From NCBI GenBank assembly GCA_036924085.1, contig JAVGWX010000011.1, positions 33,850,386 to 33,914,385 on the forward strand: a DNA stretch of 64,000 nt. The letters run 5' to 3'. Both the position numbers and the translations under genes were made by a program. Positions 1 through 64,000 of this stretch are shown here, one piece after another. A model generated the notes under the pieces. The model did not search any database, was not told the DNA's origin, and saw only the letters and a program-made list of their open reading frames with translations. Position 1 is the stretch's first letter. The number at the start of each line of letters is the position of its first letter. The stretch is from Ariolimax columbianus. Lineage: Eukaryota > Mollusca > Gastropoda > Stylommatophora > Arionidae.

Positions 1-3000
1 GCTGGACTGGAAAGGATTAAAACTGGTGGCTGGACTGGAAAGGATTAAAACTGGTGGCTGGACTGGAAAGGATTAAAACTGGTGGCTGGACTGGAAAGGA
101 TTAAACTGGTGGCTGGACTGGAAAGGATTAAAACTGGTGGCTGGACTGGAAAGGATTAAAACTGGTGGCTGGACTGGAAAGGATTAAAACTGGTGGCTGG
201 ACTGGAAAGGATTAAAACTGGTGGCTGGACTGGAAAGGATTAAAACTGGTGGCTGGACTGGAAAGGATTAAAACTGGTGGCTGGACTGGAAAGGATTAAA
301 ACTGGTGGCTGGACTGGAAAGGATTAAAACTGGTGGCTGGACTGGAAAGGATTAAAACTGGTGGCTGGACTGGAAAGGATTAAAACTGGTGGCTGGACTG
401 GAAAAGATTTAAACTGGTGGCTGGACTGGAAAGGATTAAAACTGGTGGCTGGACTGGAAAGGATTAAAACTGGTGGCTGGACTGGAAAGGATTTAAACTG
501 GTGGCTGGACTGGAAAGGATTAAAACTGGTGGCTGGACTGGAAAGGATTAAAACTGGTGGCTGGACTGGAAAGGATTAAAACCGGTGGCTGGACTGGAAA
601 GGATTAAAACCGGTGGCTGGACTGGAAAGGATTAAAACCGGTGGCTGGACTGGAAAGGATTTAAACTGGTGGCTGGACTGGAAAGGATTTAAACTGGTGG
701 CTGGACTGGAAAGGATTAAAACTGGTGGCTGGACTGGAAAGGATTAAAACTGGTGGCTGGACTGGAAAGGATTAAAACTGGTGGCTGGACTGGAAAGGAT
801 TAAAACTGGTGGCTGGACTGGAAAGGATTAAACTGGTGGCTGGACTGGAAAGGATTAAAACTGGTGGCTGGACTGGAAAGGATTAAAACTGGTGGCTGGA
901 CTGGAAAGGATTAAAACTGGTGGCTGGACTGGAAAGGATTAAACTGGTGGCTGGACTGGAAAGGATTAAAACTGGTATCTGGACTGGAAAGGATTAAAAC
1001 TGGTGGCTGGACTGGAAAGGATTAAAACTGGTGGCTGGACTGGAAAGGATTTAAACTGGTGGCTGGACTGGAAAGGATTAAAACTGGTGGCTGGACTGGA
1101 AAGGATTAAAACTGGTGGCTGGACTGGAAAGGATTAAAACTGGTGGCTGGACTGGAAAGGATTAAAACTGGTGGCTGGACTGGAAAGGATTAAAACTGGT
1201 GGCTGGACTGGAAAGGATTAAAACTGGTGGCTGGACTGGAAAGGATTTAAACTGGTGGCTGGACTGGAAAGGATTTAAACTGGTGGCTGGACTGGAAAGG
1301 ATTAAAACTGGTGGCTGGACTGGTAAGGATTAAAACTGGTGGCTGGACTGGTAAGGATTAAAACTGGTGGCTGGACTGGAAAGGATTAAAACTGGTGGCT
1401 GGACTGGAAAGGATTAAAACTGGTGGCTGGACTGGAAAGGATTAAACTGGTGGCTGGACTGGAAAGGATTAAACTGGTGGCTGGACTGGAAAGGATTAAA
1501 ACTGGTGGCTGGACTGGAAAGGATTAAAACTGGTGGCTGGACTGGAAAGGATTAAAACTGGTGGCTGGACTGGAAAGGATTAAAACTGGTGGCTGGACTG
1601 GAAAGGATTAAAACTGCTGGCTGGACTGGAAAGGATTAAAACTGGTGGCTGGACTGGAAAGGATTAAAACTGGTGGCTGGACTGGAAAGGATTAAAACTG
1701 GTGGCTGGACTGGAAAGGATTAAAACTGGTGGCTGGACTGGAAAGGATTAAAACTGGTGGCTGGACTGGAAAGGATTAAAACTGGTGGCTGGACTGGAAA
1801 GGATTAAAACTGGTGGCTGGACTGGAAAGGATTAAAACTGGTGGCTGGACTGGAAAGGATTTAAACTGGTGGCTGGACTGGAAAGGATTAAAACTGGTGG
1901 CTGGACTGGAAAGGATTAAAACTGGTGGCTGGACTGGAAAGGATTAAAACTGGTGGCTGGACTGGAAAGGATTAAAACTGGTGGCTGGACTGGAAAGGAT
2001 TAAAACTGGTGGCTGGACTGGAAAGGATTTAAACTGGTGGCTGGACTGGAAAGGATTAAAACTGGTGGCTGGACTGGAAAGGATTAAAACTGGTGGCTGG
2101 ACTGGAAAGGATTAAAACCGGTGGCTGGACTGGAAAGGATTAAAACCGGTGGCTGGACTGGAAAGGATTTAAACCGGTGGCTGGACTGGAAAGGATTTAA
2201 ACTGGTGGCTGGACTGGAAAGGATTTAAACTGGTGGCTGGACTGGAAAGGATTAAAACTGGTGGCTGGACTGGAAAGGATTAAAACTGGTGGCTGGACTG
2301 GAAAGGATTAAAACTGGTGGCTGGACTGGAAAGGATTAAAACTGGTGGCTGGACTGGAAAGGATTAAAACTGGTGGCTGGACTGGAAAGGATTAAAACTG
2401 GTGGCTGGACTGGAAAGGATTAAAACTGGTGGCTGGACTGGAAAGGATTAAAACTGGTGGCTGGACTGGAAAGGATTAAAACTGGTGGCTGGACTGGAAA
2501 GGATTACACTGGTAGCTGGACTGGAAAGGATTAAACTGATGGCTGGACTGGAAAGGATTAAAACTGGTGGCTGGACTGGAAAGGATTAAAACTGGTGGCT
2601 GGACTGGAAAGGATTAAAACTGGTGGCTGGACTGGAAAGGATTAAAACTGCTGGCTGGACTGGAAAGGATTAAAACTGCTGGCTGGACTGGAAAGGATTA
2701 AAACTGGTGGCTGGACTGGAAAGGATTAAAACTGGTGGCTGGACTGGAAAGGATTAAAACTGGTGGCTGGACTGGAAAGGATTAAAACTGGTGGCTGGAC
2801 TGGAAGGGATTAAAACTGGTGGCTGGACTGGACAGGATTAAAACTGGTGGCTGGACTGGAAAGGATTAAAACTGGTGGCTGGACTGGAAAGGATTAAAAC
2901 TGGTGGCTGGACTGGAAAGGATTAAAACTGGTGGCTGGACTGGAAAGGATTAAACTGATGGCTGGACTGGAAAGGATTAAACTGGTGGCTGGACTGGAAA

Positions 3001-3694
3001 GGATTAAACTGGTGGCTGGACTGGAAAGGATTAAACTGGTGGCTGGACTGGAAAGGATTAAACTGGTGGCTGGACTGGAAAGGATTAAACTGGTGGCTGG
3101 ACTGGAAAGGATTAAACTGGTGGCTGGACTGGAAAGGATTAAACTGGTGGCTGGACTGGAAAGGATTAAACTGGTGGCTGGACTGGAAAGGATTAAAACT
3201 GGTGGCTGGACTGGAAAGGATTAAACTGGTGGCTGGACTGGAAAGGATTAAACTGGTGGCTGGACTGGATAGGATTAAACTGGTGGCTGGACTGGAAAGG
3301 ATTAAACTGGTGGCTGGACTGGAAAGGATTAAACTGGTGGCTGGACTGGAAAGGATTAAACTGGTGGCTGGACTGGAAAGGATTAAACTGGTGGCTGGAC
3401 TTGAAAGGATTAAACTGGTGGCTGGACTTGAAAGGATTAAACTGGTGGCTGGACTGGAAAGGATTAAACTGGTGGCTGGACTGGAAAGGATTAAACTGGT
3501 GGCTGGACTGGAAAGGATTAAACTGGTGGCTGGACTGGAAAGGATTAAACTGGTGGCTGGACTTGAAAGGATTAAACTGGTGGCTGGACTTGAAAGGATT
3601 AAACTGGTGGCTGGACTGGAAAGGATTAAACTGGTGGCTGGACTGGAAAGGATTAAACTGGTGGCTGGACTGGAAAGGATTAAACTGGTGGCTG
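1..3694. repeat. 27/28-bp minisatellite array A (about 130 units)
   Basis: Head-to-tail units of the form GGCTGGACTGGAAAGGATTA followed by AAACTGGT. Most units up to about 2940 are 28 bp; from about 2940 to 3690 nearly all are 27 bp (one A fewer). Scattered variants include ATTTAAAC, AAACCGGT, GCTGGCTGG and, in the last 300 bp, GACTTGAAAGG. The array starts at or before the window edge, so its full size is unknown. The 27-bp section is open in several frames on both strands because 27 is divisible by three; this is not taken as coding. Clusters of identical variants suggest local block duplication. Confidence 0.97.
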
Positions 3695-3748
3695 AGAGCA
3701 AACCACATCGAGGTCCCTGCAGATAGGCATACAGACATTAGTGAAGAG

Positions 3749-6183
3749 CTAAAGGGGCATGACAACATGAATACGGCACCTGAAGAGCACATGATGGCCA
3801 AATTAACAATGAGCGAAATGGAAGAGGCTATGAGAACATTAAAGAAAAGGAAATCTCCCGGAAAAGACAGGATAACAAACAAAATGCTGATGGGGCTGGG
3901 CCAAACAGCGAAGAGAAAACTGCTATCGGTCCTGAACTAAAGCCTTGCTGTGGAATTAGTATTCAGGTGGAAGACGCCAGTACTGTCCAGTACAAACAGG
4001 CTGGTGTTTATCATACGTTCCATCAGCTTGCCGACACAGCATCAGCCTACTGAGCTGTGTCGGCAAGCTGATGGAACGTATGATAAACACCAGACTGATG
4101 TGGCGTCTGGAAGAAAAACGAATACTAATTCCACAGCAAGCCGGCTTTAGACAGCACAGATCCACTGAGGACCAGGTCATCCTCATAGCCCAGGAAATAG
4201 AAGATGCCTACCAGGCACAGAAACACACAGTAGCTGTTTGGGTGGATTTGGAAAAGGCATTTGACAAAGTCTGGAAAGACGGACTTAGAGTCAAGCTAAG
4301 AAGAAGTGATGTTTGTGGGAAAATGTACAAGTGGATCAACCACTACCTCAAACAAAGAACGGCCAGAGTCCAAGTACAAGGGCAGATGAGCAAAAAGGTG
4401 ACACTCGAGCAGGGAGTACCCCAAGGGGGAGTACTGTCACCCACACTCTTCCTGGTATATATAAACGACATTACAGAGAATATACCAAGGAGAGTAAATA
4501 GCTCAATGTTTGCAGACGATCTGGCTATGTGGACCTCTGAAAAGAATCTCACCATAGCAAGAAATCGGATGCAGCAGGCCCTAACATCGCTGGAAGAGTG
4601 GGCGAACTCATGGCTAGTCAAAATAAACGAGGAGAAAACCACATGCACAATATTCTCGCTTTCAATAAAACCCCAAAATACCAAATTAAGTTTAAATGGC
4701 AAATTCCTGCAGCCAAACGACAACCCAACCTATCTGGGAGTCACATTTGATCGGCGCATGACATGGAAAAGTCAGATCGAGAGAAACCGAATGAGAGCCA
4801 GAGAAAGAATGGCAATCATGAGGAAACTTGCTGGCACAAGCTGGGGAGCAGACGAAGGCATACTAAAGAAACTGTACACTGGAAGAGTGAGACCAGTTCT
4901 CGAGTATGGCATGGACAACAGCAGCAAAGGCGAACTTCGATAAAGTTAGCAAACTTCAAAACCAAGCCATGAGAGTTATAACAGGAGGCATGAAGTCAAC
5001 GCCAATTGTAGAACTTGAAAAGATTACAAAACTGCAATCCATGACCGATAGAAGAGACTGCAGAGCCCAGCTGCAGTCAGAGAAACTCCGAAGACTGACT
5101 GACCATCCAATGCACCAGAGACTAAACAATTTGGGAAATTGGAGACTAAAGCGGAGAAACTTTGCAGAAATAGCCAAAGCAAAGATGCACGAAGATCCCA
5201 TAAACGCACTAACAACACCAAAGCCCATCACTACTGTACGAAAACCTACCTGGAGGCAGGATATATTTCCAGAGGTGGTAGAAAATATACAAGGTATTGG
5301 AAACAAAAACTGCCAGACTGAAAAAGAAAGGAGAGATACTACCCTAAGCTTTATATCGAAAAGCTACCCAAGCATGGACTGGACCCATGCATATACCGAC
5401 GGTTCTGTAACAAACACTACACAGAACGGAGGGGCAGGAGCATTCCTGAACCTACCAAATGGCAGACAAATAACACTGTCATTCGCTACTGGTAAGTACA
5501 CAAGCAATTTCAGAGCGGAGGCAGAGGCACTGAGGGCGGCAGTGGAAGAAATGGTGACACACAAAGAAAATGAAAGCCATATAGTCCTGCTTACAGATGC
5601 TCTCGCCGTAGTCACAGCGCTAAAAAGCCAGAAAAACACTGAGCTTAATGACTTCAGAGCAACACTCTGCAAACTGTGCCAGCAGTCCGCACCAAAAAGG
5701 GTAGTGGTACAGTGGGTCCCATCACACTGCAACATCCAAGGCAACGAGGAGGCAGACAGACTGGCAAAAGAAGGTGCAAGACTACCACAAACAGATAATA
5801 GTATGACGTACGAAGAGTCAAAACGGCTTATCAAAGCCAGATACATGACCAAATGGGAAACCAAACATACTGGTTACACCAAAAACGATGCCTATTACCA
5901 GTTGAACCGAAGAGAGCAGGTCGTTGTCTTCAGACTTCGCACTGGCCACAATAGACTGAGGTACCACCTATTCAACAAATTGAAGATAGGTGGTACCGAC
6001 GAATGCCCGTGCGGTACCGGTAAAATGACCGCTGAACATCTGCTGCAGAACTGCCCGACATACGAGGATCAGAGAGAGCAGATGTGGCCATCACCAGTGG
6101 AACTGCAAGACAAGCTCTATGGCAGTGGCGACAGCCTCAGGATGACCGCCGCTTTTTTCGAAAAAATAATGGTTACTGTCTGA
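3749..6183 (+). pseudogene. LINE ORF2 fragment: reverse transcriptase, RNase H, Cys/His knuckle
   Basis: Remains of a retrotransposon polyprotein. 3749-3940 keeps the RT N-terminal part (KRKSPGKDRITNKML). A rearranged inverted segment follows (3941-4053). From 4071 the RT palm is readable, with DLEKAFDKVW, the GVPQGGVLSPTLFLVYIND motif and the catalytic box FADDLA near 4516-4533. An 8-bp deletion near 4912 (the 8 bases TGCGGCAT, present in other copies, are missing) shifts the frame, and the chain resumes in the frame ending at 6183. RNase H I follows: YTDGS, then AEAEAL, TDAL and VPSHCNIQGNEEAD. A CPCGTGK...H...C knuckle ends the protein. RT copies the element RNA and RNase H removes the template strand. 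Confidence 0.93.
4001..4093. repeat. Perfect 40-bp inverted repeat with 13-bp loop
   Basis: 4001-4040 is the exact reverse complement of 4054-4093. The left arm begins CTGGTGTTTATCATACG and the loop is ATCAGCCTACTGA. Imperfect complementarity continues outward to about 3945 and 4140. The matching stretch of the other LINE copy (around 35370-35470) is missing here and is replaced by an inverted copy of the sequence just downstream. Confidence 0.97.
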
Positions 6184-6209
6184 CTGCGTACGAAGAAGAA
6201 GAAGAAGAA

Positions 6210-6286
6210 ACTGGTGGCTGGACTGGAAAGGATTAAACTGGTGGCTGGACTGGAAAGGATTAAACTGGTGGCTGGACTGGAAAGGA
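6210..6286. repeat. Minisatellite A, continuation after the LINE insertion
   Basis: About three further units of the same 27-bp repeat directly after the (GAA)n tail, showing that the LINE landed within the array rather than beside it. Confidence 0.95.
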
Positions 6287-6349
6287 TCTCTGCCTTTCAG
6301 CACCACTTGTCTGCCTCACATCCACCCACTCATTTCCTCGCCACGTCCT

Positions 6350-6366
6350 CCCCCCCCCCCCCCCCC
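6350..6366. repeat. Poly-C tract
   Basis: Run of 17 C in a pyrimidine-rich stretch just after the array ends. A likely length-error spot in the assembly. Confidence 0.9.
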
Positions 6367-7200
6367 ACACCTCCTCCTCCAGATTTGCGTTGACCTCTGC
6401 TTATCTAATAGAAAGTACAGTTATGTGCTATATTTCCTAGCCATAAAGTGTGGTGATTTCACATTAGTGTTGAACAGCTGATCTTATGTTACATGCAGAA
6501 CGATGTACGAGTTTCATATTGGGCGAAGAGAGTTGAAAGCAAATGCACTCTTGTAAATCTTGATGGTAATCAACAATGTGCTTGCTTCTTGAGACATGAA
6601 AGCTGCTTTGTGGGGTTTCCGAAACCCACAAGTTGTGCCTGTCTCAAAGAAGGTGAGCATCTGCCATATTGGAGGTTGGCGAAAAACACAAATCATGTGT
6701 GCACACAAAAAGAACCATTGACATTTGAAAATCGATAAAGAGTCGGGTTAGCTGCTGTATGGGTAAACATTCTAAAAACTAATACAATTCCTACCCAGAC
6801 CTAGTAAGTTTCAGGAAGTAAACATTGCAAAATAAAGAATGTACTGCGGATTACCTTTAGCTACCCAGCAGCATGCATAATATGCCTGCCTGCCATTTTG
6901 AATACCAGGATTCCAAGTATGTGTGTGGTGTTGTGTGAACATCGTCTTTGAAGTGTGCTATATTTATTATTGTATTCTACTCAAAATATGTGAAGGGTCA
7001 CTTACAAAATCTCGCCATACAAAAAAATCCCAAAATGAAAAGCCAATTATATTTGATCAAAATGTTGTTCTGTCTGGACATCAGAGTGAGACAGGTTCAT
7101 GGAGATGAACAAACTTGTCTTAGAGAAACTGCTGTTAAATTAGACACCCTTCTTTCTGCTCACGTTGTTCTTCGTTAATTTGGACATCAGAGCGTGGCAG
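6367..7200. other. No recognised gene
   Basis: Short open frames only, no codon bias or motif recognised. A short direct repeat (ACATCAGAG followed by a diverged CAGTTTCATG-type sequence) occurs near 7079 and 7187. Confidence 0.5.
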
Positions 7201-7204
7201 TTTC

Positions 7205-7510
7205 ATGAGAGATTGCTGGTTAGTGGTCAGTAATGTGTGTGACCTCCATGGGCATTGTTACAAGCTAGGCAGCGATGCTTTGTGGATCTATCCTTCTGAT
7301 AGTGTGCTGGGGGATCGCCTGCCACTCCTGAAGAAGGTTTTGAAACAATTAGTTCAGGTGGATGGCAAGCTCTTGCTGATCATCTCAAGATGTCCCAGAG
7401 ATGCTCAATAGGATTGAGATCAGGTTGAGAGTAAGCTGGCCAGTCAATCTTGGCGATGTTATGCTGCTGAACGAAGTCAGCCACAAGCATCTCTGGGACA
7501 TCTTGAGACT
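7205..7510 (-). pseudogene. Tc1-like transposase C-terminal relic
   Basis: On the minus strand this reads the end of a Tc1/mariner-superfamily DDE transposase: a stretch like DWPAYSQPDLNPIEHLWD (normal form DWPARSPDLNPIEHLWD, carrying the third catalytic acidic position). It then continues through frameshifts to residues like IPQHTIRRID, matching the usual IPxxxIxxL tail. Stops and frameshifts make it dead. A 21-bp inverted pair (7383-7403 and 7489-7509, TCTCAAGATGTCCCAGAGAT and its reverse complement) sits around the motif and suggests an internal rearrangement. Confidence 0.75.
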
Positions 7511-8176
7511 TCTCTTTTTTGTACGACGAGATTTTGTGTGACCCTTAACTCTCAAAGGCCATAATGTTACAACTAGTTTTGCCAGAATTATTTTTTCTAT
7601 AACAGCAATCTATTCATAAAACTTGACTTTTCTGAATTATTTCACAAGGAAGACAAACATGTTTAAAAATCAAATTAAAGGAAAATGAATATGCAGTAAT
7701 AATATGGTCTTGTTGAATTTAATAAAATATTACAAGTAATTATTAATAATTATGTCGTCATTTTTTATAACAAAAACTATTTTTCACACACATGTCACCA
7801 ACCCATGAATAACCACATGACTGAAATGTAATGCGGATTGGTCTAGTGTTCTTCAGAATAACAGTAATCCACATATGAATAATATCTACAAGAAAATAAT
7901 TTTCTGTAGCAGTCAAATAGAGTTGATGTGTCCACTGAGTTGCAGGTCTTCATTCACTCCACATGATCAACCACATTTTGGCAGCAATCTATCTGAATGA
8001 GTTCTGGGTTTGAGTCAGTCAGTGGTGATGGAATTTGGTATTGAAACCCATTAGCTATCATGTTCTCTCGAGTTTGCTTTAAAATTATTGCATATTTGTT
8101 TTTCCGTTGATGGTACAGTCAAACTATTTTGCCTTTTAGCAGCACTAGGTTTTGGCTGTGACAATGCCTCCTCATC

Positions 8177-8443
8177 TTACTCCGATTCAACATCAGAAAA
8201 ATGTGAATCCTCGTCACTCAATTCATCTAGCGTACACAACTCTCTAGTCTTTTCTACAGATAACGACAACCTACAATTAGACAATCTTGAAGTGCTAGGT
8301 TCGCTGCACATTTTTATGATAAACAAAATAAATTTGGCTGACTTGAAAGATGACAAATGTTTTCCAACTGTGAATTTCCACACAAAAGCACATTTTACAA
8401 AATTAAAATAAGGCGAGGCTGCGGCAGCACTGTGGATGTACAT
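8177..8443 (-). pseudogene. Possible piggyBac-like transposase N-terminus
   Basis: Minus-strand open frame ending in LDELSDEDSHFSDVESE. Acidic Ser/Asp/Glu-rich N-termini of this kind are common in piggyBac-family transposases, and the frame lies inside a TTAA-flanked inverted-repeat element. The reading continues leftwards only through stops. No DDD catalytic motif was found, so the assignment rests on context. Confidence 0.4.
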
Positions 8444-8529
8444 AATGGGGGAGAGGGATGTGTGTGTTAAAGTTGATTAAAGTTAAGTTTAATCAAAATT
8501 TACAAATGGGTATGGTCAGATCCCGCACT

Positions 8530-9226
8530 CAGCAAAGGCGAACTTCGATAAAGTTAGCAAACTCCAAAACCAAGCCATGAGAGTTATAACAGGAGGCATG
8601 AAGTCAACGCCAATTGTAGAACTTGAAAAGATTACAAAACTGCAATCCATGACCGACAGAAGAGACTGCAGAGCCCAGCTGCAATCAGAGAAACTCAGAA
8701 GACTGACTAACCATCAAATGCACCACAGAGACTAAACAATTTCGGAAATGGGAAACTAAAGCGAAGAAACTTTGCAGAAATAGCCAAAGCAAAGATGCTT
8801 GAAAACCCCTTGAACGCACTAACACCAAAGCCCATCTCTACTGTACGAAAACCTACCTGGAGGCAGCATATATTTCCAAAGGTGGTAGAAAATATACCAG
8901 GTATTAGAAACAAAAACTGCCAGTCTGAAAAAGAAAGAAGAGATACTACCCTGAGTTACATAACGGGAAAACTACCCAAGCATGGACTGGACCCATGCAT
9001 ACACCGACGGTTCCGTAACAGATACAACACAGAACGGATGGGCAGGAGCATTCCTGAGCCTACCAAATGGCAGAAAAATAACACTTTCATTCGCTACTGG
9101 AAAATACACAAGCAATTTCAGAGCGGAGGCAGAGGTACTGAGGGCGGCAGTGGAAGAAATGGTGACAGGTAAAAGAAATGAAAGCCAGAGTAAAATAATG
9201 GTTACTGTCTGACTGCGTACGAAGAA
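8530..9226 (+). mobile_element. I/Nimb LINE copy 2, truncated, with 11-bp TSD
   Basis: Begins at the RT thumb region (AGCAAAGGCGAACTTCGATA) and ends with the element 3' end and a short GAA tail. The target-site duplication GATCCCGCACT is exact at 8519-8529 and 9227-9237. An internal deletion fuses RNase H (after the AEAEVL region, near 9190) directly to the 3' UTR sequence TAAAATAATGGTTACTGTCT. It lies within the piggyBac-like element, so it is the younger insertion. Confidence 0.93.
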
Positions 9227-9671
9227 GATCCCGCACTGAGACGAGAACACAAACAAAACCTACGTTACGACCAATAGGCCTTCATCAGGGACAACAAATA
9301 ACAATGCTGAACTAGTAAATCAACATATAAGGAAAAAATGGTCTACTTATTACTTTTACAAAATGAAACGTAAATATGAGTCACTTCCCTTGCCATGTAA
9401 TGTCAATTAAAATCTAGAAACACTGAAAAAACAAAACAAATTTTGTTCAATGTGCTGTTAACAATATGAGCGTTTTTCTGGTATCAAGCGGACGCCAGGA
9501 AGAACACCGACAGCGTTCTTATGACCTTTAAGAGTTAACTTATTTTGAGTAGTATATATAAAATAAATGGAAAAATATCTTGGAAAGTAAATTTTAAAAC
9601 ATTTTATTTCAAATTACATTTTCAGGTTTTTATTTAAATGTCACTGGTTTTTTGTTTTTTTATTTCCTCAG

Positions 9672-10181
9672 AGGAATTCTCAGAGTCCTGTCCATAGGAG
9701 TATAAAGGAACAAACAAGAGGCAGACAGAAATATTCTGAAGAAGTTAGGTCAGTAGGTGATTATCTAGTAGACAGAGAAGACAGGACAAGGAAGGAACAC
9801 GAGTTTCAAATAGGGAAGTCTGACAGGAGCAGAGAGAGAAACAGACAAAAGATGGAAAGAGATGTAAATCAGAGAAGAAGAAGTAGAAGTTATGAAGATG
9901 ACAAGAGGATGAAAAGAACAGAGGGAAATGGGAGAAAAAAAAGTGTAGAGAGGAAGCAAACACGTGGGAAGAATGATACAGCAGAAAACGCACACAAGAA
10001 GAGGAGATCTACAGCTCAGAGCGACAGTGATAATGAAGTAAGAGAGAACAGAAAGTATAACAGAAACAATCATCGTACAGACATGCACAGCGATAGCAGT
10101 GAGGATGACAAATACAAAGAGAAAAAGAAGAAAAAGAAAAAGCACAGCAAACATAAAAAGCAAAGATATAGCTCAGATTAA
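9672..10181 (+). CDS. Terminal exon of an Arg/Ser/Lys-rich protein (partial)
   Basis: Preceded by a strong polypyrimidine tract and CAG (9669-9671). Open in phase 0 from the first base for 169 codons to TAA at 10179-10181. The residues are highly charged: RS and RD/RE stretches (DRSRERNRQKMERD, RRRSRSYED), acidic-serine patches (SDSDNE, SDSSEDDKYK) and a basic tail KEKKKKKKKHSKHKKQRYSSD-like. Such composition is typical of nuclear proteins linked to pre-mRNA processing, but no folded domain is present to name the family. Upstream exons were not found between 6.3 and 9.6 kb and may lie left of the window. The clean open frame, acceptor and poly(A) signal support a real gene. Confidence 0.7.
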   Translation, partial: RNSQSPVHRSIKEQTRGRQKYSEEVRSVGDYLVDREDRTRKEHEFQIGKSDRSRERNRQKMERDVNQRRRSRSYEDDKRMKRTEGNGRKKSVERKQTRGKNDTAENAHKKRRSTAQSDSDNEVRENRKYNRNNHRTDMHSDSSEDDKYKEKKKKKKKHSKHKKQRYSSD

Positions 10182-10182
10182 A

Positions 10183-10188
10183 AATAAA
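10183..10188 (+). promoter_or_regulatory. Poly(A) signal AATAAA
   Basis: Canonical AATAAA starting one base after the stop codon of the RS/K-rich exon. Further AATAAA-like sites near 10401 could serve a longer 3' UTR. Confidence 0.5.
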
Positions 10189-10455
10189 GCAAGACACACA
10201 GATTCAGAATATCACATGGGAAAACGAAGCACAGTAAACAATCTGCTGATGATATTTGATACAGGATAATCGTCTGTTTCTTTGCACACTCCATACAAAT
10301 AGACTACTACACCCCCAGAAGTAAAAGAGGAGCTACTAAGAGAAGATGTAACACAATTTATAGAAATGTTAAATATATGACATTCATATTTCAGAATGTT
10401 TAATAAATGCATAAATACTGAATGAGATGTTTGTCTTTGCTAATTATCCAAATGA

Positions 10456-10690
10456 AAATAACAAATGGGGGGACGGCACGGCTCACAATCCGAAGGTGCT
10501 GGGTTCAATATCACCATCACAGCACCGGCCATTACCCTGGGGAAGGAAACCCTTAGAAAATGCAGTAGGGGAGGATTCAGACCCTTACATAAAATACATG
10601 CTGAAGTTGGATACACTGGGTTGACAGGCGCAAAATAAAAACATAGTGCAACGCCCTTGGGGAATAGAGAAATAAGGCAAACAAAATGAC
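10456..10690 (+). mobile_element. tRNA-derived SINE, family 1 copy 1
   Basis: Matches the element at 58321-58566: a tRNA-like head (GGGGACGGC... with B-box-like CTGGGTTCAATATC), the shared middle (CCCTTAGAAAATGCAG), the shared 3' body (GGCGCAAAATAAAAACATAG) and the end GGGGAATAGAGAAATAAGGC. The head is shortened in the A-box region. Pol III-type non-autonomous retroposon. Confidence 0.8.
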
Positions 10691-11786
10691 AACCTTCGGT
10701 GTTTACCGCTCTCTTCTTGAGGCAACCTGCCAAAATGATGTAATCATGTTTCTCTCCATTTTTGTTTTAGCACCCTAAGCTTTGAAAATGGAAATATATA
10801 TTCATCATTTGTCAAACACAGATGAGTAACGAGTGGATATAATCAGAAACAAAGATATTAGGAGACAAGTAGGTACAACACCAGTGCTAGACCTCAACAA
10901 ACCAAATGGTTCAGCCGCGTGACATGCCAAACACCAGATAGTATCCCTCAGAAAGCAATGCTATAAATCCATTGGACCACACAAAAGATGGATAACAGAA
11001 ATGACAGAGGCAGTGAAACTCCCCATGTACGAAGCACATACTAGGACCCGATCAAGAAACCTCTTCATAACCTGACTTTGTAAGGTACAAACGGGACAAA
11101 AAAAGCGAACAGAAAAGAATATATTCATCAAAGAAGGGAAATATCTCTCACAGCATACCATTTCTGAACAAAAGTTCTAGGTCTGTTGAAGGCATGTGTA
11201 CAATCATATTGGTGTTTTGTCGCATTAAACGTGAAGCCTTCTGTTATATCAGGGCATACTGGCCTAAGTTCTTGAACAGCGCTGAAAAGCATTTAGCCCT
11301 TACAATGGTTGGGCTCAATCAAATTAGCAGAGACTTGTAAGAAGCATAAGGACAACTTCAAGTTGGATGTTCAAGAAATAATTAACGCGTCAATTCTAAA
11401 TTTGTGTTTCACAGACTTGACTAGCCATTTGAGTCAAACATCAACAATCTACAAGTTCAGTCCAGCTGGTCAATGTAAGACAGTACGTGTGTCAGTGGTC
11501 ACAAGGACAACATCAACAAGCTAAGCTACAACCAAAATGACTTGGCCAATGGACTAAGAGCAAAACAACAGAGAATGGACAACACATCAGATAAGAATGA
11601 CCAACACAACAGATAATAATGGACAACATGACATTGAATGGACAACAAGACAGAGAATGGGCAACATGATAAGTAAATGAATAAGACATCATCGTGCGAC
11701 GCCTTGTCAGTTGAGGTTCCAGGTTACTCTTCATATTGAGAAGACGTCCAAGATACATGTACTCGTTGACATCCTCTAATCGTACC
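10691..11786. other. No recognised gene
   Basis: AT-rich, short open frames only. Around 11540-11660 there is a degenerate run of AATGGACAACA-type words that looks like a decayed tandem repeat. Confidence 0.5.
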
Positions 11787-11909
11787 TCACCAACATATCT
11801 AACATAAGTTACACCTTAACATATCTAACATAAGTTACACCTTAACATATCTAACATAAGTTACACCTTAACATATCTAACATAAGTTACACCTTAACAT
11901 ATCTAACAA
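11787..11909. repeat. 26-bp tandem repeat, about 4.7 units
   Basis: Near-perfect repeats of AACATATCTAACATAAGTTA followed by CACCTT, ending in a partial unit. Confidence 0.95.
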
Positions 11910-13200
11910 CCGCATGCACTAACAACATTTGTATTCACTCTAGTATATCTCAAAATGTCAACAAATTGGCATCCATAGTATTTTTTTTTCAAACAAAAAT
12001 CTTAAATGCGCAAGACTTGTTTGTTTGCTCAAGTTAATCTCCCAAGATATTTTTTTTTAACTTGAGGCTCAAACATTTTTCTGAGACGATTTACAATTTT
12101 TCCAACACTTATCTGAAATAAAACATAGCTTTTCCCATAAGTCAATGAATGTTTACAGTATCTAGTCTCATAAGAAGTAGAACTGCGGGAGCAACCTTCA
12201 CCTGTACAGCACTTGTATGGAAAATCATAGACTCCAAACTGTGTATCACGATGTAGGAAGAACTTAAAGAGATGGGTATACAGAGATGATTAGACATGTC
12301 ACTGTGGAGCAACACAAGACCCAGACCACCTGATGATCTGCCCAAACCTTCTGGAAACATGCAATATGAATGACATGTTGAGGGGGCATCCACTAGGCTG
12401 AACATTGGAAAAGTCTGACGTGATGATGCCTAGGACAGGGAAGTCAGTACAGTTCCTAACACATGACAGTAGCGATAGTTAACATCAATCAGATATAGAT
12501 GATTTTTTTAAATGGAAATGACAGCTCAGAATTTTGCATCAATGCAGCGGAGCGGCCAGCAGACTGGTTTGGATGTTGGTCGTTGACCACTAAAACATAT
12601 ATTCAAATCCTCCGTACGGCACAGGGTTTTTTCTAACCTGCTCTGTACAGTGCGTGGTAGCTGTAGGGGCAAGTGCCCTGTATTCTTCAGTCCTATTAAT
12701 CTTCCTCCTCATCAACCTCAGCAGTGGAAATAAACTCTGTCTGTAGTGGTAGTTTTAATAGCAGAGATCAATAGATATTCAAACAAATAAATATGTAGTG
12801 AAAATGTGACTTAAGTTCATTTAAAAACTGTTTATGATGCTTATTGTTCTGTCCATTTTAGCTAAGGACTATGCCATTTCATTCACAGACTTTTAAAAGG
12901 AATAGAAAAAAAAATCATAAAATCTGGATAATAATTATGAAGAAAAATGTTATGGAAATACATTTTCTGTGTTTATGATTTTTAAAATGCTAATTTATCT
13001 GTTATAAATCAAACGTAGCATTTTATTTTCTAAAACATTAGCAATTTTGTTTATATATAAGTTTAACATATATACATGTTTTCTATCATAAATTTGTAAA
13101 CACTGGTATTAATAACATAAAGACAATTATTGCCACAAAAAAATGCAAATATTTCATTCACTAAAACAGTAATAAGGAATTGTCAGTTATCCATATATTT
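11910..13200. other. No gene; possible degraded tRNA-like SINE at 12545-12735
   Basis: 12545-12735 has a tRNA-like head (GCGGCCAGCAGACTGG... and B-box-like ATTCAAATCC) followed by non-tRNA body, which fits an old SINE, but only one copy is visible here. The rest is AT-rich and featureless. Confidence 0.3.
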
Positions 13201-13214
13201 TTTCTTTCATAATA

Positions 13215-13400
13215 AATTTGGTAATAAGGCGGACGGCGAAGAGGTCGTCCCAAAAATGAGGTGAGGAGGACAAAATAAAAGAATAGACCAATCTCCGACC
13301 AGAGGAGGCACACACAACAGCCTCTGACAGAGAGGGGCGGCGTCTTCATGTGTGCCCCAACAACCTCGCTGGTTACGAGATGACCTGACCTGGCCTGATC
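13215..13400 (+). pseudogene. LINE ORF C-terminal relic
   Basis: Plus-strand reading gives RIDQSPTRGGT...SSCVPQQPRWLRDDLTW with stops. This parallels the minus-strand relic at 15167-15493 (EWTNLRPEEAQG...SSCVPQQPHWLWDDMTY). The two share the same ancestral LINE C-terminus in opposite orientations. Confidence 0.6.
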
Positions 13401-13699
13401 TAAAGCAGATCCTCCTACTATTGCATCTTGAACCCTGTACAGCTTGGAGGACGTCCGATCCAGCCAATACTGACTTTTTACTTACTGTCTGTCATTTAGT
13501 TTGAAGAAATTTCACATTTTGACATCACCTACAAAATGACTGATACTTGGCTTATGTAAAAGAAGTCCTTTACTGTAGAGTTATGACGGCAGTCCAAAAA
13601 ACCAAGGTTATTAAAACGGCACAGCAACTGAGGCAGCGAGCTAGTTACTGCTTGTAATAATAACCACATCACACCACGAATGTCTTCCATGTGCATGTG

Positions 13700-14465
13700 G
13701 TGAAGAGAATGCATGTGTAGTGCACTTGGCGATTTTTTTTAAAATTAAGCAATTGAAGGATCTTGAAGAGAAACGTATTTGCATGAAGTTTTACTCCAAT
13801 TTAGGTCAAACTTTTACTTTTTACCAAGACTTTCTGAAAAATGCCATAGCAGGTGATGAAAGATGGGTTTATGGATAGATGTCAAAACAAAAAGACAGCC
13901 AGCAGAGTGGGTTGGAACGGCACCACCGCGACCAAAAAAATCATGTACGAGTCACTCAAATGTGAAGGTTCTGTTGAGCATCTTTTTTTTATATTGGTTC
14001 ATCATGAGTTTGTTCTACGTGGTCAGACGGTTCATCATGAGTTTGTTCCACGTGGTCTGACGGTTCATCATGAGTTTGTTCCACGTGGTCAGACTATCTA
14101 ATAAAGAGTATTACTTAGATGCTATGAAGCTTTTGAAAGAGGCAATACGAAGAAAGAGACCTGACATATGGATACACCTCGACAACGCACTTGCACACAC
14201 ATTACTGCTTATTCGTGACTATTTGGCAAAGTATGAGATGACTGTTGTCACCCACAAGTCACCCTATTCTCCGGATTTGGTCTCTGCAAACATTTTTGTT
14301 ACAAAAGTATAAAACCACCCTTAAAGTTCATCAATTTCATACCATAGAAGATATTTTAAAAAATTTGCTACAAGACATGCACGCTATCCCAGAAAACTAG
14401 TTCCAAGGCGCATTTTAAGATACGTTGGGAGTGGTCTATTAACAGTGAAGGGAGACGAGTTTGAA
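13700..14465 (+). pseudogene. mariner transposase relic
   Basis: Broken mariner-family (DD34D) transposase. Readable pieces are AGDERWVYG (second block), VHHEFVPRGQT, NKEYYLDAMKLLKEAIRRKR, IHLDNALAHT (catalytic D with the HxDNAxxH-type motif) and a YSPDL block (third D). A decayed C-terminus near KTTLKVHQFHTIEDILKNLL follows. Several frameshifts and stops. Cut-and-paste transposase when intact; here a fossil. Confidence 0.88.
13996..14094 (+). repeat. 33-bp in-frame triplication inside the mariner relic
   Basis: Three consecutive 33-bp units (13996-14028, 14029-14061, 14062-14094) each read VHHEFVxRGxT. Normal mariner has this block once. One or two base differences separate the units. Confidence 0.95.
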
Positions 14466-14848
14466 TAAATTGTATAAGTAGAGAAAGAAATTATTTTTTT
14501 TTTACAAAGTTCCGTTTCTATTTCCAATAGGTAGACATTTAAGAACATGCTTAGGTTTCAAAGTTGACGGATTTAGTGAGAGGAAAGTTCTTCAAGACCC
14601 GAGAAATTATTTATTATTTGATCAGACTTAATGATCACACATATGGGTTGCACATTCAGCACACGTCCAATACAGACTTTGACTGCAACACATGACAGGG
14701 ATTTCAAGCTGAAATATTCATGACATAAAAAATCTGCATTATACATGAGCTCAAGAGACTGACAACTCCTGGACACGTAATCAGACGGATCGGCCACAGA
14801 GAGAGGGGATCCACATTTCACACCCAAATAGCGACAGAAAATCACTCC

Positions 14849-15118
14849 AGACCAGCAGAAGAGACCTGTACCAATTTCAGACCAGCAGAAGAGACCTGTA
14901 CCAATTTCAGACCAGCAGAAGAGACCTGTACCAATTTCAGACCAGCAGAAGAGACCTGTACCAATTTCAGACCAGCAGAAGAGACCTGTACCAATTTCAG
15001 ACCAGCAGAAGAGACCTGTACCAATTTCAGACCAGCAGAAGAGACCTGTACCAATTTCAGACCAGCAGAAGAGACCTGTACCAATTTCAGACCAGCAGAA
15101 GAGACCTGTACCAATTTC
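14849..15118. repeat. 30-bp tandem repeat, nine identical units
   Basis: Nine identical copies of AGACCAGCAGAAGAGACCTG followed by TACCAATTTC. On the minus strand the array is open and reads a decapeptide repeat SEIGTGLFCW within a 197-codon frame (14573-15166). The open frame follows from the unit being divisible by three and there is no other coding sign. Complete identity implies a very recent expansion. Confidence 0.97.
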
Positions 15119-15159
15119 AGAGCTGAAGCAACAGTTGTACATGCAGCAACTAAAGATTC

Positions 15160-15665
15160 TTATCAATCAAAATGCAACTACAAGAGGAGAATACTCCAAG
15201 CTCAAGCCCCAAACAAGATAGGTCATGTCATCCCATAACCAGTGAGGTTGTTGGGGCACACATGAAGACATCCTCACAACCCCATGCCATGCTTTTCTGT
15301 CAGCGGTCTCTCCCTGTGCCTCTTCTGGTCGGAGATTGGTCCACTCTTTTATGTTGTTTTCCCACCTCTTTTTTTTGGGATGGCCTCTTCGTCGTCTGCC
15401 TTGCATCTTTCTGTGTGTGATCGTATTTGCAAGACCATTTGATCTTGATATGTGACCATACCAATCGAGTTTCCTTCTTTTGACAGTTGCCAAAAGATCT
15501 TCGAAGGGCCCTATTGCTGCTGTAATTCTTTCTTGTATTTCCTCATTTGTAACTCATTCTGTGTACGTGACGTTTAAAAGTTTTCGGAAACATCTTATCT
15601 CCAAGCCTTGTATCCTGCAGGTCAGTTGTAATTGTCCATGTCTCACAAGGATAGACGAATATTGA
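15160..15665 (-). pseudogene. LINE C-terminal region relic (RTE-like style)
   Basis: Minus-strand reading includes RKLDWYGHISRSNGLANTI, GRRRRGHPKKKRWENNI and DRKAWHGVV. This is the RxxWxGHxxR ... GRPKxRW ... DRxxW pattern that closes many non-LTR retrotransposon ORF2 proteins. An upstream piece reads LQLTCRIQGLEIRCFRKLL. 5'-truncated and disrupted. Confidence 0.75.
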
Positions 15666-15689
15666 CAAGATAGACTCACACGAAATAAA

Positions 15690-16200
15690 ATATAACATCG
15701 GGTTGCTGTCCCAAAACAAAACAAAAAAGATTTAGTTCTATAGTGGATTCCGGCCCACTGTGGGATTCTTGAAAACAAAAAAGCAGATTAGCTTGCAAAA
15801 GCCGAGAGTGGCGGCATGTAGGCTCGCCATCCACAAAACAATAGAGAAGCAAAGACACTCATCAAACGATCCATGAGGACAGAAAGAAGAGACCAGCATA
15901 AAGAATACAAACAAGAAAATGACAGCATAGACAAACTGGGCAGAGATATATAGACAAAGATCTTCAGCCTCAGAATGGGACATGGCAGACTCCTCCACAG
16001 AATGGGTCTTAGAGACACTGCCATGTGTGATTGTGGAGTATCCAAGCAAACACCAGAACACATCCTGCAGGACTGTCTCACTTGTGCAGACCAAAAAGAG
16101 TCAATCTTGTCCGGAGAGCGACCATGCTCAAAAAGCTGTGGGGGATCGGCATAGACCTTCGCATTCTCCTGTGAACCTCACTGGGCTAGAAGCATAGCAT
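15690..16200 (+). pseudogene. I-group LINE relic: RNase H end and Cys/His knuckle
   Basis: Plus-strand reading gives LWIPAHCGILENKKAD (RNase H VPxHxGxxxNExAD block) near 15738-15800. After stops, RMGHGRLLHRMGLRDTAMC, CGVSKQTPEHILQDC and TCADQKE follow near 15973-16100. This matches the order RNase H then CxC...H...C knuckle of the I/Nimb copies but is clearly a different, older family. Confidence 0.75.
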
Positions 16201-16674
16201 CAGTTGATCAAAGAAGAACAACAACTCTTAAACATTTCTTAAACATTTCTTATATTTTTTGTTGTGGGAGGGAGGGGGTGGTATTTTCTCTTCTGCATTA
16301 TTCACAATGAAATCTACATACTAATATATATATAAAATATGAATACATCTCATAGATAGTTAAACAATGCGTCTAAAAATCCTTAAATCACAATTTTAGC
16401 TCAATTTGTTTAGTATTCATTTATTTTATTTTGAACAAAAAAAACTGTCATATGAAGTTGTGCCACTTGCTCAAAACTTAAAAACACAAATGGAAAAAAA
16501 ATGGATTCAATTCAGGGCAGGAAAATGTTAAATATGTGTACCAATGGACCATCTAGGGTTGATTAAAAACATCAATGAAACAATTTTTAAAAAACTATCT
16601 ATAGACTTCAATAACTGAGAAATAAAGAACTTAGTAACTCAAGCAATATTATTATTCCAGACAGCCGAAACGAA

Positions 16675-16810
16675 TTTATTGGACCGAAAGGTGTAAATAT
16701 CACAGTCAAGCTGTAAACTAGCGACACAACGCATTATGTTCTCCGGACTACATCCGGTTACTTGCAAAGCCCTGTTCAGGGCTTGGTAGCGACAGATTGA
16801 GAACAAACGC
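16675..16810. repeat. Dispersed repeat Y, copy
   Basis: Shares TATTGGACC, GTGTAAATATCACAGTCAAG, CTGTAAACTA...ACACAAC and TTGAGAACAAAC with 30625-30770, and more weakly with 19700-19800. Interspersed element of unknown class. Confidence 0.7.
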
Positions 16811-17759
16811 AGAAAAAGAACTATTCTAGAAAATGAAAAACGCTGTATGCATACATGTCAACTAGTTTGGTTTTCATGTCATTTGTACTGATAAATGCCG
16901 TTGTTGGTGCAATATGGTTGTACGTCATTTCTGCAAGCTTTTTTTGTCGAAGTTGCACCTCGCTATATTTCTTGCAATTTCCTATCATTTCCAGACTCTT
17001 AAGTAGGAATCTGTATAAATAAGCGGGCTCAGTTTATAATTCTTCAACGGGACCTCGAGTCTACCAGGAGTGACTTTTCATCGGGATCTCATGTCTACTA
17101 GGATTGATCTATATTTTACTTACCAAGACTATCGTAAGCATTTATATAAGCAGGTTAGACTTTGCAGAACAATAACCAGGTAGAATGCAATCATAGTGGT
17201 AGGAAACATGCAAGAACTACATAGTGATGACTGACATACCAATCACACTGGAGAATTTTTAGCTCTGCCTTAAGCCCCATCTTTGGTGCTGAAAGACCAT
17301 AGACAGAAGAGAGAGAGAGAGATATATAAAAGAGCTTATCCATCAAATGGATGAATCAACACCAAGACAACGCAAGACTGGATTTGAGGGCAGAGGTGAC
17401 GAGTTTCATACTGTTTAAAGTAGTCTGTGACATCAAAGGCAGGATCTACCTTATTTTACCTTTCAGGGACACAGACCATGAATGTTTATTTTCAATTATT
17501 AAAAAGATACACAGTAAATGCAAATACAATCACTTCTTCTATGTCATCTCAAATTAATTCAGACGTTTGCTGCACTGACTTTTAAACCTTTTATAGCTTT
17601 TAATAAAGAAACATGATAAAAGTGCATATGTAATTAAAGTGAATAATGTAGCCACGCCTTTGGACCATCATGGTACTTCAAGGCGAAGAACAGGCACAGA
17701 TTCAAGCAGCGTTTGACTACCTGGCATCAGACAACCTTGCCTGATAGAATACCATTAGG
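16811..17759. other. No recognised gene
   Basis: AT-rich spacer with short open frames and a small GA run near 17311-17322. No motif recognised. Confidence 0.5.
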
Positions 17760-18181
17760 GAGGAAGACTAACGTATGGTCAGGCAAAATATACTATCAGA
17801 CATGTTAGTGAGGGTCAGGCAAAACATACTATCAGACATGTTAGTGAGGGTCAGGCAAAACATACTATCAGACATGTTAGTGAGGGTCAGGCAAAACATA
17901 CTGGCCAAGACCCTCACCTGGGCCTCCTAGTAACCCTCCCTGGAAACGGGATGTTTTTATGGCAGTCTGGCTAACGAGGTGAGGGATTGACGTGATCTCC
18001 ATAGTAATGAGTGACACGCAGATGAAGTCAAGCATAGCACAACCACCTGGAGGACTCAGTCCACCATCATCAGCATTCTCCGGATGTGAGACAAGCTACT
18101 GCAACCTGCCACTTAACGTCCTTTTCAGTGCGCACAAAAGAGTAAACCTACTCATTGTGGGCATTTGCAAACAACAACAAC
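17760..18181 (+). mobile_element. Foldback-type element X, right-arm copy with 36-bp core repeats
   Basis: About three 36-bp units (TGTTAGTGAGGGTCAGGCAA...) at 17790-17905 lead into an arm ending ACTCATTGTGGGCATTTGCA then AACAACAAC. The arm is shared with 48541-48877 and, inverted, with 46861-47180. The left arm is absent here. Confidence 0.75.
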
Positions 18182-18614
18182 ACAGAATACCATGATTCAA
18201 GGAAGTGAGAATAATGTATATTTTTCTTACATAAACAACATGTAAATAAATATGGTATTGATTTGTGATTCATTTATTGAATGACACTGTTAAATAGTAC
18301 TTGCTAACTATAATAGTTTGTTTTTGGGGTGGTGTAAAGATTAAGCTGACATATATTATTGTAAGTAACAAATCTTTGCCCAAACAGAGCCTTTCTTTTC
18401 ACACAGAAGTAAATCATAGACAATCAAAAGCATAAAGATCAGGTGGCTAGAGATGCGGCTTGATAGAAGAATGTTAAGAATTCCGTTAACATTAAAAAAA
18501 TAAAAGAAGTAGGCAAGTTTACACAAGAAATAGGCATAAATACTACACCTTTTGTTTCTCATAGAACAATTGCTGGAGGCCAAGATGCCGCAGTGAATAA
18601 GCTGACAGCAGTCA

Positions 18615-19565
18615 GACTTAACTTAACGTCTTTATACTGGTTTAGAAAAGTCTGCAGAGTCTGTATACAACCAGTTTCATTTACATCACCTTGCTCTAAA
18701 AGCTATGCACATCCAATTTATTCTTAAATGTATTAACTGTCCCTGCCTTCACTACCTACTATGGCAATGCATTCCAAGCATTCACCACTCTCCGACTAAA
18801 AAAATATTTCCTAATATCTAATCTGGACCTCTCTTTAGTTAATTTGTAGCTATTGCCCTCTTGTTCTTGTGAGTGGCTGTATTTTTAAAAACTTTTTATA
18901 GTCTAATTTTTATCCATTCCTCTGATCATCTTATAAACCTGTATTAAGTCACCACGAATACTTCTTTCTTCTAGACACTGTAGGCCGGTTTTTCTGAGTC
19001 TTTCCTCATAACTGTAATTCTGAAATCCCACTATCAGCTTTGTCGTTTTTTTTTTGTATTCTTTCCAGCATGTTTATATCCCCTCTATGATAAGGACTCC
19101 ACACCTGTACACAGTACTCCAATCTAGGTATAACTAATGCATTATACAGTTTGACTATCACTTCCTTGCTCCTATGTTTAATATTTCTTTTTATCATACC
19201 TAACATTGCATTTGCCTTTTTCACTGCTACCTGAACTTGCTCACTCACCTTACCTGTATGATCTATTATAACCCCCTAGGTCCCTTTGGTTATCTATCTT
19301 TCTAATATTGTTCTCTCCCATTCTGTAATTATGTTCCATATTGGATCTACCCATGTGGATGACTGTACATTTATCTACATTAAACTCCATTTGCCAGCTT
19401 ACAGACCATTCTCAAATTTTATCTAGATCCGACCTCAATATATCAACTTCTGCTTTAGATGAGACACTACTGCATAGTTTTGTGTCATCAGCAAATTTTG
19501 CAATCATGGATCCCATATCAATGTCCAAATCATTTATATATATCAAGAACAAAATTGGTCCCAAA
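18615..19565 (-). mobile_element. CR1-like LINE, 3' part
   Basis: Minus-strand non-LTR retrotransposon. Readable protein at 19006-19248 includes VSEQVQVAVKKANAMLGMIK, HRSKEVIVKLYNALVIPRLE and YCVQVWSPYHRGDINMLERI, the thumb/C-terminal region of CR1/L2-group RTs. The 3' end carries the hallmark CTCTGCAGA...CCAGTATAAAGACGTTAAGT shared with copies at 20637, 43140, 60396 and 63613. Frameshifted and 5'-truncated near the FADD box. Confidence 0.85.
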
Positions 19566-19800
19566 ACCCGACTCGTAGCTAACCAAGAGCCTCTTCTGCC
19601 TCCACATGGCTGCCCTGGAAACAGACTGCACTAGCCAGTAGTGTAGCCTTGCCAAGGGTTGGCTATCACAGTGGAAAGGCAAACCCAGTACTCAAAAGAG
19701 CCAGCTGACATTGGATATGTTGGGCCGAAGGCACAGACATTGTAGCTCACTGTAAACTACGACACAATGTCCTTTTTCTGGACAAATGCAGAATAAGAAC
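19566..19800. repeat. Dispersed repeat Y, copy
   Basis: Shares CCTGGAAACAGACTGCA with 55302-55318 and CTGTAAACTACGACACAA with 30675-30692. Abuts the CR1-like element. Confidence 0.6.
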
Positions 19801-20630
19801 AATTGTTGCTCATCGCTGATTTCTGTTTTTTGGCAGTTTCTTCATGTCTATCTAGGAAGTTAAACTTGCTGTTGACTTGTTCTTTTTCTGTTAGTTAGTT
19901 AGTTAGTTAGTTTTCTTTCCACTTATGTCATTGAAAGCTGTGGGAAAATAAGTCATTTGTTCTGCACCAAGTGAATTTCGCCAGTGTGAGCCTAGGTCGT
20001 TGCACAATCACTCTGTCATCTATCTACCTGCCTCACAGCCGCCCTCTTGCCCTGTAGCCAGATCTACCTGCATTGTAAACCATCAGTGGAAGTTGATGAG
20101 GGTGCACATTCTCATGAGATGACCAAACCAGTTTATTTTGTGTCTGGAAATATACTCTGCACAAGGCCTAGTGCAGACCATACTTTGATTGTCTTCATTT
20201 CACATTCTGTCTTTCCTGGCAACACTAATGACCTTTTTCAAACAATTTCACACGTCGAAATTCTGCGCATTGGGCAAGGACCATGTTTGGCAATGGTAGA
20301 GCACAGAGTCGGCATAAATCAGCTGTTGCTTTGTTGCAAACTATTACTTGGGTGCCTAAGCAGTGGAGACAGTTGATAAGTAACAGGAGATGCTTTCTGA
20401 CATCTAGTCTCGAGTCTACCGTCTGCTGAAGAAATACTGTCAATCAGGTTTTTTCCCCATTTTGTTTTTCTATTGTAGACTGCAGTAAAGAGCATGTCTG
20501 ACTGCCCTGATGAAATGTTTTCTCAAGGTATGTCCTATCCTTCGCTACTATTTTCAATCTTCATGTGTACTGAGTGTCAGGCTCTCTGCTTCTATTAGTT
20601 TGTTTTTTAATATTATTTTTGGCCATATAA
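19801..20630. other. No gene; (TTAG)n at 19891-19912
   Basis: A short TTAG microsatellite (about 5 units) and otherwise plain sequence. The 109-codon plus frame at 20047-20376 has no recognisable motif. Confidence 0.5.
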
Positions 20631-20636
20631 TTTAAC

Positions 20637-21488
20637 TTAACGTCTTTATACTGGTTTAGAAGACTGCAGAGTATAAAGACGTTAAGTTAAGACTCTGCAG
20701 TCTGTATACAACAAGTTTTATTTACTTCAGTTGATCCAAAAAATAACTATGCTCATCCAATATATTTTTTAATATATTAATTTACCCTGTCTTCACTATT
20801 TCATGTGGCAATGCATACCAAGCATTCACCACTCTCTAAACAAATATTTCCAAGTATCTAATCCTGGACCTTTCTTTAATTAATATATGAGTCGGGTTTT
20901 TTTTTAGTCTTTCCTCATAAATATAATTCCTGAATCCCGCTATCAGTTCTGTCGCTCTTCTTTGTATCTTTTCCAGCATGTCTATATCGCTTCTACAATA
21001 AGAGCTTCACACCTGTACACAGTACTCTAATCTAGGTTTAAGTAATGCTTTATACAGTTTGACTATTACTTCCATGCTCTTATGTTTAATATTTCTTTTT
21101 ATCATACCTAACATCAAAATTGCGTTTTTCACTGCTACCTGAACTTGCTCACTGACCTTATTTGTATGGTCTATTTTAACACTTAGGTCCCTTTCCTTAT
21201 CTATCTTTCTAATATTGTTCTCGCTCATTCTGTAATTATGTTCCATATTGGATCTACCCATGTGGATGACTGTACATTTATCTACATTCGTCACTCCTTG
21301 TCTCATTGACCATTCCCAAATTTCACCTAAATCCAGCCTCAATATATCCACCTCTGCTTTAGATGTACTTCTGCTTAGTTTTGTGTCATCCGCAAATTTT
21401 GCAATCATGGATCCAATATCATTGTCCAAATTGTTTATATATATCAAGAACAAAATTGGTCCCAAAATCGAGACCTGTGGCACTCCAT
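20637..21488 (-). mobile_element. CR1-like LINE, second 3' part
   Basis: Minus-strand ORF (21007-21483) reads ILGPILFLIYINNLDNDIGS, then KFADDTKLS (catalytic FADD box), CTVIHMGRSNMEHNYRM and SEQVQVAVKN...LKPRLEYCVQV. It is the same family as 18615-19565, which it parallels closely, but covers more of the RT palm. Its 3' terminus near 20637-20690 contains a short inverted duplication of the terminal AACTTAACGTCTTTATA. Frameshifts present. Confidence 0.87.
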
Positions 21489-21557
21489 ATATGCAATGAT
21501 ATATGGTGGGTTTTCAACATTATGATTAGGGGGACGACCACTTTAACTGGACATTTG

Positions 21558-23376
21558 TTTTCTTCTTCGTCTTACGCTGTCAGACGTCAACCTGTATTTT
21601 TTCTAAAAAAAGCAGCGGTCATCCTGAGGCTGTCGACACTGCCGTAGAGCTTGTCTTGTGTTGGCCACATCTGTTTTCTCTGATCCTCGTATGTCGGGCA
21701 GTTTTGCAGCAAATGTTCAGCAGTCATTTTCCCGGTGCCACACGAGCATTCGTCAGTGACACCTATCTTCAATTTGTTGAATAGGTGGTACCTCAGTCTA
21801 TTGTGGCCAGTGCGAAGTCTGAAGACCACGACCTGCTCTCTTCTGTTCAACTGGTAATAGGCATCGTTTTTTTGTGTAGTCAGTATGTTCTATTTCCCAT
21901 TTGGTCATGTATCTAGCTCTAATAAGCCTTTTTGACTCTTCGTATGTCACACTAGTATCTGGTTGTGGTAGTCTTGCACCTTCTTTTGCCAGTCTGTCTG
22001 CCTCCTCGTTGCCTTGGATGTTAGTGGGATGGAACCCACTGTACCATTACTCTTTTTGGTGCGGACTGCTGGCATAGTTGACAGAGTACTGCTCTTAAAC
22101 CATTAAGTTCAGTATTTTTCTGGCTTTTTAGTGCTGTGACTACGGCCAGGGAATCTGTAAGCAGGACTATATGGCTTTCATTCCTTTTACCTGTCACCAT
22201 TTCTTCTACTGCAGCCCACAGTGCCTCTGCCTCCGCTCTGAAATTGCTTGTGTATTTTCCAGTTGCCACTGATAGTGTTATTTTTCTGCCATTTTGTAGG
22301 CTCAGGAATACCCCTGCCCCTCCGTTCTGTGTGGTGTTTGTTACAGAACCGTCGGTGTATGCATGGGTCCAGTCCATGCTTGGGTAGTTTTTCGTTATGT
22401 ATCTCAGGGTTGTATCTCCTCTTTCTTTTTCAGTCTGCCTGTTTTTGATTTCAATACCTGGTATATTTTCTACCACCTCTGGAAATATATGCTGCCTCCA
22501 GGTAGGTTTTCGTACAGTAGGGATGGGCTTTGGTGTTGTTAGTGCGTTCATAGGCTCTTTGTTCATCTTTGCTTTGGCTATTTCTGCAAAGTTTCTCCGC
22601 TTTAGTTTCCCATTTCCGAAATTTTTTAGTTTCTGATGTATTGGATGGTCAGTCAGTCTTCTGAGTTTCTCTGCTTGCTGCTGGGCTCTGCAGTCTCTTC
22701 TGTCGGTCATGGATTGCAATTTTGTAATCTTTTCAAGTTCTACAATTGGTGTTGACTTCATGCCTCCTGTTATAACTCTCATGGCTTGGTTTTGAAGTTT
22801 GCTAATTTTATCGAAGTTCGCCTTTGCTGCTGTTGTCCATGCCGCAATGCCATACTCGAGAACTGGTCTCACTCTTCCAGTGTACAGTCTCTTTAGTATA
22901 CTTTCGTCTGCTCCCCAGCTTGTGCCAGCAAGTTTCCTCATGATTGCCATTCTTTCTCTGGCTCTCATTCGGTTTCTCTCGATCTGACTTTTCCATGTCA
23001 TGCGCCGATCAAATGTGACTCCCATGTAGTTTGGGTTGTCGTTTGGCCGCAGGTATTTGCCGTTAAGACTTATTTTGGTGTTTTGGGGTTTGTTTGAAAG
23101 TGAGAATATCGTACATGTTGTTTTTTCCTCATTTATTTTGACCAGCCATGAGTTCACCCACTCTTCCAGCGATGTTAGGGCCTGCTGCATCCGATTACTT
23201 GCTATGGTGAGATTCTTTTCAGAGGTCCACATAGCCAGATCGTCTGCAAACATTGAGCTGTGGACTCTTCTTGGTATATTCTCCGTTATGTTATTTATAT
23301 ACACCAGGAAGAGTGTGGGTGACAGTACTCTCCCTTGGGGTACTCCCTGCTCAAGTGTCACCTTTGTGCTCATCTA
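21558..23376 (-). mobile_element. I/Nimb LINE copy 3, 5'-truncated, 13-bp TSD
   Basis: Minus-strand copy from the RT GVPQG region to the GAA tail (seen as TTCTTCTTC at 21561). The target-site duplication AACTGGACATTTG is exact at 21545-21557 and 23377-23389. The clean TSD and long open stretch indicate a fairly recent insertion. Confidence 0.94.
21587..23373 (-). pseudogene. LINE ORF2 fragment: RT palm, thumb, RNase H
   Basis: The first 450 residues are continuous (23373 to 22021): VTLEQGVPQGRVLSPTLFLV, the FADDLAMW catalytic box, RT thumb, then RNase H with YTDGS, RAEAEALWAA and VMVQWVPSH. A 2-base loss at the codons after VPSH (CACTAACATC instead of CACTGCAACATC) shifts the frame. Downstream pieces read NRREQVVVFRLRTGHNRLRY and the CSCGTGKMTAEHLLQNC knuckle. 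Only one or two lesions separate it from a continuous ORF over this span, but the endonuclease and 5' half are missing. Confidence 0.93.
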
Positions 23377-23794
23377 AACTGGACATTTGATGTGAATTGG
23401 AAAGTTTGTAACAAAAGAGGCAAACCATACAAGAAAAGAAACAAGAATGGCACAAGGCCAAGATACTGCACAGTTTAATAATATGGCATCGAGAAAAATC
23501 AGCAACAAAAATAATAAACAGGATTAGTTATTATGAGACGTTATTGGTGTCGAAAAATAGAAAGAATTAGATGAAAATTATTTATATGAACAAAAACTAG
23601 AACAAAAAAGTCATACTGGCAATTTTAAATCCAACACTGAATATACTGCCCAGACATTTGTGACAATGTCTTTGAAAACAAGGTTAAAGAAAAATACGTC
23701 TTAAGCACATTACACAATTCTAGATCCTGTTGATAATACCAGAAGTCATAACAGCGAAGATTGGAATCTGAATGTAGTCTCAACTAGGATATTC

Positions 23795-24040
23795 TGAACA
23801 CAGATTACATGTATATCCCTTTCCAGCTCGTAGACCCCAAAATCGAATGTTGTAAAACGTTAAATTGTCACCAACTACGACCAAAACAGACTTCTGCGTT
23901 TGCATTTTGCAATTTAATTTGTGAAATTTCATTTTTTGTTTAAACACTCTACATGATGATGGCATCCATGCATACACAACTAACATTTAACTGTAAAGTT
24001 ACTTCCAACAGGTAGACATTTGCAAAAGTTATGTTTGAAA
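23795..24040. repeat. Dispersed repeat Z, copy
   Basis: Shares CTACGACCAAAAC, GTGAAATTTCATTTTTTGTT-like, ACTCTACATGATG and ACATTTAACTGTA words with 58108-58320. It begins CCCTTTCCAGC, similar to the CCCTTTACAGC start of the other copy, which there follows TTAA. This suggests a TTAA-specific non-autonomous DNA element. Related sequence at 14520-14640 and 24020-24130 (GGTAGACATTT...TGATCACA) extends the family. Confidence 0.55.
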
Positions 24041-25006
24041 GTCAAATCATTTATTGTGTGGAAAGTTGGGCTTCAGGGTCCAAGAAATGATTGATTATTT
24101 GGTCAGTACAATGATCACATATCTGGATTACTCCTTGGTGGGACACATAATTCAAAAAGGATGTGTAAAGGAACTGACGGATTATATCAGCAAAACACAT
24201 CATGTGATGAGCATAGTAAGCTGTAAGCAATGTCCTCTCCAATTTCCACCTCAGCATTAATGCCATTAACATTGAATGCATCATACTAACAAATGAGCGT
24301 ATAATCTTTATAAGAATATTTCAATGTTATAGATAGTTTAATTATGTGTCTTACGATGTTTAGATAGTAATTTTAGCTCAATGTGTTCAATATTCATTTT
24401 ATTTTGAATAAAACTTAAGATGTATGGAATTTCTGCACTTAGCCTGGACTGAAACACACAAATCAATTAAATTATCCAGGACCGGATAGGGATATGCAAT
24501 TTGAAGTAATGCACATTTTTGTTCAGATACTATTTATTAAACTTTTAGAATAACAGCCCATCATAGTGCAGCCACTGGGATTACATGGGTGGCAGAGTTG
24601 TTAATTATCTTATAAACTGGTTGACACCTGCCTATCTCAGCACTGTGATAAACAGATTATAATGAGCGAGTGTCACATACACTAAATGATCATTTTCTTT
24701 ATGAAATAACACCATATACATAAAATAATTGATGAAATTCAATCAGTGATGTAACTGCAACAGGAAGGACCCAGGGCACAAATTAACCATTTATATAACG
24801 GCTGACTCAACAAATATAATCTATATGAGACAAATCGCTATAAAGAACATACATATTTTTAGTACCAAAAAGAAAAGGATTTCTGGACATGTACTGTCCA
24901 TTAGAACAGTAGTTTTGCCACTGCAATAAAACGTTTGCATCTGAGTAATGTGTTTCACTTCTCCGTCAAGGATATGTTCATTCACACACTTCTTTTTTTG
25001 TCCTCA
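24041..25006. other. No recognised gene
   Basis: AT-rich; the first part may continue repeat Z. No coding signal recognised. Confidence 0.45.
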
Positions 25007-28000
25007 AAACAATTCACTTTCATCACTCCTCTTCTACCCAAGAGATGTAGAGGTCCTCAGAACACTTTACTTCACTCCTCTTCTACACAAGAGATGTAGA
25101 GGTCCTCAAAACACTTCACTTCACCATCACTCCTCTTCTACCCAAGAGATGTAGAGGTCTTCAAAACACTTCACCATCACTCCTCTTCTACCCAAGAGAT
25201 GTAGAGGTCCTCAGAACACTTTACTTCACTCCTCTTCTACACAAGAGATGTAGAGGTCCTCAAAACACTTCACTTCACCATCACTCCTCTTCTACCCAAG
25301 AGATGTAGAGGTCCTCAAAACACTTCACCATCACTCCTCTTCTACCCAAGAGATGTAGAGGTCCTCAAAACACTTCACCATCACTCCTCTTCTACCCAAG
25401 AGATGTAGAGGTCTTCAAAACACTTCACCATCACTCCTCTTCTACCCAAGAGATGTAGAGGTCTTCAAAACACTTCACTTCACCATCACTCCTCTTCTAC
25501 CCAAGAGATGTAGAGGTCTTCAAAACACTTCACTTCACCATCACTCCTCTTCTACCCAAGAGATGTAGAGGTCTTCAAAAACTTCACTTCACCATCACTC
25601 CTCTTCTACCCAAGAGATGTAGAGGTCTTCAAAACACTTCACCATCACTCCTCTTCTACACAAGAGATGTAGAGGTCTTCAAAACACTTCACTTCACCAT
25701 CACTCCTCTTCTACCCAAGAGATGTAGAGGTCTTCAAAACACTTCACTTCACCATCACTCCTCTTCTACCCAAGAGATGTAGAGGTCTTCAAAACACTTC
25801 ACCATCACTCCTCTTCTACCCAAGAGATGTAGAGGTCCTCAAAACACTTCACCATCACTCCTCTTCTACCCAAGAGATGTAGAGGTCTTCAAAACACTTC
25901 ACCATCACTCCTCTTCTACCCAAGAGATGTAGAGGTCTTCAAAACACTTCACCATCACTCCTCTTCTACCCAAGAGATGTAGAGGTCTTCAAAACACTTC
26001 ACTTCACCATCACTCCTCTTCTACCCAAGAGATGTAGAGGTCTTCAAAACACTTCACCATCACTCCTCTTCTACCCAAGAGATGTAGAGGTCTTCAAAAC
26101 ACTTCACCATCACTCCTCTTCTACCCAAGAGATGTAGAGGTCTTCAAAACACTTCACCATCACTCCTCTTCTACCCAAGAGATGTAGAGGTCCTCAAAAC
26201 ACTTCACCATCACTCCTCTTCTACCCAAGAGATGTAGAGGTCCTCAAAACACTTCACCATCACTCCTCTTCTACCCAAGAGATGTAGAGGTCTTCAAAAC
26301 ACTTCACCATCACTCCTCTTCTACCCAAGAGATGTAGAGGTCTTCAAAACACTTCACCATCACTCCTCTTCTACCCAAGAGATGTAGAGGTCTTCAAAAC
26401 ACTTCACCATCACTCCTCTTCTACCCAAGAGATGTAGAGGTCTTCAAAACACTTCACCATCACTCCTCTTCTACCCAAGAGATGTAGAGGTCTTCAAAAC
26501 ACTTCACCATCACTCCTCTTCTACCCAAGAGATGTAGAGGTCTTCAAAACACTTCACCATCACTCCTCTTCTACCCATGAGATGTAGAGGTCTTCAAAAC
26601 ACTTCACTTCACCATCACTCCTCTTCTACCCAAGAGATGTAGAGGTCTTCAAAACACTTCACTTCACCATCACTCCTCTTCTACCCAAGAGATGTAGAGG
26701 TCCTCAAAACACTTCACCATCACTCCTCTTCTACCCAAGAGATGTAGAGGTCTTCAAAACACTTCACCATCACTCCTCTTCTACCCAAGAGATGTAGAGG
26801 TCTTCAAAACACTTCACCATCACTCCTCTTCTACCCAAGAGATGTAGAGGTCTTCAAAACACTTCACTTCACCATCACTCCTCTTCTACCCATGAGATGT
26901 AGAGGTCCTCAAAACACTTCACCATCACTCCTCTTCTACCCATGAGATGTAGAGGTCCTCAAAACACTTCACTTCACCATCACTCCTCTTCTACCCAAGA
27001 GATGTAGAGGTCTTCAAAACACTTCACCATCACTCCTCTTCTACCCAAGAGATGTAGAGGTCTTCAAAACACTTCACCATCACTCCTCTTCTACCCAAGA
27101 GATGTAGAGGTCTTCAAAACACTTCACTTCACCATCACTCCTCTTCTACCCATGAGATGTAGAGGTCTTCAAAACACTTCACTTCACCATCACTCCTCTT
27201 CTACCCAAGAGATGTAGAGGTCTTCAAAACACTTCACTTCACCATCACTCCTCTTCTACCCAAGAGATGTAGAGGTCTTCAAAACACTTCACTTCACCAT
27301 CACTCCTCTTCTACCCAAGAGATGTAGAGGTCCTCAAAACACTTCACCATCACTCCTCTTCTACCCAAGAGATGTAGAGGTCCTCAAAACACTTCACCAT
27401 CACTCCTCTTCTACCCAAGAGATGTAGAGGTCCTCAAAACACTTCACCATCACTCCTCTTCTACCCAAGAGATGTAGAGGTCTTCAAAACACTTCACCAT
27501 CACTCCTCTTCTACCCAAGAGATGTAGAGGTCCTCAAAACACTTCACCATCACTCCTCTTCTACCCAAGAGATGTAGAGGTCCTCAAAACACTTCACTTC
27601 ACCATCACTCCTCTTCTACCCAAGAGATGTAGAGGTCTTCAAAACACTTCACCATCACTCCTCTTCTACCCAAGAGATGTAGAGGTCCTCAAAACACTTC
27701 ACCATCACTCCTCTTCTACCCATGAGATGTAGAGGTCCTCAAAACACTTCACCATCACTCCTCTTCTACCCATGAGATGTAGAGGTCCTCAAAACACTTC
27801 ACCATCACTCCTCTTCTACCCAAGAGATGTAGAGGTCCTCAAAACACTTCACCATCACTCCTCTTCTACCCAAGAGATGTAGAGGTCTTCAAAACACTTC
27901 ACTTCACCATCACTCCTCTTCTACACAAGAGATGTAGAGGTCCTCAAAACACTTCACCATCACTCCTCTTCTACCCAAGAGATGTAGAGGTCCTCAAAAC

Positions 28001-29550
28001 ACTTCACTTCACCATCACTCCTCTTCTACCCAAGAGATGTAGAGGTCCTCAAAACACTTCACCATCACTCCTCTTCTACCCAAGAGATGTAGAGGTCCTC
28101 AAAACACTTCACTTCACCATCACTCCTCTTCTACCCAAGAGATGTAGAGGTCCTCAAAACACTTCACCATCACTCCTCTTCTACCCAAGAGATGTAGAGG
28201 TCCTCAAAACACTTCACCATCACTCCTCTTCTACCCAAGAGATGTAGAGGTCCTCAAAACACTTCACCATCACTCCTCTTCTACCCAAGAGATGTAGAGG
28301 TCCTCAAAACACTTCACCATCACTCCTCTTCTACCCAAGAGATGTAGAGGTCTTCAAAACACTTCACCATCACTCCTCTTCTACCCAAGAGATGTAGAGG
28401 TCCTCAAAACACTTCACCATCACTCCTCTTCTACCCAAGAGATGTAGAGGTCTTCAAAACACTTCACCATCACTCCTCTTCTACCCAAGAGATGTAGAGG
28501 TCCTCAAAACACTTCACTTCACCATCACTCCTCTTCTACCCAAGAGATGTAGAGGTCTTCAAAACACTTCACTTCACCATCACTCCTCTTCTACCCATGA
28601 GATGTAGAGGTCCTCAAAACACTTCACTTCACCATCACTCCTCTTCTACCCAAGAGATGTAGAGGTCCTCAAAACACTTCACCATCACTCCTCTTCTACC
28701 CAAGAGATGTAGAGGTCCTCAAAACACTTCACTTCACCATCACTCCTCTTCTACCCAAGAGATGTAGAGGTCCTCAAAACACTTCACCATCACTCCTCTT
28801 CTACCCAAGAGATGTAGAGGTCCTCAAAACACTTCACTTCACCATCACTCCTCTTCTACCCAAGAGATGTAGAGGTCCTCAAAACACTTCACCATCACTC
28901 CTCTTCTACCCAAGAGATGTAGAGGTCCTCAAAACACTTCACCATCACTCCTCTTCTACCCAAGAGATGTAGAGGTCCTCAAAACACTTCACCATCACTC
29001 CTCTTCTACCCAAGAGATGTAGAGGTCTTCAAAACACTTCACTTCACCATCACTCCTCTTCTACCCAAGAGATGTAGAGGTCCTCAAAACACTTCACCAT
29101 CACTCCTCTTCTACCCAAGAGATGTAGAGGTCCTCAAAACACTTCACCATCACTCCTCTTCTACCCAAGAGATGTAGAGGTCCTCAAAACACTTCACTTC
29201 ACCATCACTCCTCTTCTACCCAAGAGATGTAGAGGTCCTCAAAACACTTCACCATCACTCCTCTTCTACCCAAGAGATGTAGAGGTCCTCAAAACACTTC
29301 ACCATCACTCCTCTTCTACCCAAGAGATGTAGAGGTCCTCAAAACACTTCACCATCACTCCTCTTCTACCCAAGAGATGTAGAGGTCCTCAAAACACTTC
29401 ACCATCACTCCTCTTCTACCCAAGAGATGTAGAGGTCTTCAAAACACTTCACTTCACCATCACTCCTCTTCTACCCAAGAGATGTAGAGGTCCTCAAAAC
29501 ACTTCACCATCACTCCTCTTCTACCCAAGAGATGTAGAGGTCTTCAAAAC
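25007..29550. repeat. 50/55-bp minisatellite array B (about 88 units)
   Basis: Unit ACTTCACCATCACTCCTCTT, then CTACCCAAGAGATGTAGAGG, then TCYTCAAAAC (50 bp). A 55-bp form repeats the ACTTC pentamer. Common variant sites are GTCCTC/GTCTTC, CCCAAGAG/CCCATGAG and CTACCC/CTACAC. The first units are more diverged and partly doubled (the left-hand pair recurs at 25041-25130 and 25200-25290), as expected at an old array edge. The array stops 32 bp past the NADSYN1 stop codon. Confidence 0.98.
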
Positions 29551-29582
29551 AACACAGATAGATAACGTGGACACGAAAAACC

Positions 29583-29813
29583 TTAAAGAGCAGCAGTTTG
29601 TGTCTCTGATTTGAGTGCTGATATATCAGATACCTGGTAGCGAGGACGTTTATTCTGAGATTCCTCAGTAGTAGATGACCTGGCTACTTCTGCTTCAGAC
29701 TGCAGTCTCTTGTATGGCTCTTGCACAATAACTTGGTAATGAAGTTGTGATGACTGGTAGGCTTGAGTCTGGGGTATGTACGGTGGTCCTAACACCTCTT
29801 CTTTGATAGGGGC
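29583..29813 (-). CDS. NADSYN1: NADSYN1 exon i: terminal coding exon and stop
   Basis: 231 bp including TAA at 29585-29583. Acceptor GTTATCACTCAG, phase 0. Reads APIKEEVLGPPYIPQTQAYQ and a Gln/Ser-rich sequence including EESQNKRPRY (a short basic KRPR patch that could be a nuclear signal, inference), ending SETQTAAL. The start of the IKEEV stretch looks like a SUMO consensus (IKEE). The 3' UTR must begin in, or cross, minisatellite B. Confidence 0.85.
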   Translation of the reverse strand, partial: APIKEEVLGPPYIPQTQAYQSSQLHYQVIVQEPYKRLQSEAEVARSSTTEESQNKRPRYQVSDISALKSETQTAAL

Positions 29814-29937
29814 CTGAGTGATAACAAGATCAAAACATCAATGCAAATCTTTCCCTCAACAAAACTAATACAGAGAAATCTAGTACATTGCTTGCTTGTT
29901 CAATAGTAGACATTCAAGTTAATGATGGGATGCAATG

Positions 29938-30075
29938 TGAGAATTGTGTGAAATTGTTGTGAGTTACTGATGAAAGATGTTGTGAGTTTTATGTGAAACT
30001 GAAATTGTTGTGAGTTACTGATAAAGATATTGTGAGTTTTATGTGAAACTGAAACTGTTATAAGTTACTGATGAT
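29938..30075. repeat. Degenerate tandem repeat of about 60 bp, 2.3 units
   Basis: Units of the form TTGTTGTGAGTTACTGATRA and TGTGAGTTTTATGTGAAACT in the last NADSYN1 intron. Confidence 0.8.
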
Positions 30076-30137
30076 GGATATCAATTCCTCAGAACTCATT
30101 TTTTTTTTCTTTTACAGTAAAGATATCTAAAAGATAG

Positions 30138-30405
30138 AGGAGCCACGTAGCGCAGTGGTTAGCGCGCTGGCTTCGCATCTGAGTGTTCCTGGGTTCATTC
30201 CCCAGTTGAGGCGGTAATGTTTTTTTCAGACCGCAATGGCTCCCAGCCTTAAATGGGTACCGGTTCAGTCCGGGAAGTAAAAGCGGCGAGGGAGAGGAGA
30301 TGGCTACCGCCCTCATATAGCCGAGCCTTTAATGTTGAAATGTGAGATCGCTAACACCTCACACCCCTACGGCAGTAATGCTATGGGATACTTTACTTTA
30401 CTTTA
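30138..30405 (+). mobile_element. tRNA-derived SINE, family 2
   Basis: tRNA-like head with A-box-like TAGCGCAGTGGTTAGCGCG and B-box-like GGGTTCATTCCCC, then an unrelated body (CCGGTTCAGTCCGGGAAGTA) and an (ACTTT)n tail at 30390-30405. A complete-looking pol III retroposon, opposite in orientation to NADSYN1. Confidence 0.85.
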
Positions 30406-30449
30406 AAGATTCTATAATACAAAAAGTTCCAGAAATTGTGTATTGTATA

Positions 30450-30775
30450 GAAATAAGTGGTCAGCGACCCATAGCTGACTTCTAGCGTCAGGGCCAGCGA
30501 ACCAGAGCTGCCAAGACCCTTCTACACCTCTATGTGGTGATCCTGGATAACAGGCTGCAACAGAGCAAACTGGGTAAGGAAAAGGGGCCGAAGAGGGAAT
30601 GCTAATCCGGTACTCAAAAAATGCTTGCTGAAGTGGGATGTGTTGGACCAAAAGGTGCAAATATCACAGTCAAGCTGTAAACTACGACACAACACATTCC
30701 GTTTTCTGGACTACATTCTGCTACTTTAGCTCTCTTCAGGGTTTGGTAGTGCAAGATTGAGAACGAACTAAGCTA
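30450..30775. repeat. Dispersed repeat Y, longest copy
   Basis: Contains the core GTGCAAATATCACAGTCAAG...CTGTAAACTACGACACAA. Its upstream part (GGTCAGCGACCCATAGCTGA...) matches the 55790-55815 and 55210-55250 sequence types. Class unknown; possibly SINE-like. Confidence 0.6.
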
Positions 30776-30975
30776 GGCCAAGCCAATCATTGACACTACA
30801 TTTTCTTCAAATAGTTCCCTTCAGCAACTACACACTTTTGTCTATGTATTTACAGCTGTTGGAAATTTCCTGAACCCCTTCTTTGAACCCCTCTCTCAGC
30901 TGCTTTATCATATTGGTGATAACGTCCTCAGCATCCTCGAATTGCTGTCCTTCCAGTGTCAATTTTAGGTGAAGA
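30776..30975 (-). pseudogene. mariner-like transposase C-terminal relic
   Basis: Minus-strand reading KLTLEGQQFEDAEDVITNMI, LREGFKEGVQEIS and CKYIDKSV fits the C-terminus of mariner transposases (KxxLxGxxF...DV...EGxxxxxxxCxxxxGxY). Short and decayed; it directly precedes the rRNA chimera. Confidence 0.55.
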
Positions 30976-31550
30976 ACCACACCAACAAGAGAGCGCAGGC
31001 CTGCCTAACACGCTTGCCCACCTTTCCCCGACACGGTAGCGGGACCAATTTTGTGGATTCGTACCACTGGAAACGGTGCGTTACTGTGGTCCGTATCGAG
31101 AAGCTATGTCAGTCCGTGGTGGTTATGAGAAGGCGTATAGCCAATCTCGACAGTTCGTCTCGCTGGTGATCATTCTCTCGCAAAGAGCTTTTGACCGGCA
31201 AATGGAAAGCAGGAATCGTGCCTAAAGGTCCTGTCCTTGCCCGACCAACCCGTCGGAGAAGGGCAAGCCGGCAGGGAAAAATCGTCTCCAGTCCCAGTGA
31301 AAATAATCGCCGGGGCCGTTGGGATCCGTTCTGCACAGAGCGCTGCCATCCCTCCCCGAGCGAGACCAGTCGATCGGTCGGTTGGTGTGTGTACGGGCTC
31401 CTGTCAGGCGGTCCTAGGTCGAGGGAGTGAGGGAAGGAACAATCGTCCGTCCGTCAGTCGGTCACTGAGGCCGTCCTAGTGAGGCGTTTTACACATCCAT
31501 CCATCCTTCCATCGTCGACCGGTGTGTGTGGTTCGTACGTCTCAGACAGA
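30976..31550 (+). rRNA. Probable pre-rRNA 5' external transcribed spacer
   Basis: GC-richer than its surroundings and full of CCGTCCGTC/GGTCGGTTGG-type words. It leads without a gap into the mature 18S 5' end. The position immediately upstream of 18S makes 5' ETS the simplest reading; the left limit near 30976 is approximate. This implies the source was a precursor transcript or an rDNA unit, not mature 18S. Confidence 0.6.
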
Positions 31551-32715
31551 TATCTGGTTGATCCTGCCAGTAGTCATATGCTTGTCTCAAAGATTAAGCC
31601 ATGCATGTCTAAGTTCATACTGTCTCACGGTGAAACCGCGAATGGCTCATTAAATCAGTCGAGATTCCTTAGATGACACGATCCTACTTGGATAACTGGC
31701 AATTCTAGAGCTAATACATGCTTACCAAGCTCCGACCCACGCGGAAAGAGCACTTTTATTAGTTCAAAACCAATCATCGTTTCCCCTCGCGGGATTGCGG
31801 CGTCCCCACTGGTGACTCTGGATAACTTTGTGCTGATCGCATGGCCTCATGTGCCGGGGACGCATCTTTCAAATGTCTGCCCTATCAAATGTCAATGGGA
31901 CGTGACATGACTATCATGTTTGTAATGGGTAACGGGGAATCAGGGTTCGATTCCGGAGAGGGAGCATGAGAAACGGCTACCACATCCAAGGAAGGCAGCA
32001 GGCGCGCAACTTACCCACTCCCAGCACGGGAAGGTAGTGACGTAAAATAACAATACGGGACTCTTTCGAGGCCCCGTAATTGGAATGAGTACACTTTAAA
32101 CCCTTTAACGAGGATCTATTGGAGGGCAAGTCTGGTGCCAGCAGCCGCGGTAATTCAAGCTTCAATAGCGGATATTAAAGTTGTTGCAGTTAAAAAGCTC
32201 GTAGTTGGATTTCGGGCGCAGGCGGGCGGTCCGACTCGCGCCGGTTCACTGCCCATTGTCTCCTGCCCTACCGTCTGCCGGCTCTCTCCCGCGAATGCTC
32301 TTTGCTGAGCGTCCCGGGTGGCCGGCGCGTTTACTTTGAAAAAATTAGAGTGTTCAAAGTAGGCCTCAGCTGCCTGAATAATAGTGCATGGAATAATGGA
32401 ATAGGATCTCGGTTCTATTTTGTTGGTTTTCGGAACTGGAGGTAATGATTAACAGGGACAAACGGGGGCATTCGTATTGCGGCGTTAGAGGTGAAATTCT
32501 TGGATCGCCGCAAGACGAGCTACTGCGAAAGCATTTGTCAAGAATGTTTTCATTAATCAAGAACGAAAGTCAGAGGCACGAAGACGATCGGATATCGTCG
32601 TAGTTCTGACCATAAACGATGCCGACTAGCGATCGACAGGAGTTGCTTCGATGACTCTGCGGGCAGCTTCCAGGAAACCAAAGTGTTCGGGTTCCGAGGG
32701 AAGTATGGTTGCAAA

Positions 32716-32764
<49 letters not shown>

Positions 32765-32822
32765 GCGGCTTAATTTGACTCAACACGCCAACACTGAAAT
32801 GATTGACAGGCGAGAGCACTTT
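31551..32822 (+). rRNA. 18S rRNA, 5' two-thirds, degenerate (pseudogene)
   Basis: Starts TATCTGGTTGATCCTGCCAG and runs collinearly through AAACGGCTACCACATCCAAG, GTGCCAGCAGCCGCGGTAAT and GTTAAAAAGCTCGTAGTTGG to TTAATTTGACTCAACACG at 32770-32787. A shortened stretch ATTGACAGGCGAGAGCACTT (18S-like with deletion) follows. Substitutions at normally invariant sites (for example TTCAAGCTTCAATAGCGGAT where CCAGCTCCAATAGCGTAT is expected) show that it is not under rRNA selection. The 3' third is missing. Confidence 0.93.
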
Positions 32823-33218
32823 CGTTGGGTCTATTAGGGAACGTGTGCTGGAATTGGACCCACGGAAGACAGGTCAGTTTTACCCTACTAATGACAGGGC
32901 GTTGCTACGGTAATCCTTCTCAATTCGAGAGGAGCCGCAGACATTTGGTTCACGTACTAGGCTGATAAGCCAATGGCACGAGGCTACCATGTGAGGGATT
33001 ACGGCCGAACACCTCTAAGCCGGAATCCCGCCTAAAATCTCAGCGCCACTGCGATGGGAGGCTACGACATGGTCGAGACCTGGGGCTCACGCCTCAGCCC
33101 CACCCGGTCGAGACGCAGAAAGAGGTCTCTGCCGTCCGCCGATCAAAGCGTAAGCAGTAGAGCAGCCACCTCACTGTGAACTGTCGAGACTCAGCCCCTG
33201 ACCATGAGATATGTCCGC
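32823..33218 (+). rRNA. 28S rRNA 3' end fragment fused to 18S (pseudogene)
   Basis: Begins in the region equivalent to CTAATAGGGAACGTGAGCTG (here CTATTAGGGAACGTGTGCTG). Continues through AGACAGGTCAGTTTTACCCT, GACAGGGCGTTGCTACGGTA, GAGGAGCCGCAGACATTTGG and ATTACGGCCGAACACCTCTA to the 28S terminus ACCATGAGATATGTCCGC. About 80 bp present in the other copy (after GATCAAAGCG) are deleted. 5.8S, both internal spacers and most of 28S are absent. Confidence 0.9.
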
Positions 33219-33938
33219 ACACCAGGCGAACAACATCTCCGTGACATTACCAGGCTTGTCCACTGGATAAATGCACTTCTGCCTCGCTTTCTACCTCTGT
33301 ATGCTATCAGTCATCCCAATGGACGCAGAAGAGATGCAGGCTAGCGGACATTGCACATCTGCCCTATTGTGTCAACCTCCCAGGTGGTGGGGAATGCTAG
33401 GCGTACCATCACGGCAGAGAAGCCGAGAAAATAAAGGGAGCAAAGAGATACCCCACTCACATGCATATACTACGTTTCTGGCAGGACATGACGATCCTGG
33501 GATACAGACACACTGGACTGCCTCTCTTCCGGGATAGTACAAACCAGTACATAGACCATATCATATATCACATGTCATATCTCATATATCATCACCGCAC
33601 CCTATAGACACGAGTAGTGAAGACTCGTTAGTCCCGTAAGACAACTTCCATAAGAGAGACAACTCTGATCACAAACAACTGCTGCCTTGCAGATAGGCTG
33701 GTGACAGCCAAAGGCTAAGGAGGGCATCCCTACAGAAACGCCTGTTGAAAGCGGATGCACTGGGCCACAGGCTTAACAAGTAACACAGTGCAACGTATAT
33801 CGCTGTATGATGATAGTACGCCCTAATTGAAAAAAGCGTGGCGCTCATCCTGTGGAGTCCCGCCAGGCAGCGAGAGTGCTGGGCCTCACGCCTCGAAGGG
33901 GCCCAACCATAGCTACTGGTGGTCACCCACCCATGTGA
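33219..33938 (+). mobile_element. Leader between the 28S end and the LINE ORF
   Basis: 33219 to about 33775 is shared with 56075-56868 (e.g. CCCAATGGACGCAGAAGAGA, CCTCCCAGGTGG, GAGGGCATCCCTACAGAAAC, CGGATGCACTGGGCC). The end CACAGTGCAAC also matches the SINE family 1 body. From about 33790 the sequence is unique to this copy and leads to a TGA at 33936, after which the endonuclease frame opens. Probably the 5' UTR of the LINE, or the body of an rRNA-headed element joined to it. No ORF1 (gag) is readable. Confidence 0.6.
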
Positions 33939-35837
33939 TGTGGAGTCGAGGCACATGGTGATGGGGCAAAAACTATTGACCAAAAACACAAGACCCTCAA
34001 AATACTACAGTGGAATGCGGAGGGAGTCATTAACAAAAAGCTTTCCCTAACACATCACTTGCATGAAGGTAAGATTGACGTGGCATGTATCCAAGAAACG
34101 CACCTCAACAGCAACCATAAATTCTCAATCAGAGGATACCAGACCTTCCGTCTGGATAGAGAAGGTCACAAAGGAGGGGTTCTGATACTGACACGTAACT
34201 GCATACCGAGTAGAGCGGTAGCTGTCAATCACACCGGACAAGCAGAAATTGTAGGAGTTGACATAATGGCTCAAGAGACGAAGATCCGCATCTTCAACTT
34301 GTACGGACCATCAAACAAAGACCTGTCGCTCTCGAGTATGGAAGTCAAAGACTCCAACTGCATAGTAGATGGAGACTTCAACAGCCACTCAGAGAGATGG
34401 GGATACTCGGACACAGACAGCAGAGGTGACGAAGTGGAAGATTGGGAGATAGACACAAATCTCTATCTAATCAATAGGCCGGAGGATAGCCCTAGCTTCT
34501 ATTCCAGACTTGGCCTTTTCCGACCGCCAGGTGCTAAACCAATTGGCAGGTAGCGACCACAGGCCAATTAGGCTAGAAGTTGATATGGAAGTAGGCGCAC
34601 AGGAAACAAAACCGCTCCCACGTTGGAATTACAAACGAGCCGACTGGGACAGATTTGCAAGCCTGACAGATGGGCTGTGTGAAACTATCAACACACGGAA
34701 CAACAAAATGAAGCCCATGGTGGAAAGCCTAAGCAAAGCAATAATGCAAGCTGCCACTGAAACCATCCCAAGAGGGGCAAGGAAAAATTATAAGCCCTAT
34801 TAAAATGATGAATTGCAGAGAGCGGAAGACGAAGTCACAAATGCTAGGAACATGGCAGAGAGAGAACAATCTATGGAGGCAAATATCGCCCTCAAAGCCA
34901 CCACGGCGAAATACAAATACACTCTAAACCAAACAACAAGAGAAAGCTGGAAAAACAAAACAGAAAGCCTCAATTTAGACAAAGAAGGGAACAAACTATG
35001 GAAGTTAGTCAGAGCCATGAATGACGAAACTCCATCAAACAAACAAATTACAATCAAGCATGGTGACAACATGCTCACTGGAAAAAAAGCAGCAAACGCC
35101 TTTATTGAACATTATGCCAGAACAAACCACATTGATGTCCCTGCAGATGGGCATACAGACATTAGTGAAGAGCAAAAGGGGCACGACAACATCAATATGG
35201 CACCAGAAGAACATATGATGGCAAAACTAACAATGAATGAAATGGAAGAGGCCATGAGAACGTTTAAGAAAAGGAAATCTCCCGGAAAAGACGGGATAAC
35301 AAATGAAATGCTGATGGGGCTGGGCCAAACAGCAAAGAGGAAATTACTATCAGTCCTGAACCAAAGCTGGAAAAGGGGTATTGTACCCCATGCATGGAAA
35401 GACACAGTACTTGTACCAGTACCAAAGAAAGGAAAAGATAAAACAGATCCAAATGGATACAGGCCTATCAGCCTACTGAGCTGTGTAGGCAAACTGATGG
35501 AACGTATGATAAACACCAGACTGATGTGGCATCTGGAAGAAAAAAACATACTAATTCCACAGCAAGCAGGCTTTAGACAGCACAGATCCACTGAGGATCA
35601 GGTCACCCTCATAGCCCAGGAAATAGAAGATGCCTAAAAGGAGCAAAAAAACACAGCAGCGGTTTGGGTGGACCTAGAAAAGGCATTTGACAAAGTCTGG
35701 AAAGAGGGACTTAAAGTCAAGCTACGTTGAAGTGAAGTTTGTGGGGAAAATGTACAAATGGATCAGTCACTACCTCAAAAAACAGAACAGCCAGAGTTCA
35801 AATACAAGGGAAGATGAGCAAAAAGTTGACACTAGAG
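33939..35837 (+). pseudogene. LINE ORF2 N-terminal part: APE endonuclease and RT start
   Basis: Endonuclease: KILQWNAEGVINKK, ACIQETHL (catalytic Glu), IFNLYGPSN, DGDFNSHSERWGY and, after a frame-shifting deletion near 34505, NQLAGSDHRPIRLEV (terminal SDH). It nicks target DNA to prime reverse transcription. The RT section follows: KRKSPGKDGITNEML, VLVPVPKKGKDKTDPNGYRP and QAGFRQHRSTEDQ. In-frame stops at 34801, 35635 and 35728 show decay. Confidence 0.92.
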
Positions 35838-38415
35838 ACATCAGACGTAGGGATCGAGCGGATGCTATGGTAACGAAGAGCATGTGTGGTGCAGAATGTT
35901 GGACCGACCATCGACTTGTCATTGCCAAGCTAAACTTCAAGATCCAGCCCAAAATGCGCCTCCAGGGAAAGAAACCACTGAGGAGGCTAAATGTCTCTCA
36001 GCTGAAATACGAATCCACGAGAGGAGGCTTCCAGGAAGAGCTTGAGGGTAGACTGTCTGAGCTTCGTTTTGAAAAGAACGACATCGAAAAGAACTGGGCA
36101 TCATTGAGAAACACACTCTACGATACAGCTGTTAAACACATTGGCCCACTCACGCGCAAGCATAAGGACTGGTTTGGTGAGAACGATCTGGAAATACAGG
36201 GCCTTCTCGATGCAAAACATGAAGCGCACAGGGATAACCAAAGGGACACACCATCTCCGGCAGCAAAAGCTGCCTTCAATACTGCTCGCAAAGCTGTCCA
36301 GACCAGGCTTAGAGAGATGCAAGACTCCTGGCTCAGCAAAAGAGCTGACGAAATTGAGATGTTCGCCGAGCGTCATGACACCAAACGGTTTTACGAGGCA
36401 CTGAAAGCTCTCTACGGCCCGCAGCCCTCTAGTAATACTCCAGTTCGCAGTCCGGATGGGGTACTGTTAACAGATAAGGTTCAGATTCTAGACAGATGGG
36501 CAGACCACTTCTGCAAAATACTAAACCACCCATCGTCTATAAATGAAGAGGCCATCCGGCGAATGCCGCAGGTGGAACTGAACCTGGCGTTGGATGAAGT
36601 CATTACTGAGGAGGAAGTTGACAGGGCAATCAGTTCACTATCTATAGAAAAAGCTCCAGGAGCTGATCCAATACCAGCAGAGGTATATAAGACAGCTGGC
36701 CCATCCCTCACCAGAAGAATCACTGAACTCTTCTGTCACATGTGGGCTGAAGGTAAAATTCCGCAGGAGCTAAAGGACGCCTCAATCGTTCACCTATACA
36801 AAAGAAAAGGCAATCGTCAGGAATGCGACAATCATCGTGGAATATCGCTACTCTCCGTAGCAGGCAAGATCCTAGCGCGCTTACTGCTAAACAGGCTCAA
36901 CAAACACCTTGAACAAAGCCACCACCTCCCAGAAAGCCAATGTGGATTCAGAGCCGGAAGAGGAACAGTGGACATGATTTTTGCCGCTCGCCAAGTACAA
37001 GAGAAGTGTCGAGAGCAAAATCAGGCCTTGTACACCACATTTATTGATTTGACAAAGGCATTTGATACAGTAAACAGAGGAGGGCTGTGGATGATAATGT
37101 CTAAGTTTGGCTGCCCCAACAAGTTCATAACAATGGTGAAACAGCTACACGAAGGCATGTGTGCTCGTGTACTGGACAGCGGTGCAATCTCTAAAACGTT
37201 TCTAGTATCAAACGGATAAAACAAGGATGTGTACTCGCCCCGACTTTGTTCAGCATGATGTTCTCGGCCACGATGACAGACGCCTTCAGATCATTGGAGC
37301 TTGGAATACCCATAAAGTACCGCACAGATGGCAAGTTACTCAATTCCAGAAGAATGAAGGCCAAAACCAAAGTGGCTGGCGACATAATCAGGGAACTTGT
37401 ATTTGCTGACGACTGCGCTCTAATGAGCAACTCAGAACTGAACATGCAGGTTGGAATGGACCAGTTCTCTGCTGCATGCAAAAATTTTGGTCTGACCATA
37501 AATGCCAAAAAAACAGAGGTCATGTACCAACCAGCACCAGGCATGCCGTACACAAAACCAGAGACTACAGTCAGCGGGCAGACGTTGAATGCTATAGACA
37601 AATTCACATATCTGGGCAGCACGCTGTCGAGATCTGTCAGCCTAGACGATGAGGTGGCAAGCAGAATAGCAAAGGCCAGCACAGCCTTTGGTAGAATGCG
37701 CTCGATGGTCTGGGCACGTCGTGGCATCAGCGTCAAGACCAAACTCAAAGTCTACTGTGCAACCATCATTCCAACCCTACTATACGCTTGCGAAAGCTGG
37801 ACTGTATACTCTGGACATGCAAGAAGGTTAAACCACTTCCACACAGGTTGCCTGAGGCAAATATTCCACATCCGATGGCAAGATCGTGTCACTGACATCG
37901 AGGTTCTCTCGAAGGCTAACATGCCCAGCATCCATGCACTGCTAGAAAAAGCACGACTAGGATGGGCCGGACACCTCGTCCGTATGTCAGACGAGCGGCT
38001 CCCAAAGAAGCTTCTTTACGGCGAGCTGAGAGAGGGATGGCGCAAGAGAGGGCGCCCAAAGAAACGTTTTAAAGACGGTCTGAAGGACTCACTAAAAAGT
38101 TGCCAGATAGACATCGACACCTGGGAATGTCTTGCGAAAAACAGATCTGACTGGAGAAGCGCAGTCAAATCGAGTGTAGCTGCTGGTGAAGATGACCGTG
38201 TTGTGAAAACCCAGAACAGACGCGAGACGCGGAAATCCCGAGCAGCGGGAACACCATCCCCTTCTACAAACCTTGTGTGCCCGATATGTAGCAGATGTTT
38301 TCGAGCTCGCATTGGCCTGTTCAGCCACATGCGCACCCACACCCAACAGGGAAATCTCTGACAAGGATGATGTCGCCGGTCCTCATCGACAACGATGGAC
38401 AGCTATTATTATTAT
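35838..38415 (+). mobile_element. RTE-like LINE, 5'-truncated, inserted in Nimb copy 4
   Basis: Flanked by TAGAG (35833-35837, 38416-38420) and ending in an (ATT)n tail at 38404-38415. The host LINE reads through if it is removed. No RNase H domain. Clade call (RTE-like) is from the overall style of the RT and C-terminus and is less certain than the element itself. Confidence 0.9.
35850..38361 (+). pseudogene. RTE-like ORF2: endonuclease end, RT, zinc finger
   Basis: Starts at the endonuclease tail (AECWTDHRLVIAKL). RT blocks: SIEKAPGADPIPAEVYK, CGFRAGRGTVDMIFAARQ, FIDLTKAFDTVNRGGLW, KQGCVLAPTLFSMMFSA and the catalytic box FADDCALM (about 37402). The C-terminal domain reads LGWAGHLVRM and GRPKKRF and ends in a C2H2-type finger CPICSRCFRARIGLFSHMRT. 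The only clear lesion is one missing base near 37215 (SNG then stop; SNGIKQGC expected), so this is a young copy apart from 5' truncation. Confidence 0.93.
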
Positions 38416-38420
38416 TAGAG

Positions 38421-40116
38421 CAGGGAGTACCCCAAGTGGAAGTACTGTCACCTACACTCTTCCTGGTGTATATAAATAACATAACGGAGAATATACCAAG
38501 AAGAGTCCACAGCTCAATGTTTGCAGACGATCTGGCTATGTGGACCTCTGAAAAGAATCTCACCATAGCAAGTAATCGGATGCAGCAGGCCCTAACATTG
38601 CTGGAAGAGTGGGCGAACTCATGGCTGGTCAAAATAAATGAGGAAAAAACAACATGTACGATATTCTTACTTTCAAACAAACCCCAAAACATGTCTTAAG
38701 GGCAAATACCTACGGCCAAACGACAACCCAAACTACTTGGGAGTCACATTTGATCGGCGCATGACATGGGAAAAGTCAGATCGAGAGAAACCGAATGAGA
38801 GCCAGAGAAAGAATGGCAATCATGAGGAAACTTGCTGGAACAAGCTGGGGAGCAGACGAAAGTATACTAAAGAAACTGTACACTGGAAGAGTGAGACCAG
38901 TTCTTGAGTATGGCATTGCGGCATGGACAACAGCAGCAAAGGCGAACTTCGATAAAATTAGCAAACTTCAAAACCAAGCCATGAGAGTTATAACAGGAGG
39001 CATGAAGTCAACGCCAATTGTAGAACTTGAAAAGATTACAAAACTGCAATCCATGACCGACAGAAGAGACTGCAGAGCCCAGCTGCAATCAGAGAAACTC
39101 AGAAGACTGACTAACCATCCAATGCACCAGAGACTAAACAATTTCGGAAATGGGAAACTAAAGCGAAGAAACTTTGCAGAAATAGCCAAAGCAAAGATGC
39201 ACGAAAACCCCATGAACGCACTAACACCAAAGCCCATCTCTACTGTACGAAAACCTACCTGGAGGCAGCATATATTTCCAGAGGTGGTAGAAAATATACC
39301 AGGTATTAGAAACAAAAACTACCAGTCTGAAAAAGAAAGAAGAGATACTACCCTGAGTTACATAACGGGAAAACTACCCAAGCATGGACTGGACCCATGC
39401 ATACACCGACGATTCCCTAACAAATACAACACAGAATGGAGGGGCAGGAGCATTCCTGAGCCTACCAAATGGCAGAAAAATAACACTTTCATTCGCTACT
39501 GGAAAATACACAAGCAATTTCAGAGCGAAGGCAGAGGCACTGAGGGCTGCAGTAATAGAAATGGTGACTGGTAAAAGGAATGAAAGGCATATAGTCGTGC
39601 TTACAGATGCCCTGGCCGTAGTCACAGCACTAAAAAGCCAGAGAAATACTGAAAAATGATTTAAAAGCAGTACTCTGTCAACTATGCCAGCAGTCTGCAC
39701 CAAAAAGAGTAGTGGTACAGTGGGTTCCATCCCACTGTAACATTCAAGGCAACGACGAGGCAGACAGACTGGCAAAAGAAGGTGCAAGACTACCACAACC
39801 AGATACTAGTGTGACATACGAAGAGTCAAAAAGGCTTATTAGAGCTAGATACATGACCAAATGGGAAACAGAAAATACTGGCTACTCAAAAAACGATGCC
39901 TATTACCAGTTGAACAGAATAGAGCAGGTCGTGGTCTTCAGACTTCGCACTGGCCACAATAAACTGAGGTACCACCTATTCAACAAATTGAAGATAGGTG
40001 GCACTGATGAATGCCCGTCTGGTACCGGGAAAATGACCGCTGAACATTTGCTGCAAAACTGTCCGACATACAAGGATCAGATAAAAAGATGTGGCCATCA
40101 CCAGTGCCAACACTAG
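38421..40116 (+). pseudogene. LINE ORF2 C-terminal part of Nimb copy 4
   Basis: Resumes at EQGVPQVEVLSPTLFLVYIN, with FADDLAMW, RT thumb, RNase H (YTDDSLTN where YTDGS is expected, FRAKAEALRA, VQWVPSHCNIQGNDEAD) and a knuckle whose second Cys is changed (CPSGTGK instead of CPCGTGK). Frameshifts near 38692, 39370 and 39655. Confidence 0.92.
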
Positions 40117-40213
40117 ACAAGCTCTATGGCAGTGTCGACAGCCTCAGGATGACCGGTGTTTGTTTTTTTAAAATTCAGTTTGACGTCTGACAGCGTATGA
40201 CGAAGAAGAAGAA

Positions 40214-40292
40214 GATCTAAGAGCATTACAGGATGAGGATAATTGGATAATTGATCTAATAGCATTACAAGTTGAGGATAATTGATCCAAGT
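40214..40292. repeat. Direct repeat of about 40 bp after the LINE tail
   Basis: GATCTAAKAGCATTACARG and GAGGATAATTG occur twice in tandem between the LINE end and the exon h donor. May be a local duplication or the remains of target-site duplications. Confidence 0.7.
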
Positions 40293-40305
40293 ACAAGAAA
40301 CTTAC

Positions 40306-40539
40306 CCTATGCATGCGTGGAGAATATGCCTGTGATATGGGAGAACCAACAGCTTCAACAGGACCTTGAGCACCTCCACCAGATGATGATGAACTCGTTC
40401 GTCTTAAACTCATACTTCCTAAACTATTTAAAGCTTGTTGAGAAGGCGAGCCTGCTGATGCAGAATTTGGGTATTCTTGCTGCTGCCTTTTGATGTCCGG
40501 TTGCTGAAGTCGTGTGATGGCAGTGTTAGTTTTGCTCAG
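40306..40539 (-). CDS. NADSYN1: NADSYN1 exon h: Ser/Gln-rich tail, part 1
   Basis: 234 bp, 78 codons open in phase 0. Acceptor CATCTTTACAG, strong donor GTAAGTTTC. Reads LSKTNTAITRLQQPDIKRQQ, later SLRRTSSSSSGGGAQGP and SPISQAYSPRMHR. Low complexity, no known domain; RRTSSS resembles a basophilic-kinase phosphorylation site (inference). It follows exon g in phase and leads in phase into exon i. This tail goes beyond the human C-terminus. Confidence 0.85.
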
Positions 40540-40899
40540 CTGTAAAGATGAAATACATCAGAATTTACTAACGACAAACGGTTCTGTTCTGTTAATAATC
40601 TATATCAGTGCTCTCCAGGCAGACCAATAGGTAGTCCATAAATGGCAAAGTGGGTCGTGCTTTGTTTAAGCCATACCCGATTCGTCAATTACTCAGAATG
40701 TTTACCGACTGTCATTGTGTGATTCTTCGTCCAGTATGTTGGATATACTCCTTTCTGTACCAGATGTAGCTCTGTGTTTCATGCTTACATGGAGACTATG
40801 GGCACCTTGTAATGTGCCTAGGGTGGCTAAAAACATGTTTTTATCAATTACCGAGTACTTCAGATCTATCAACCCCTCCACCCTAGAGCTATGCCGACC

Positions 40900-41170
40900 A
40901 CATATTTAAAAACGTGTTGCATTTGGCAGTTGACAGAGCCATTGACTACAACTTGTGTCTTGTAACTTTGCTTCTCGTATCTCACATTTGGCTGGACGAG
41001 CACGTGGTTTCGAGGCCTGCTGACAAGGAAGGCAACGGTTCGAATCCTGGTATGGCATATATTGTTTTTCTGTTGGGAGTGAAATAAACAAACATAGCCA
41101 GCACAAGACGTGGCGACAGCAGTGGCAAAGCGGCCTGTAGTTCTCAGCCTAAAAAACCCTTGCCTACCTC
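40900..41170 (+). other. Possible SINE remnant
   Basis: Contains a tRNA-like stretch with B-box-like GGTTCGAATCC (41038-41048) and an upstream ACGAGCACGTGGTTTCGAGG region. Single copy in the window, so only tentative. Confidence 0.3.
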
Positions 41171-41286
41171 AGCAATAGAAATAATTCATATTGACAGTTT
41201 TTTTTTTTAATGACTTACCGGATTAAGCTTAGTGTATCTGTCACTTTGTGGATGGCTTTCAATTCACTCTGTGACAACACTTTGAA

Positions 41287-41990
41287 ACATTATTTCAACA
41301 TATTGTAGATCCACACAGCTGGTAACTTTGGTTCCATTCTTGTCAGGTGTCCAAACCACTTTATTCTCTGCTTTTCCATGTATTCCATGCACGGTATTGC
41401 ACCGACCTTCTGTCTGTTATCTTCATTTTGTACTCTGTCCAGCCATGTCACTCCGACAGCCTTTCTCAAACACCTCATTTCGCATACCATGTTTTTTCTT
41501 TCTTGTACCTTGGTGAGAGTCCATGTCTGACACTGGTAGGAGAGAGCTGGTATAAAAATATTATTTATCAGCTGTCTCTTTGTCTCCATTGGAATGCGTT
41601 TATGTCTTAATAATTGTGAGAGCTGATAAGAAACCGCATTAGCTTTCTTTGTTCTTGATTCCACCTCTCTATCTAGCCTTCCATCTTGTGTAAACATGCT
41701 GCCAAAGTATTTGAATTCTCTGACCTGTTTAAGTTCTGTGCTTTTTTACCTGAATATTTAGTGTTTTTCTATTCTGCTGATTTTCATTGTCTCTATCTTT
41801 GCTGTACTAATCCTCATATTATATATATCGCAGACAATGTCAAGGGAATTCAGATGTTTCTGGAGGTTATGTTTATCGGAATGAAAGATATTCTGATCAT
41901 CTGCAAAAAGGAGCTCATGCTTATTTATACCAATATTCCAAAATGGTAACAACCAACAGTGCAAAAACAATAGAGCCAAAGTCTGGTGTA
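41287..41990 (-). pseudogene. LINE relic: RT catalytic box and C-terminus
   Basis: Minus-strand pieces: HELLFADDQNIFHSD (YADD-type catalytic box), MRISTAKIETMKISR, then after a frameshift MFTQDGRLDREVESRTKKAN, FIPALSYQCQTWTLTK, CLRKAVGVTWLDRVQN and KWFGHLTRM. Classic RT palm end, thumb and WxGHxxRM tail of a non-LTR element without RNase H. Confidence 0.85.
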
Positions 41991-42031
41991 GGATACTGAA
42001 GCAGAGACTAACACATCTGACTGAGCTATAG

Positions 42032-43115
42032 ATGGGCAAAGCCCAATGTGGTTTCAGAGCAAATCAAAGTACTCAAAACCTGATCTCCACACTCAGGCAA
42101 TTGATTGAACAAGTTCTTGAGTATGATGATGAAATGCATATCTGTTTCTTGGACCTGGAAAAGGCATTCAACCAAGATCTGGAACTGCATGGAAGAACAT
42201 CCCAGCACCCTTGATCTGTGCTAAACAGGCTCTCTATAAGACATGCAGAAACTACATTAGGACAGGAAACCAGACAGAAGAGTTCAAGACCACCAGTAAG
42301 ACATGGTAACATTATATCACTATACCTTTTCATACTGCTCAGGAATGATGCCATCAAAGTCTGTAAGGAACCAAAAGGTACTCAGTAGGGAACTGGAAGA
42401 TGAGATCAGTTTATATATCAAATGATTGCTGATGATGTGGCCCTGATGACTAAATCAGAGGTACATTTCCATACCAACCTTCAAACCTGGAAAGAGGAGC
42501 TTTGGAAGAGAGGGATGATCATTAACAAAAACTATCTCAAAAGAAGAGAACAGACATCACATTTTTATGGGTGAATAGATTATGGAACAGGTCAAGCAGG
42601 TGAAATACATTGGAGGTGTATAATCTAGAAAGGAGGTGTTAGAGAAGAGTTGGCATGGCAAAGGACAACTGCTAAACCTTTTCATAACATAAATAGAGGA
42701 CTCCTCAGCAAAAGAGAAATAAGCCAGAAAACTAACATGATTATGTACCACTCAAACCTTCTACCATTTTGGACTTATGGATGTGAGTCATGGGCAATGA
42801 CAAGAACCCAGTTCCAAGCCTCAAAAATGAAATTACTATAAAAGGTGGCCCAAGTAACAAGATGAGAAAGTTCCGCAATCAGACATTACAATGAGATCTC
42901 GAAGCCCAGCCTGTGCAAACTCTGGTGGAGCAAGCTCGACTTCAGTGGTTTGGCCATATCTGCAGAATGAAAGAAGGTCGGTTACCATGGCAGACACAGG
43001 AAACAAAGCGCTAAGGAGTCAAATCCACAGGACGGCCCCAAGTCCGCTGGAATGATAACATCAGACAGGCTATGAGAGACTGGGAACTAGAAAAACTGGC
43101 CAACAGTGTTTAGAA
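42032..43115 (+). pseudogene. LINE relic: RT core and C-terminus, head-to-head with the previous one
   Basis: Plus-strand pieces: AQCGFRANQSTQNLISTLRQ, MHICFLDLEKAFNQ, a degraded catalytic region near 42425 (IADDVALM), TYGCESWAMTRTQ, then RLQWFGHICRMKEGRLPW and GRPQVRWNDNIRQAMRDWEL. Many stops. Different family from the neighbouring minus-strand relic. Confidence 0.82.
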
Positions 43116-43139
43116 AAGAAAAAATATCCAGGTATTTTA

Positions 43140-43450
43140 ATAAAGCTTTATAAGATAATAAAGAGAAAGAATAAATTAGACTAATAAGTTTTTAAAAGTA
43201 CAGCTGCCTACAAGAACAAGAGGACACAGCTACAAAGTAATTAAAGAAAGGTCCAGATTAGATACTTCCAAATAATTTTTTAGTCAGATTGGTGAATTCT
43301 TGGAATGCATTGCCACAGGCAAATAGTGGAGGCAAAGTAAATTAATGCATTCAAGAATAGATTGGATGAACATAGTATTTTAATCAAGTGAAGTTAAATA
43401 AACTTGTATACAGAGTCTTCTAAACCAGTATAAAGGCGTTCAGTTAAGTT
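43140..43450 (+). mobile_element. CR1-like LINE 3' end
   Basis: Matches the reverse complement of 18615-18900: CAAGAACAAGAGGACACAGC, AGAAAGGTCCAGATTAGATA, GGAATGCATTGCCA and the terminal ACAGAGTCTTCTAAACCAGT. Only the last ~300 bp. Confidence 0.85.
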
Positions 43451-43794
43451 AGACTGGAACCAGGCAGAATGTTCTATCAATCTTCACTTCCTTTCTTTAT
43501 TGCTCAGTTGTATTCTTTGTTGAGTTATTTCTAACGAGGATGTGTGTTTTAATCACTTACGACCATCTAACAGGAATTATGTGACGTAGAAATCTGTTGG
43601 TCTGAAGATGGTTGCAAGCCATGTTTCTCTCATAGAAAAGTTCTGTTATGTGCTGACTAGCCCTAACAGTATTTTCTCAAAGAGCATGATGTTGAATTCA
43701 ATATTAGACAAGAGAGATTAAGCATATATCAACAATTAATTGGGAACAAAAACTTTTCAATTGCAGAACATTTATGACACCTTTTTCTACTAAC

Positions 43795-43971
43795 CTCGGC
43801 ATCAATGCGAGCAAACTGCCACAACCATTTGGCATTGTAAAGAAACTGTCGCTGATCAAACCTATTATCATCAGGGCTGTAGGACTCGCAGTGGTAAGAT
43901 GGGGTAAGGACAGTCATCTTATGCCTGTTCACTGCATAAGATCTAAAGAAGAGCTTCACCTTGTCTGCTAT
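43795..43971 (-). CDS. NADSYN1: NADSYN1 exon g
   Basis: 177 bp, 59 codons in phase 0. Acceptor CTCCTGATCAG, donor GTTAGTAGA. Reads [20 protein letters not shown], then [19 protein letters not shown] and [17 protein letters not shown]. The RHKMTxLTPxYHxExYSPxDNRFD block is the last strongly conserved part of the enzyme. In the human protein the chain ends shortly after the region matching this exon. Confidence 0.97.
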
Positions 43972-44029
43972 CTGATCAGGAGATAGATGTTGTGATTGAG
44001 AATCAGAGAGGATGGCATCTTTCATATAC

Positions 44030-44665
44030 AGAGGACAGTTTATGTGATGTGTGGTTAGAGAGAAACATTACTGTGATACATGGTGTATCTGTGTATGTAT
44101 GAGGACAGGTTTATGTGATGTGTGGTTAGAGAGAAACATTACTGTGATACATGGTGTATCTGTGTATGTATGAGGACAGGTTTATGTGATGTGTGGTTAG
44201 AGAGAAACATTACTGTGATACATGGTGTATCTGTGTATGTATGAGGACAGGTTTATGTGATGTGTGGTTAGAGAGAAACATTACTGTGATACATGGTGTA
44301 TCTGTGTATATATGAGGACAGGTTTATGTGATGTGTGGTTAAAGAGAAACATTACTGTGATACATGGTGTATCTGTGTATGTATGAGAACAGTTTATGTG
44401 ATGTGTGGTTAAAGAGAAACATTACTGTGATACATGGTGTATCTGTGTATGTATGAGAACAGTTTATGTGATGTGTGGTTAGAGAGAAACATTACTGTGA
44501 TACATGGTGTATCTGTGTATGTATGAGGACAGTTTATGTGATGTGTGGTTAGAGAGAAACATTACTGTGATACATGGTGTATCTGTGTATGTATGAGAAC
44601 AGTTTATGTGATGTGTGGTTAGAGAGAAACATTACTGTGATACATGGTGTATCTGTGTATGTATG
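44030..44665. repeat. 70/71-bp tandem repeat, nine units
   Basis: Units starting GAGGACAGTTTATGTGATGT, with GGTTAGAGAGAAACATTACT and GATACATGGTGTATCTGTGT. The GG/G difference after ACA gives 71 or 70 bp. Begins about 60 bp beyond the acceptor side of NADSYN1 exon g. Confidence 0.96.
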
Positions 44666-44689
44666 ACAGGTTACCTGCAGCAAGCCCAA

Positions 44690-45155
44690 CATTAACCAAT
44701 CACCACACACACACAAACAAGATTATCCCAACATTAACCTTTCACCACACCCACACAAACAAGATTATCCCAACATTAACCAATCACCACACACACACAA
44801 ACAAGATTATCCCAACATTAACCATTAACCACTCACACACACACAAACAAGATTATCCAAAAAATTAACCACTTCACCATACACAAACAAGATTATCCTA
44901 AAATTAACCACTTCACCGCACACAAACAAGATTATCCCAACATTTAACACTCACCACACACAAACAAGATTATCAAAAAATTAACCACTCACCACACACA
45001 AACAAGATTATCAAAAAATTTCACCATTTCACCGCACACAAACAAGATTATCCCAAAATTAACCACTTCACTACACACAAACAAGATTATCCCAACATTA
45101 ACCACTCAACACACACAAACAAGATTATCCCAACATTAACCACTAACTACCAACT
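44690..45155. repeat. AC-rich tandem repeat, about 12 degenerate units of 35-46 bp
   Basis: Each unit has CACACAAACAAGATTATC followed by a variable AAMATTAACCACTYAC part. It directly follows the 71-bp array and lies just downstream of the exon f donor. Confidence 0.93.
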
Positions 45156-45238
45156 CAAAATTATTCCAGCATTGACATCTCTCATAATCAATCCACTGTC
45201 ATATTCAGACATGGCATGACAACAGTCTGCAGACAAAC

Positions 45239-45367
45239 CTGCTGAGGTGGACACTCTGTGCTGCTGATGTGTAGTAACTTGCAGAACATGCTGTAAGGGC
45301 CACAGCAATTTTGTTTCCTTAGTTTTCCATACACTGACAGCTCATCATAGGTCATACCCATATCTTC
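45239..45367 (-). CDS. NADSYN1: NADSYN1 exon f
   Basis: 129 bp, 43 codons in phase 0. Acceptor TTCTAACACAG, donor GTTTGTCTG. Reads [20 protein letters not shown], then [10 protein letters not shown] and SSTECPPQQ. The EDMGMTYxELSxYGxLRK segment is conserved; the end is more variable, as in other species. Confidence 0.96.
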
Positions 45368-45430
45368 CTGTGTTAGAAGGTATCAAGTATTAAAACAATC
45401 ATCTCACAAATATCAAGTCTATCATCTACT

Positions 45431-45589
45431 TTAACCCTTTACAGTACAGCTTAAATTGATTAAATTTGTGTCTTAACCCTTTAAAGTCCTTCCAAACTGA
45501 TTAGATTTGTGTCTTAACCTTTTATAGTTCAGCCTAATGTTTACGATTCGTGTCTTAAGAAACAATTAAGTTTGACTGTAAAGGATTAA
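45431..45589. mobile_element. Small TTAA-flanked inverted-repeat element
   Basis: TTAA (45431-45434) then CCCTTTACAGTAC; TGACTGTAAAGGA then TTAA (45586-45589). Ten matching bases in the termini. Fits a 151-bp piggyBac-type MITE. Two further TTAACC motifs inside (about 45473, 45514) suggest internal duplication of the end. Confidence 0.45.
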
Positions 45590-45618
45590 CAGAATAATAA
45601 CGTTATGCAGCCAAAATA

Positions 45619-46685
45619 TTAACCCGTTCCAGTCCACATCAATTTTGCTGAATTGTGTCTTTTGGCCCACATCAAGTTCGAGAACTTCATATGTCAAATA
45701 TTTTTTTTTAAAATAAAATAGATTTTGAGTTATAATTATGATCTACAGATTTTAACTTTTACTGAACCATTGGTGACAAAATTTGCCTGGGGCAATTGTC
45801 TCTGTTAACACCGGTTTTCGCTATAGAAATTACTGAACCAAAAATGAGGCCACGTCATCCCATCTTGAAAACAACAAGATGGCTAGATTGACTTTAAACA
45901 ATTTCTTAAAGATTTTTTCTCTGTTTCACATGGATTTGGAAGGTTATTCCATTATTGATTGGGATAAAGTTAAGTTGTTGCAACGGATTTTTCCAAAGTA
46001 GGTCTGTTTAGTTTGTTTATGTAGATGTTTGTAGTGGAAACTAACAGATATGCCGACCTGGTTAGGTACACCATCAGTGCCGTGTGACAATTTCATGGAC
46101 TTACACAAGACAACTGGTGTACCTAATTTTTAATATTTTGTATTATTTACCCAAAAATTGGCAAGTCTAAATGTTTGTGACATAACAAAAATGTAGAAAC
46201 TATAAGGTTTCTTACACATAATTAAATTTTCTATGACATGAAGTATTATTATTATTTGTTATTACTGAATTGTCAAATATCATTAATGTGGAAGGGGAAA
46301 TAAAACAACATCAACAATTTATACTTGTGATGTAATAAGTCTTTCTGCTTTAAATCCATCCATATCATTACCAGTCCCTTTCGCATGTGTCCCAGTCAAA
46401 GTCTGAATTGGATGTATGTTGAATATCTACATGTAATCCAGATGTGCAGTCAAATCAAATGATAAATAATTTATCGAGTTTTTCATTGGAAAAGGCCAAC
46501 TTTAAAACATTCATCATTTGATGGATTGTCGCGAACTTTACATCGCTTTAAGCATCAGGGTATAATCTAGGTCTCCTAGCCAAAAATAGTTCATCACTAT
46601 GTAACGTCGGCTTGCACTTGTATCAGATTGAAACTGATGTTTTGCATACATCCTAATTGTTCTGTGCGGGACTGGAAAGGGTTAA
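45619..46685. mobile_element. piggyBac-like non-autonomous element, 1.06 kb
   Basis: TTAA at 45619-45622 followed by CCCGTTCCAGTCC (45623-45635). GGACTGGAAAGGG (46669-46681) followed by TTAA (46682-46685). The 13-bp termini are inverted with one mismatch, and TTAA is the piggyBac target duplication. No transposase ORF inside. Lies in the NADSYN1 intron between exons f and e. Confidence 0.75.
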
Positions 46686-46860
46686 ATTCAACAGCACTGA
46701 TAAAACACTGGTAACATTATATATGTAAATTGATGTCCAAAAGCAAAATCATCTGCAATAGCCTGCTTTAATCATACATGTGTATCAATCTATTTGTACC
46801 CCCAGATAAAAGAGAGAGGGAAAAAATGTCCGGTCAGGCAAAACATACTGATCAGACTAT

Positions 46861-47757
46861 GTTGTTGTTTGCGAATGCCCACAATGAGTAGGTTACTCTT
46901 TTGTGCGCCCTAAAAAGGGCATTAAGTGGTGGGTTGTCGTAGATTTCCTCACATCCTGATTGTGCTGATGAAGGTGGACTGGGGTCCTCCAGGCGGTTGT
47001 GCTATGCTTGGCTTTATCTGCATCTCGCTCACTACTACGGGGATCACGTTGAACCTCATCTTGTTAGCCGGACTGTTGTCCTCGACAACAGCCTGTTTCC
47101 AGGATGACCAACGAGGAGGTCAGGTGAGGGTCTTGGCCAGTATATTTCTGTGTTTTGCCTGACCAGACGTTAGTCTCACCATCCCCCAGGCTATGTTAAG
47201 AGTCAGGTGAAAAGTACTGATCAGACTATGTATATTTGTCAGGGTCAGGTGAAATACACTGATCAGACTATGTTAGTCAGGGTCACGTGAAACATACTGA
47301 TCAGACTGTGTTAGTCAGGGTCACGTGAAACATACTGATCAGGCTGTGTTAGTCATGGTCAGGTGAAACATACTGATCAGGCTGTGTTAGTCATGGTCAG
47401 GTGAAACATACTGATCAGGCTGTGTTAGTCATGGTCAGGTGAAACATACTGATCAGGCTGTGTTAGTCATGGTCAGGTGAAACATACTGATCAGACTGTG
47501 TTAGTCATGGTCAGGTAATACATACTGACTGAGACCCCCACCTCACTTTCAAGTAGTTCTCCCTGCAAACAAGATGGGGATCGGCACTGTGATTCACACA
47601 ATGCTTAGCTTACTGAGAAACCTAGCTTTGCACCACAGTCCGGAGGACCACAGTCCACCTTCTCAAAAATGCCTCGGGATGTGATGAAAGCAACTGTAAC
47701 CCACCACTAAAGAAAGTCAACAGTATCTCTCTCACATACCAGTGGCATTAACAACAA
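46861..47757. mobile_element. Foldback element X, complete copy: inverted arms around 38-bp repeats
   Basis: Left arm 46861-47180 begins GTTGTTGTTTGCGAATGCCC, core 47200-47515 holds about eight 38-bp units (AGGCTGTGTTAGTCATGGTC...), and the diverged right arm 47520-47757 ends GGCATTAACAACAAC. The left arm is the inverse of the arms at 17905-18181 and 48600-48877. No ORF. The layout (long inverted arms and tandem core) resembles foldback or pearl/Helentron-like non-autonomous elements; the class is unresolved. Confidence 0.75.
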
Positions 47758-48540
47758 CACCTACAGACAAAAGTATCACATAATTATTTGATCAAATTAA
47801 CAACAGTCTGGAATCATAAAACTCAACCTAGAAAACAAAACAATGGCAACATCTTGGAAATCCAAAGGGGAAAAAACATCTCAGTAAGTAACATAGAGAA
47901 CCTTAGAAGTATTTAAACTGTAAATGAAAGAAAGATGGAAAAGTATTAACAAAACTGAAATCAACCTGAAACACTCACTCTCTTTTCTGTGGAACTGCAT
48001 CATCAGTTCCAAACCTAGCCATTAAACACAGAGAATGAATTTTGTCTCCATGAAAATAAAATTCAGATATTCAACATTAAAGCTTGTTGTATCAAATGTC
48101 TCATGAACACACACAGAGGGTATGATATTCATACTGGAGACATTCATCAATAGATGTATCTACTACATATTTTTATTAGATGGCCAGGTGTCACAACAAA
48201 AACAGATTGGTAGTAAAGAACACAGCAATAATCAAGCCAACTGGAGATTATGGTGAGAAAGTAGAAATGAATAGGACACACTTTCAGAAAAATCTGACAA
48301 TATAACCTTACATGAGCTGGACTGGCACCCACAGGAGAAGAGAACTGTGTGCAGGCCTGAGAATATCTGGCAAATGCAGACAGTGGAAGAGGAAGACAGT
48401 CAAGAAAAGCAAAATATAGAAATCAGCGGAGAGCGGCTGTTACAGCCCTTTGTTCCAATGGGCACTACAAGGAATACGTTTATTTATCCATGTTATAACA
48501 ATTCCTTGCTGTGGCAGAACAAATATTTAACAGGGAAATG

Positions 48541-48877
48541 GAAGGAAGACTAACCTCTGGTCAGGCACAACCTACTGATCAGACATGTTAGTTGGGGGTC
48601 AGGTAAAATATGCTGGCCAAGACCCTGATGTCGGCTTCCCCGTAGCCCTTCCTGGAAACGTGCTGTTTTCATGGCAGTCTGGCTAACAAGGTGAGGGATC
48701 GATGTAATTCCTAGTAGTGAGCAGCACACAGATGAAGCCAAGCATAACACAACCGCCTGGAGGACAATGGTCCACCTTCATCAGCACACTCGGGAAGCTA
48801 CTGCAACCCGCCACTTAGTGCCCTTTTCAGAGAGCACAAAAGAGTAAACCTACTCATTGTGGGCATTCAACAACAAC
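48541..48877 (+). mobile_element. Foldback element X, right-arm copy
   Basis: GGAAGACTAACCTCTGGTCAG (20+ bp shared start type), a single core unit, then the arm (CCTGGAAACG, GGTGAGGGATCGATGTAATT, CCGCCTGGAGGACAATGGTC) to CATTGTGGGCATTCAACAAC. 800 bp from the complete copy. Confidence 0.75.
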
Positions 48878-49029
48878 AGAGAAACCAATACCTAAAATAT
48901 TTGTAAAAGGCATTTCTGTGTATTAAAGAGTATGCATCACCAAGGAGAAAGCACAACCTTTCCTGAACAAATTAACTAAAATTATTGTGATGACACGGTC
49001 AAGTGAATGTTGCAAATACTGGTAGAATG

Positions 49030-49350
49030 CACTGATGTTCATCCATCACGTGTGATGAAGACCACTCTTTCTGTTCAGCCATGTGGACAATCTTTTCATT
49101 TTGTTCTGTTCGCTGAAATGGGTGACTTGCGCATTGATTTGGGTTAAAGTGAGGAAGATTTGCACAATATGTTCACCTCCCTCCCTGGTCCTGAGCTACC
49201 TTTGGCCAGTGGCAAGACATCATCAAGATGACTGGAGATAGCACAGGATTCAGATTTTTTTTCTCAAGGTTTACTCCCAAAGCCTTTTCTGTAAACAAGT
49301 ATCCCGCAAAGCAGTGGGATTGTGACATCCAATAGGTTGGGCATGTAGAA
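49030..49350 (+). repeat. Dispersed repeat W, copy 1
   Basis: Same as 59065-59370: TTCAGCCATGTGGACA, GCTGAAATGGGTGACTTG, GGTCCTGAGCTAC, GGAGATAGCACAGGAT, AAGCCTTTYCTGTAAACA. About 80% identical by eye over 300 bp, same orientation. Unknown class, no ORF. Confidence 0.8.
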
Positions 49351-50560
49351 TGACCTGACCAAGACTAAATTTCTATGTTCATAACAAATGGCACAGGAAA
49401 ATGTAAGTATCAAATAATGTTTCTGATATTCGCAAAGTGTTGTCACAGAGTGAAAGTCAAAGCCACTCACATGGTGATAGACATAATATTATTAATCCGG
49501 CTTTCCTGAAACTAAAAGGAGGCAGCGGAGATAACCCAGACAGATTGAGATGATGTGCGCAGACCAAAGATACAAGTCACAAACATTTCATCAAAAACAA
49601 TTGAATAACTAGTCAATCATTGCTGGTAATCCATTTTCGCCACCGTGACTATGAAATGTCACACGATGAGGATGACATATATCATAGACAAAGTAATCAG
49701 CGTTACAGTTAGACAACCATCAAATCCACATGAAAATAATAGTCAATGCATTAATCCGACTTGTCTAGATGCTGAAATATTCAACTGGTAATAACGCGTT
49801 TGTATCTATCCTACACACAGTAGCATGCGCCCAGACTCTCTACCTAATGGTTGAATCATGTCCAGTATATAACTCAGTACAAACCAAAAAGATGACTTTC
49901 AACCGTTTTTTGCGGAGTACATAAAAAGTCACCGGCATCTTGGTCGCTGTGTGACATAAGCAGAGTGCACTTTAATCTAATGGCAGCCCAGACATACAAT
50001 CAGATTTTCATGTTACAAGGCAAGAAGTCAACAGACAAATGGGAGTTAGACATTTGAGGCTATTATTATATGTTCTACTTCTACAGTGTATGTCCTGAAA
50101 AGGACGTTTGTGATGTATTGTAGTTTACGAGACTTATTTATGTGCCGGTCAGCCTGTTACATTCGATTTCAGAATGGCATTTTTGGGAACGGGTTTGCCT
50201 TCCCTCTTTGATCCCTAATCTCTAAGCCAGGCTGCGTGCAGGGCCACCACTTGGAGGTAGAATAGGGTCTTGGTAACTTCAGCCCTATTAGACAATATGA
50301 CAAAGGTTTAGGTAGTGCATAATCAGATACTGCTGTAGAGGATGAAGTGTTTGAGACCCTATTAAGCTAGGTCTTTATATTTATGAAGTAGGCTGTGGTC
50401 GGGTGAATGGTTTCTTTCCTTGTTCCTTTGCCATTTTTAACTCGAGTCAGTACCCAATTTTGCAACTGCGTACAATGCAACCTCATCATCTTTCTACAGT
50501 CACACGTGCTAACTTAAACAAAGATGACGGAGAGGACAACTCTGTAGTTGTCTGTCCTTT
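49351..50560. other. No recognised gene
   Basis: NADSYN1 intron between exons e and f. Moderately AT-rich, no coding or repeat signal recognised. Confidence 0.5.
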
Positions 50561-50700
50561 TATCACAAGTATAAATACATTCTTCCTCTTTCGATATACT
50601 TTCAATCATTCTCTCTGCCACAGCCATCCATCCATGAATTGCCTCATTTGATGTCTGCAGTTTTTATGTTCAGTGGCTGCCTTTGTATGCGGTAACTTGA
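50561..50700 (+). repeat. Dispersed repeat V, copy 1
   Basis: TCGATATACTTTCAATCATT, CACAGCCATCCATCCATGAA, TTGATGTCTGCAGT, TTTGTATGCGGTAACT; shared with 52290-52415 in the same orientation. Confidence 0.7.
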
Positions 50701-51104
50701 ATAGTCTTTGATTTGCGTCAGTTCACATCTGGATTTTACAGAGAGATTAGAGATTGTATTTTATATTCTCAAAAAGAAATCCCTGGTGCAAACCTAAGAC
50801 CAATTCCATCCTTCGTTTTGCATATGTCTTAACCTTTCACCCTGTCATTTTGGCATCTTCAGTTCATAATCAGCTTATGGCAGGATCAACTGATGGCCTT
50901 GGAGGAAAAGCAGCAACTACTGAATTGTCTAAAGTGGTAGCTGATATGTTTGCATATCTGTACAGTTTTATCAACATCATACATAGGACATGTTGTGATA
51001 AAATGTTGTATTCTAAACATATTTAGATAGTCTGACAATAGAACCAGCAAGCATGTCAGATATAGTGAGTGAGGAGACTTGAAATGACATAAGAACATTT
51101 GTAC

Positions 51105-51174
51105 CTCATCTGTTTGAGCAATCTGTCCATCAACTAGAGGCTCTAACTCAGCTGTTGGTGGGGCTTTATAAATC
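51105..51174 (-). CDS. NADSYN1: NADSYN1 exon e (23 codons)
   Basis: 70 bp, too short to stand out as an ORF. Acceptor CCACATGAAG has a poor pyrimidine tract; donor is GTACAAATG. Its first G completes the Lys codon begun by exon d. Reads IYKAPPTAELEPLVDGQIAQ then TDE, matching the conserved PxTAELEPLxxGQxxQTDE segment. Both neighbours join in frame, which supports the weak acceptor. Confidence 0.93.
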
Positions 51175-51199
51175 CTTCATGTGGAGATAATATAATAAA

Positions 51200-52285
51200 G
51201 TAAAACACAAATCCAGTCTGTTTTACAATAACAGTTACTAGCATTAACTATTTACCATCTTTGCCTAGAGGATAAGGCTGAAAACAGCTAACCCTATTAT
51301 ATGTCAGCACCCCTGGAAAATATATGTACGTCAGAAAGTTTAACAAATCTACTTACAAGTTGACAATTGATTACAAGCCGTACCACCTAAGTGTGTTTTA
51401 AACCTTGTACAGGTTAGGTTCAAACCCCACAATGCTCAAGAGAAATAACATTTCCAAGATTAGTTTCTTCATCAGGCAGAATGTCAATATGTGACGGGTT
51501 CAGCATTTTTTACACACCAAAAAGCCACACCATCTATTTTCTATTAAAAAATACACAATTTTATCAAATATTTTTTTTCTCAAATTTCTTCTGCACATCG
51601 CAGATGTCCTTGGGTCCTTGTCTCAAACCCAAGACTTGGAACAACTATCCCTTATATTGAACTAAAGGGAGGTACCATGTGTCGGTTATTGCAGAGTCTG
51701 TTATTTTTAGACAATAGGTATAAAGAACAAAGATTCAAATAGAAAAATTCAATAAATACAAAAACATGGTGTTGTTGACATATTATAAAATTCTATGAAA
51801 CCCTATAAATTCTCCCAGTAGACCCCATCAATGGGAATAAACACCACAGTTATATTTTTGTAGTTATGCAAATAAAAGTCTATAAATAATTCCAAAAACA
51901 AACTATAAAAATATATTTATATATTATTACCCACCTGAGTGGTCCGCAGGGGTCTTTGTCAATGACAAACACAAAAATAGGAATAGCACCACTATCCCAC
52001 AAAGAGAATGTTGTAAAAGGCGACTAACTGTGTGACATGGCATAACACCGGTCATGATTAGATGGTTTGTTAAGAGCAGCATAAATGGTACCTCAACTGA
52101 CTGCAGGTCTACTTTGCTCTGGTATTTAGGTCTATAAAGATGGACTAACACATCGGTTAACCACCCTCTGTGGCACTTGTCCCAATGCAGCGGAGTAATA
52201 AACTGCTCGAGCCTAGCCCGCTAAGCAGGAAATCCTCATCCCGGCTACATCCAGCTTACGCTATAGCTGAGACCTGCATAGGGAT
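51200..52285. other. No recognised gene
   Basis: NADSYN1 intron between exons d and e; AT-rich with short open frames only. Confidence 0.5.
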
Positions 52286-52289
52286 ATAT

Positions 52290-52415
52290 ATATCGATATA
52301 CTCTCAATTATTTTCTCTGCCTCAGCCATCTATCCATGAATTCCCTCCCTTGATTCGAGCTCCCTTGATGTCTGCAGTGTTTCTGTACAGTTTCTGTCTT
52401 TGTATGAGGTAACTA
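52290..52415 (+). repeat. Dispersed repeat V, copy 2
   Basis: Matches copy 1 (ATCGATATACTCTCAATTAT, GCCATCTATCCATGAATT, TTGATGTCTGCAGTGTTTCT, TTTGTATGAGGTAACT). Followed by TTGTACCCGGCTTCGCGTGG, a GC-rich word often seen in invertebrate interspersed repeats. Confidence 0.7.
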
Positions 52416-52564
52416 CTATATATCTGTTGTACCCGGCTTCGCGTGGAAAATAATTTTCATATCGGATGGAAATAGTTGAATTTATTTTCCCCTTTATGTG
52501 CTCCCTTCAAGATAGTGGCCTCAATTATGCAAACTTCTTCCCCCCTTTAATCAACCCATTTCTT

Positions 52565-52915
52565 ATCATCATCATCAAGTGCCCTGCTGGTTGGCGTTAG
52601 CGATCACTGACCTCCACCTCTTCTCAGGTGTGTCATTTAACAGTTCCACTGTTGATCGTCTCCTATGACATTCCTTCGAGCTTTCCAACATTTTCTTTCT
52701 CTGCTTCCATCTGTCTTTGTTCCCTGTGATTCTTGCACTTGTCACAGTGTGTTCCAACCCACATCCTCTCAAGACATGTCTGAAGAAGGATGACTGCCAT
52801 GTCAAAATGTTTGCCATAAGCTGCCTTTCTGTCTGTATCTCTTCATGCACCACGTTATTAGTCTTTTTTGCTGCCCATGGAATTCTCAACATACGGCACA
52901 TCTCTATCACACCCT
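52565..52915 (-). pseudogene. LINE C-terminal relic
   Basis: Minus-strand frame reads MLRIPWAAKKTNNVVHEEI, then SSFFRHVLRGCGLEHTVTSA, GNKDRWKQRKKML and RWRSVIANANQQGT. The RIPW..KxTN and final RWRxxxANA pattern is typical of the end of non-LTR ORF2 proteins. 5'-truncated. Confidence 0.75.
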
Positions 52916-53299
52916 AACTGCCCATCCCGCCACCATCTCTCCCCACGGGAAATATAAATCTTGTAATGTTCACAATTCGGTAGTAAATTCAAATTACCGT
53001 GTCAGTAAAAACCATAAAAAAATAGTATGACAGGGGATTCAATCCTCGGACTCTCCTTGTTAGCAGGCAGGGATCGAAACCAATTGGATCCTCTGCCCGT
53101 GTTGTTAGCAAACTACATAACTGAATAACATCACATGGTATAACACTCATGCACGCAATTTGGCCCTACCTCTTCTACCAACATCCAAACAAATTTGCTG
53201 ATCTAATACATAACAATTGACAATAAGAAGAATTGACAACAATGGAAGCTGAACAAAGGAAATTAGAAGGAGATTGGCAATGCAGAGGCTACACAACCT

Positions 53300-53935
53300 G
53301 AGGAAACCATGGCCATATACCAGCAAACCAACAAGTGACAATTTTGAGAACCTGTGTTTTTCCCATGGCAGCATATGGATGAGAAACATGGACAGTTACC
53401 CAAACCTCAAGGAAGAGAATGAAGTCCTCAAGTCGAAATGTTAAAGAAAGGTCCTTAGAATACCATGGAACGAAAAAAACAAGAATCCAGACACTTGACA
53501 AGAGTTGGGCATGGAGGAGAAAGTAAGTAGCACATCCTTTGCAGAACGTTACTTCTTACAACCGCCAACCTATTTGGCTGTTATAAGTTTCTTGGCAAGT
53601 GTGCAGAATGGTAGGTTGCTGTTACTTTCTGCGCACAAAGGAGCGGGAAAAAAATTAATGTCTCTCAAACTGGACACGAGTGTGATTCGAACTGGGTGCG
53701 TTGAGATTGTGAAACGGATATTTCACCCATAGGCCATGCAGCCTAGTATTGAGGAGAACTGGTTCATAAATTCCAACAAGAACAGAAAATTGAAATAATT
53801 TGGAAACATCAAAGGACACAAAAGTCATGAAAGAATGGTAATGGAAGGTATGGTGCCAGGCAACAGAGGCAGACCAAGAAGGTGATGACACCAAGATGTC
53901 ACGAAATGCTTGGCAAGAGAAGTTTCTTTCAGATG
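53300..53935 (+). pseudogene. LINE C-terminal relic, interrupted
   Basis: Plus-strand fragments read TILRTCVFPMAAYG, ETWTVTQTSRKRMKSF, CLRKILRIPW-like (GPLRIPWNEKN) and, after an unrelated stretch at about 53510-53730, KLKYFGNIKGHKSHERMVME and VPGNRGRPRR. The unrelated stretch contains TTCGAACTGGGTGCG and may be a small inserted element. Confidence 0.6.
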
Positions 53936-53969
53936 AGCTATGATGGGACTAACGTTCTGCAAATTACAT

Positions 53970-54350
53970 GATAATGAGGAATACATAACATGTTTACTCC
54001 TTACACTGACATCCCACGAATGGACTGATCTAATACATAACATGCTGTTTACTCCTTACACTGACATGCCACGAATGGACTGATCTAATACATAACATGA
54101 TGTTTACTCCTTACACTGACATCCCACGAATGGACTGATCTAATACATAACATGTTTACTCCTTACACTGACATGCCACGAATGGACTGATCTAATACAT
54201 AACATGATGTTTACTCCTTACACTGACATGCCACGAATGGACTGATCTAATACATAACATGATGTTTACTTCTTACACTGACATCCCACGAATGGACTGA
54301 TCTAATACATAACATGATGTTTACTCCTTACACTGACATCCCACGAACGA
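53970..54350. repeat. 51/55-bp tandem repeat, about 6.5 units
   Basis: Units of GATGTTTACTCCTTACACTG, ACATSCCACGAATGGACTGA and TCTAATACATAACAT; some lack the first four bases. Abuts the donor of NADSYN1 exon d. Confidence 0.95.
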
Positions 54351-54369
54351 TTAGCTAGCAGTTACTTAC

Positions 54370-54501
54370 TTATCCAGGGCAGTGTACTTGAACGTCTTGG
54401 AGCAGTAATTTATGAATCTCCTCAAGTCTGTTTTGGAGATACCCCCAATTGGGTTGATATCTGCACTTGAGCAGTCATACTTAGTCATATAGCCTCGCAA
54501 G
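54370..54501 (-). CDS. NADSYN1: NADSYN1 exon d
   Basis: 132 bp, acceptor AATTATTGCAG, donor GTAAGTAAC. Reads [20 protein letters not shown] then [14 protein letters not shown]. The [20 protein letters not shown] block is nearly invariant in eukaryotic NAD+ synthetases and contributes to substrate binding. A 55-bp tandem repeat ends about 20 bp from its donor side. Confidence 0.97.
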
Positions 54502-55189
54502 CTGCAATAATTTGAAGTAAAAGACCATTACAGCTTATACAATCTGTCAGTATTGATATACTAGTGGAGCATCAGGGTACACCATTCTACAACAATGGAT
54601 TTCTATGTGGTTAAAACCCTTTCTAGTCCAGGAAGGTAAGCATCGGTGGCACGAAAACATCAGTTTCCGTCTGATTTTGAATTTTCACAGCTGTTTAGCT
54701 TTCAGATCACGTTTATATATATAGAATGACATAAAAAGGGCAAAATTTTGGAGCATGAGTAGCTTTCTTTTAATGTAGAGTTATTTCCCACAGGCCGCTA
54801 TTTACAAATGTGGTGATTTTTCAAATTTGTCACATTTTTTGCGACGGAAAAAGGATTTTAATGGCAGATGTGATAAATGTGATAGATACCTTTTGTGTTA
54901 CCGGAGCTCAATGAATAGTAACACTGCAAATTGCTACGCATGTTATAAAAAATGGCTAAGAAAGGTTGGGCATGCGACCAGCTAACCCCACCTCCAGTAG
55001 ACACTTTCAACAATGAGAAAGAAAAGAAACGACATCTACCCCTCATCCATGTTAGAAGAGCAGCAATTAACTCTAGAAAATAGATACTGCTGTTTAGGAG
55101 AGTGTTGCAGACTGCAACATGTTCATTCTTTTATGTCACAATTGGGGGTGACCTGCTCCCTTTCCAGCTGTCTCTAACTCAAAATAGAT

Positions 55190-55465
55190 AATTTGGGGAC
55201 CAAAGACACAGCTGACAACAGCCAGTAACTCATAGCTGGTAGCTTGCATCAGGGAACCATGGCTGACCAAGACCTGATTCCACTATCAAGTGGTTGTCCT
55301 GGAAACAGACTGCACCCATGCAGCCTGGATAAGAGAAAAGGGAAAAAATGCCATGCTGAAACCAGATATAATGGGCTGATATGCTTAGATATTGCAGTCT
55401 CAATGCAAACTATGGCAGAGCATCGTTTGCAGATGAGTTGTTGTGGAAGTAATTTGATTTTTAGT
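55190..55465. repeat. Dispersed repeat Y-like copy
   Basis: Shares CCTGGAAACAGACTGCA and the GCTGACARCAG...ACTCATAGCTGG type sequence with 19600 and 30450. Confidence 0.5.
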
Positions 55466-55491
55466 TAATTTAACTCTTGATAGCATTTCTT

Positions 55492-55740
55492 TGGTGGCGG
55501 GTTACAGTGACTTTCTTTACATCCCAAAGCATACTTGAGACGGTGGACCAGGGTCCTCCCCACTGTAGTGGAATCTGTGGCATCTCAGCAAGTTGACCAC
55601 TATGGGGATTGCAGTGTTGATCCCTACCTCTTAGTTAGACTGCTTTGACACAGCCCATTTCCAGGTCTTGATCACTATGTTTCACCTGACCCTGACTGCT
55701 GTTAGTTCCCCCTCTGCAGATGGATAAACAACATGCTTCA
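55492..55740 (-). mobile_element. Foldback element X, diverged inverted arm
   Basis: GGTGGCGGGTTACAGTGACT, GGTGGACCAGGGTCCTCC, ACCACTATGGGGATTGCAG and CCTGACCCTGACT parallel the left arm of 46861-47180. More diverged than the others. Confidence 0.6.
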
Positions 55741-55819
55741 ACCTGATCATGAACATTTGTTGGAAGACGAAGATGCAGCAGTGGATGAGCTGACAGCAGT
55801 CAGCGACTCACAGCTGGCT

Positions 55820-56888
55820 GCTCACATCAGGGTCAGCACTGTGATGGGAGGCTACAATATGGTTGAGACCTGGGGCTATCGTCTCAGCCCGACCCGGTCG
55901 AGCCGCAGAAAGAGGTCTCTGCCGTCCGGAGATCAAAGCGAGCGGGAAGCTGCTCGATAATCACCCTATACGGCGACGAGGCGTGAAACCACTAATAGAA
56001 GACTAAGTTCTCGGTCGGGGTGTCGTAAGCAGTAGATCAGCTACCTCACTGCGAACTGCTGAGACTCAACCCTTGACCATGAGATATGTCCGCACACCAG
56101 GCAAACAACATCTCTGTGAAATGACCAGGCTTGTCCTCTGGTCAAATGCACTCCTTCGAGAGGAATCGCAGGTCGCTGACATTTGGTCCACGTGCTTGGC
56201 TGATAAGCCAATGGTGCGAAGCTACCATCTGAGGGACTACGGCAGAACGCCTATAAGCCAGAATCCCGCCCTAAATCTCAGCACCGCTGTGATCGGAGGC
56301 TACGACATGGCTGGGACCTGGGGCTCGCGTCTCAGTCAGGCCCGGTCGAGCCGCAGAAATGCACCTGGTTAAATGCACTCCTGCCTTGCTCTTTACCTCT
56401 GTCTGCTATCAGTCATCCCAATGGACGCAGAAGAGATGCAGTCCAGCGGACATTGCACCCCCTGCCCTATTGTGACAACCTCCCAGGTGGCGGGGAATGC
56501 TAGGCATGCCATCACTGCAGGTGAGCCAAGAAAATAAAGGGAGCAAAGAGATACCTCACTCACATGCATATGCTACGTTTCTGGCAGGAAGTGACGATCC
56601 TGAGACACAGTCACACGGGACTGCCTCTCTTTCGGGATAGTACAAACTAATACATAGTCCATCATATCATATCATTGCCGAACCCTATAGACACAAGTGG
56701 GGAAGACTCGATAGTCCTGCAAGACAACTTCCCTAAGAGAGACAACTCTGACCAAAAACAACTGCTGTCTTGCAGATAGGCTGGGAACAGCCAAAGGCTA
56801 AGGAGGGCATCTCTACAGAAACGCCTGTTTAAATCGGATGCACTGAGCCACAGGCTTAACAAAATAATAATGAAGAAGAAGAAGAAGA
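55820..56888 (+). mobile_element. 28S rRNA-headed element with GAA tail
   Basis: Order: 28S 3' end to its terminus ATGAGATATGTCCGC (55830-56092); about 60 bp of leader; a second 28S fragment (TCGAGAGGAATCGCAGGTCG to GGTCGAGCCGCAGAAA, 56156-56360); then leader sequence shared with 33265-33775; then AACAAAATAATAATGAAG and (GAA)n to 56888. The second 28S piece is bounded by the word AAATGCAC, suggesting a microhomology jump. No ORF. It lies in the NADSYN1 intron between exons c and d. Confidence 0.8.
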
Positions 56889-58100
56889 AACTCAGAATAA
56901 GTTCAAAAGGGATGGTTTCTTTCTACTACAGTAATTTGAATCTTAAAATATGTAGGTAGGTTTTTTTGTGTCTAGTCCCCCGCTAATAACTGAGTAACAG
57001 CCCAGGTGTTCGGACAGGGGAAGAAAATGGATGTCCAGGTATGAACGTTCCACCGTCAGACCCAATGGTGTCAACAGTTTACTTCAATAGCACTTCCGAC
57101 AAGAAGAAATATCACACCTTCTGGACACGTCGTCTCCGCCCAGATGAAACCTGTTCCTCAGTAAAGACTGAGCAATGCCAATATGTCAACTTCAAAGAAT
57201 ACTGAGACCGGAATAGAATTTTACACTGTGACGTCTACCCATGCTCAGCCCGTCAACATGTTTGTGAGACGGGCTGAAAGGAGCTACCTGCTCAGTAACA
57301 ACCAAGCCAATGGGCAAACAAGATGCGCCAATCAAAACCAGAGAACTAGTTGTGGACAGAACTATACTGAGATGTGACTTGGAAAGAGAGCTTGCTGAGG
57401 ACATGGACAATTCAGATATTTTCATTTGGAGAGAGAGGTTGAGATTTTCACTTGCAAAGAGAGCTAGCTTAGGAATTAGACAATTCAGCTATTTTTGCCC
57501 GGAGAAAGAGGTTAGTTTAGATATTTCACTCGGACAGTGAAAGCTCGTTGGGGACTAAGAAGCTATTTTTATGACGGAGAGAGAGCTAGTTGTGGATCTA
57601 TTAGACAATTCAAAGATTTTCACTTGGAGAGAGAGGACCAGTCTCATAAATCGTTTTTGCATAAATCAGATACTTGGAGCATTGTATAATTGTTTAGAAT
57701 TGGCAGAAGAAGAGAAATATTCAAGACACTTGCTGAATGTTTCAGCATCCAAGTTACTCATCTCAGCATGTCAGATACTTCTTGCATTATTGTCTAGTTC
57801 AGGAACAGTCACAGCTTAGATGGGAGAGCGATAGACAGATAGAGTAGAAGTGATAAGAATCCTGATTCAATTGACCAAATGGTAGAACCTTGGAAAAAAG
57901 TAGTGTGAGGATTTCCATCAGTGTTTATCAATGTAAATCTCAATAGAAGAAAACAGTAGCTTAAAATAGAAAATGAAGGTAATTTATAGTACAAAACAGC
58001 TACTTATTTATGTGTGTGTGTAAATTCTAATTTATGCCAATAAACATATTTTATGAAAAGCATGAGGTTATGGTTATTAGTGTAACAAGAATTGTGTTAG
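56889..58100. other. Unrecognised, with weak internal repetition
   Basis: 57370-57640 carries a loose repeat of GAGAGAGCTNGCTNNGGA...ATTCAGATATTTTCACTTGG type. Open frames at 57183-57377 and 57310-57540 show no known motif. Confidence 0.4.
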
Positions 58101-58107
58101 TTGTATT

Positions 58108-58320
58108 AACCCTTTACAGCTTGCAGGTGTCGAACTTGCCCCTGAAAGCCTAAAAATGGTTGTCTATTACGACCAAAATGTACCTCTGAAACATGCGTTT
58201 GTTTCGTGATTTAGTTAGCTGAATTTCATTTTTTTTTATGACTCTACATGATGGTTGCGCCTGACCATTGATGTTTAACTGTACAATTATTTCCAGTGTG
58301 TCTACTTAAATGCATGTTAT
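58108..58320. repeat. Dispersed repeat Z, copy split by a SINE
   Basis: Preceded by TTAA and starting CCCTTTACAGC; shares CTACATGATGG, TGTTTAACTGTA and GTGTCTACTT-type words with 23795-24040. Interrupted by the SINE at 58321; the Z sequence resumes near 58580 with ATCTTTGAAAGTCAA. Confidence 0.55.
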
Positions 58321-58566
58321 AAGGGGACGGCGTGGCCTAGTGGTTAAGTGGCACGGTTCACAATCCAAAGTTGCTGGGTTTGATCCCATCACAGCACCTG
58401 CCGTTACCCCGGGGAAGCAGCCCTTAGAAAATGCAGGAGGAAGCAGACCCTTACATAAAATGCATGCTGAAGTCCGATGCACTGGGCCGACAGGCGCAAA
58501 ATAAAAACCACAGTGCAATGCACACCGCCTTGGGGAATAGAGAGATAAGGCGAAAGAAAAAAAAAA
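58321..58566 (+). mobile_element. tRNA-derived SINE, family 1 copy 2 (near full length)
   Basis: Head GGACGGCGTGGCCTAGTGGT (A-box TGGCCTAGTGGTTAAG) and GGTTTGATCCC (B-box), body CCGTTACCCCGGGGAAG, CCTTACATAAAATGCATGCT and GATGCACTGGGCCGACAGGC, tail poly-A. Flanking AAATGCATGTTAT (58308-58320) and AAATGTGTGTTAT (58567-58579) look like a 13-bp target duplication with two changes. About 160 bp from the exon c donor. Confidence 0.87.
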
Positions 58567-58729
58567 AAATGTGTGTTATGATCTTTGAAAGTCAACCCAT
58601 TAAGGATTCAAATAGATCTTGTGGTGAAGAATTGTGTGTACTTTTTCACATAATTCAAATGGTCCCAGTGACCAGGACTCTAGAATAAATATTATTTGTG
58701 TGTGCACTTGATAACATATTATATCAAAC

Positions 58730-58836
58730 CTTTCATCCACATTGGCTGAGCCTAACACCAGCAAACCACCTGACTTGCCCCTTGCCCATAAGCTCAACTG
58801 AGCAAAGAGATAAGCCAGCACCATTCTCACACGAGC
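58730..58836 (-). CDS. NADSYN1: NADSYN1 exon c
   Basis: 107 bp, acceptor GTATGTCCTCAG, donor GTTTGATAT (a weaker donor than most). Reads [20 protein letters not shown] then [13 protein letters not shown], ending with AG of a split Ser codon. The LGSANVDES motif lies in the nucleotide-binding core of the synthetase domain. Confidence 0.96.
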
Positions 58837-59064
58837 CTGAGGACATACCAAAAATATAAACAAATGAAGCCAAAGGTTGACATTGTTAAATGAGAAATAT
58901 TGAGCACTTGGTTAAACATGTTAACTGGCAATATTGATGTGCTCCATGAGGTGAGTGATCTCAAACTCTTTAACTGAGATGATTCTGTAGCATTTTGTTT
59001 TACTTGATTTAGTTGCAAATTCCTTGTACAACTCTCCTCAATCACTTTTTTCAACATGATAGTG

Positions 59065-59370
59065 ATGGTCATCCATCACATGTGATCAAGACCACTCTCT
59101 TTATTCAGCCATGTGGACAGTCTTTTCTCTTGCTGTGTCCGCTGAAATGGGTGACTTGAGCTGTGATTTGGATTAAGTGAGGAAGAAACTGCACCTTTTG
59201 TCAACCTCACTCTCTGGTCCTGAGCTACTCTTGGCCAGTGGCAAGATTTTATCGAGACTGGAGATAGCACAGGATGTACATTTTTCCTCAGGGTTTACTC
59301 ACGAAGCCTTTCCTGTAAACAGGTATCCCGTAAGGCAGTGAAGAGGGGATGACATCAATCATTGTGTGTC
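59065..59370 (+). repeat. Dispersed repeat W, copy 2
   Basis: See the copy at 49030-49350; same orientation and length, in the intron between exons b and c. Confidence 0.8.
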
Positions 59371-59582
59371 ATGCCTTTCCAATAACCGCAAGAGATCGTA
59401 GGGACATCACTCAGCGCGTGAATGAGTTGAGCATATCTTCCGGGCTGTGTTCTAGTCCATTATAGTCGTGTCTAAATTTCACATACCAAAACCAACACTG
59501 TTTGCAGTTATGACGAAGGGCACCAATCTCGTGAAGTTCAGCTGTGTGAATTAGCTCTCAAACTAAAGTCAACCCCAGGGCT

Positions 59583-60395
59583 GACTAATTCCACAGCAAG
59601 CAGGCTTTAGACAGCACAGATCCACTGACGATCAGGTCATCCTCATAGTCCAGGAAATAGAAGATGCCTACCAGCAGAAAAAACATACAGTAGCGGTTTG
59701 GGTGAACCTAGAAAAGGCATTTGACAAAGTCTGGACAGAGGGACTTAGAGTCAAGCTACGAAGAAGTGACGTTTGTGGGAAAATGTACAAATGGATAAGT
59801 CACTACCTCAAAAACAGAACGGCCAGAGTTCAAGTACAAGGACAGATGAGCAAAAAGGTGACACTTGAGCAGGGAGTACCCCAAGGGGGAGTACTGTCAC
59901 CCACACTCTTCCTGGTGTATACAAATAATATAACAGAGAATATACCAAGAAGAGTCCATAGCTCAATGTTTGCAGACGATCTGGCTATGTGGACCTCTGA
60001 AAAGAATCTCACCATAGCAAGAAATCGGATGCAGCAGGCCCTAACATCGCTGGAAGAGTGGGCGAACTCATGGCTGGTCAAAATAAACGAGGAAAAAACG
60101 ACATGTACAATATTCTCGCTATCAAACAAACCCCAAAACACCAAATTAAGTCTCAATGGCAAATACCTGCAGCCAAACGACAACCCAAACTACCTGCGAG
60201 TCACATTTGATCGGCGCATGACATGGAAAAGTCAGATCGAGAGAAACCGAATGAGAGCCAGAGAAAGAATGGCAATCATGAGGAAACTTGCTGGCACAAG
60301 CTGGGGAGCAGACGAAAGTATACTAAAGAAACTGTACACTGGAAGAGTGAGACCAGTTCTCGAGTATGGCATTGCGGCATGGACAACAGCAGCAT
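59583..60395 (+). pseudogene. I/Nimb LINE copy 5: RT fragment truncated at both ends
   Basis: Starts ACTAATTCCACAGCAAGCAG (QAGFRQHRSTDDQ) and is open from 59702: NLEKAFDKVWTEGL, EQGVPQGGVLSPTLFLVYTN, SMFADDLAMWTSEKN, then RT thumb to YGIAAWTTAA at 60390. It stops abruptly at CAACAGCAG, where CR1-like sequence begins. No GAA tail or RNase H, so the 3' part was removed or replaced. Confidence 0.93.
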
Positions 60396-60556
60396 TTTAA
60401 ATGCATTGCCAGGGGAGGTAGTGGAGGCAGGGACAGTTAATGCATTTACGAATAAATTGGATGTGCATAGCTTTTAGAGCAAGGTGATGTAAATGAAACT
60501 GGTTGTATACAAACTCTGCAGAGTCTTCTAAACCAGTATAAAGACGTTAAGTTATA
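60396..60556 (+). mobile_element. CR1-like LINE 3' end fused to Nimb copy 5
   Basis: AATGCATTGCCAGGGGAGGT, GATGTGCATAGCTTTTAGAG and AACTCTGCAGAGTCTTCTAA through AGACGTTAAGTTA match the 3' end family at 18615, 43140 and 63613. Confidence 0.87.
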
Positions 60557-60885
60557 AGGGATGAGTCATTATAGTGACATAGGGTTGTTGTTTTTTTTAT
60601 AGTGACATAAGGGATGAGTTATTATAGTGACATAACAGAGAATGAGTTGTTATAGTGACATAAGAAGTTTTTACTGTGACATAACAAGTAATGAGTTATG
60701 TTAGTGAAACTGATATTCAAAACCTTAAATGTGTGAATGCATGTGATAGAAAGAGAGACAGAGAGAGTGATACAAAGTGAGAGATGAACAAAATAAGAGC
60801 TATTGGGACAAAATATGAGATAGAGGGACAAAAAACAGAGATAGAGAGAAAATGAGATACAGAGAGATTGAGATTTGTGAGGGAG

Positions 60886-60890
<5 letters not shown>

Positions 60891-60942
<52 letters not shown>

Positions 60943-60949
60943 GAGAGAC
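60891..60949. repeat. (GA)n microsatellite
   Basis: About 29 uninterrupted or near-uninterrupted GA dinucleotides, 20 bp beyond the exon b donor. The NADSYN1 transcript carries it as (CU)n. Confidence 0.97.
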
Positions 60950-60969
60950 ACAACAAACTAGCACAATAC

Positions 60970-61105
60970 CTGAACATTCTGCATGGCAAGGTTCTCTCTC
61001 AAGCTTCCACCATGAGCCCGGAATTTTGGTGCAACATTAAATGCCAATGAGAAGATTTTGATAAGTGCATCCACTGCAATGTCTATGGATATCCCAATGT
61101 GATAA
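60970..61105 (-). CDS. NADSYN1: NADSYN1 exon b
   Basis: 136 bp, acceptor CTTTGCAG, donor GTATTGTGC. The first base completes the Ser codon begun in exon a. Reads [20 protein letters not shown] and [18 protein letters not shown]. The GGSxxENLAxQNVQAR segment is one of the strongest family signatures. The intron before it holds a 29-bp tandem repeat and two LINE relics. Just downstream of the donor the intron carries a (GA)n tract, which is CT-rich in the transcript. Confidence 0.96.
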
Positions 61106-61269
61106 CTGCAAAGTAAATGTGTTCATTAACCTGGGACAGTTTGTTTCATGTGGATGTTCACCAGTAAATTCAGTTGTAGAAATGTACCAATCTCCTTCTT
61201 CATGTTCACCAAGTTTCTTTTATTTCGTCTACACATGGAAGTTCTCTGATTGATTGACATCCTGTCAGT

Positions 61270-61905
61270 CTCGAGAGACAATGGACCACGCTAGAGAGGA
61301 GTCTTAGTCAGTTGTTGCCCTTGCTTTCGCTGCACACGTTTGGAGTCTGCATCTTGGTTTCACCTGCCTGCAGGTCAGCACACAAAACCTGCCTCCAGCC
61401 AGGTCTGTCTTTGGCAAGTTCCTCTCAGTTGCAGGTGTTCATATCCAACACCTTTAGGTCACACTTGCAAACATCTTTGTATCGGAGGAAGGGTTTACTT
61501 TTGCCACAGTTGTTTTGGAATTTGCCCATCCTCCATTCTGCACACGTGACCAAGCCTCCGCTGGTGGAGGATCGTAACTAAACTGGAAATATTTACACGG
61601 CCCAACACGTCACTGTTTGTTACTCTTGTCACCCCATGAAATTTCAAGTATGCGCCTCAAGCATCGCATATGAAAAGCATTTAGGCTTTTTTTCTGTGAA
61701 GCATACAGGGTCCACGTTTCACTGGCATACAGCAGGGTACCAAGCACACAGGATCTGTATACAGCAACCTTTGTGAAGATGGTCAGCATGTTGTTATTCC
61801 ACACTCTCTGTGAGAGCCTGGCAAGTGCTGCTGAGGCCATTCCTAATACATAAAATCCAGTTCTTTGGATAAAGGATGTTGTGATGGAGTTTTTCAATGC
61901 TTCCA
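61270..61905 (-). pseudogene. LINE C-terminal relic, RTE-like
   Basis: Minus-strand frame reads MASAALARLSQRVWNN, VAVYRSCVLGTLLYASETWT, LNAFHMRCLRRILEISWGDK. The downstream part, through frameshifts, gives a cysteine- and Thr-rich remnant of the usual ...RAGIPS...RRLRWLGHVxRM region. Decayed. Confidence 0.8.
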
Positions 61906-61939
61906 AACAACCTTGTATGGAGGTTCATCTACATGATCC

Positions 61940-62320
61940 CGTGCTCAGTACGCAATTGGCAAGGCATATAACAGGATATGCTCGGCTGTCTGTGCTGCTT
62001 GCCAGCACAAACACATGGATGGTGAAGCCAATTTTTTCTGGTATAAGTGGCCATTCAATCTGTTATATCCTGTTCTCATGCAAAAGAGAATTATTTGTTC
62101 TGCTCGATTAAGGCAGTGATAGTTGTCTCTCATTTGGGCAACTTTTCAAATGGCTTGAATAAGGTTCTTCTTTTCTTGGAAGGTGATGATTGGTTTTTTT
62201 GGTTCTCGTGTTGATCCTGACTTGTGCCTCCTGGTGCGCCACAGTGTGATGGTATCCACTGTAGCACTATCCTTCTGTTGGCTTGGCTTTTGGTTCACCG
62301 AAGGCTTTTTTAAGCTCTAA
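61940..62320 (-). pseudogene. I-group LINE relic: C-terminal knuckle region
   Basis: Minus-strand frame reads CLNRAEQIILFCMRTGYNRL then HLYQKKLASPSMCLCWQAAQ and TAEHILLYALP. It parallels NRREQVVVFRLRTGHNRLRY and the CPCGTGKMTAEHLLQNC knuckle of the Nimb copies but is clearly a distinct family. Upstream part degraded. Confidence 0.75.
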
Positions 62321-62815
62321 TAGTTGATCATTCCTGAAGACTTGTAAAGTTGACATTGCATATGTAAAGAATACAGCATGCTGACATTGCCTTGTTTTGG
62401 TAACCATTTCATGATTAGTGGCTGTACTTCAGCTGATTAGTTTAAACAGAATTTTCCAGTGGATGAACTCGTGGCCAATTAATTGATCCCTCCATATACC
62501 AGTTACAATTAGTTCTCCTTTCAGCTACATGTGAAGCATGGGGCAACTGTTGCAGTAGTCTCTTACAGGCTCAATGGGGAAAATGATAGCTATTGTAGTG
62601 GAGCATTCTATAGCAATTTGTTTTACATGATGAGGTTGCTAGTCCAATGCACAGCCCTCTTTGGGTACCTTTTGCACCATGCTAAGAAGGTTACAGTTGT
62701 CTTTCTTCTTTTTAAAATGTAAATGTAAAAAAAACATTTGTGCATGTGACTAGCAACTTCATTACATAAAGCCATTGATATTGAAACCATTTCAGCAAGT
62801 GTTTGGATACAGGAT
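62321..62815. other. No recognised gene
   Basis: NADSYN1 intron between exons a and b; no signal recognised. Confidence 0.5.
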
Positions 62816-62829
62816 TCCGGTAAAGGGGC

Positions 62830-63075
62830 CATATGTGGTGGTAGCTCTGTAAGGGGGCCAGCTGTAGTGATGACCCTGTAAGGGGGCCAGCTGTGGTGGT
62901 AGCCCCTGCAAGGAGGCCAGCTGTGGTGGTAGCTCTGTAAGGAGGCCAGCTGTGGTGGTAGCTCTGTAAGGGGGCCAGCTGTGGTGGTAGCTCTGTAAGG
63001 GGGCCAGCTGTGGTGGTAGCTCTGTAAGGAGGCCAGATGTGGTGGTAGCTCTGTAAGAAGGCCAGCTGTAATGGT
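62830..63075. repeat. 29-bp tandem repeat, about eight units
   Basis: Units of GCCAGCTGTGGTGGTAGCTC then TGTAAGGGG with minor variants, about 95 bp from the exon a donor. Open on the minus strand but with no coding evidence. Confidence 0.93.
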
Positions 63076-63168
63076 GGTCCAATACTTCACATTAAACAAA
63101 AAGGTGAAAGAAGAAATATACAAAAAGCAGACTAAATATTGTATAAGGGTAAATAAGCTATGTTTTAC

Positions 63169-63337
63169 CTGCCAATTTGTCCTGCCAGCTCGTCTGCATA
63201 ACCCCTGGTCTCTGATGAACTGTTCTCTGATCCCATATAGCAAGTCATGAAAATTTGATTGGCAAGTTTGTATGGGTCCACAGGCATGTAATCTGATTGT
63301 CCTGTAATTCGCTGAATCTCAGAAATGACAGATTTGT
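63169..63337 (-). CDS. NADSYN1: NADSYN1 exon a: start of the visible synthetase region
   Basis: Acceptor TTTTATTTGACAG, donor GTAAAACAT. 169 bp: it begins with two bases of a split codon and ends with AG of the next. Reads KSVISEIQRITGQSDYMPVD then KLANQIFMTCYMGSENSSSE and ADELAGQIG. The FxTCYMxSxNSSxET stretch is characteristic of animal NAD+ synthetase, in the segment following the ATP-binding P-loop. Upstream exons are outside the window. Confidence 0.95.
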
Positions 63338-63612
63338 CTGTCAAATAAAAAGTATTAGCCATCTTAGAAAACAATACAACAGGTGCGATTTTTTCCCTTC
63401 GTTGTTTGTTGTAAAGGTAAGGTATGTTGTATCATATTTGAATAAAATCTCTCTGCTCTAAGCTGCAACATCCGAGACTCCTCTAGCGAAGCACTTACCA
63501 CACACTGGACTTCTGAGGCCCAAGATAGAATCCGCTGGAGACGAAGTTGGGACCCGCAGCTTCGCTGAGCAACGGGTCAAGATCAAGATCTCTATCTATT
63601 AGGAAATATTTT

Positions 63613-63795
63613 TTTTTAGCCAGAGAGTGGTGAATGCACTGCCCCAGAAAGTAGTGGGGGCAAGGATAATTAATGCATTGAAGAATAGATTAGATGCACA
63701 TAGCTTTTAGAGCTAGGAAATGTAAATGAAACTGGTTGTATACAGACTCTGCTGAGTCTTCTAAACCATTATAAAGACGTTAAGTTAATTATATC
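63613..63795 (+). mobile_element. CR1-like LINE 3' end
   Basis: AGAGAGTGGTGAATGCACTG, AATAGATTAGATGCACATAG and GTATACAGACTCTGCTGAGT through AAAGACGTTAAGTTAA. Last ~180 bp of the family only. Confidence 0.85.
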
Positions 63796-64000
63796 CCTTT
63801 TTGCCAAGCATTTTATTTTGGATAATTCTCTCTAGCCTTCGATGGCTGTTGTCACCACTACCTGCAAGGCAGAAGGTGGTTTTAAGTCACAGTCTTATTT
63901 ATCCTGGACAAATGACTACCTATGGCTTACGAGCTTCAGCTAACCCAGTTCATTCTGGTTCGAGGGCACCAAAGACTGGTATCCTACCTGTCTTCTATCA
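63796..64000. other. No recognised gene at the right edge
   Basis: No exon or repeat recognised in the last 200 bp. Further NADSYN1 exons should lie beyond. Confidence 0.5.

Follow-up and report, generated by a model that had tools for sequence, protein, structure and literature searches.

How does ribosomal RNA sequence come to run straight into a LINE? The question is raised by a 64,000-nt stretch of the genome of Ariolimax columbianus (positions 33,850,386–33,914,385 of contig JAVGWX010000011.1, forward strand), which we will call the window. The first-pass annotation offered two explanations: either reverse transcription had switched templates onto 28S and then onto pre-18S RNA, or a LINE lineage had acquired an rRNA-derived 5' region. 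The evidence favors the two acting together. We are fairly confident that this is a LINE lineage with an inherited joint to the end of 28S, that its reverse transcriptase has repeatedly switched onto pre-rRNA, and that one ETS-18S head has reached high copy number.

A damaged member of a scattered LINE family

The window contains a damaged member of a LINE family whose copies are scattered through the genome. Its rRNA part spans 30989–33214 on the + strand (from Rfam and from alignment with other copies of the family; the start was shifted to 30989 by the family comparison). What we take to be pre-rRNA 5' ETS (30989–31553, compared with copies L012, L013, L015, L016, L020, L024, and L025) leads into the 5' two thirds of 18S rRNA (31554–32828), which matches SSU_rRNA_eukarya at 31554–32696 (858 bits) and 32698–32725. 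This is joined to the 3' end of 28S rRNA (32829–33214), which matches LSU_rRNA_eukarya at 32898–33212. As the first-pass annotation had recognized, a probable 5' ETS, 18S, and the 28S end lead into a LINE that has the same orientation; Rfam confirms the rRNAs, and Pfam endonuclease (EN) and reverse transcriptase (RT) domains confirm the LINE. It had put the 18S/28S joint near 32823 and the junction of the 28S terminus with the leader around 33205–33235. Both joints are present, but alignment with other copies places the first at about 32828/32829 and the 28S terminus nearer 33214 than 33205. The Rfam match to 28S reaches model position 3399 of 3401.

The ~720-nt leader (33215–33938, + strand) matches 39 other scored places in the genome at 93–96%. 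It is followed on the same strand by the predicted endonuclease frame, now with Pfam support: the endonuclease and the first part of the reverse transcriptase lie in broken frames at 33939–35837 (Exo_endo_phos, Exo_endo_phos_2, and RVT_1). The body is then split by a second LINE within the reverse transcriptase region (35838–38417, + strand, with its own RVT_1). This element is foreign to the family and is presumably CR1-like. It is a later insert, because 17 of the 20 fetched copies read uninterrupted across its site (about 35837 joined to about 38418); L009, L019, and L027 lack the site itself. The remaining reverse transcriptase, the RNase H region, the 3' end, and an (AAG)n tail follow at 38418–40215 (+ strand, from comparison of copies). 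Pfam identifies an RNase_H domain in copies L016 and L011, and the putative RNase H region of the window is placed by comparison. EN and RT domains were found in pieces of several copies, with all frames broken. Missing from the window copy are ~79 nt at the very 5' end of the family (ATCTGGGG...) and, relative to most fetched copies, 83–84 nt of 28S at about 33150. No tRNA genes were found in the window.

We searched the genome (2.29 Gb in 401 contigs) for further copies. Given loose first-look counts, from a search that skips very common words, the family would have roughly 10^3 members. There were 3562 such candidates for the 28S end plus leader (40 scored, spread over contigs C1–C23), 4363 for the leader (40 scored, including the window), and 3471 for the ETS (40 scored; the 39 places other than the window match at 92–95%). 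At 36 of the 40 scored ETS places, the match begins at nt 1. An internal stretch of 28S from outside the element gave only 79 first-look candidates, as against thousands for the element's own sequences, and ITS2 gave only 30 genome-wide (all scored). Five places are on both the ETS and the leader lists, with the two matches paired in the same orientation. The ETS-to-leader start spacing is 2.69–2.78 kb at C14:44.91 Mb, C10:83.23 Mb, C3:82.96 Mb, and C14:65.16 Mb (2.74 kb in L025), and 2.06 kb at C22:21.50 Mb.

Twenty copies were fetched, whole or in part, and 9 of these have short target-site duplications (TSDs). An automatic test of 16 fetched copies and the window found matches of 11–13 nt at both ends of L012, L016, L018, L019, L022, L026, and L028; these overlap the AAGA of the tail by up to 4 nt, so that 7–12 nt lie beyond the tail. 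By eye, we found TSDs of 9 nt for L009 and 8 nt for L020. (L009, L011, L013, and L024 were outside the automatic test.) For the window copy and the other 11 fetched copies, not all of which were suited to the test, we found none. In all seven copies from the automatic test, a same-strand joint of rRNA to element lies within one TSD. Some copies are truncated at their 5' ends inside 18S or 28S, and the (AAG)n tail is constant. Because the TSDs of truncated copies abut a point within 18S or 28S, the rRNA and the LINE were inserted as one piece. The copies have the TSDs, variable 5' truncation, and constant 3' tail of a LINE inserted by target-primed reverse transcription. They are dispersed, with unrelated flanks, and do not occupy a fixed site in rDNA as R2 does. 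We set aside a satellite or an assembly artefact, as the copies are dispersed, diverged, and flanked by TSDs.

These results bear on two explanations that would confine the event to this locus. The order ETS-18S-28S-LINE in the window is compatible with an orphan rDNA unit that suffered an internal deletion and then received a LINE, all at the level of DNA. However, this fits poorly with identical joints at many dispersed loci whose flanks differ, with TSDs that enclose rRNA and LINE as a single unit, and with the non-collinear joints described below, and we consider it very improbable. We give almost no credence to a single template switch that is unique to the window. Switches of LINEs onto 28S are documented as single insertions (in parts of PMC13174262), but our search for the 28S/leader and 18S/28S joints, which the first-pass annotation had suggested, found both of them shared by many dispersed loci. 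This contradicts a one-off event. Since the 28S/leader joint is common to so many dispersed copies, we are dealing with a lineage that carries an rRNA-derived 5' region.

The leader is probably the LINE's own 5' UTR; the alternative is that it is 3' ETS. Within the window, all of its + strand frames are shorter than 110 aa, and neither an HDV-like ribozyme nor any other Rfam family was found in it (rRNA was the only match at E up to 5). HDV-type self-cleavage at the head was also set aside, as there was no Rfam match. The first-pass annotation called the LINE Nimb-type, a candidate assignment; the family does have EN, RT, and RNase H. LINEs of the Nimb clade have a separate ORF1 upstream of ORF2; besides the window leader, our scan covered frames of at least 300 aa in the other copies, and all copies are decayed. 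A database comparison of the reverse transcriptase region gave 1783 relatives at E ≤ 0.001, of which 120 were listed. Among the matches listed, the best is 66% identical and 1282 aa long, and four have animal names, from two gastropods (Batillaria and Littorina). A search of viral_contigs found no relatives. Related contigs of about 4–5 kb carry the full ORF, which suggests that the element has just one ORF, behind a short 5' UTR. Such a UTR would slightly favor the leader being the LINE's own.

We did not find the host's rDNA array, whether by 5.8S (RF00002; 40 of 53434 loose candidates scored), by the internal 28S stretch (40 of 79 scored), or by ITS2 (none of the 30 scored places is in an array). 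Similarly, when 600 bases were sampled once from C24 and once from each of 19 smaller contigs, none of the stretches contained rRNA at Rfam's gathering scores. The LINE body was matched in 3 of these 20 samples, and one sample (L044) consists of N. These searches skip very common words and cannot read stretches of N, so an array could remain hidden. Since these searches turned up no host rDNA unit, the identity of the ETS, the start nucleotide, and the nature of the leader are inferred.

Starts and joints of the rRNA heads

Seven fetched copies with complete heads (L012, L013, L015, L016, L020, L024, and L025) start at an identical point, ATCTGGGG, with unrelated DNA directly upstream. (The start of L024 differs at two bases.) At four further places, picked among the + strand ETS places for matching from nt 1, the DNA immediately before nt 1 is again unrelated in all four cases. 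So 11 complete heads have been read; all begin at one nucleotide, and they have no upstream sequence in common. This nucleotide is probably the 5' end of pre-rRNA. Given that no sequence is shared upstream of the start, amplification needs a promoter within the head, a master copy linked to rDNA, or capture in every round.

The second of these would be a source copy behind an rDNA promoter (a deleted rDNA unit plus a LINE) that Pol I reads through. The 5' ends of its progeny would mark the Pol I start, and the order ETS-18S-28S would be the order of the transcript. The 11 complete copies with one start nucleotide and no common upstream sequence agree with this proposal, as do the compact heads, which are collinear with pre-rRNA. 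(The ETS continues unbroken into the 5' end of 18S in eight aligned copies, the window and the seven named above, and likewise in L034.) A Pol I master copy may account for the amplification of the main class. However, the tandem heads and several other kinds of joint are not collinear with pre-rRNA, and we regard this proposal as unlikely to be the explanation for the family.

A single 18S/28S joint is present in the window, L012, and L027. Tandem heads are found in L013, L015, L016, L018, L020, L021, L024, L025, and L026. Their first joint is the same 18S/28S joint, and it is followed by a piece of 28S whose end, AGACCCTCGGAA, is fused to an older start (ATCTGGGG or a sequence close to it). 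After roughly 50 nt of ETS, the head jumps to 18S and then returns to 28S. (In the comparison of joints, the 18S identity of L016 is depressed by the absence of ~110 nt.) From this order, an old complete 5' end lies buried within a newer head. A 28S piece fused to the start nucleotide is non-collinear and is not expected from Pol I read-through. Also, the leader is joined at the 28S terminus, and the later joints are at many internal sites in rRNA.

We identified 27 contexts of the start sequence. It is preceded by genomic DNA in 6 cases, by a 28S piece ending in AGACCC..AA in 17, by ITS2 in 2, and once each by 28S ending in GTCTAAT (L033) and by 28S ending in CCGCTAAG (L075). The 17 AGACCC..AA contexts may go back to one inherited event. 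The two fusions of ITS2 to the start (L034 and L060) carry different versions of the ETS. Various rRNAs fused to one terminal nucleotide would be the expected trace of a reverse transcriptase that jumps end-to-end from the 5' end of an RNA. The ETS-18S heads are not wholly independent of each other, because all of the alignable ones have the same 18S/28S joint. L009 and L011 are short forms, with an rRNA-derived 5' part and the 3' tail of the LINE.

Other heads carry 5.8S. A search with RF00002 gave 40 dispersed 5.8S places, of which we read 29. Element sequence is present in 27 of these: leader/LINE, tandem head, ETS start, or the antisense tail of a LINE (L064). Within the stretch fetched, L059 and L077 have rRNA joints only. 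The joints are of several kinds (ITS2 to ETS start, 5' part of 28S to 18S, 5.8S to 18S, 5.8S to the end of 28S, and ITS2 to leader), and in L072, 5.8S is joined directly to a truncated LINE. At least eight places (L034, L060, L075, L035, L062, L065, L068, and L076) have clearly non-collinear joints, which cannot be deletions of one collinear transcript. Joints such as ITS2 to ETS, 5.8S to 18S, and 5.8S to LINE also argue against a Pol I master copy. Not all of these places are separate events: L031 and L032 are a segmental duplicate, L066 and L071 have one joint in common, and L033 and L068 have the same ITS2 exit and may be related. Since most of the downstream joints differ, many ITS1 heads are separate captures. 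ITS-bearing heads are few relative to the ETS-18S head, as ITS2 is found at only those 30 places. Overall, the upstream heads differ and have been added or exchanged more than once, and template switching onto rRNA, which the first-pass annotation had raised, is the best explanation.

The ITS1 ends of these heads are clustered. We used 16 of the 29 places: for 11, the fetched stretch ended too early, and we dropped L032 (the duplicate of L031) and L030 (which runs past the reference). In the frame of L030, 7 of the 16 ends are 110–118 nt before 5.8S and 6 are at 237–245 nt; 2 others are at 287–291 nt and 1 is at 141 nt. The cluster of 7 is not expected by chance (p = 2e-5; 50,000 trials of 16 random ends in 300 nt, with a 9-nt window). 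The clusters may represent the 5' ends of pre-rRNA processing intermediates. The 110–118 nt cluster lies immediately 3' of a strong predicted hairpin, so a stop of the reverse transcriptase is equally possible.

Divergence of heads and bodies

To test whether heads are renewed, we counted private sites, where a copy departs from a base on which the main-class copies agree (five copies for 18S, six for the other parts). (L016 was excluded from the 18S counts by a 70% coverage filter.) Within the main class, the mean private rates are alike in the leader (1.6%), the ORF (2.0%), and 18S (2.0%), and are higher in the ETS (2.8%), which mutates faster than the other parts. The window copy has no excess over the main class in its leader (8/523), ORF (23/1745), or 18S (27/1117). 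Its ETS has 31 private sites out of 516, a significant excess even over the 14.3 that the higher ETS rate predicts (P = 9e-5). The leader (23/510) and ORF (50/1344) of L012 are older (P = 0.0000 to four decimals), and no excess of age was detectable in its 18S (28/1075, P = 0.12). Comparing the 18S of L012 directly to its leader plus ORF gave a borderline result (P = 0.059). ETS counts are 40/591 for L012 and 55/585 for L034. Ten ETS sites are common to the window and L012 against the main class, versus 0–1 in each other part.

Judging from these sequences, the window copy has a LINE body of the main class and an ETS of a different version. This fits heads that would have been taken at different times from a host with a static 18S and a changing ETS. 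We also considered that the rRNA head was inherited, has mutated neutrally, and was never renewed from the host's pre-rRNA. This would explain the 18S/28S joint that is common to the aligned ETS-18S heads and the similar private rates of leader, ORF, and 18S in the main class. However, it seems inconsistent with the excess divergence of the ETS in the window and L012 with no significant excess in 18S, and with ITS1-5.8S-ITS2 material on some copies only. We think it quite improbable. Different ETS versions on LINE bodies of the same age are also hard to reconcile with a Pol I master copy.

Proposed mechanism and comparison with known systems

We propose that, in the distant past, a non-LTR retrotransposon encoding EN, RT, and RNase H fused the 3' end of 28S to its leader. 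This joint, which lies at the 28S terminus and is shared among copies, looks like the first event. During later target-primed copying, the reverse transcriptase would repeatedly pass from the element's RNA, at or before its 5' end, onto pre-rRNA, and would copy upstream to yield ETS-18S, ITS1-5.8S-ITS2, or 28S heads. These joints are observed; the jump is what we infer from them. One ETS-18S-28S head would then have been incorporated into a lineage of high copy number, in which complete copies share a single start nucleotide. The switch is probably aided, and the head renewed, through homology of the existing head to fresh pre-rRNA.

A more specific version is possible, but we hold it only tentatively: a high-copy LINE would have adopted a Pol I transcript as its 5' region, with its RNA starting at the rRNA start (from a promoter in the ETS of the head, or from a master copy linked to rDNA), and homologous switching onto fresh pre-rRNA could renew the head in each round. 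If so, the scattered heads would be a dated fossil record of the 5' ends and processing intermediates of the host's pre-rRNA.

Chimeras of LINEs and abundant RNAs have mostly been described as rare, isolated insertions. Here, one such chimera became a lineage, with an rRNA part that is apparently renewed from the host. This would be a route for a LINE to acquire a new 5' UTR or promoter, and it suggests that the element is copied where pre-rRNA is abundant. With ETS, ITS1, and ITS2 copies of different ages, and with RNA ends, pre-rRNA processing sites could be tested from the genome. It is also a caution: in genomes of this kind, an ITS, 18S, or 28S sequence can be a pseudogene carried by a LINE. 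In the open-licence PMC literature, which leaves most subscription papers outside, we found no LINE family with a pre-rRNA head.

Several known systems are similar in part. In the 5' chimeric LINE-1 insertions (with U6, 5S, U3, tRNA, or 28S), as described in sections of PMC13174262, a copy of an abundant RNA is likewise joined to the LINE body. The same sections report 18 chimeras of 28S with LINE-1 (few insertions, 83% on the same strand, 50–482 nt), and ascribe such chimeras to template switching or RNA ligation. In contrast, the slug family is a high-copy lineage with ETS, ITS1, 5.8S, ITS2, and stacked heads. SINEs with 5S or 28S heads (also from PMC13174262, in part) combine an rRNA-derived 5' part with a LINE 3' tail, like our short forms L009 and L011, but in the slug the LINE itself is the carrier, and the head is from the Pol I precursor, including the ETS. 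Excerpts of PMC2718515 and PMC11203168 contain further prior work.

The tripartite WEIRD/Mg-SINE/MGL chimera of Magnaporthe, as outlined in portions of PMC2104539, also involves two successive template jumps and is flanked by direct repeats. That is one locus, whereas in the slug stacked heads recur across many loci, with pre-rRNA as the second RNA. Human tailless retropseudogenes (PMC5322556, in part) include rRNA copied by the LINE machinery, but nucleolar Pol I rRNA is reported as under-represented among them, while pre-rRNA is a recurrent partner in the slug. Finally, R2, R1, and the R2 SIDEs (from passages of PMC3414825) share the link to rRNA, template jumping at the 5' end (in R2, these jumps reach U12 and tRNA), and internally deleted derivatives. 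But R2 sits in the 28S genes and is co-transcribed with them, while the slug's elements are dispersed and carry the rRNA within their own sequence.

Short forms without the ORF

In two fetched stretches of this genome, L009 and L011, we found short forms that lack the ORF: the rRNA head and the leader are fused to the 3' tail of the LINE. These forms are non-autonomous. The short form in L011 extends from 2818 to about 4140 (oriented coordinates). The short form in L009 begins at about 2507 (oriented), has a TSD of 9 nt, and is interrupted by other sequence.

Repeats in and around the window element

The window contains additional pieces of the same LINE or a near one, at 3800-6183, 22021-23373, and 59585-60400. 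The LINE also matched 3 of 20 sampled 600-base stretches from other contigs. A second LINE is nested in the window element, on the + strand (35838-38417). Its 3' end carries a short (TTA)n run, and the end of its reading frame matches a C2H2 finger, with a score under the Pfam cut-off.

On the 5' side of the window element, 30456-30782 is a dispersed repeat, and pieces that match it lie near the element in L009, L010, L013, L016, L017, L019, L023, and L029. By eye, a SINE-like body with a tRNA-like stretch ahead of it occupies 30139-30390; ARAGORN called no tRNA. The window also has two long tandem arrays: 133 copies of a 28-bp unit (1-3694) and 88 copies of a 50-bp unit (25000-29551).

Dispersed rRNA fragments

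The ITS2 pieces in four fetched stretches (L059, L034, L060, and L064) have clustered ends at ITS2 positions 291-306, which might be an ITS2 processing site. L060 holds an ITS1-5.8S-ITS2-ETS piece (with 82 nt of ETS) without the LINE; this piece adjoins a stretch that by eye resembles an AAA ATPase (26S proteasome-like).

Among the 40 scored of 79 loose candidates for 28S internal sequence (from outside the element), the dispersed fragments share common starts at query positions 177-193 and common ends at 478-485. Two of these fragments are separated by 9.5 kb on contig C14, at 16.91 Mb.
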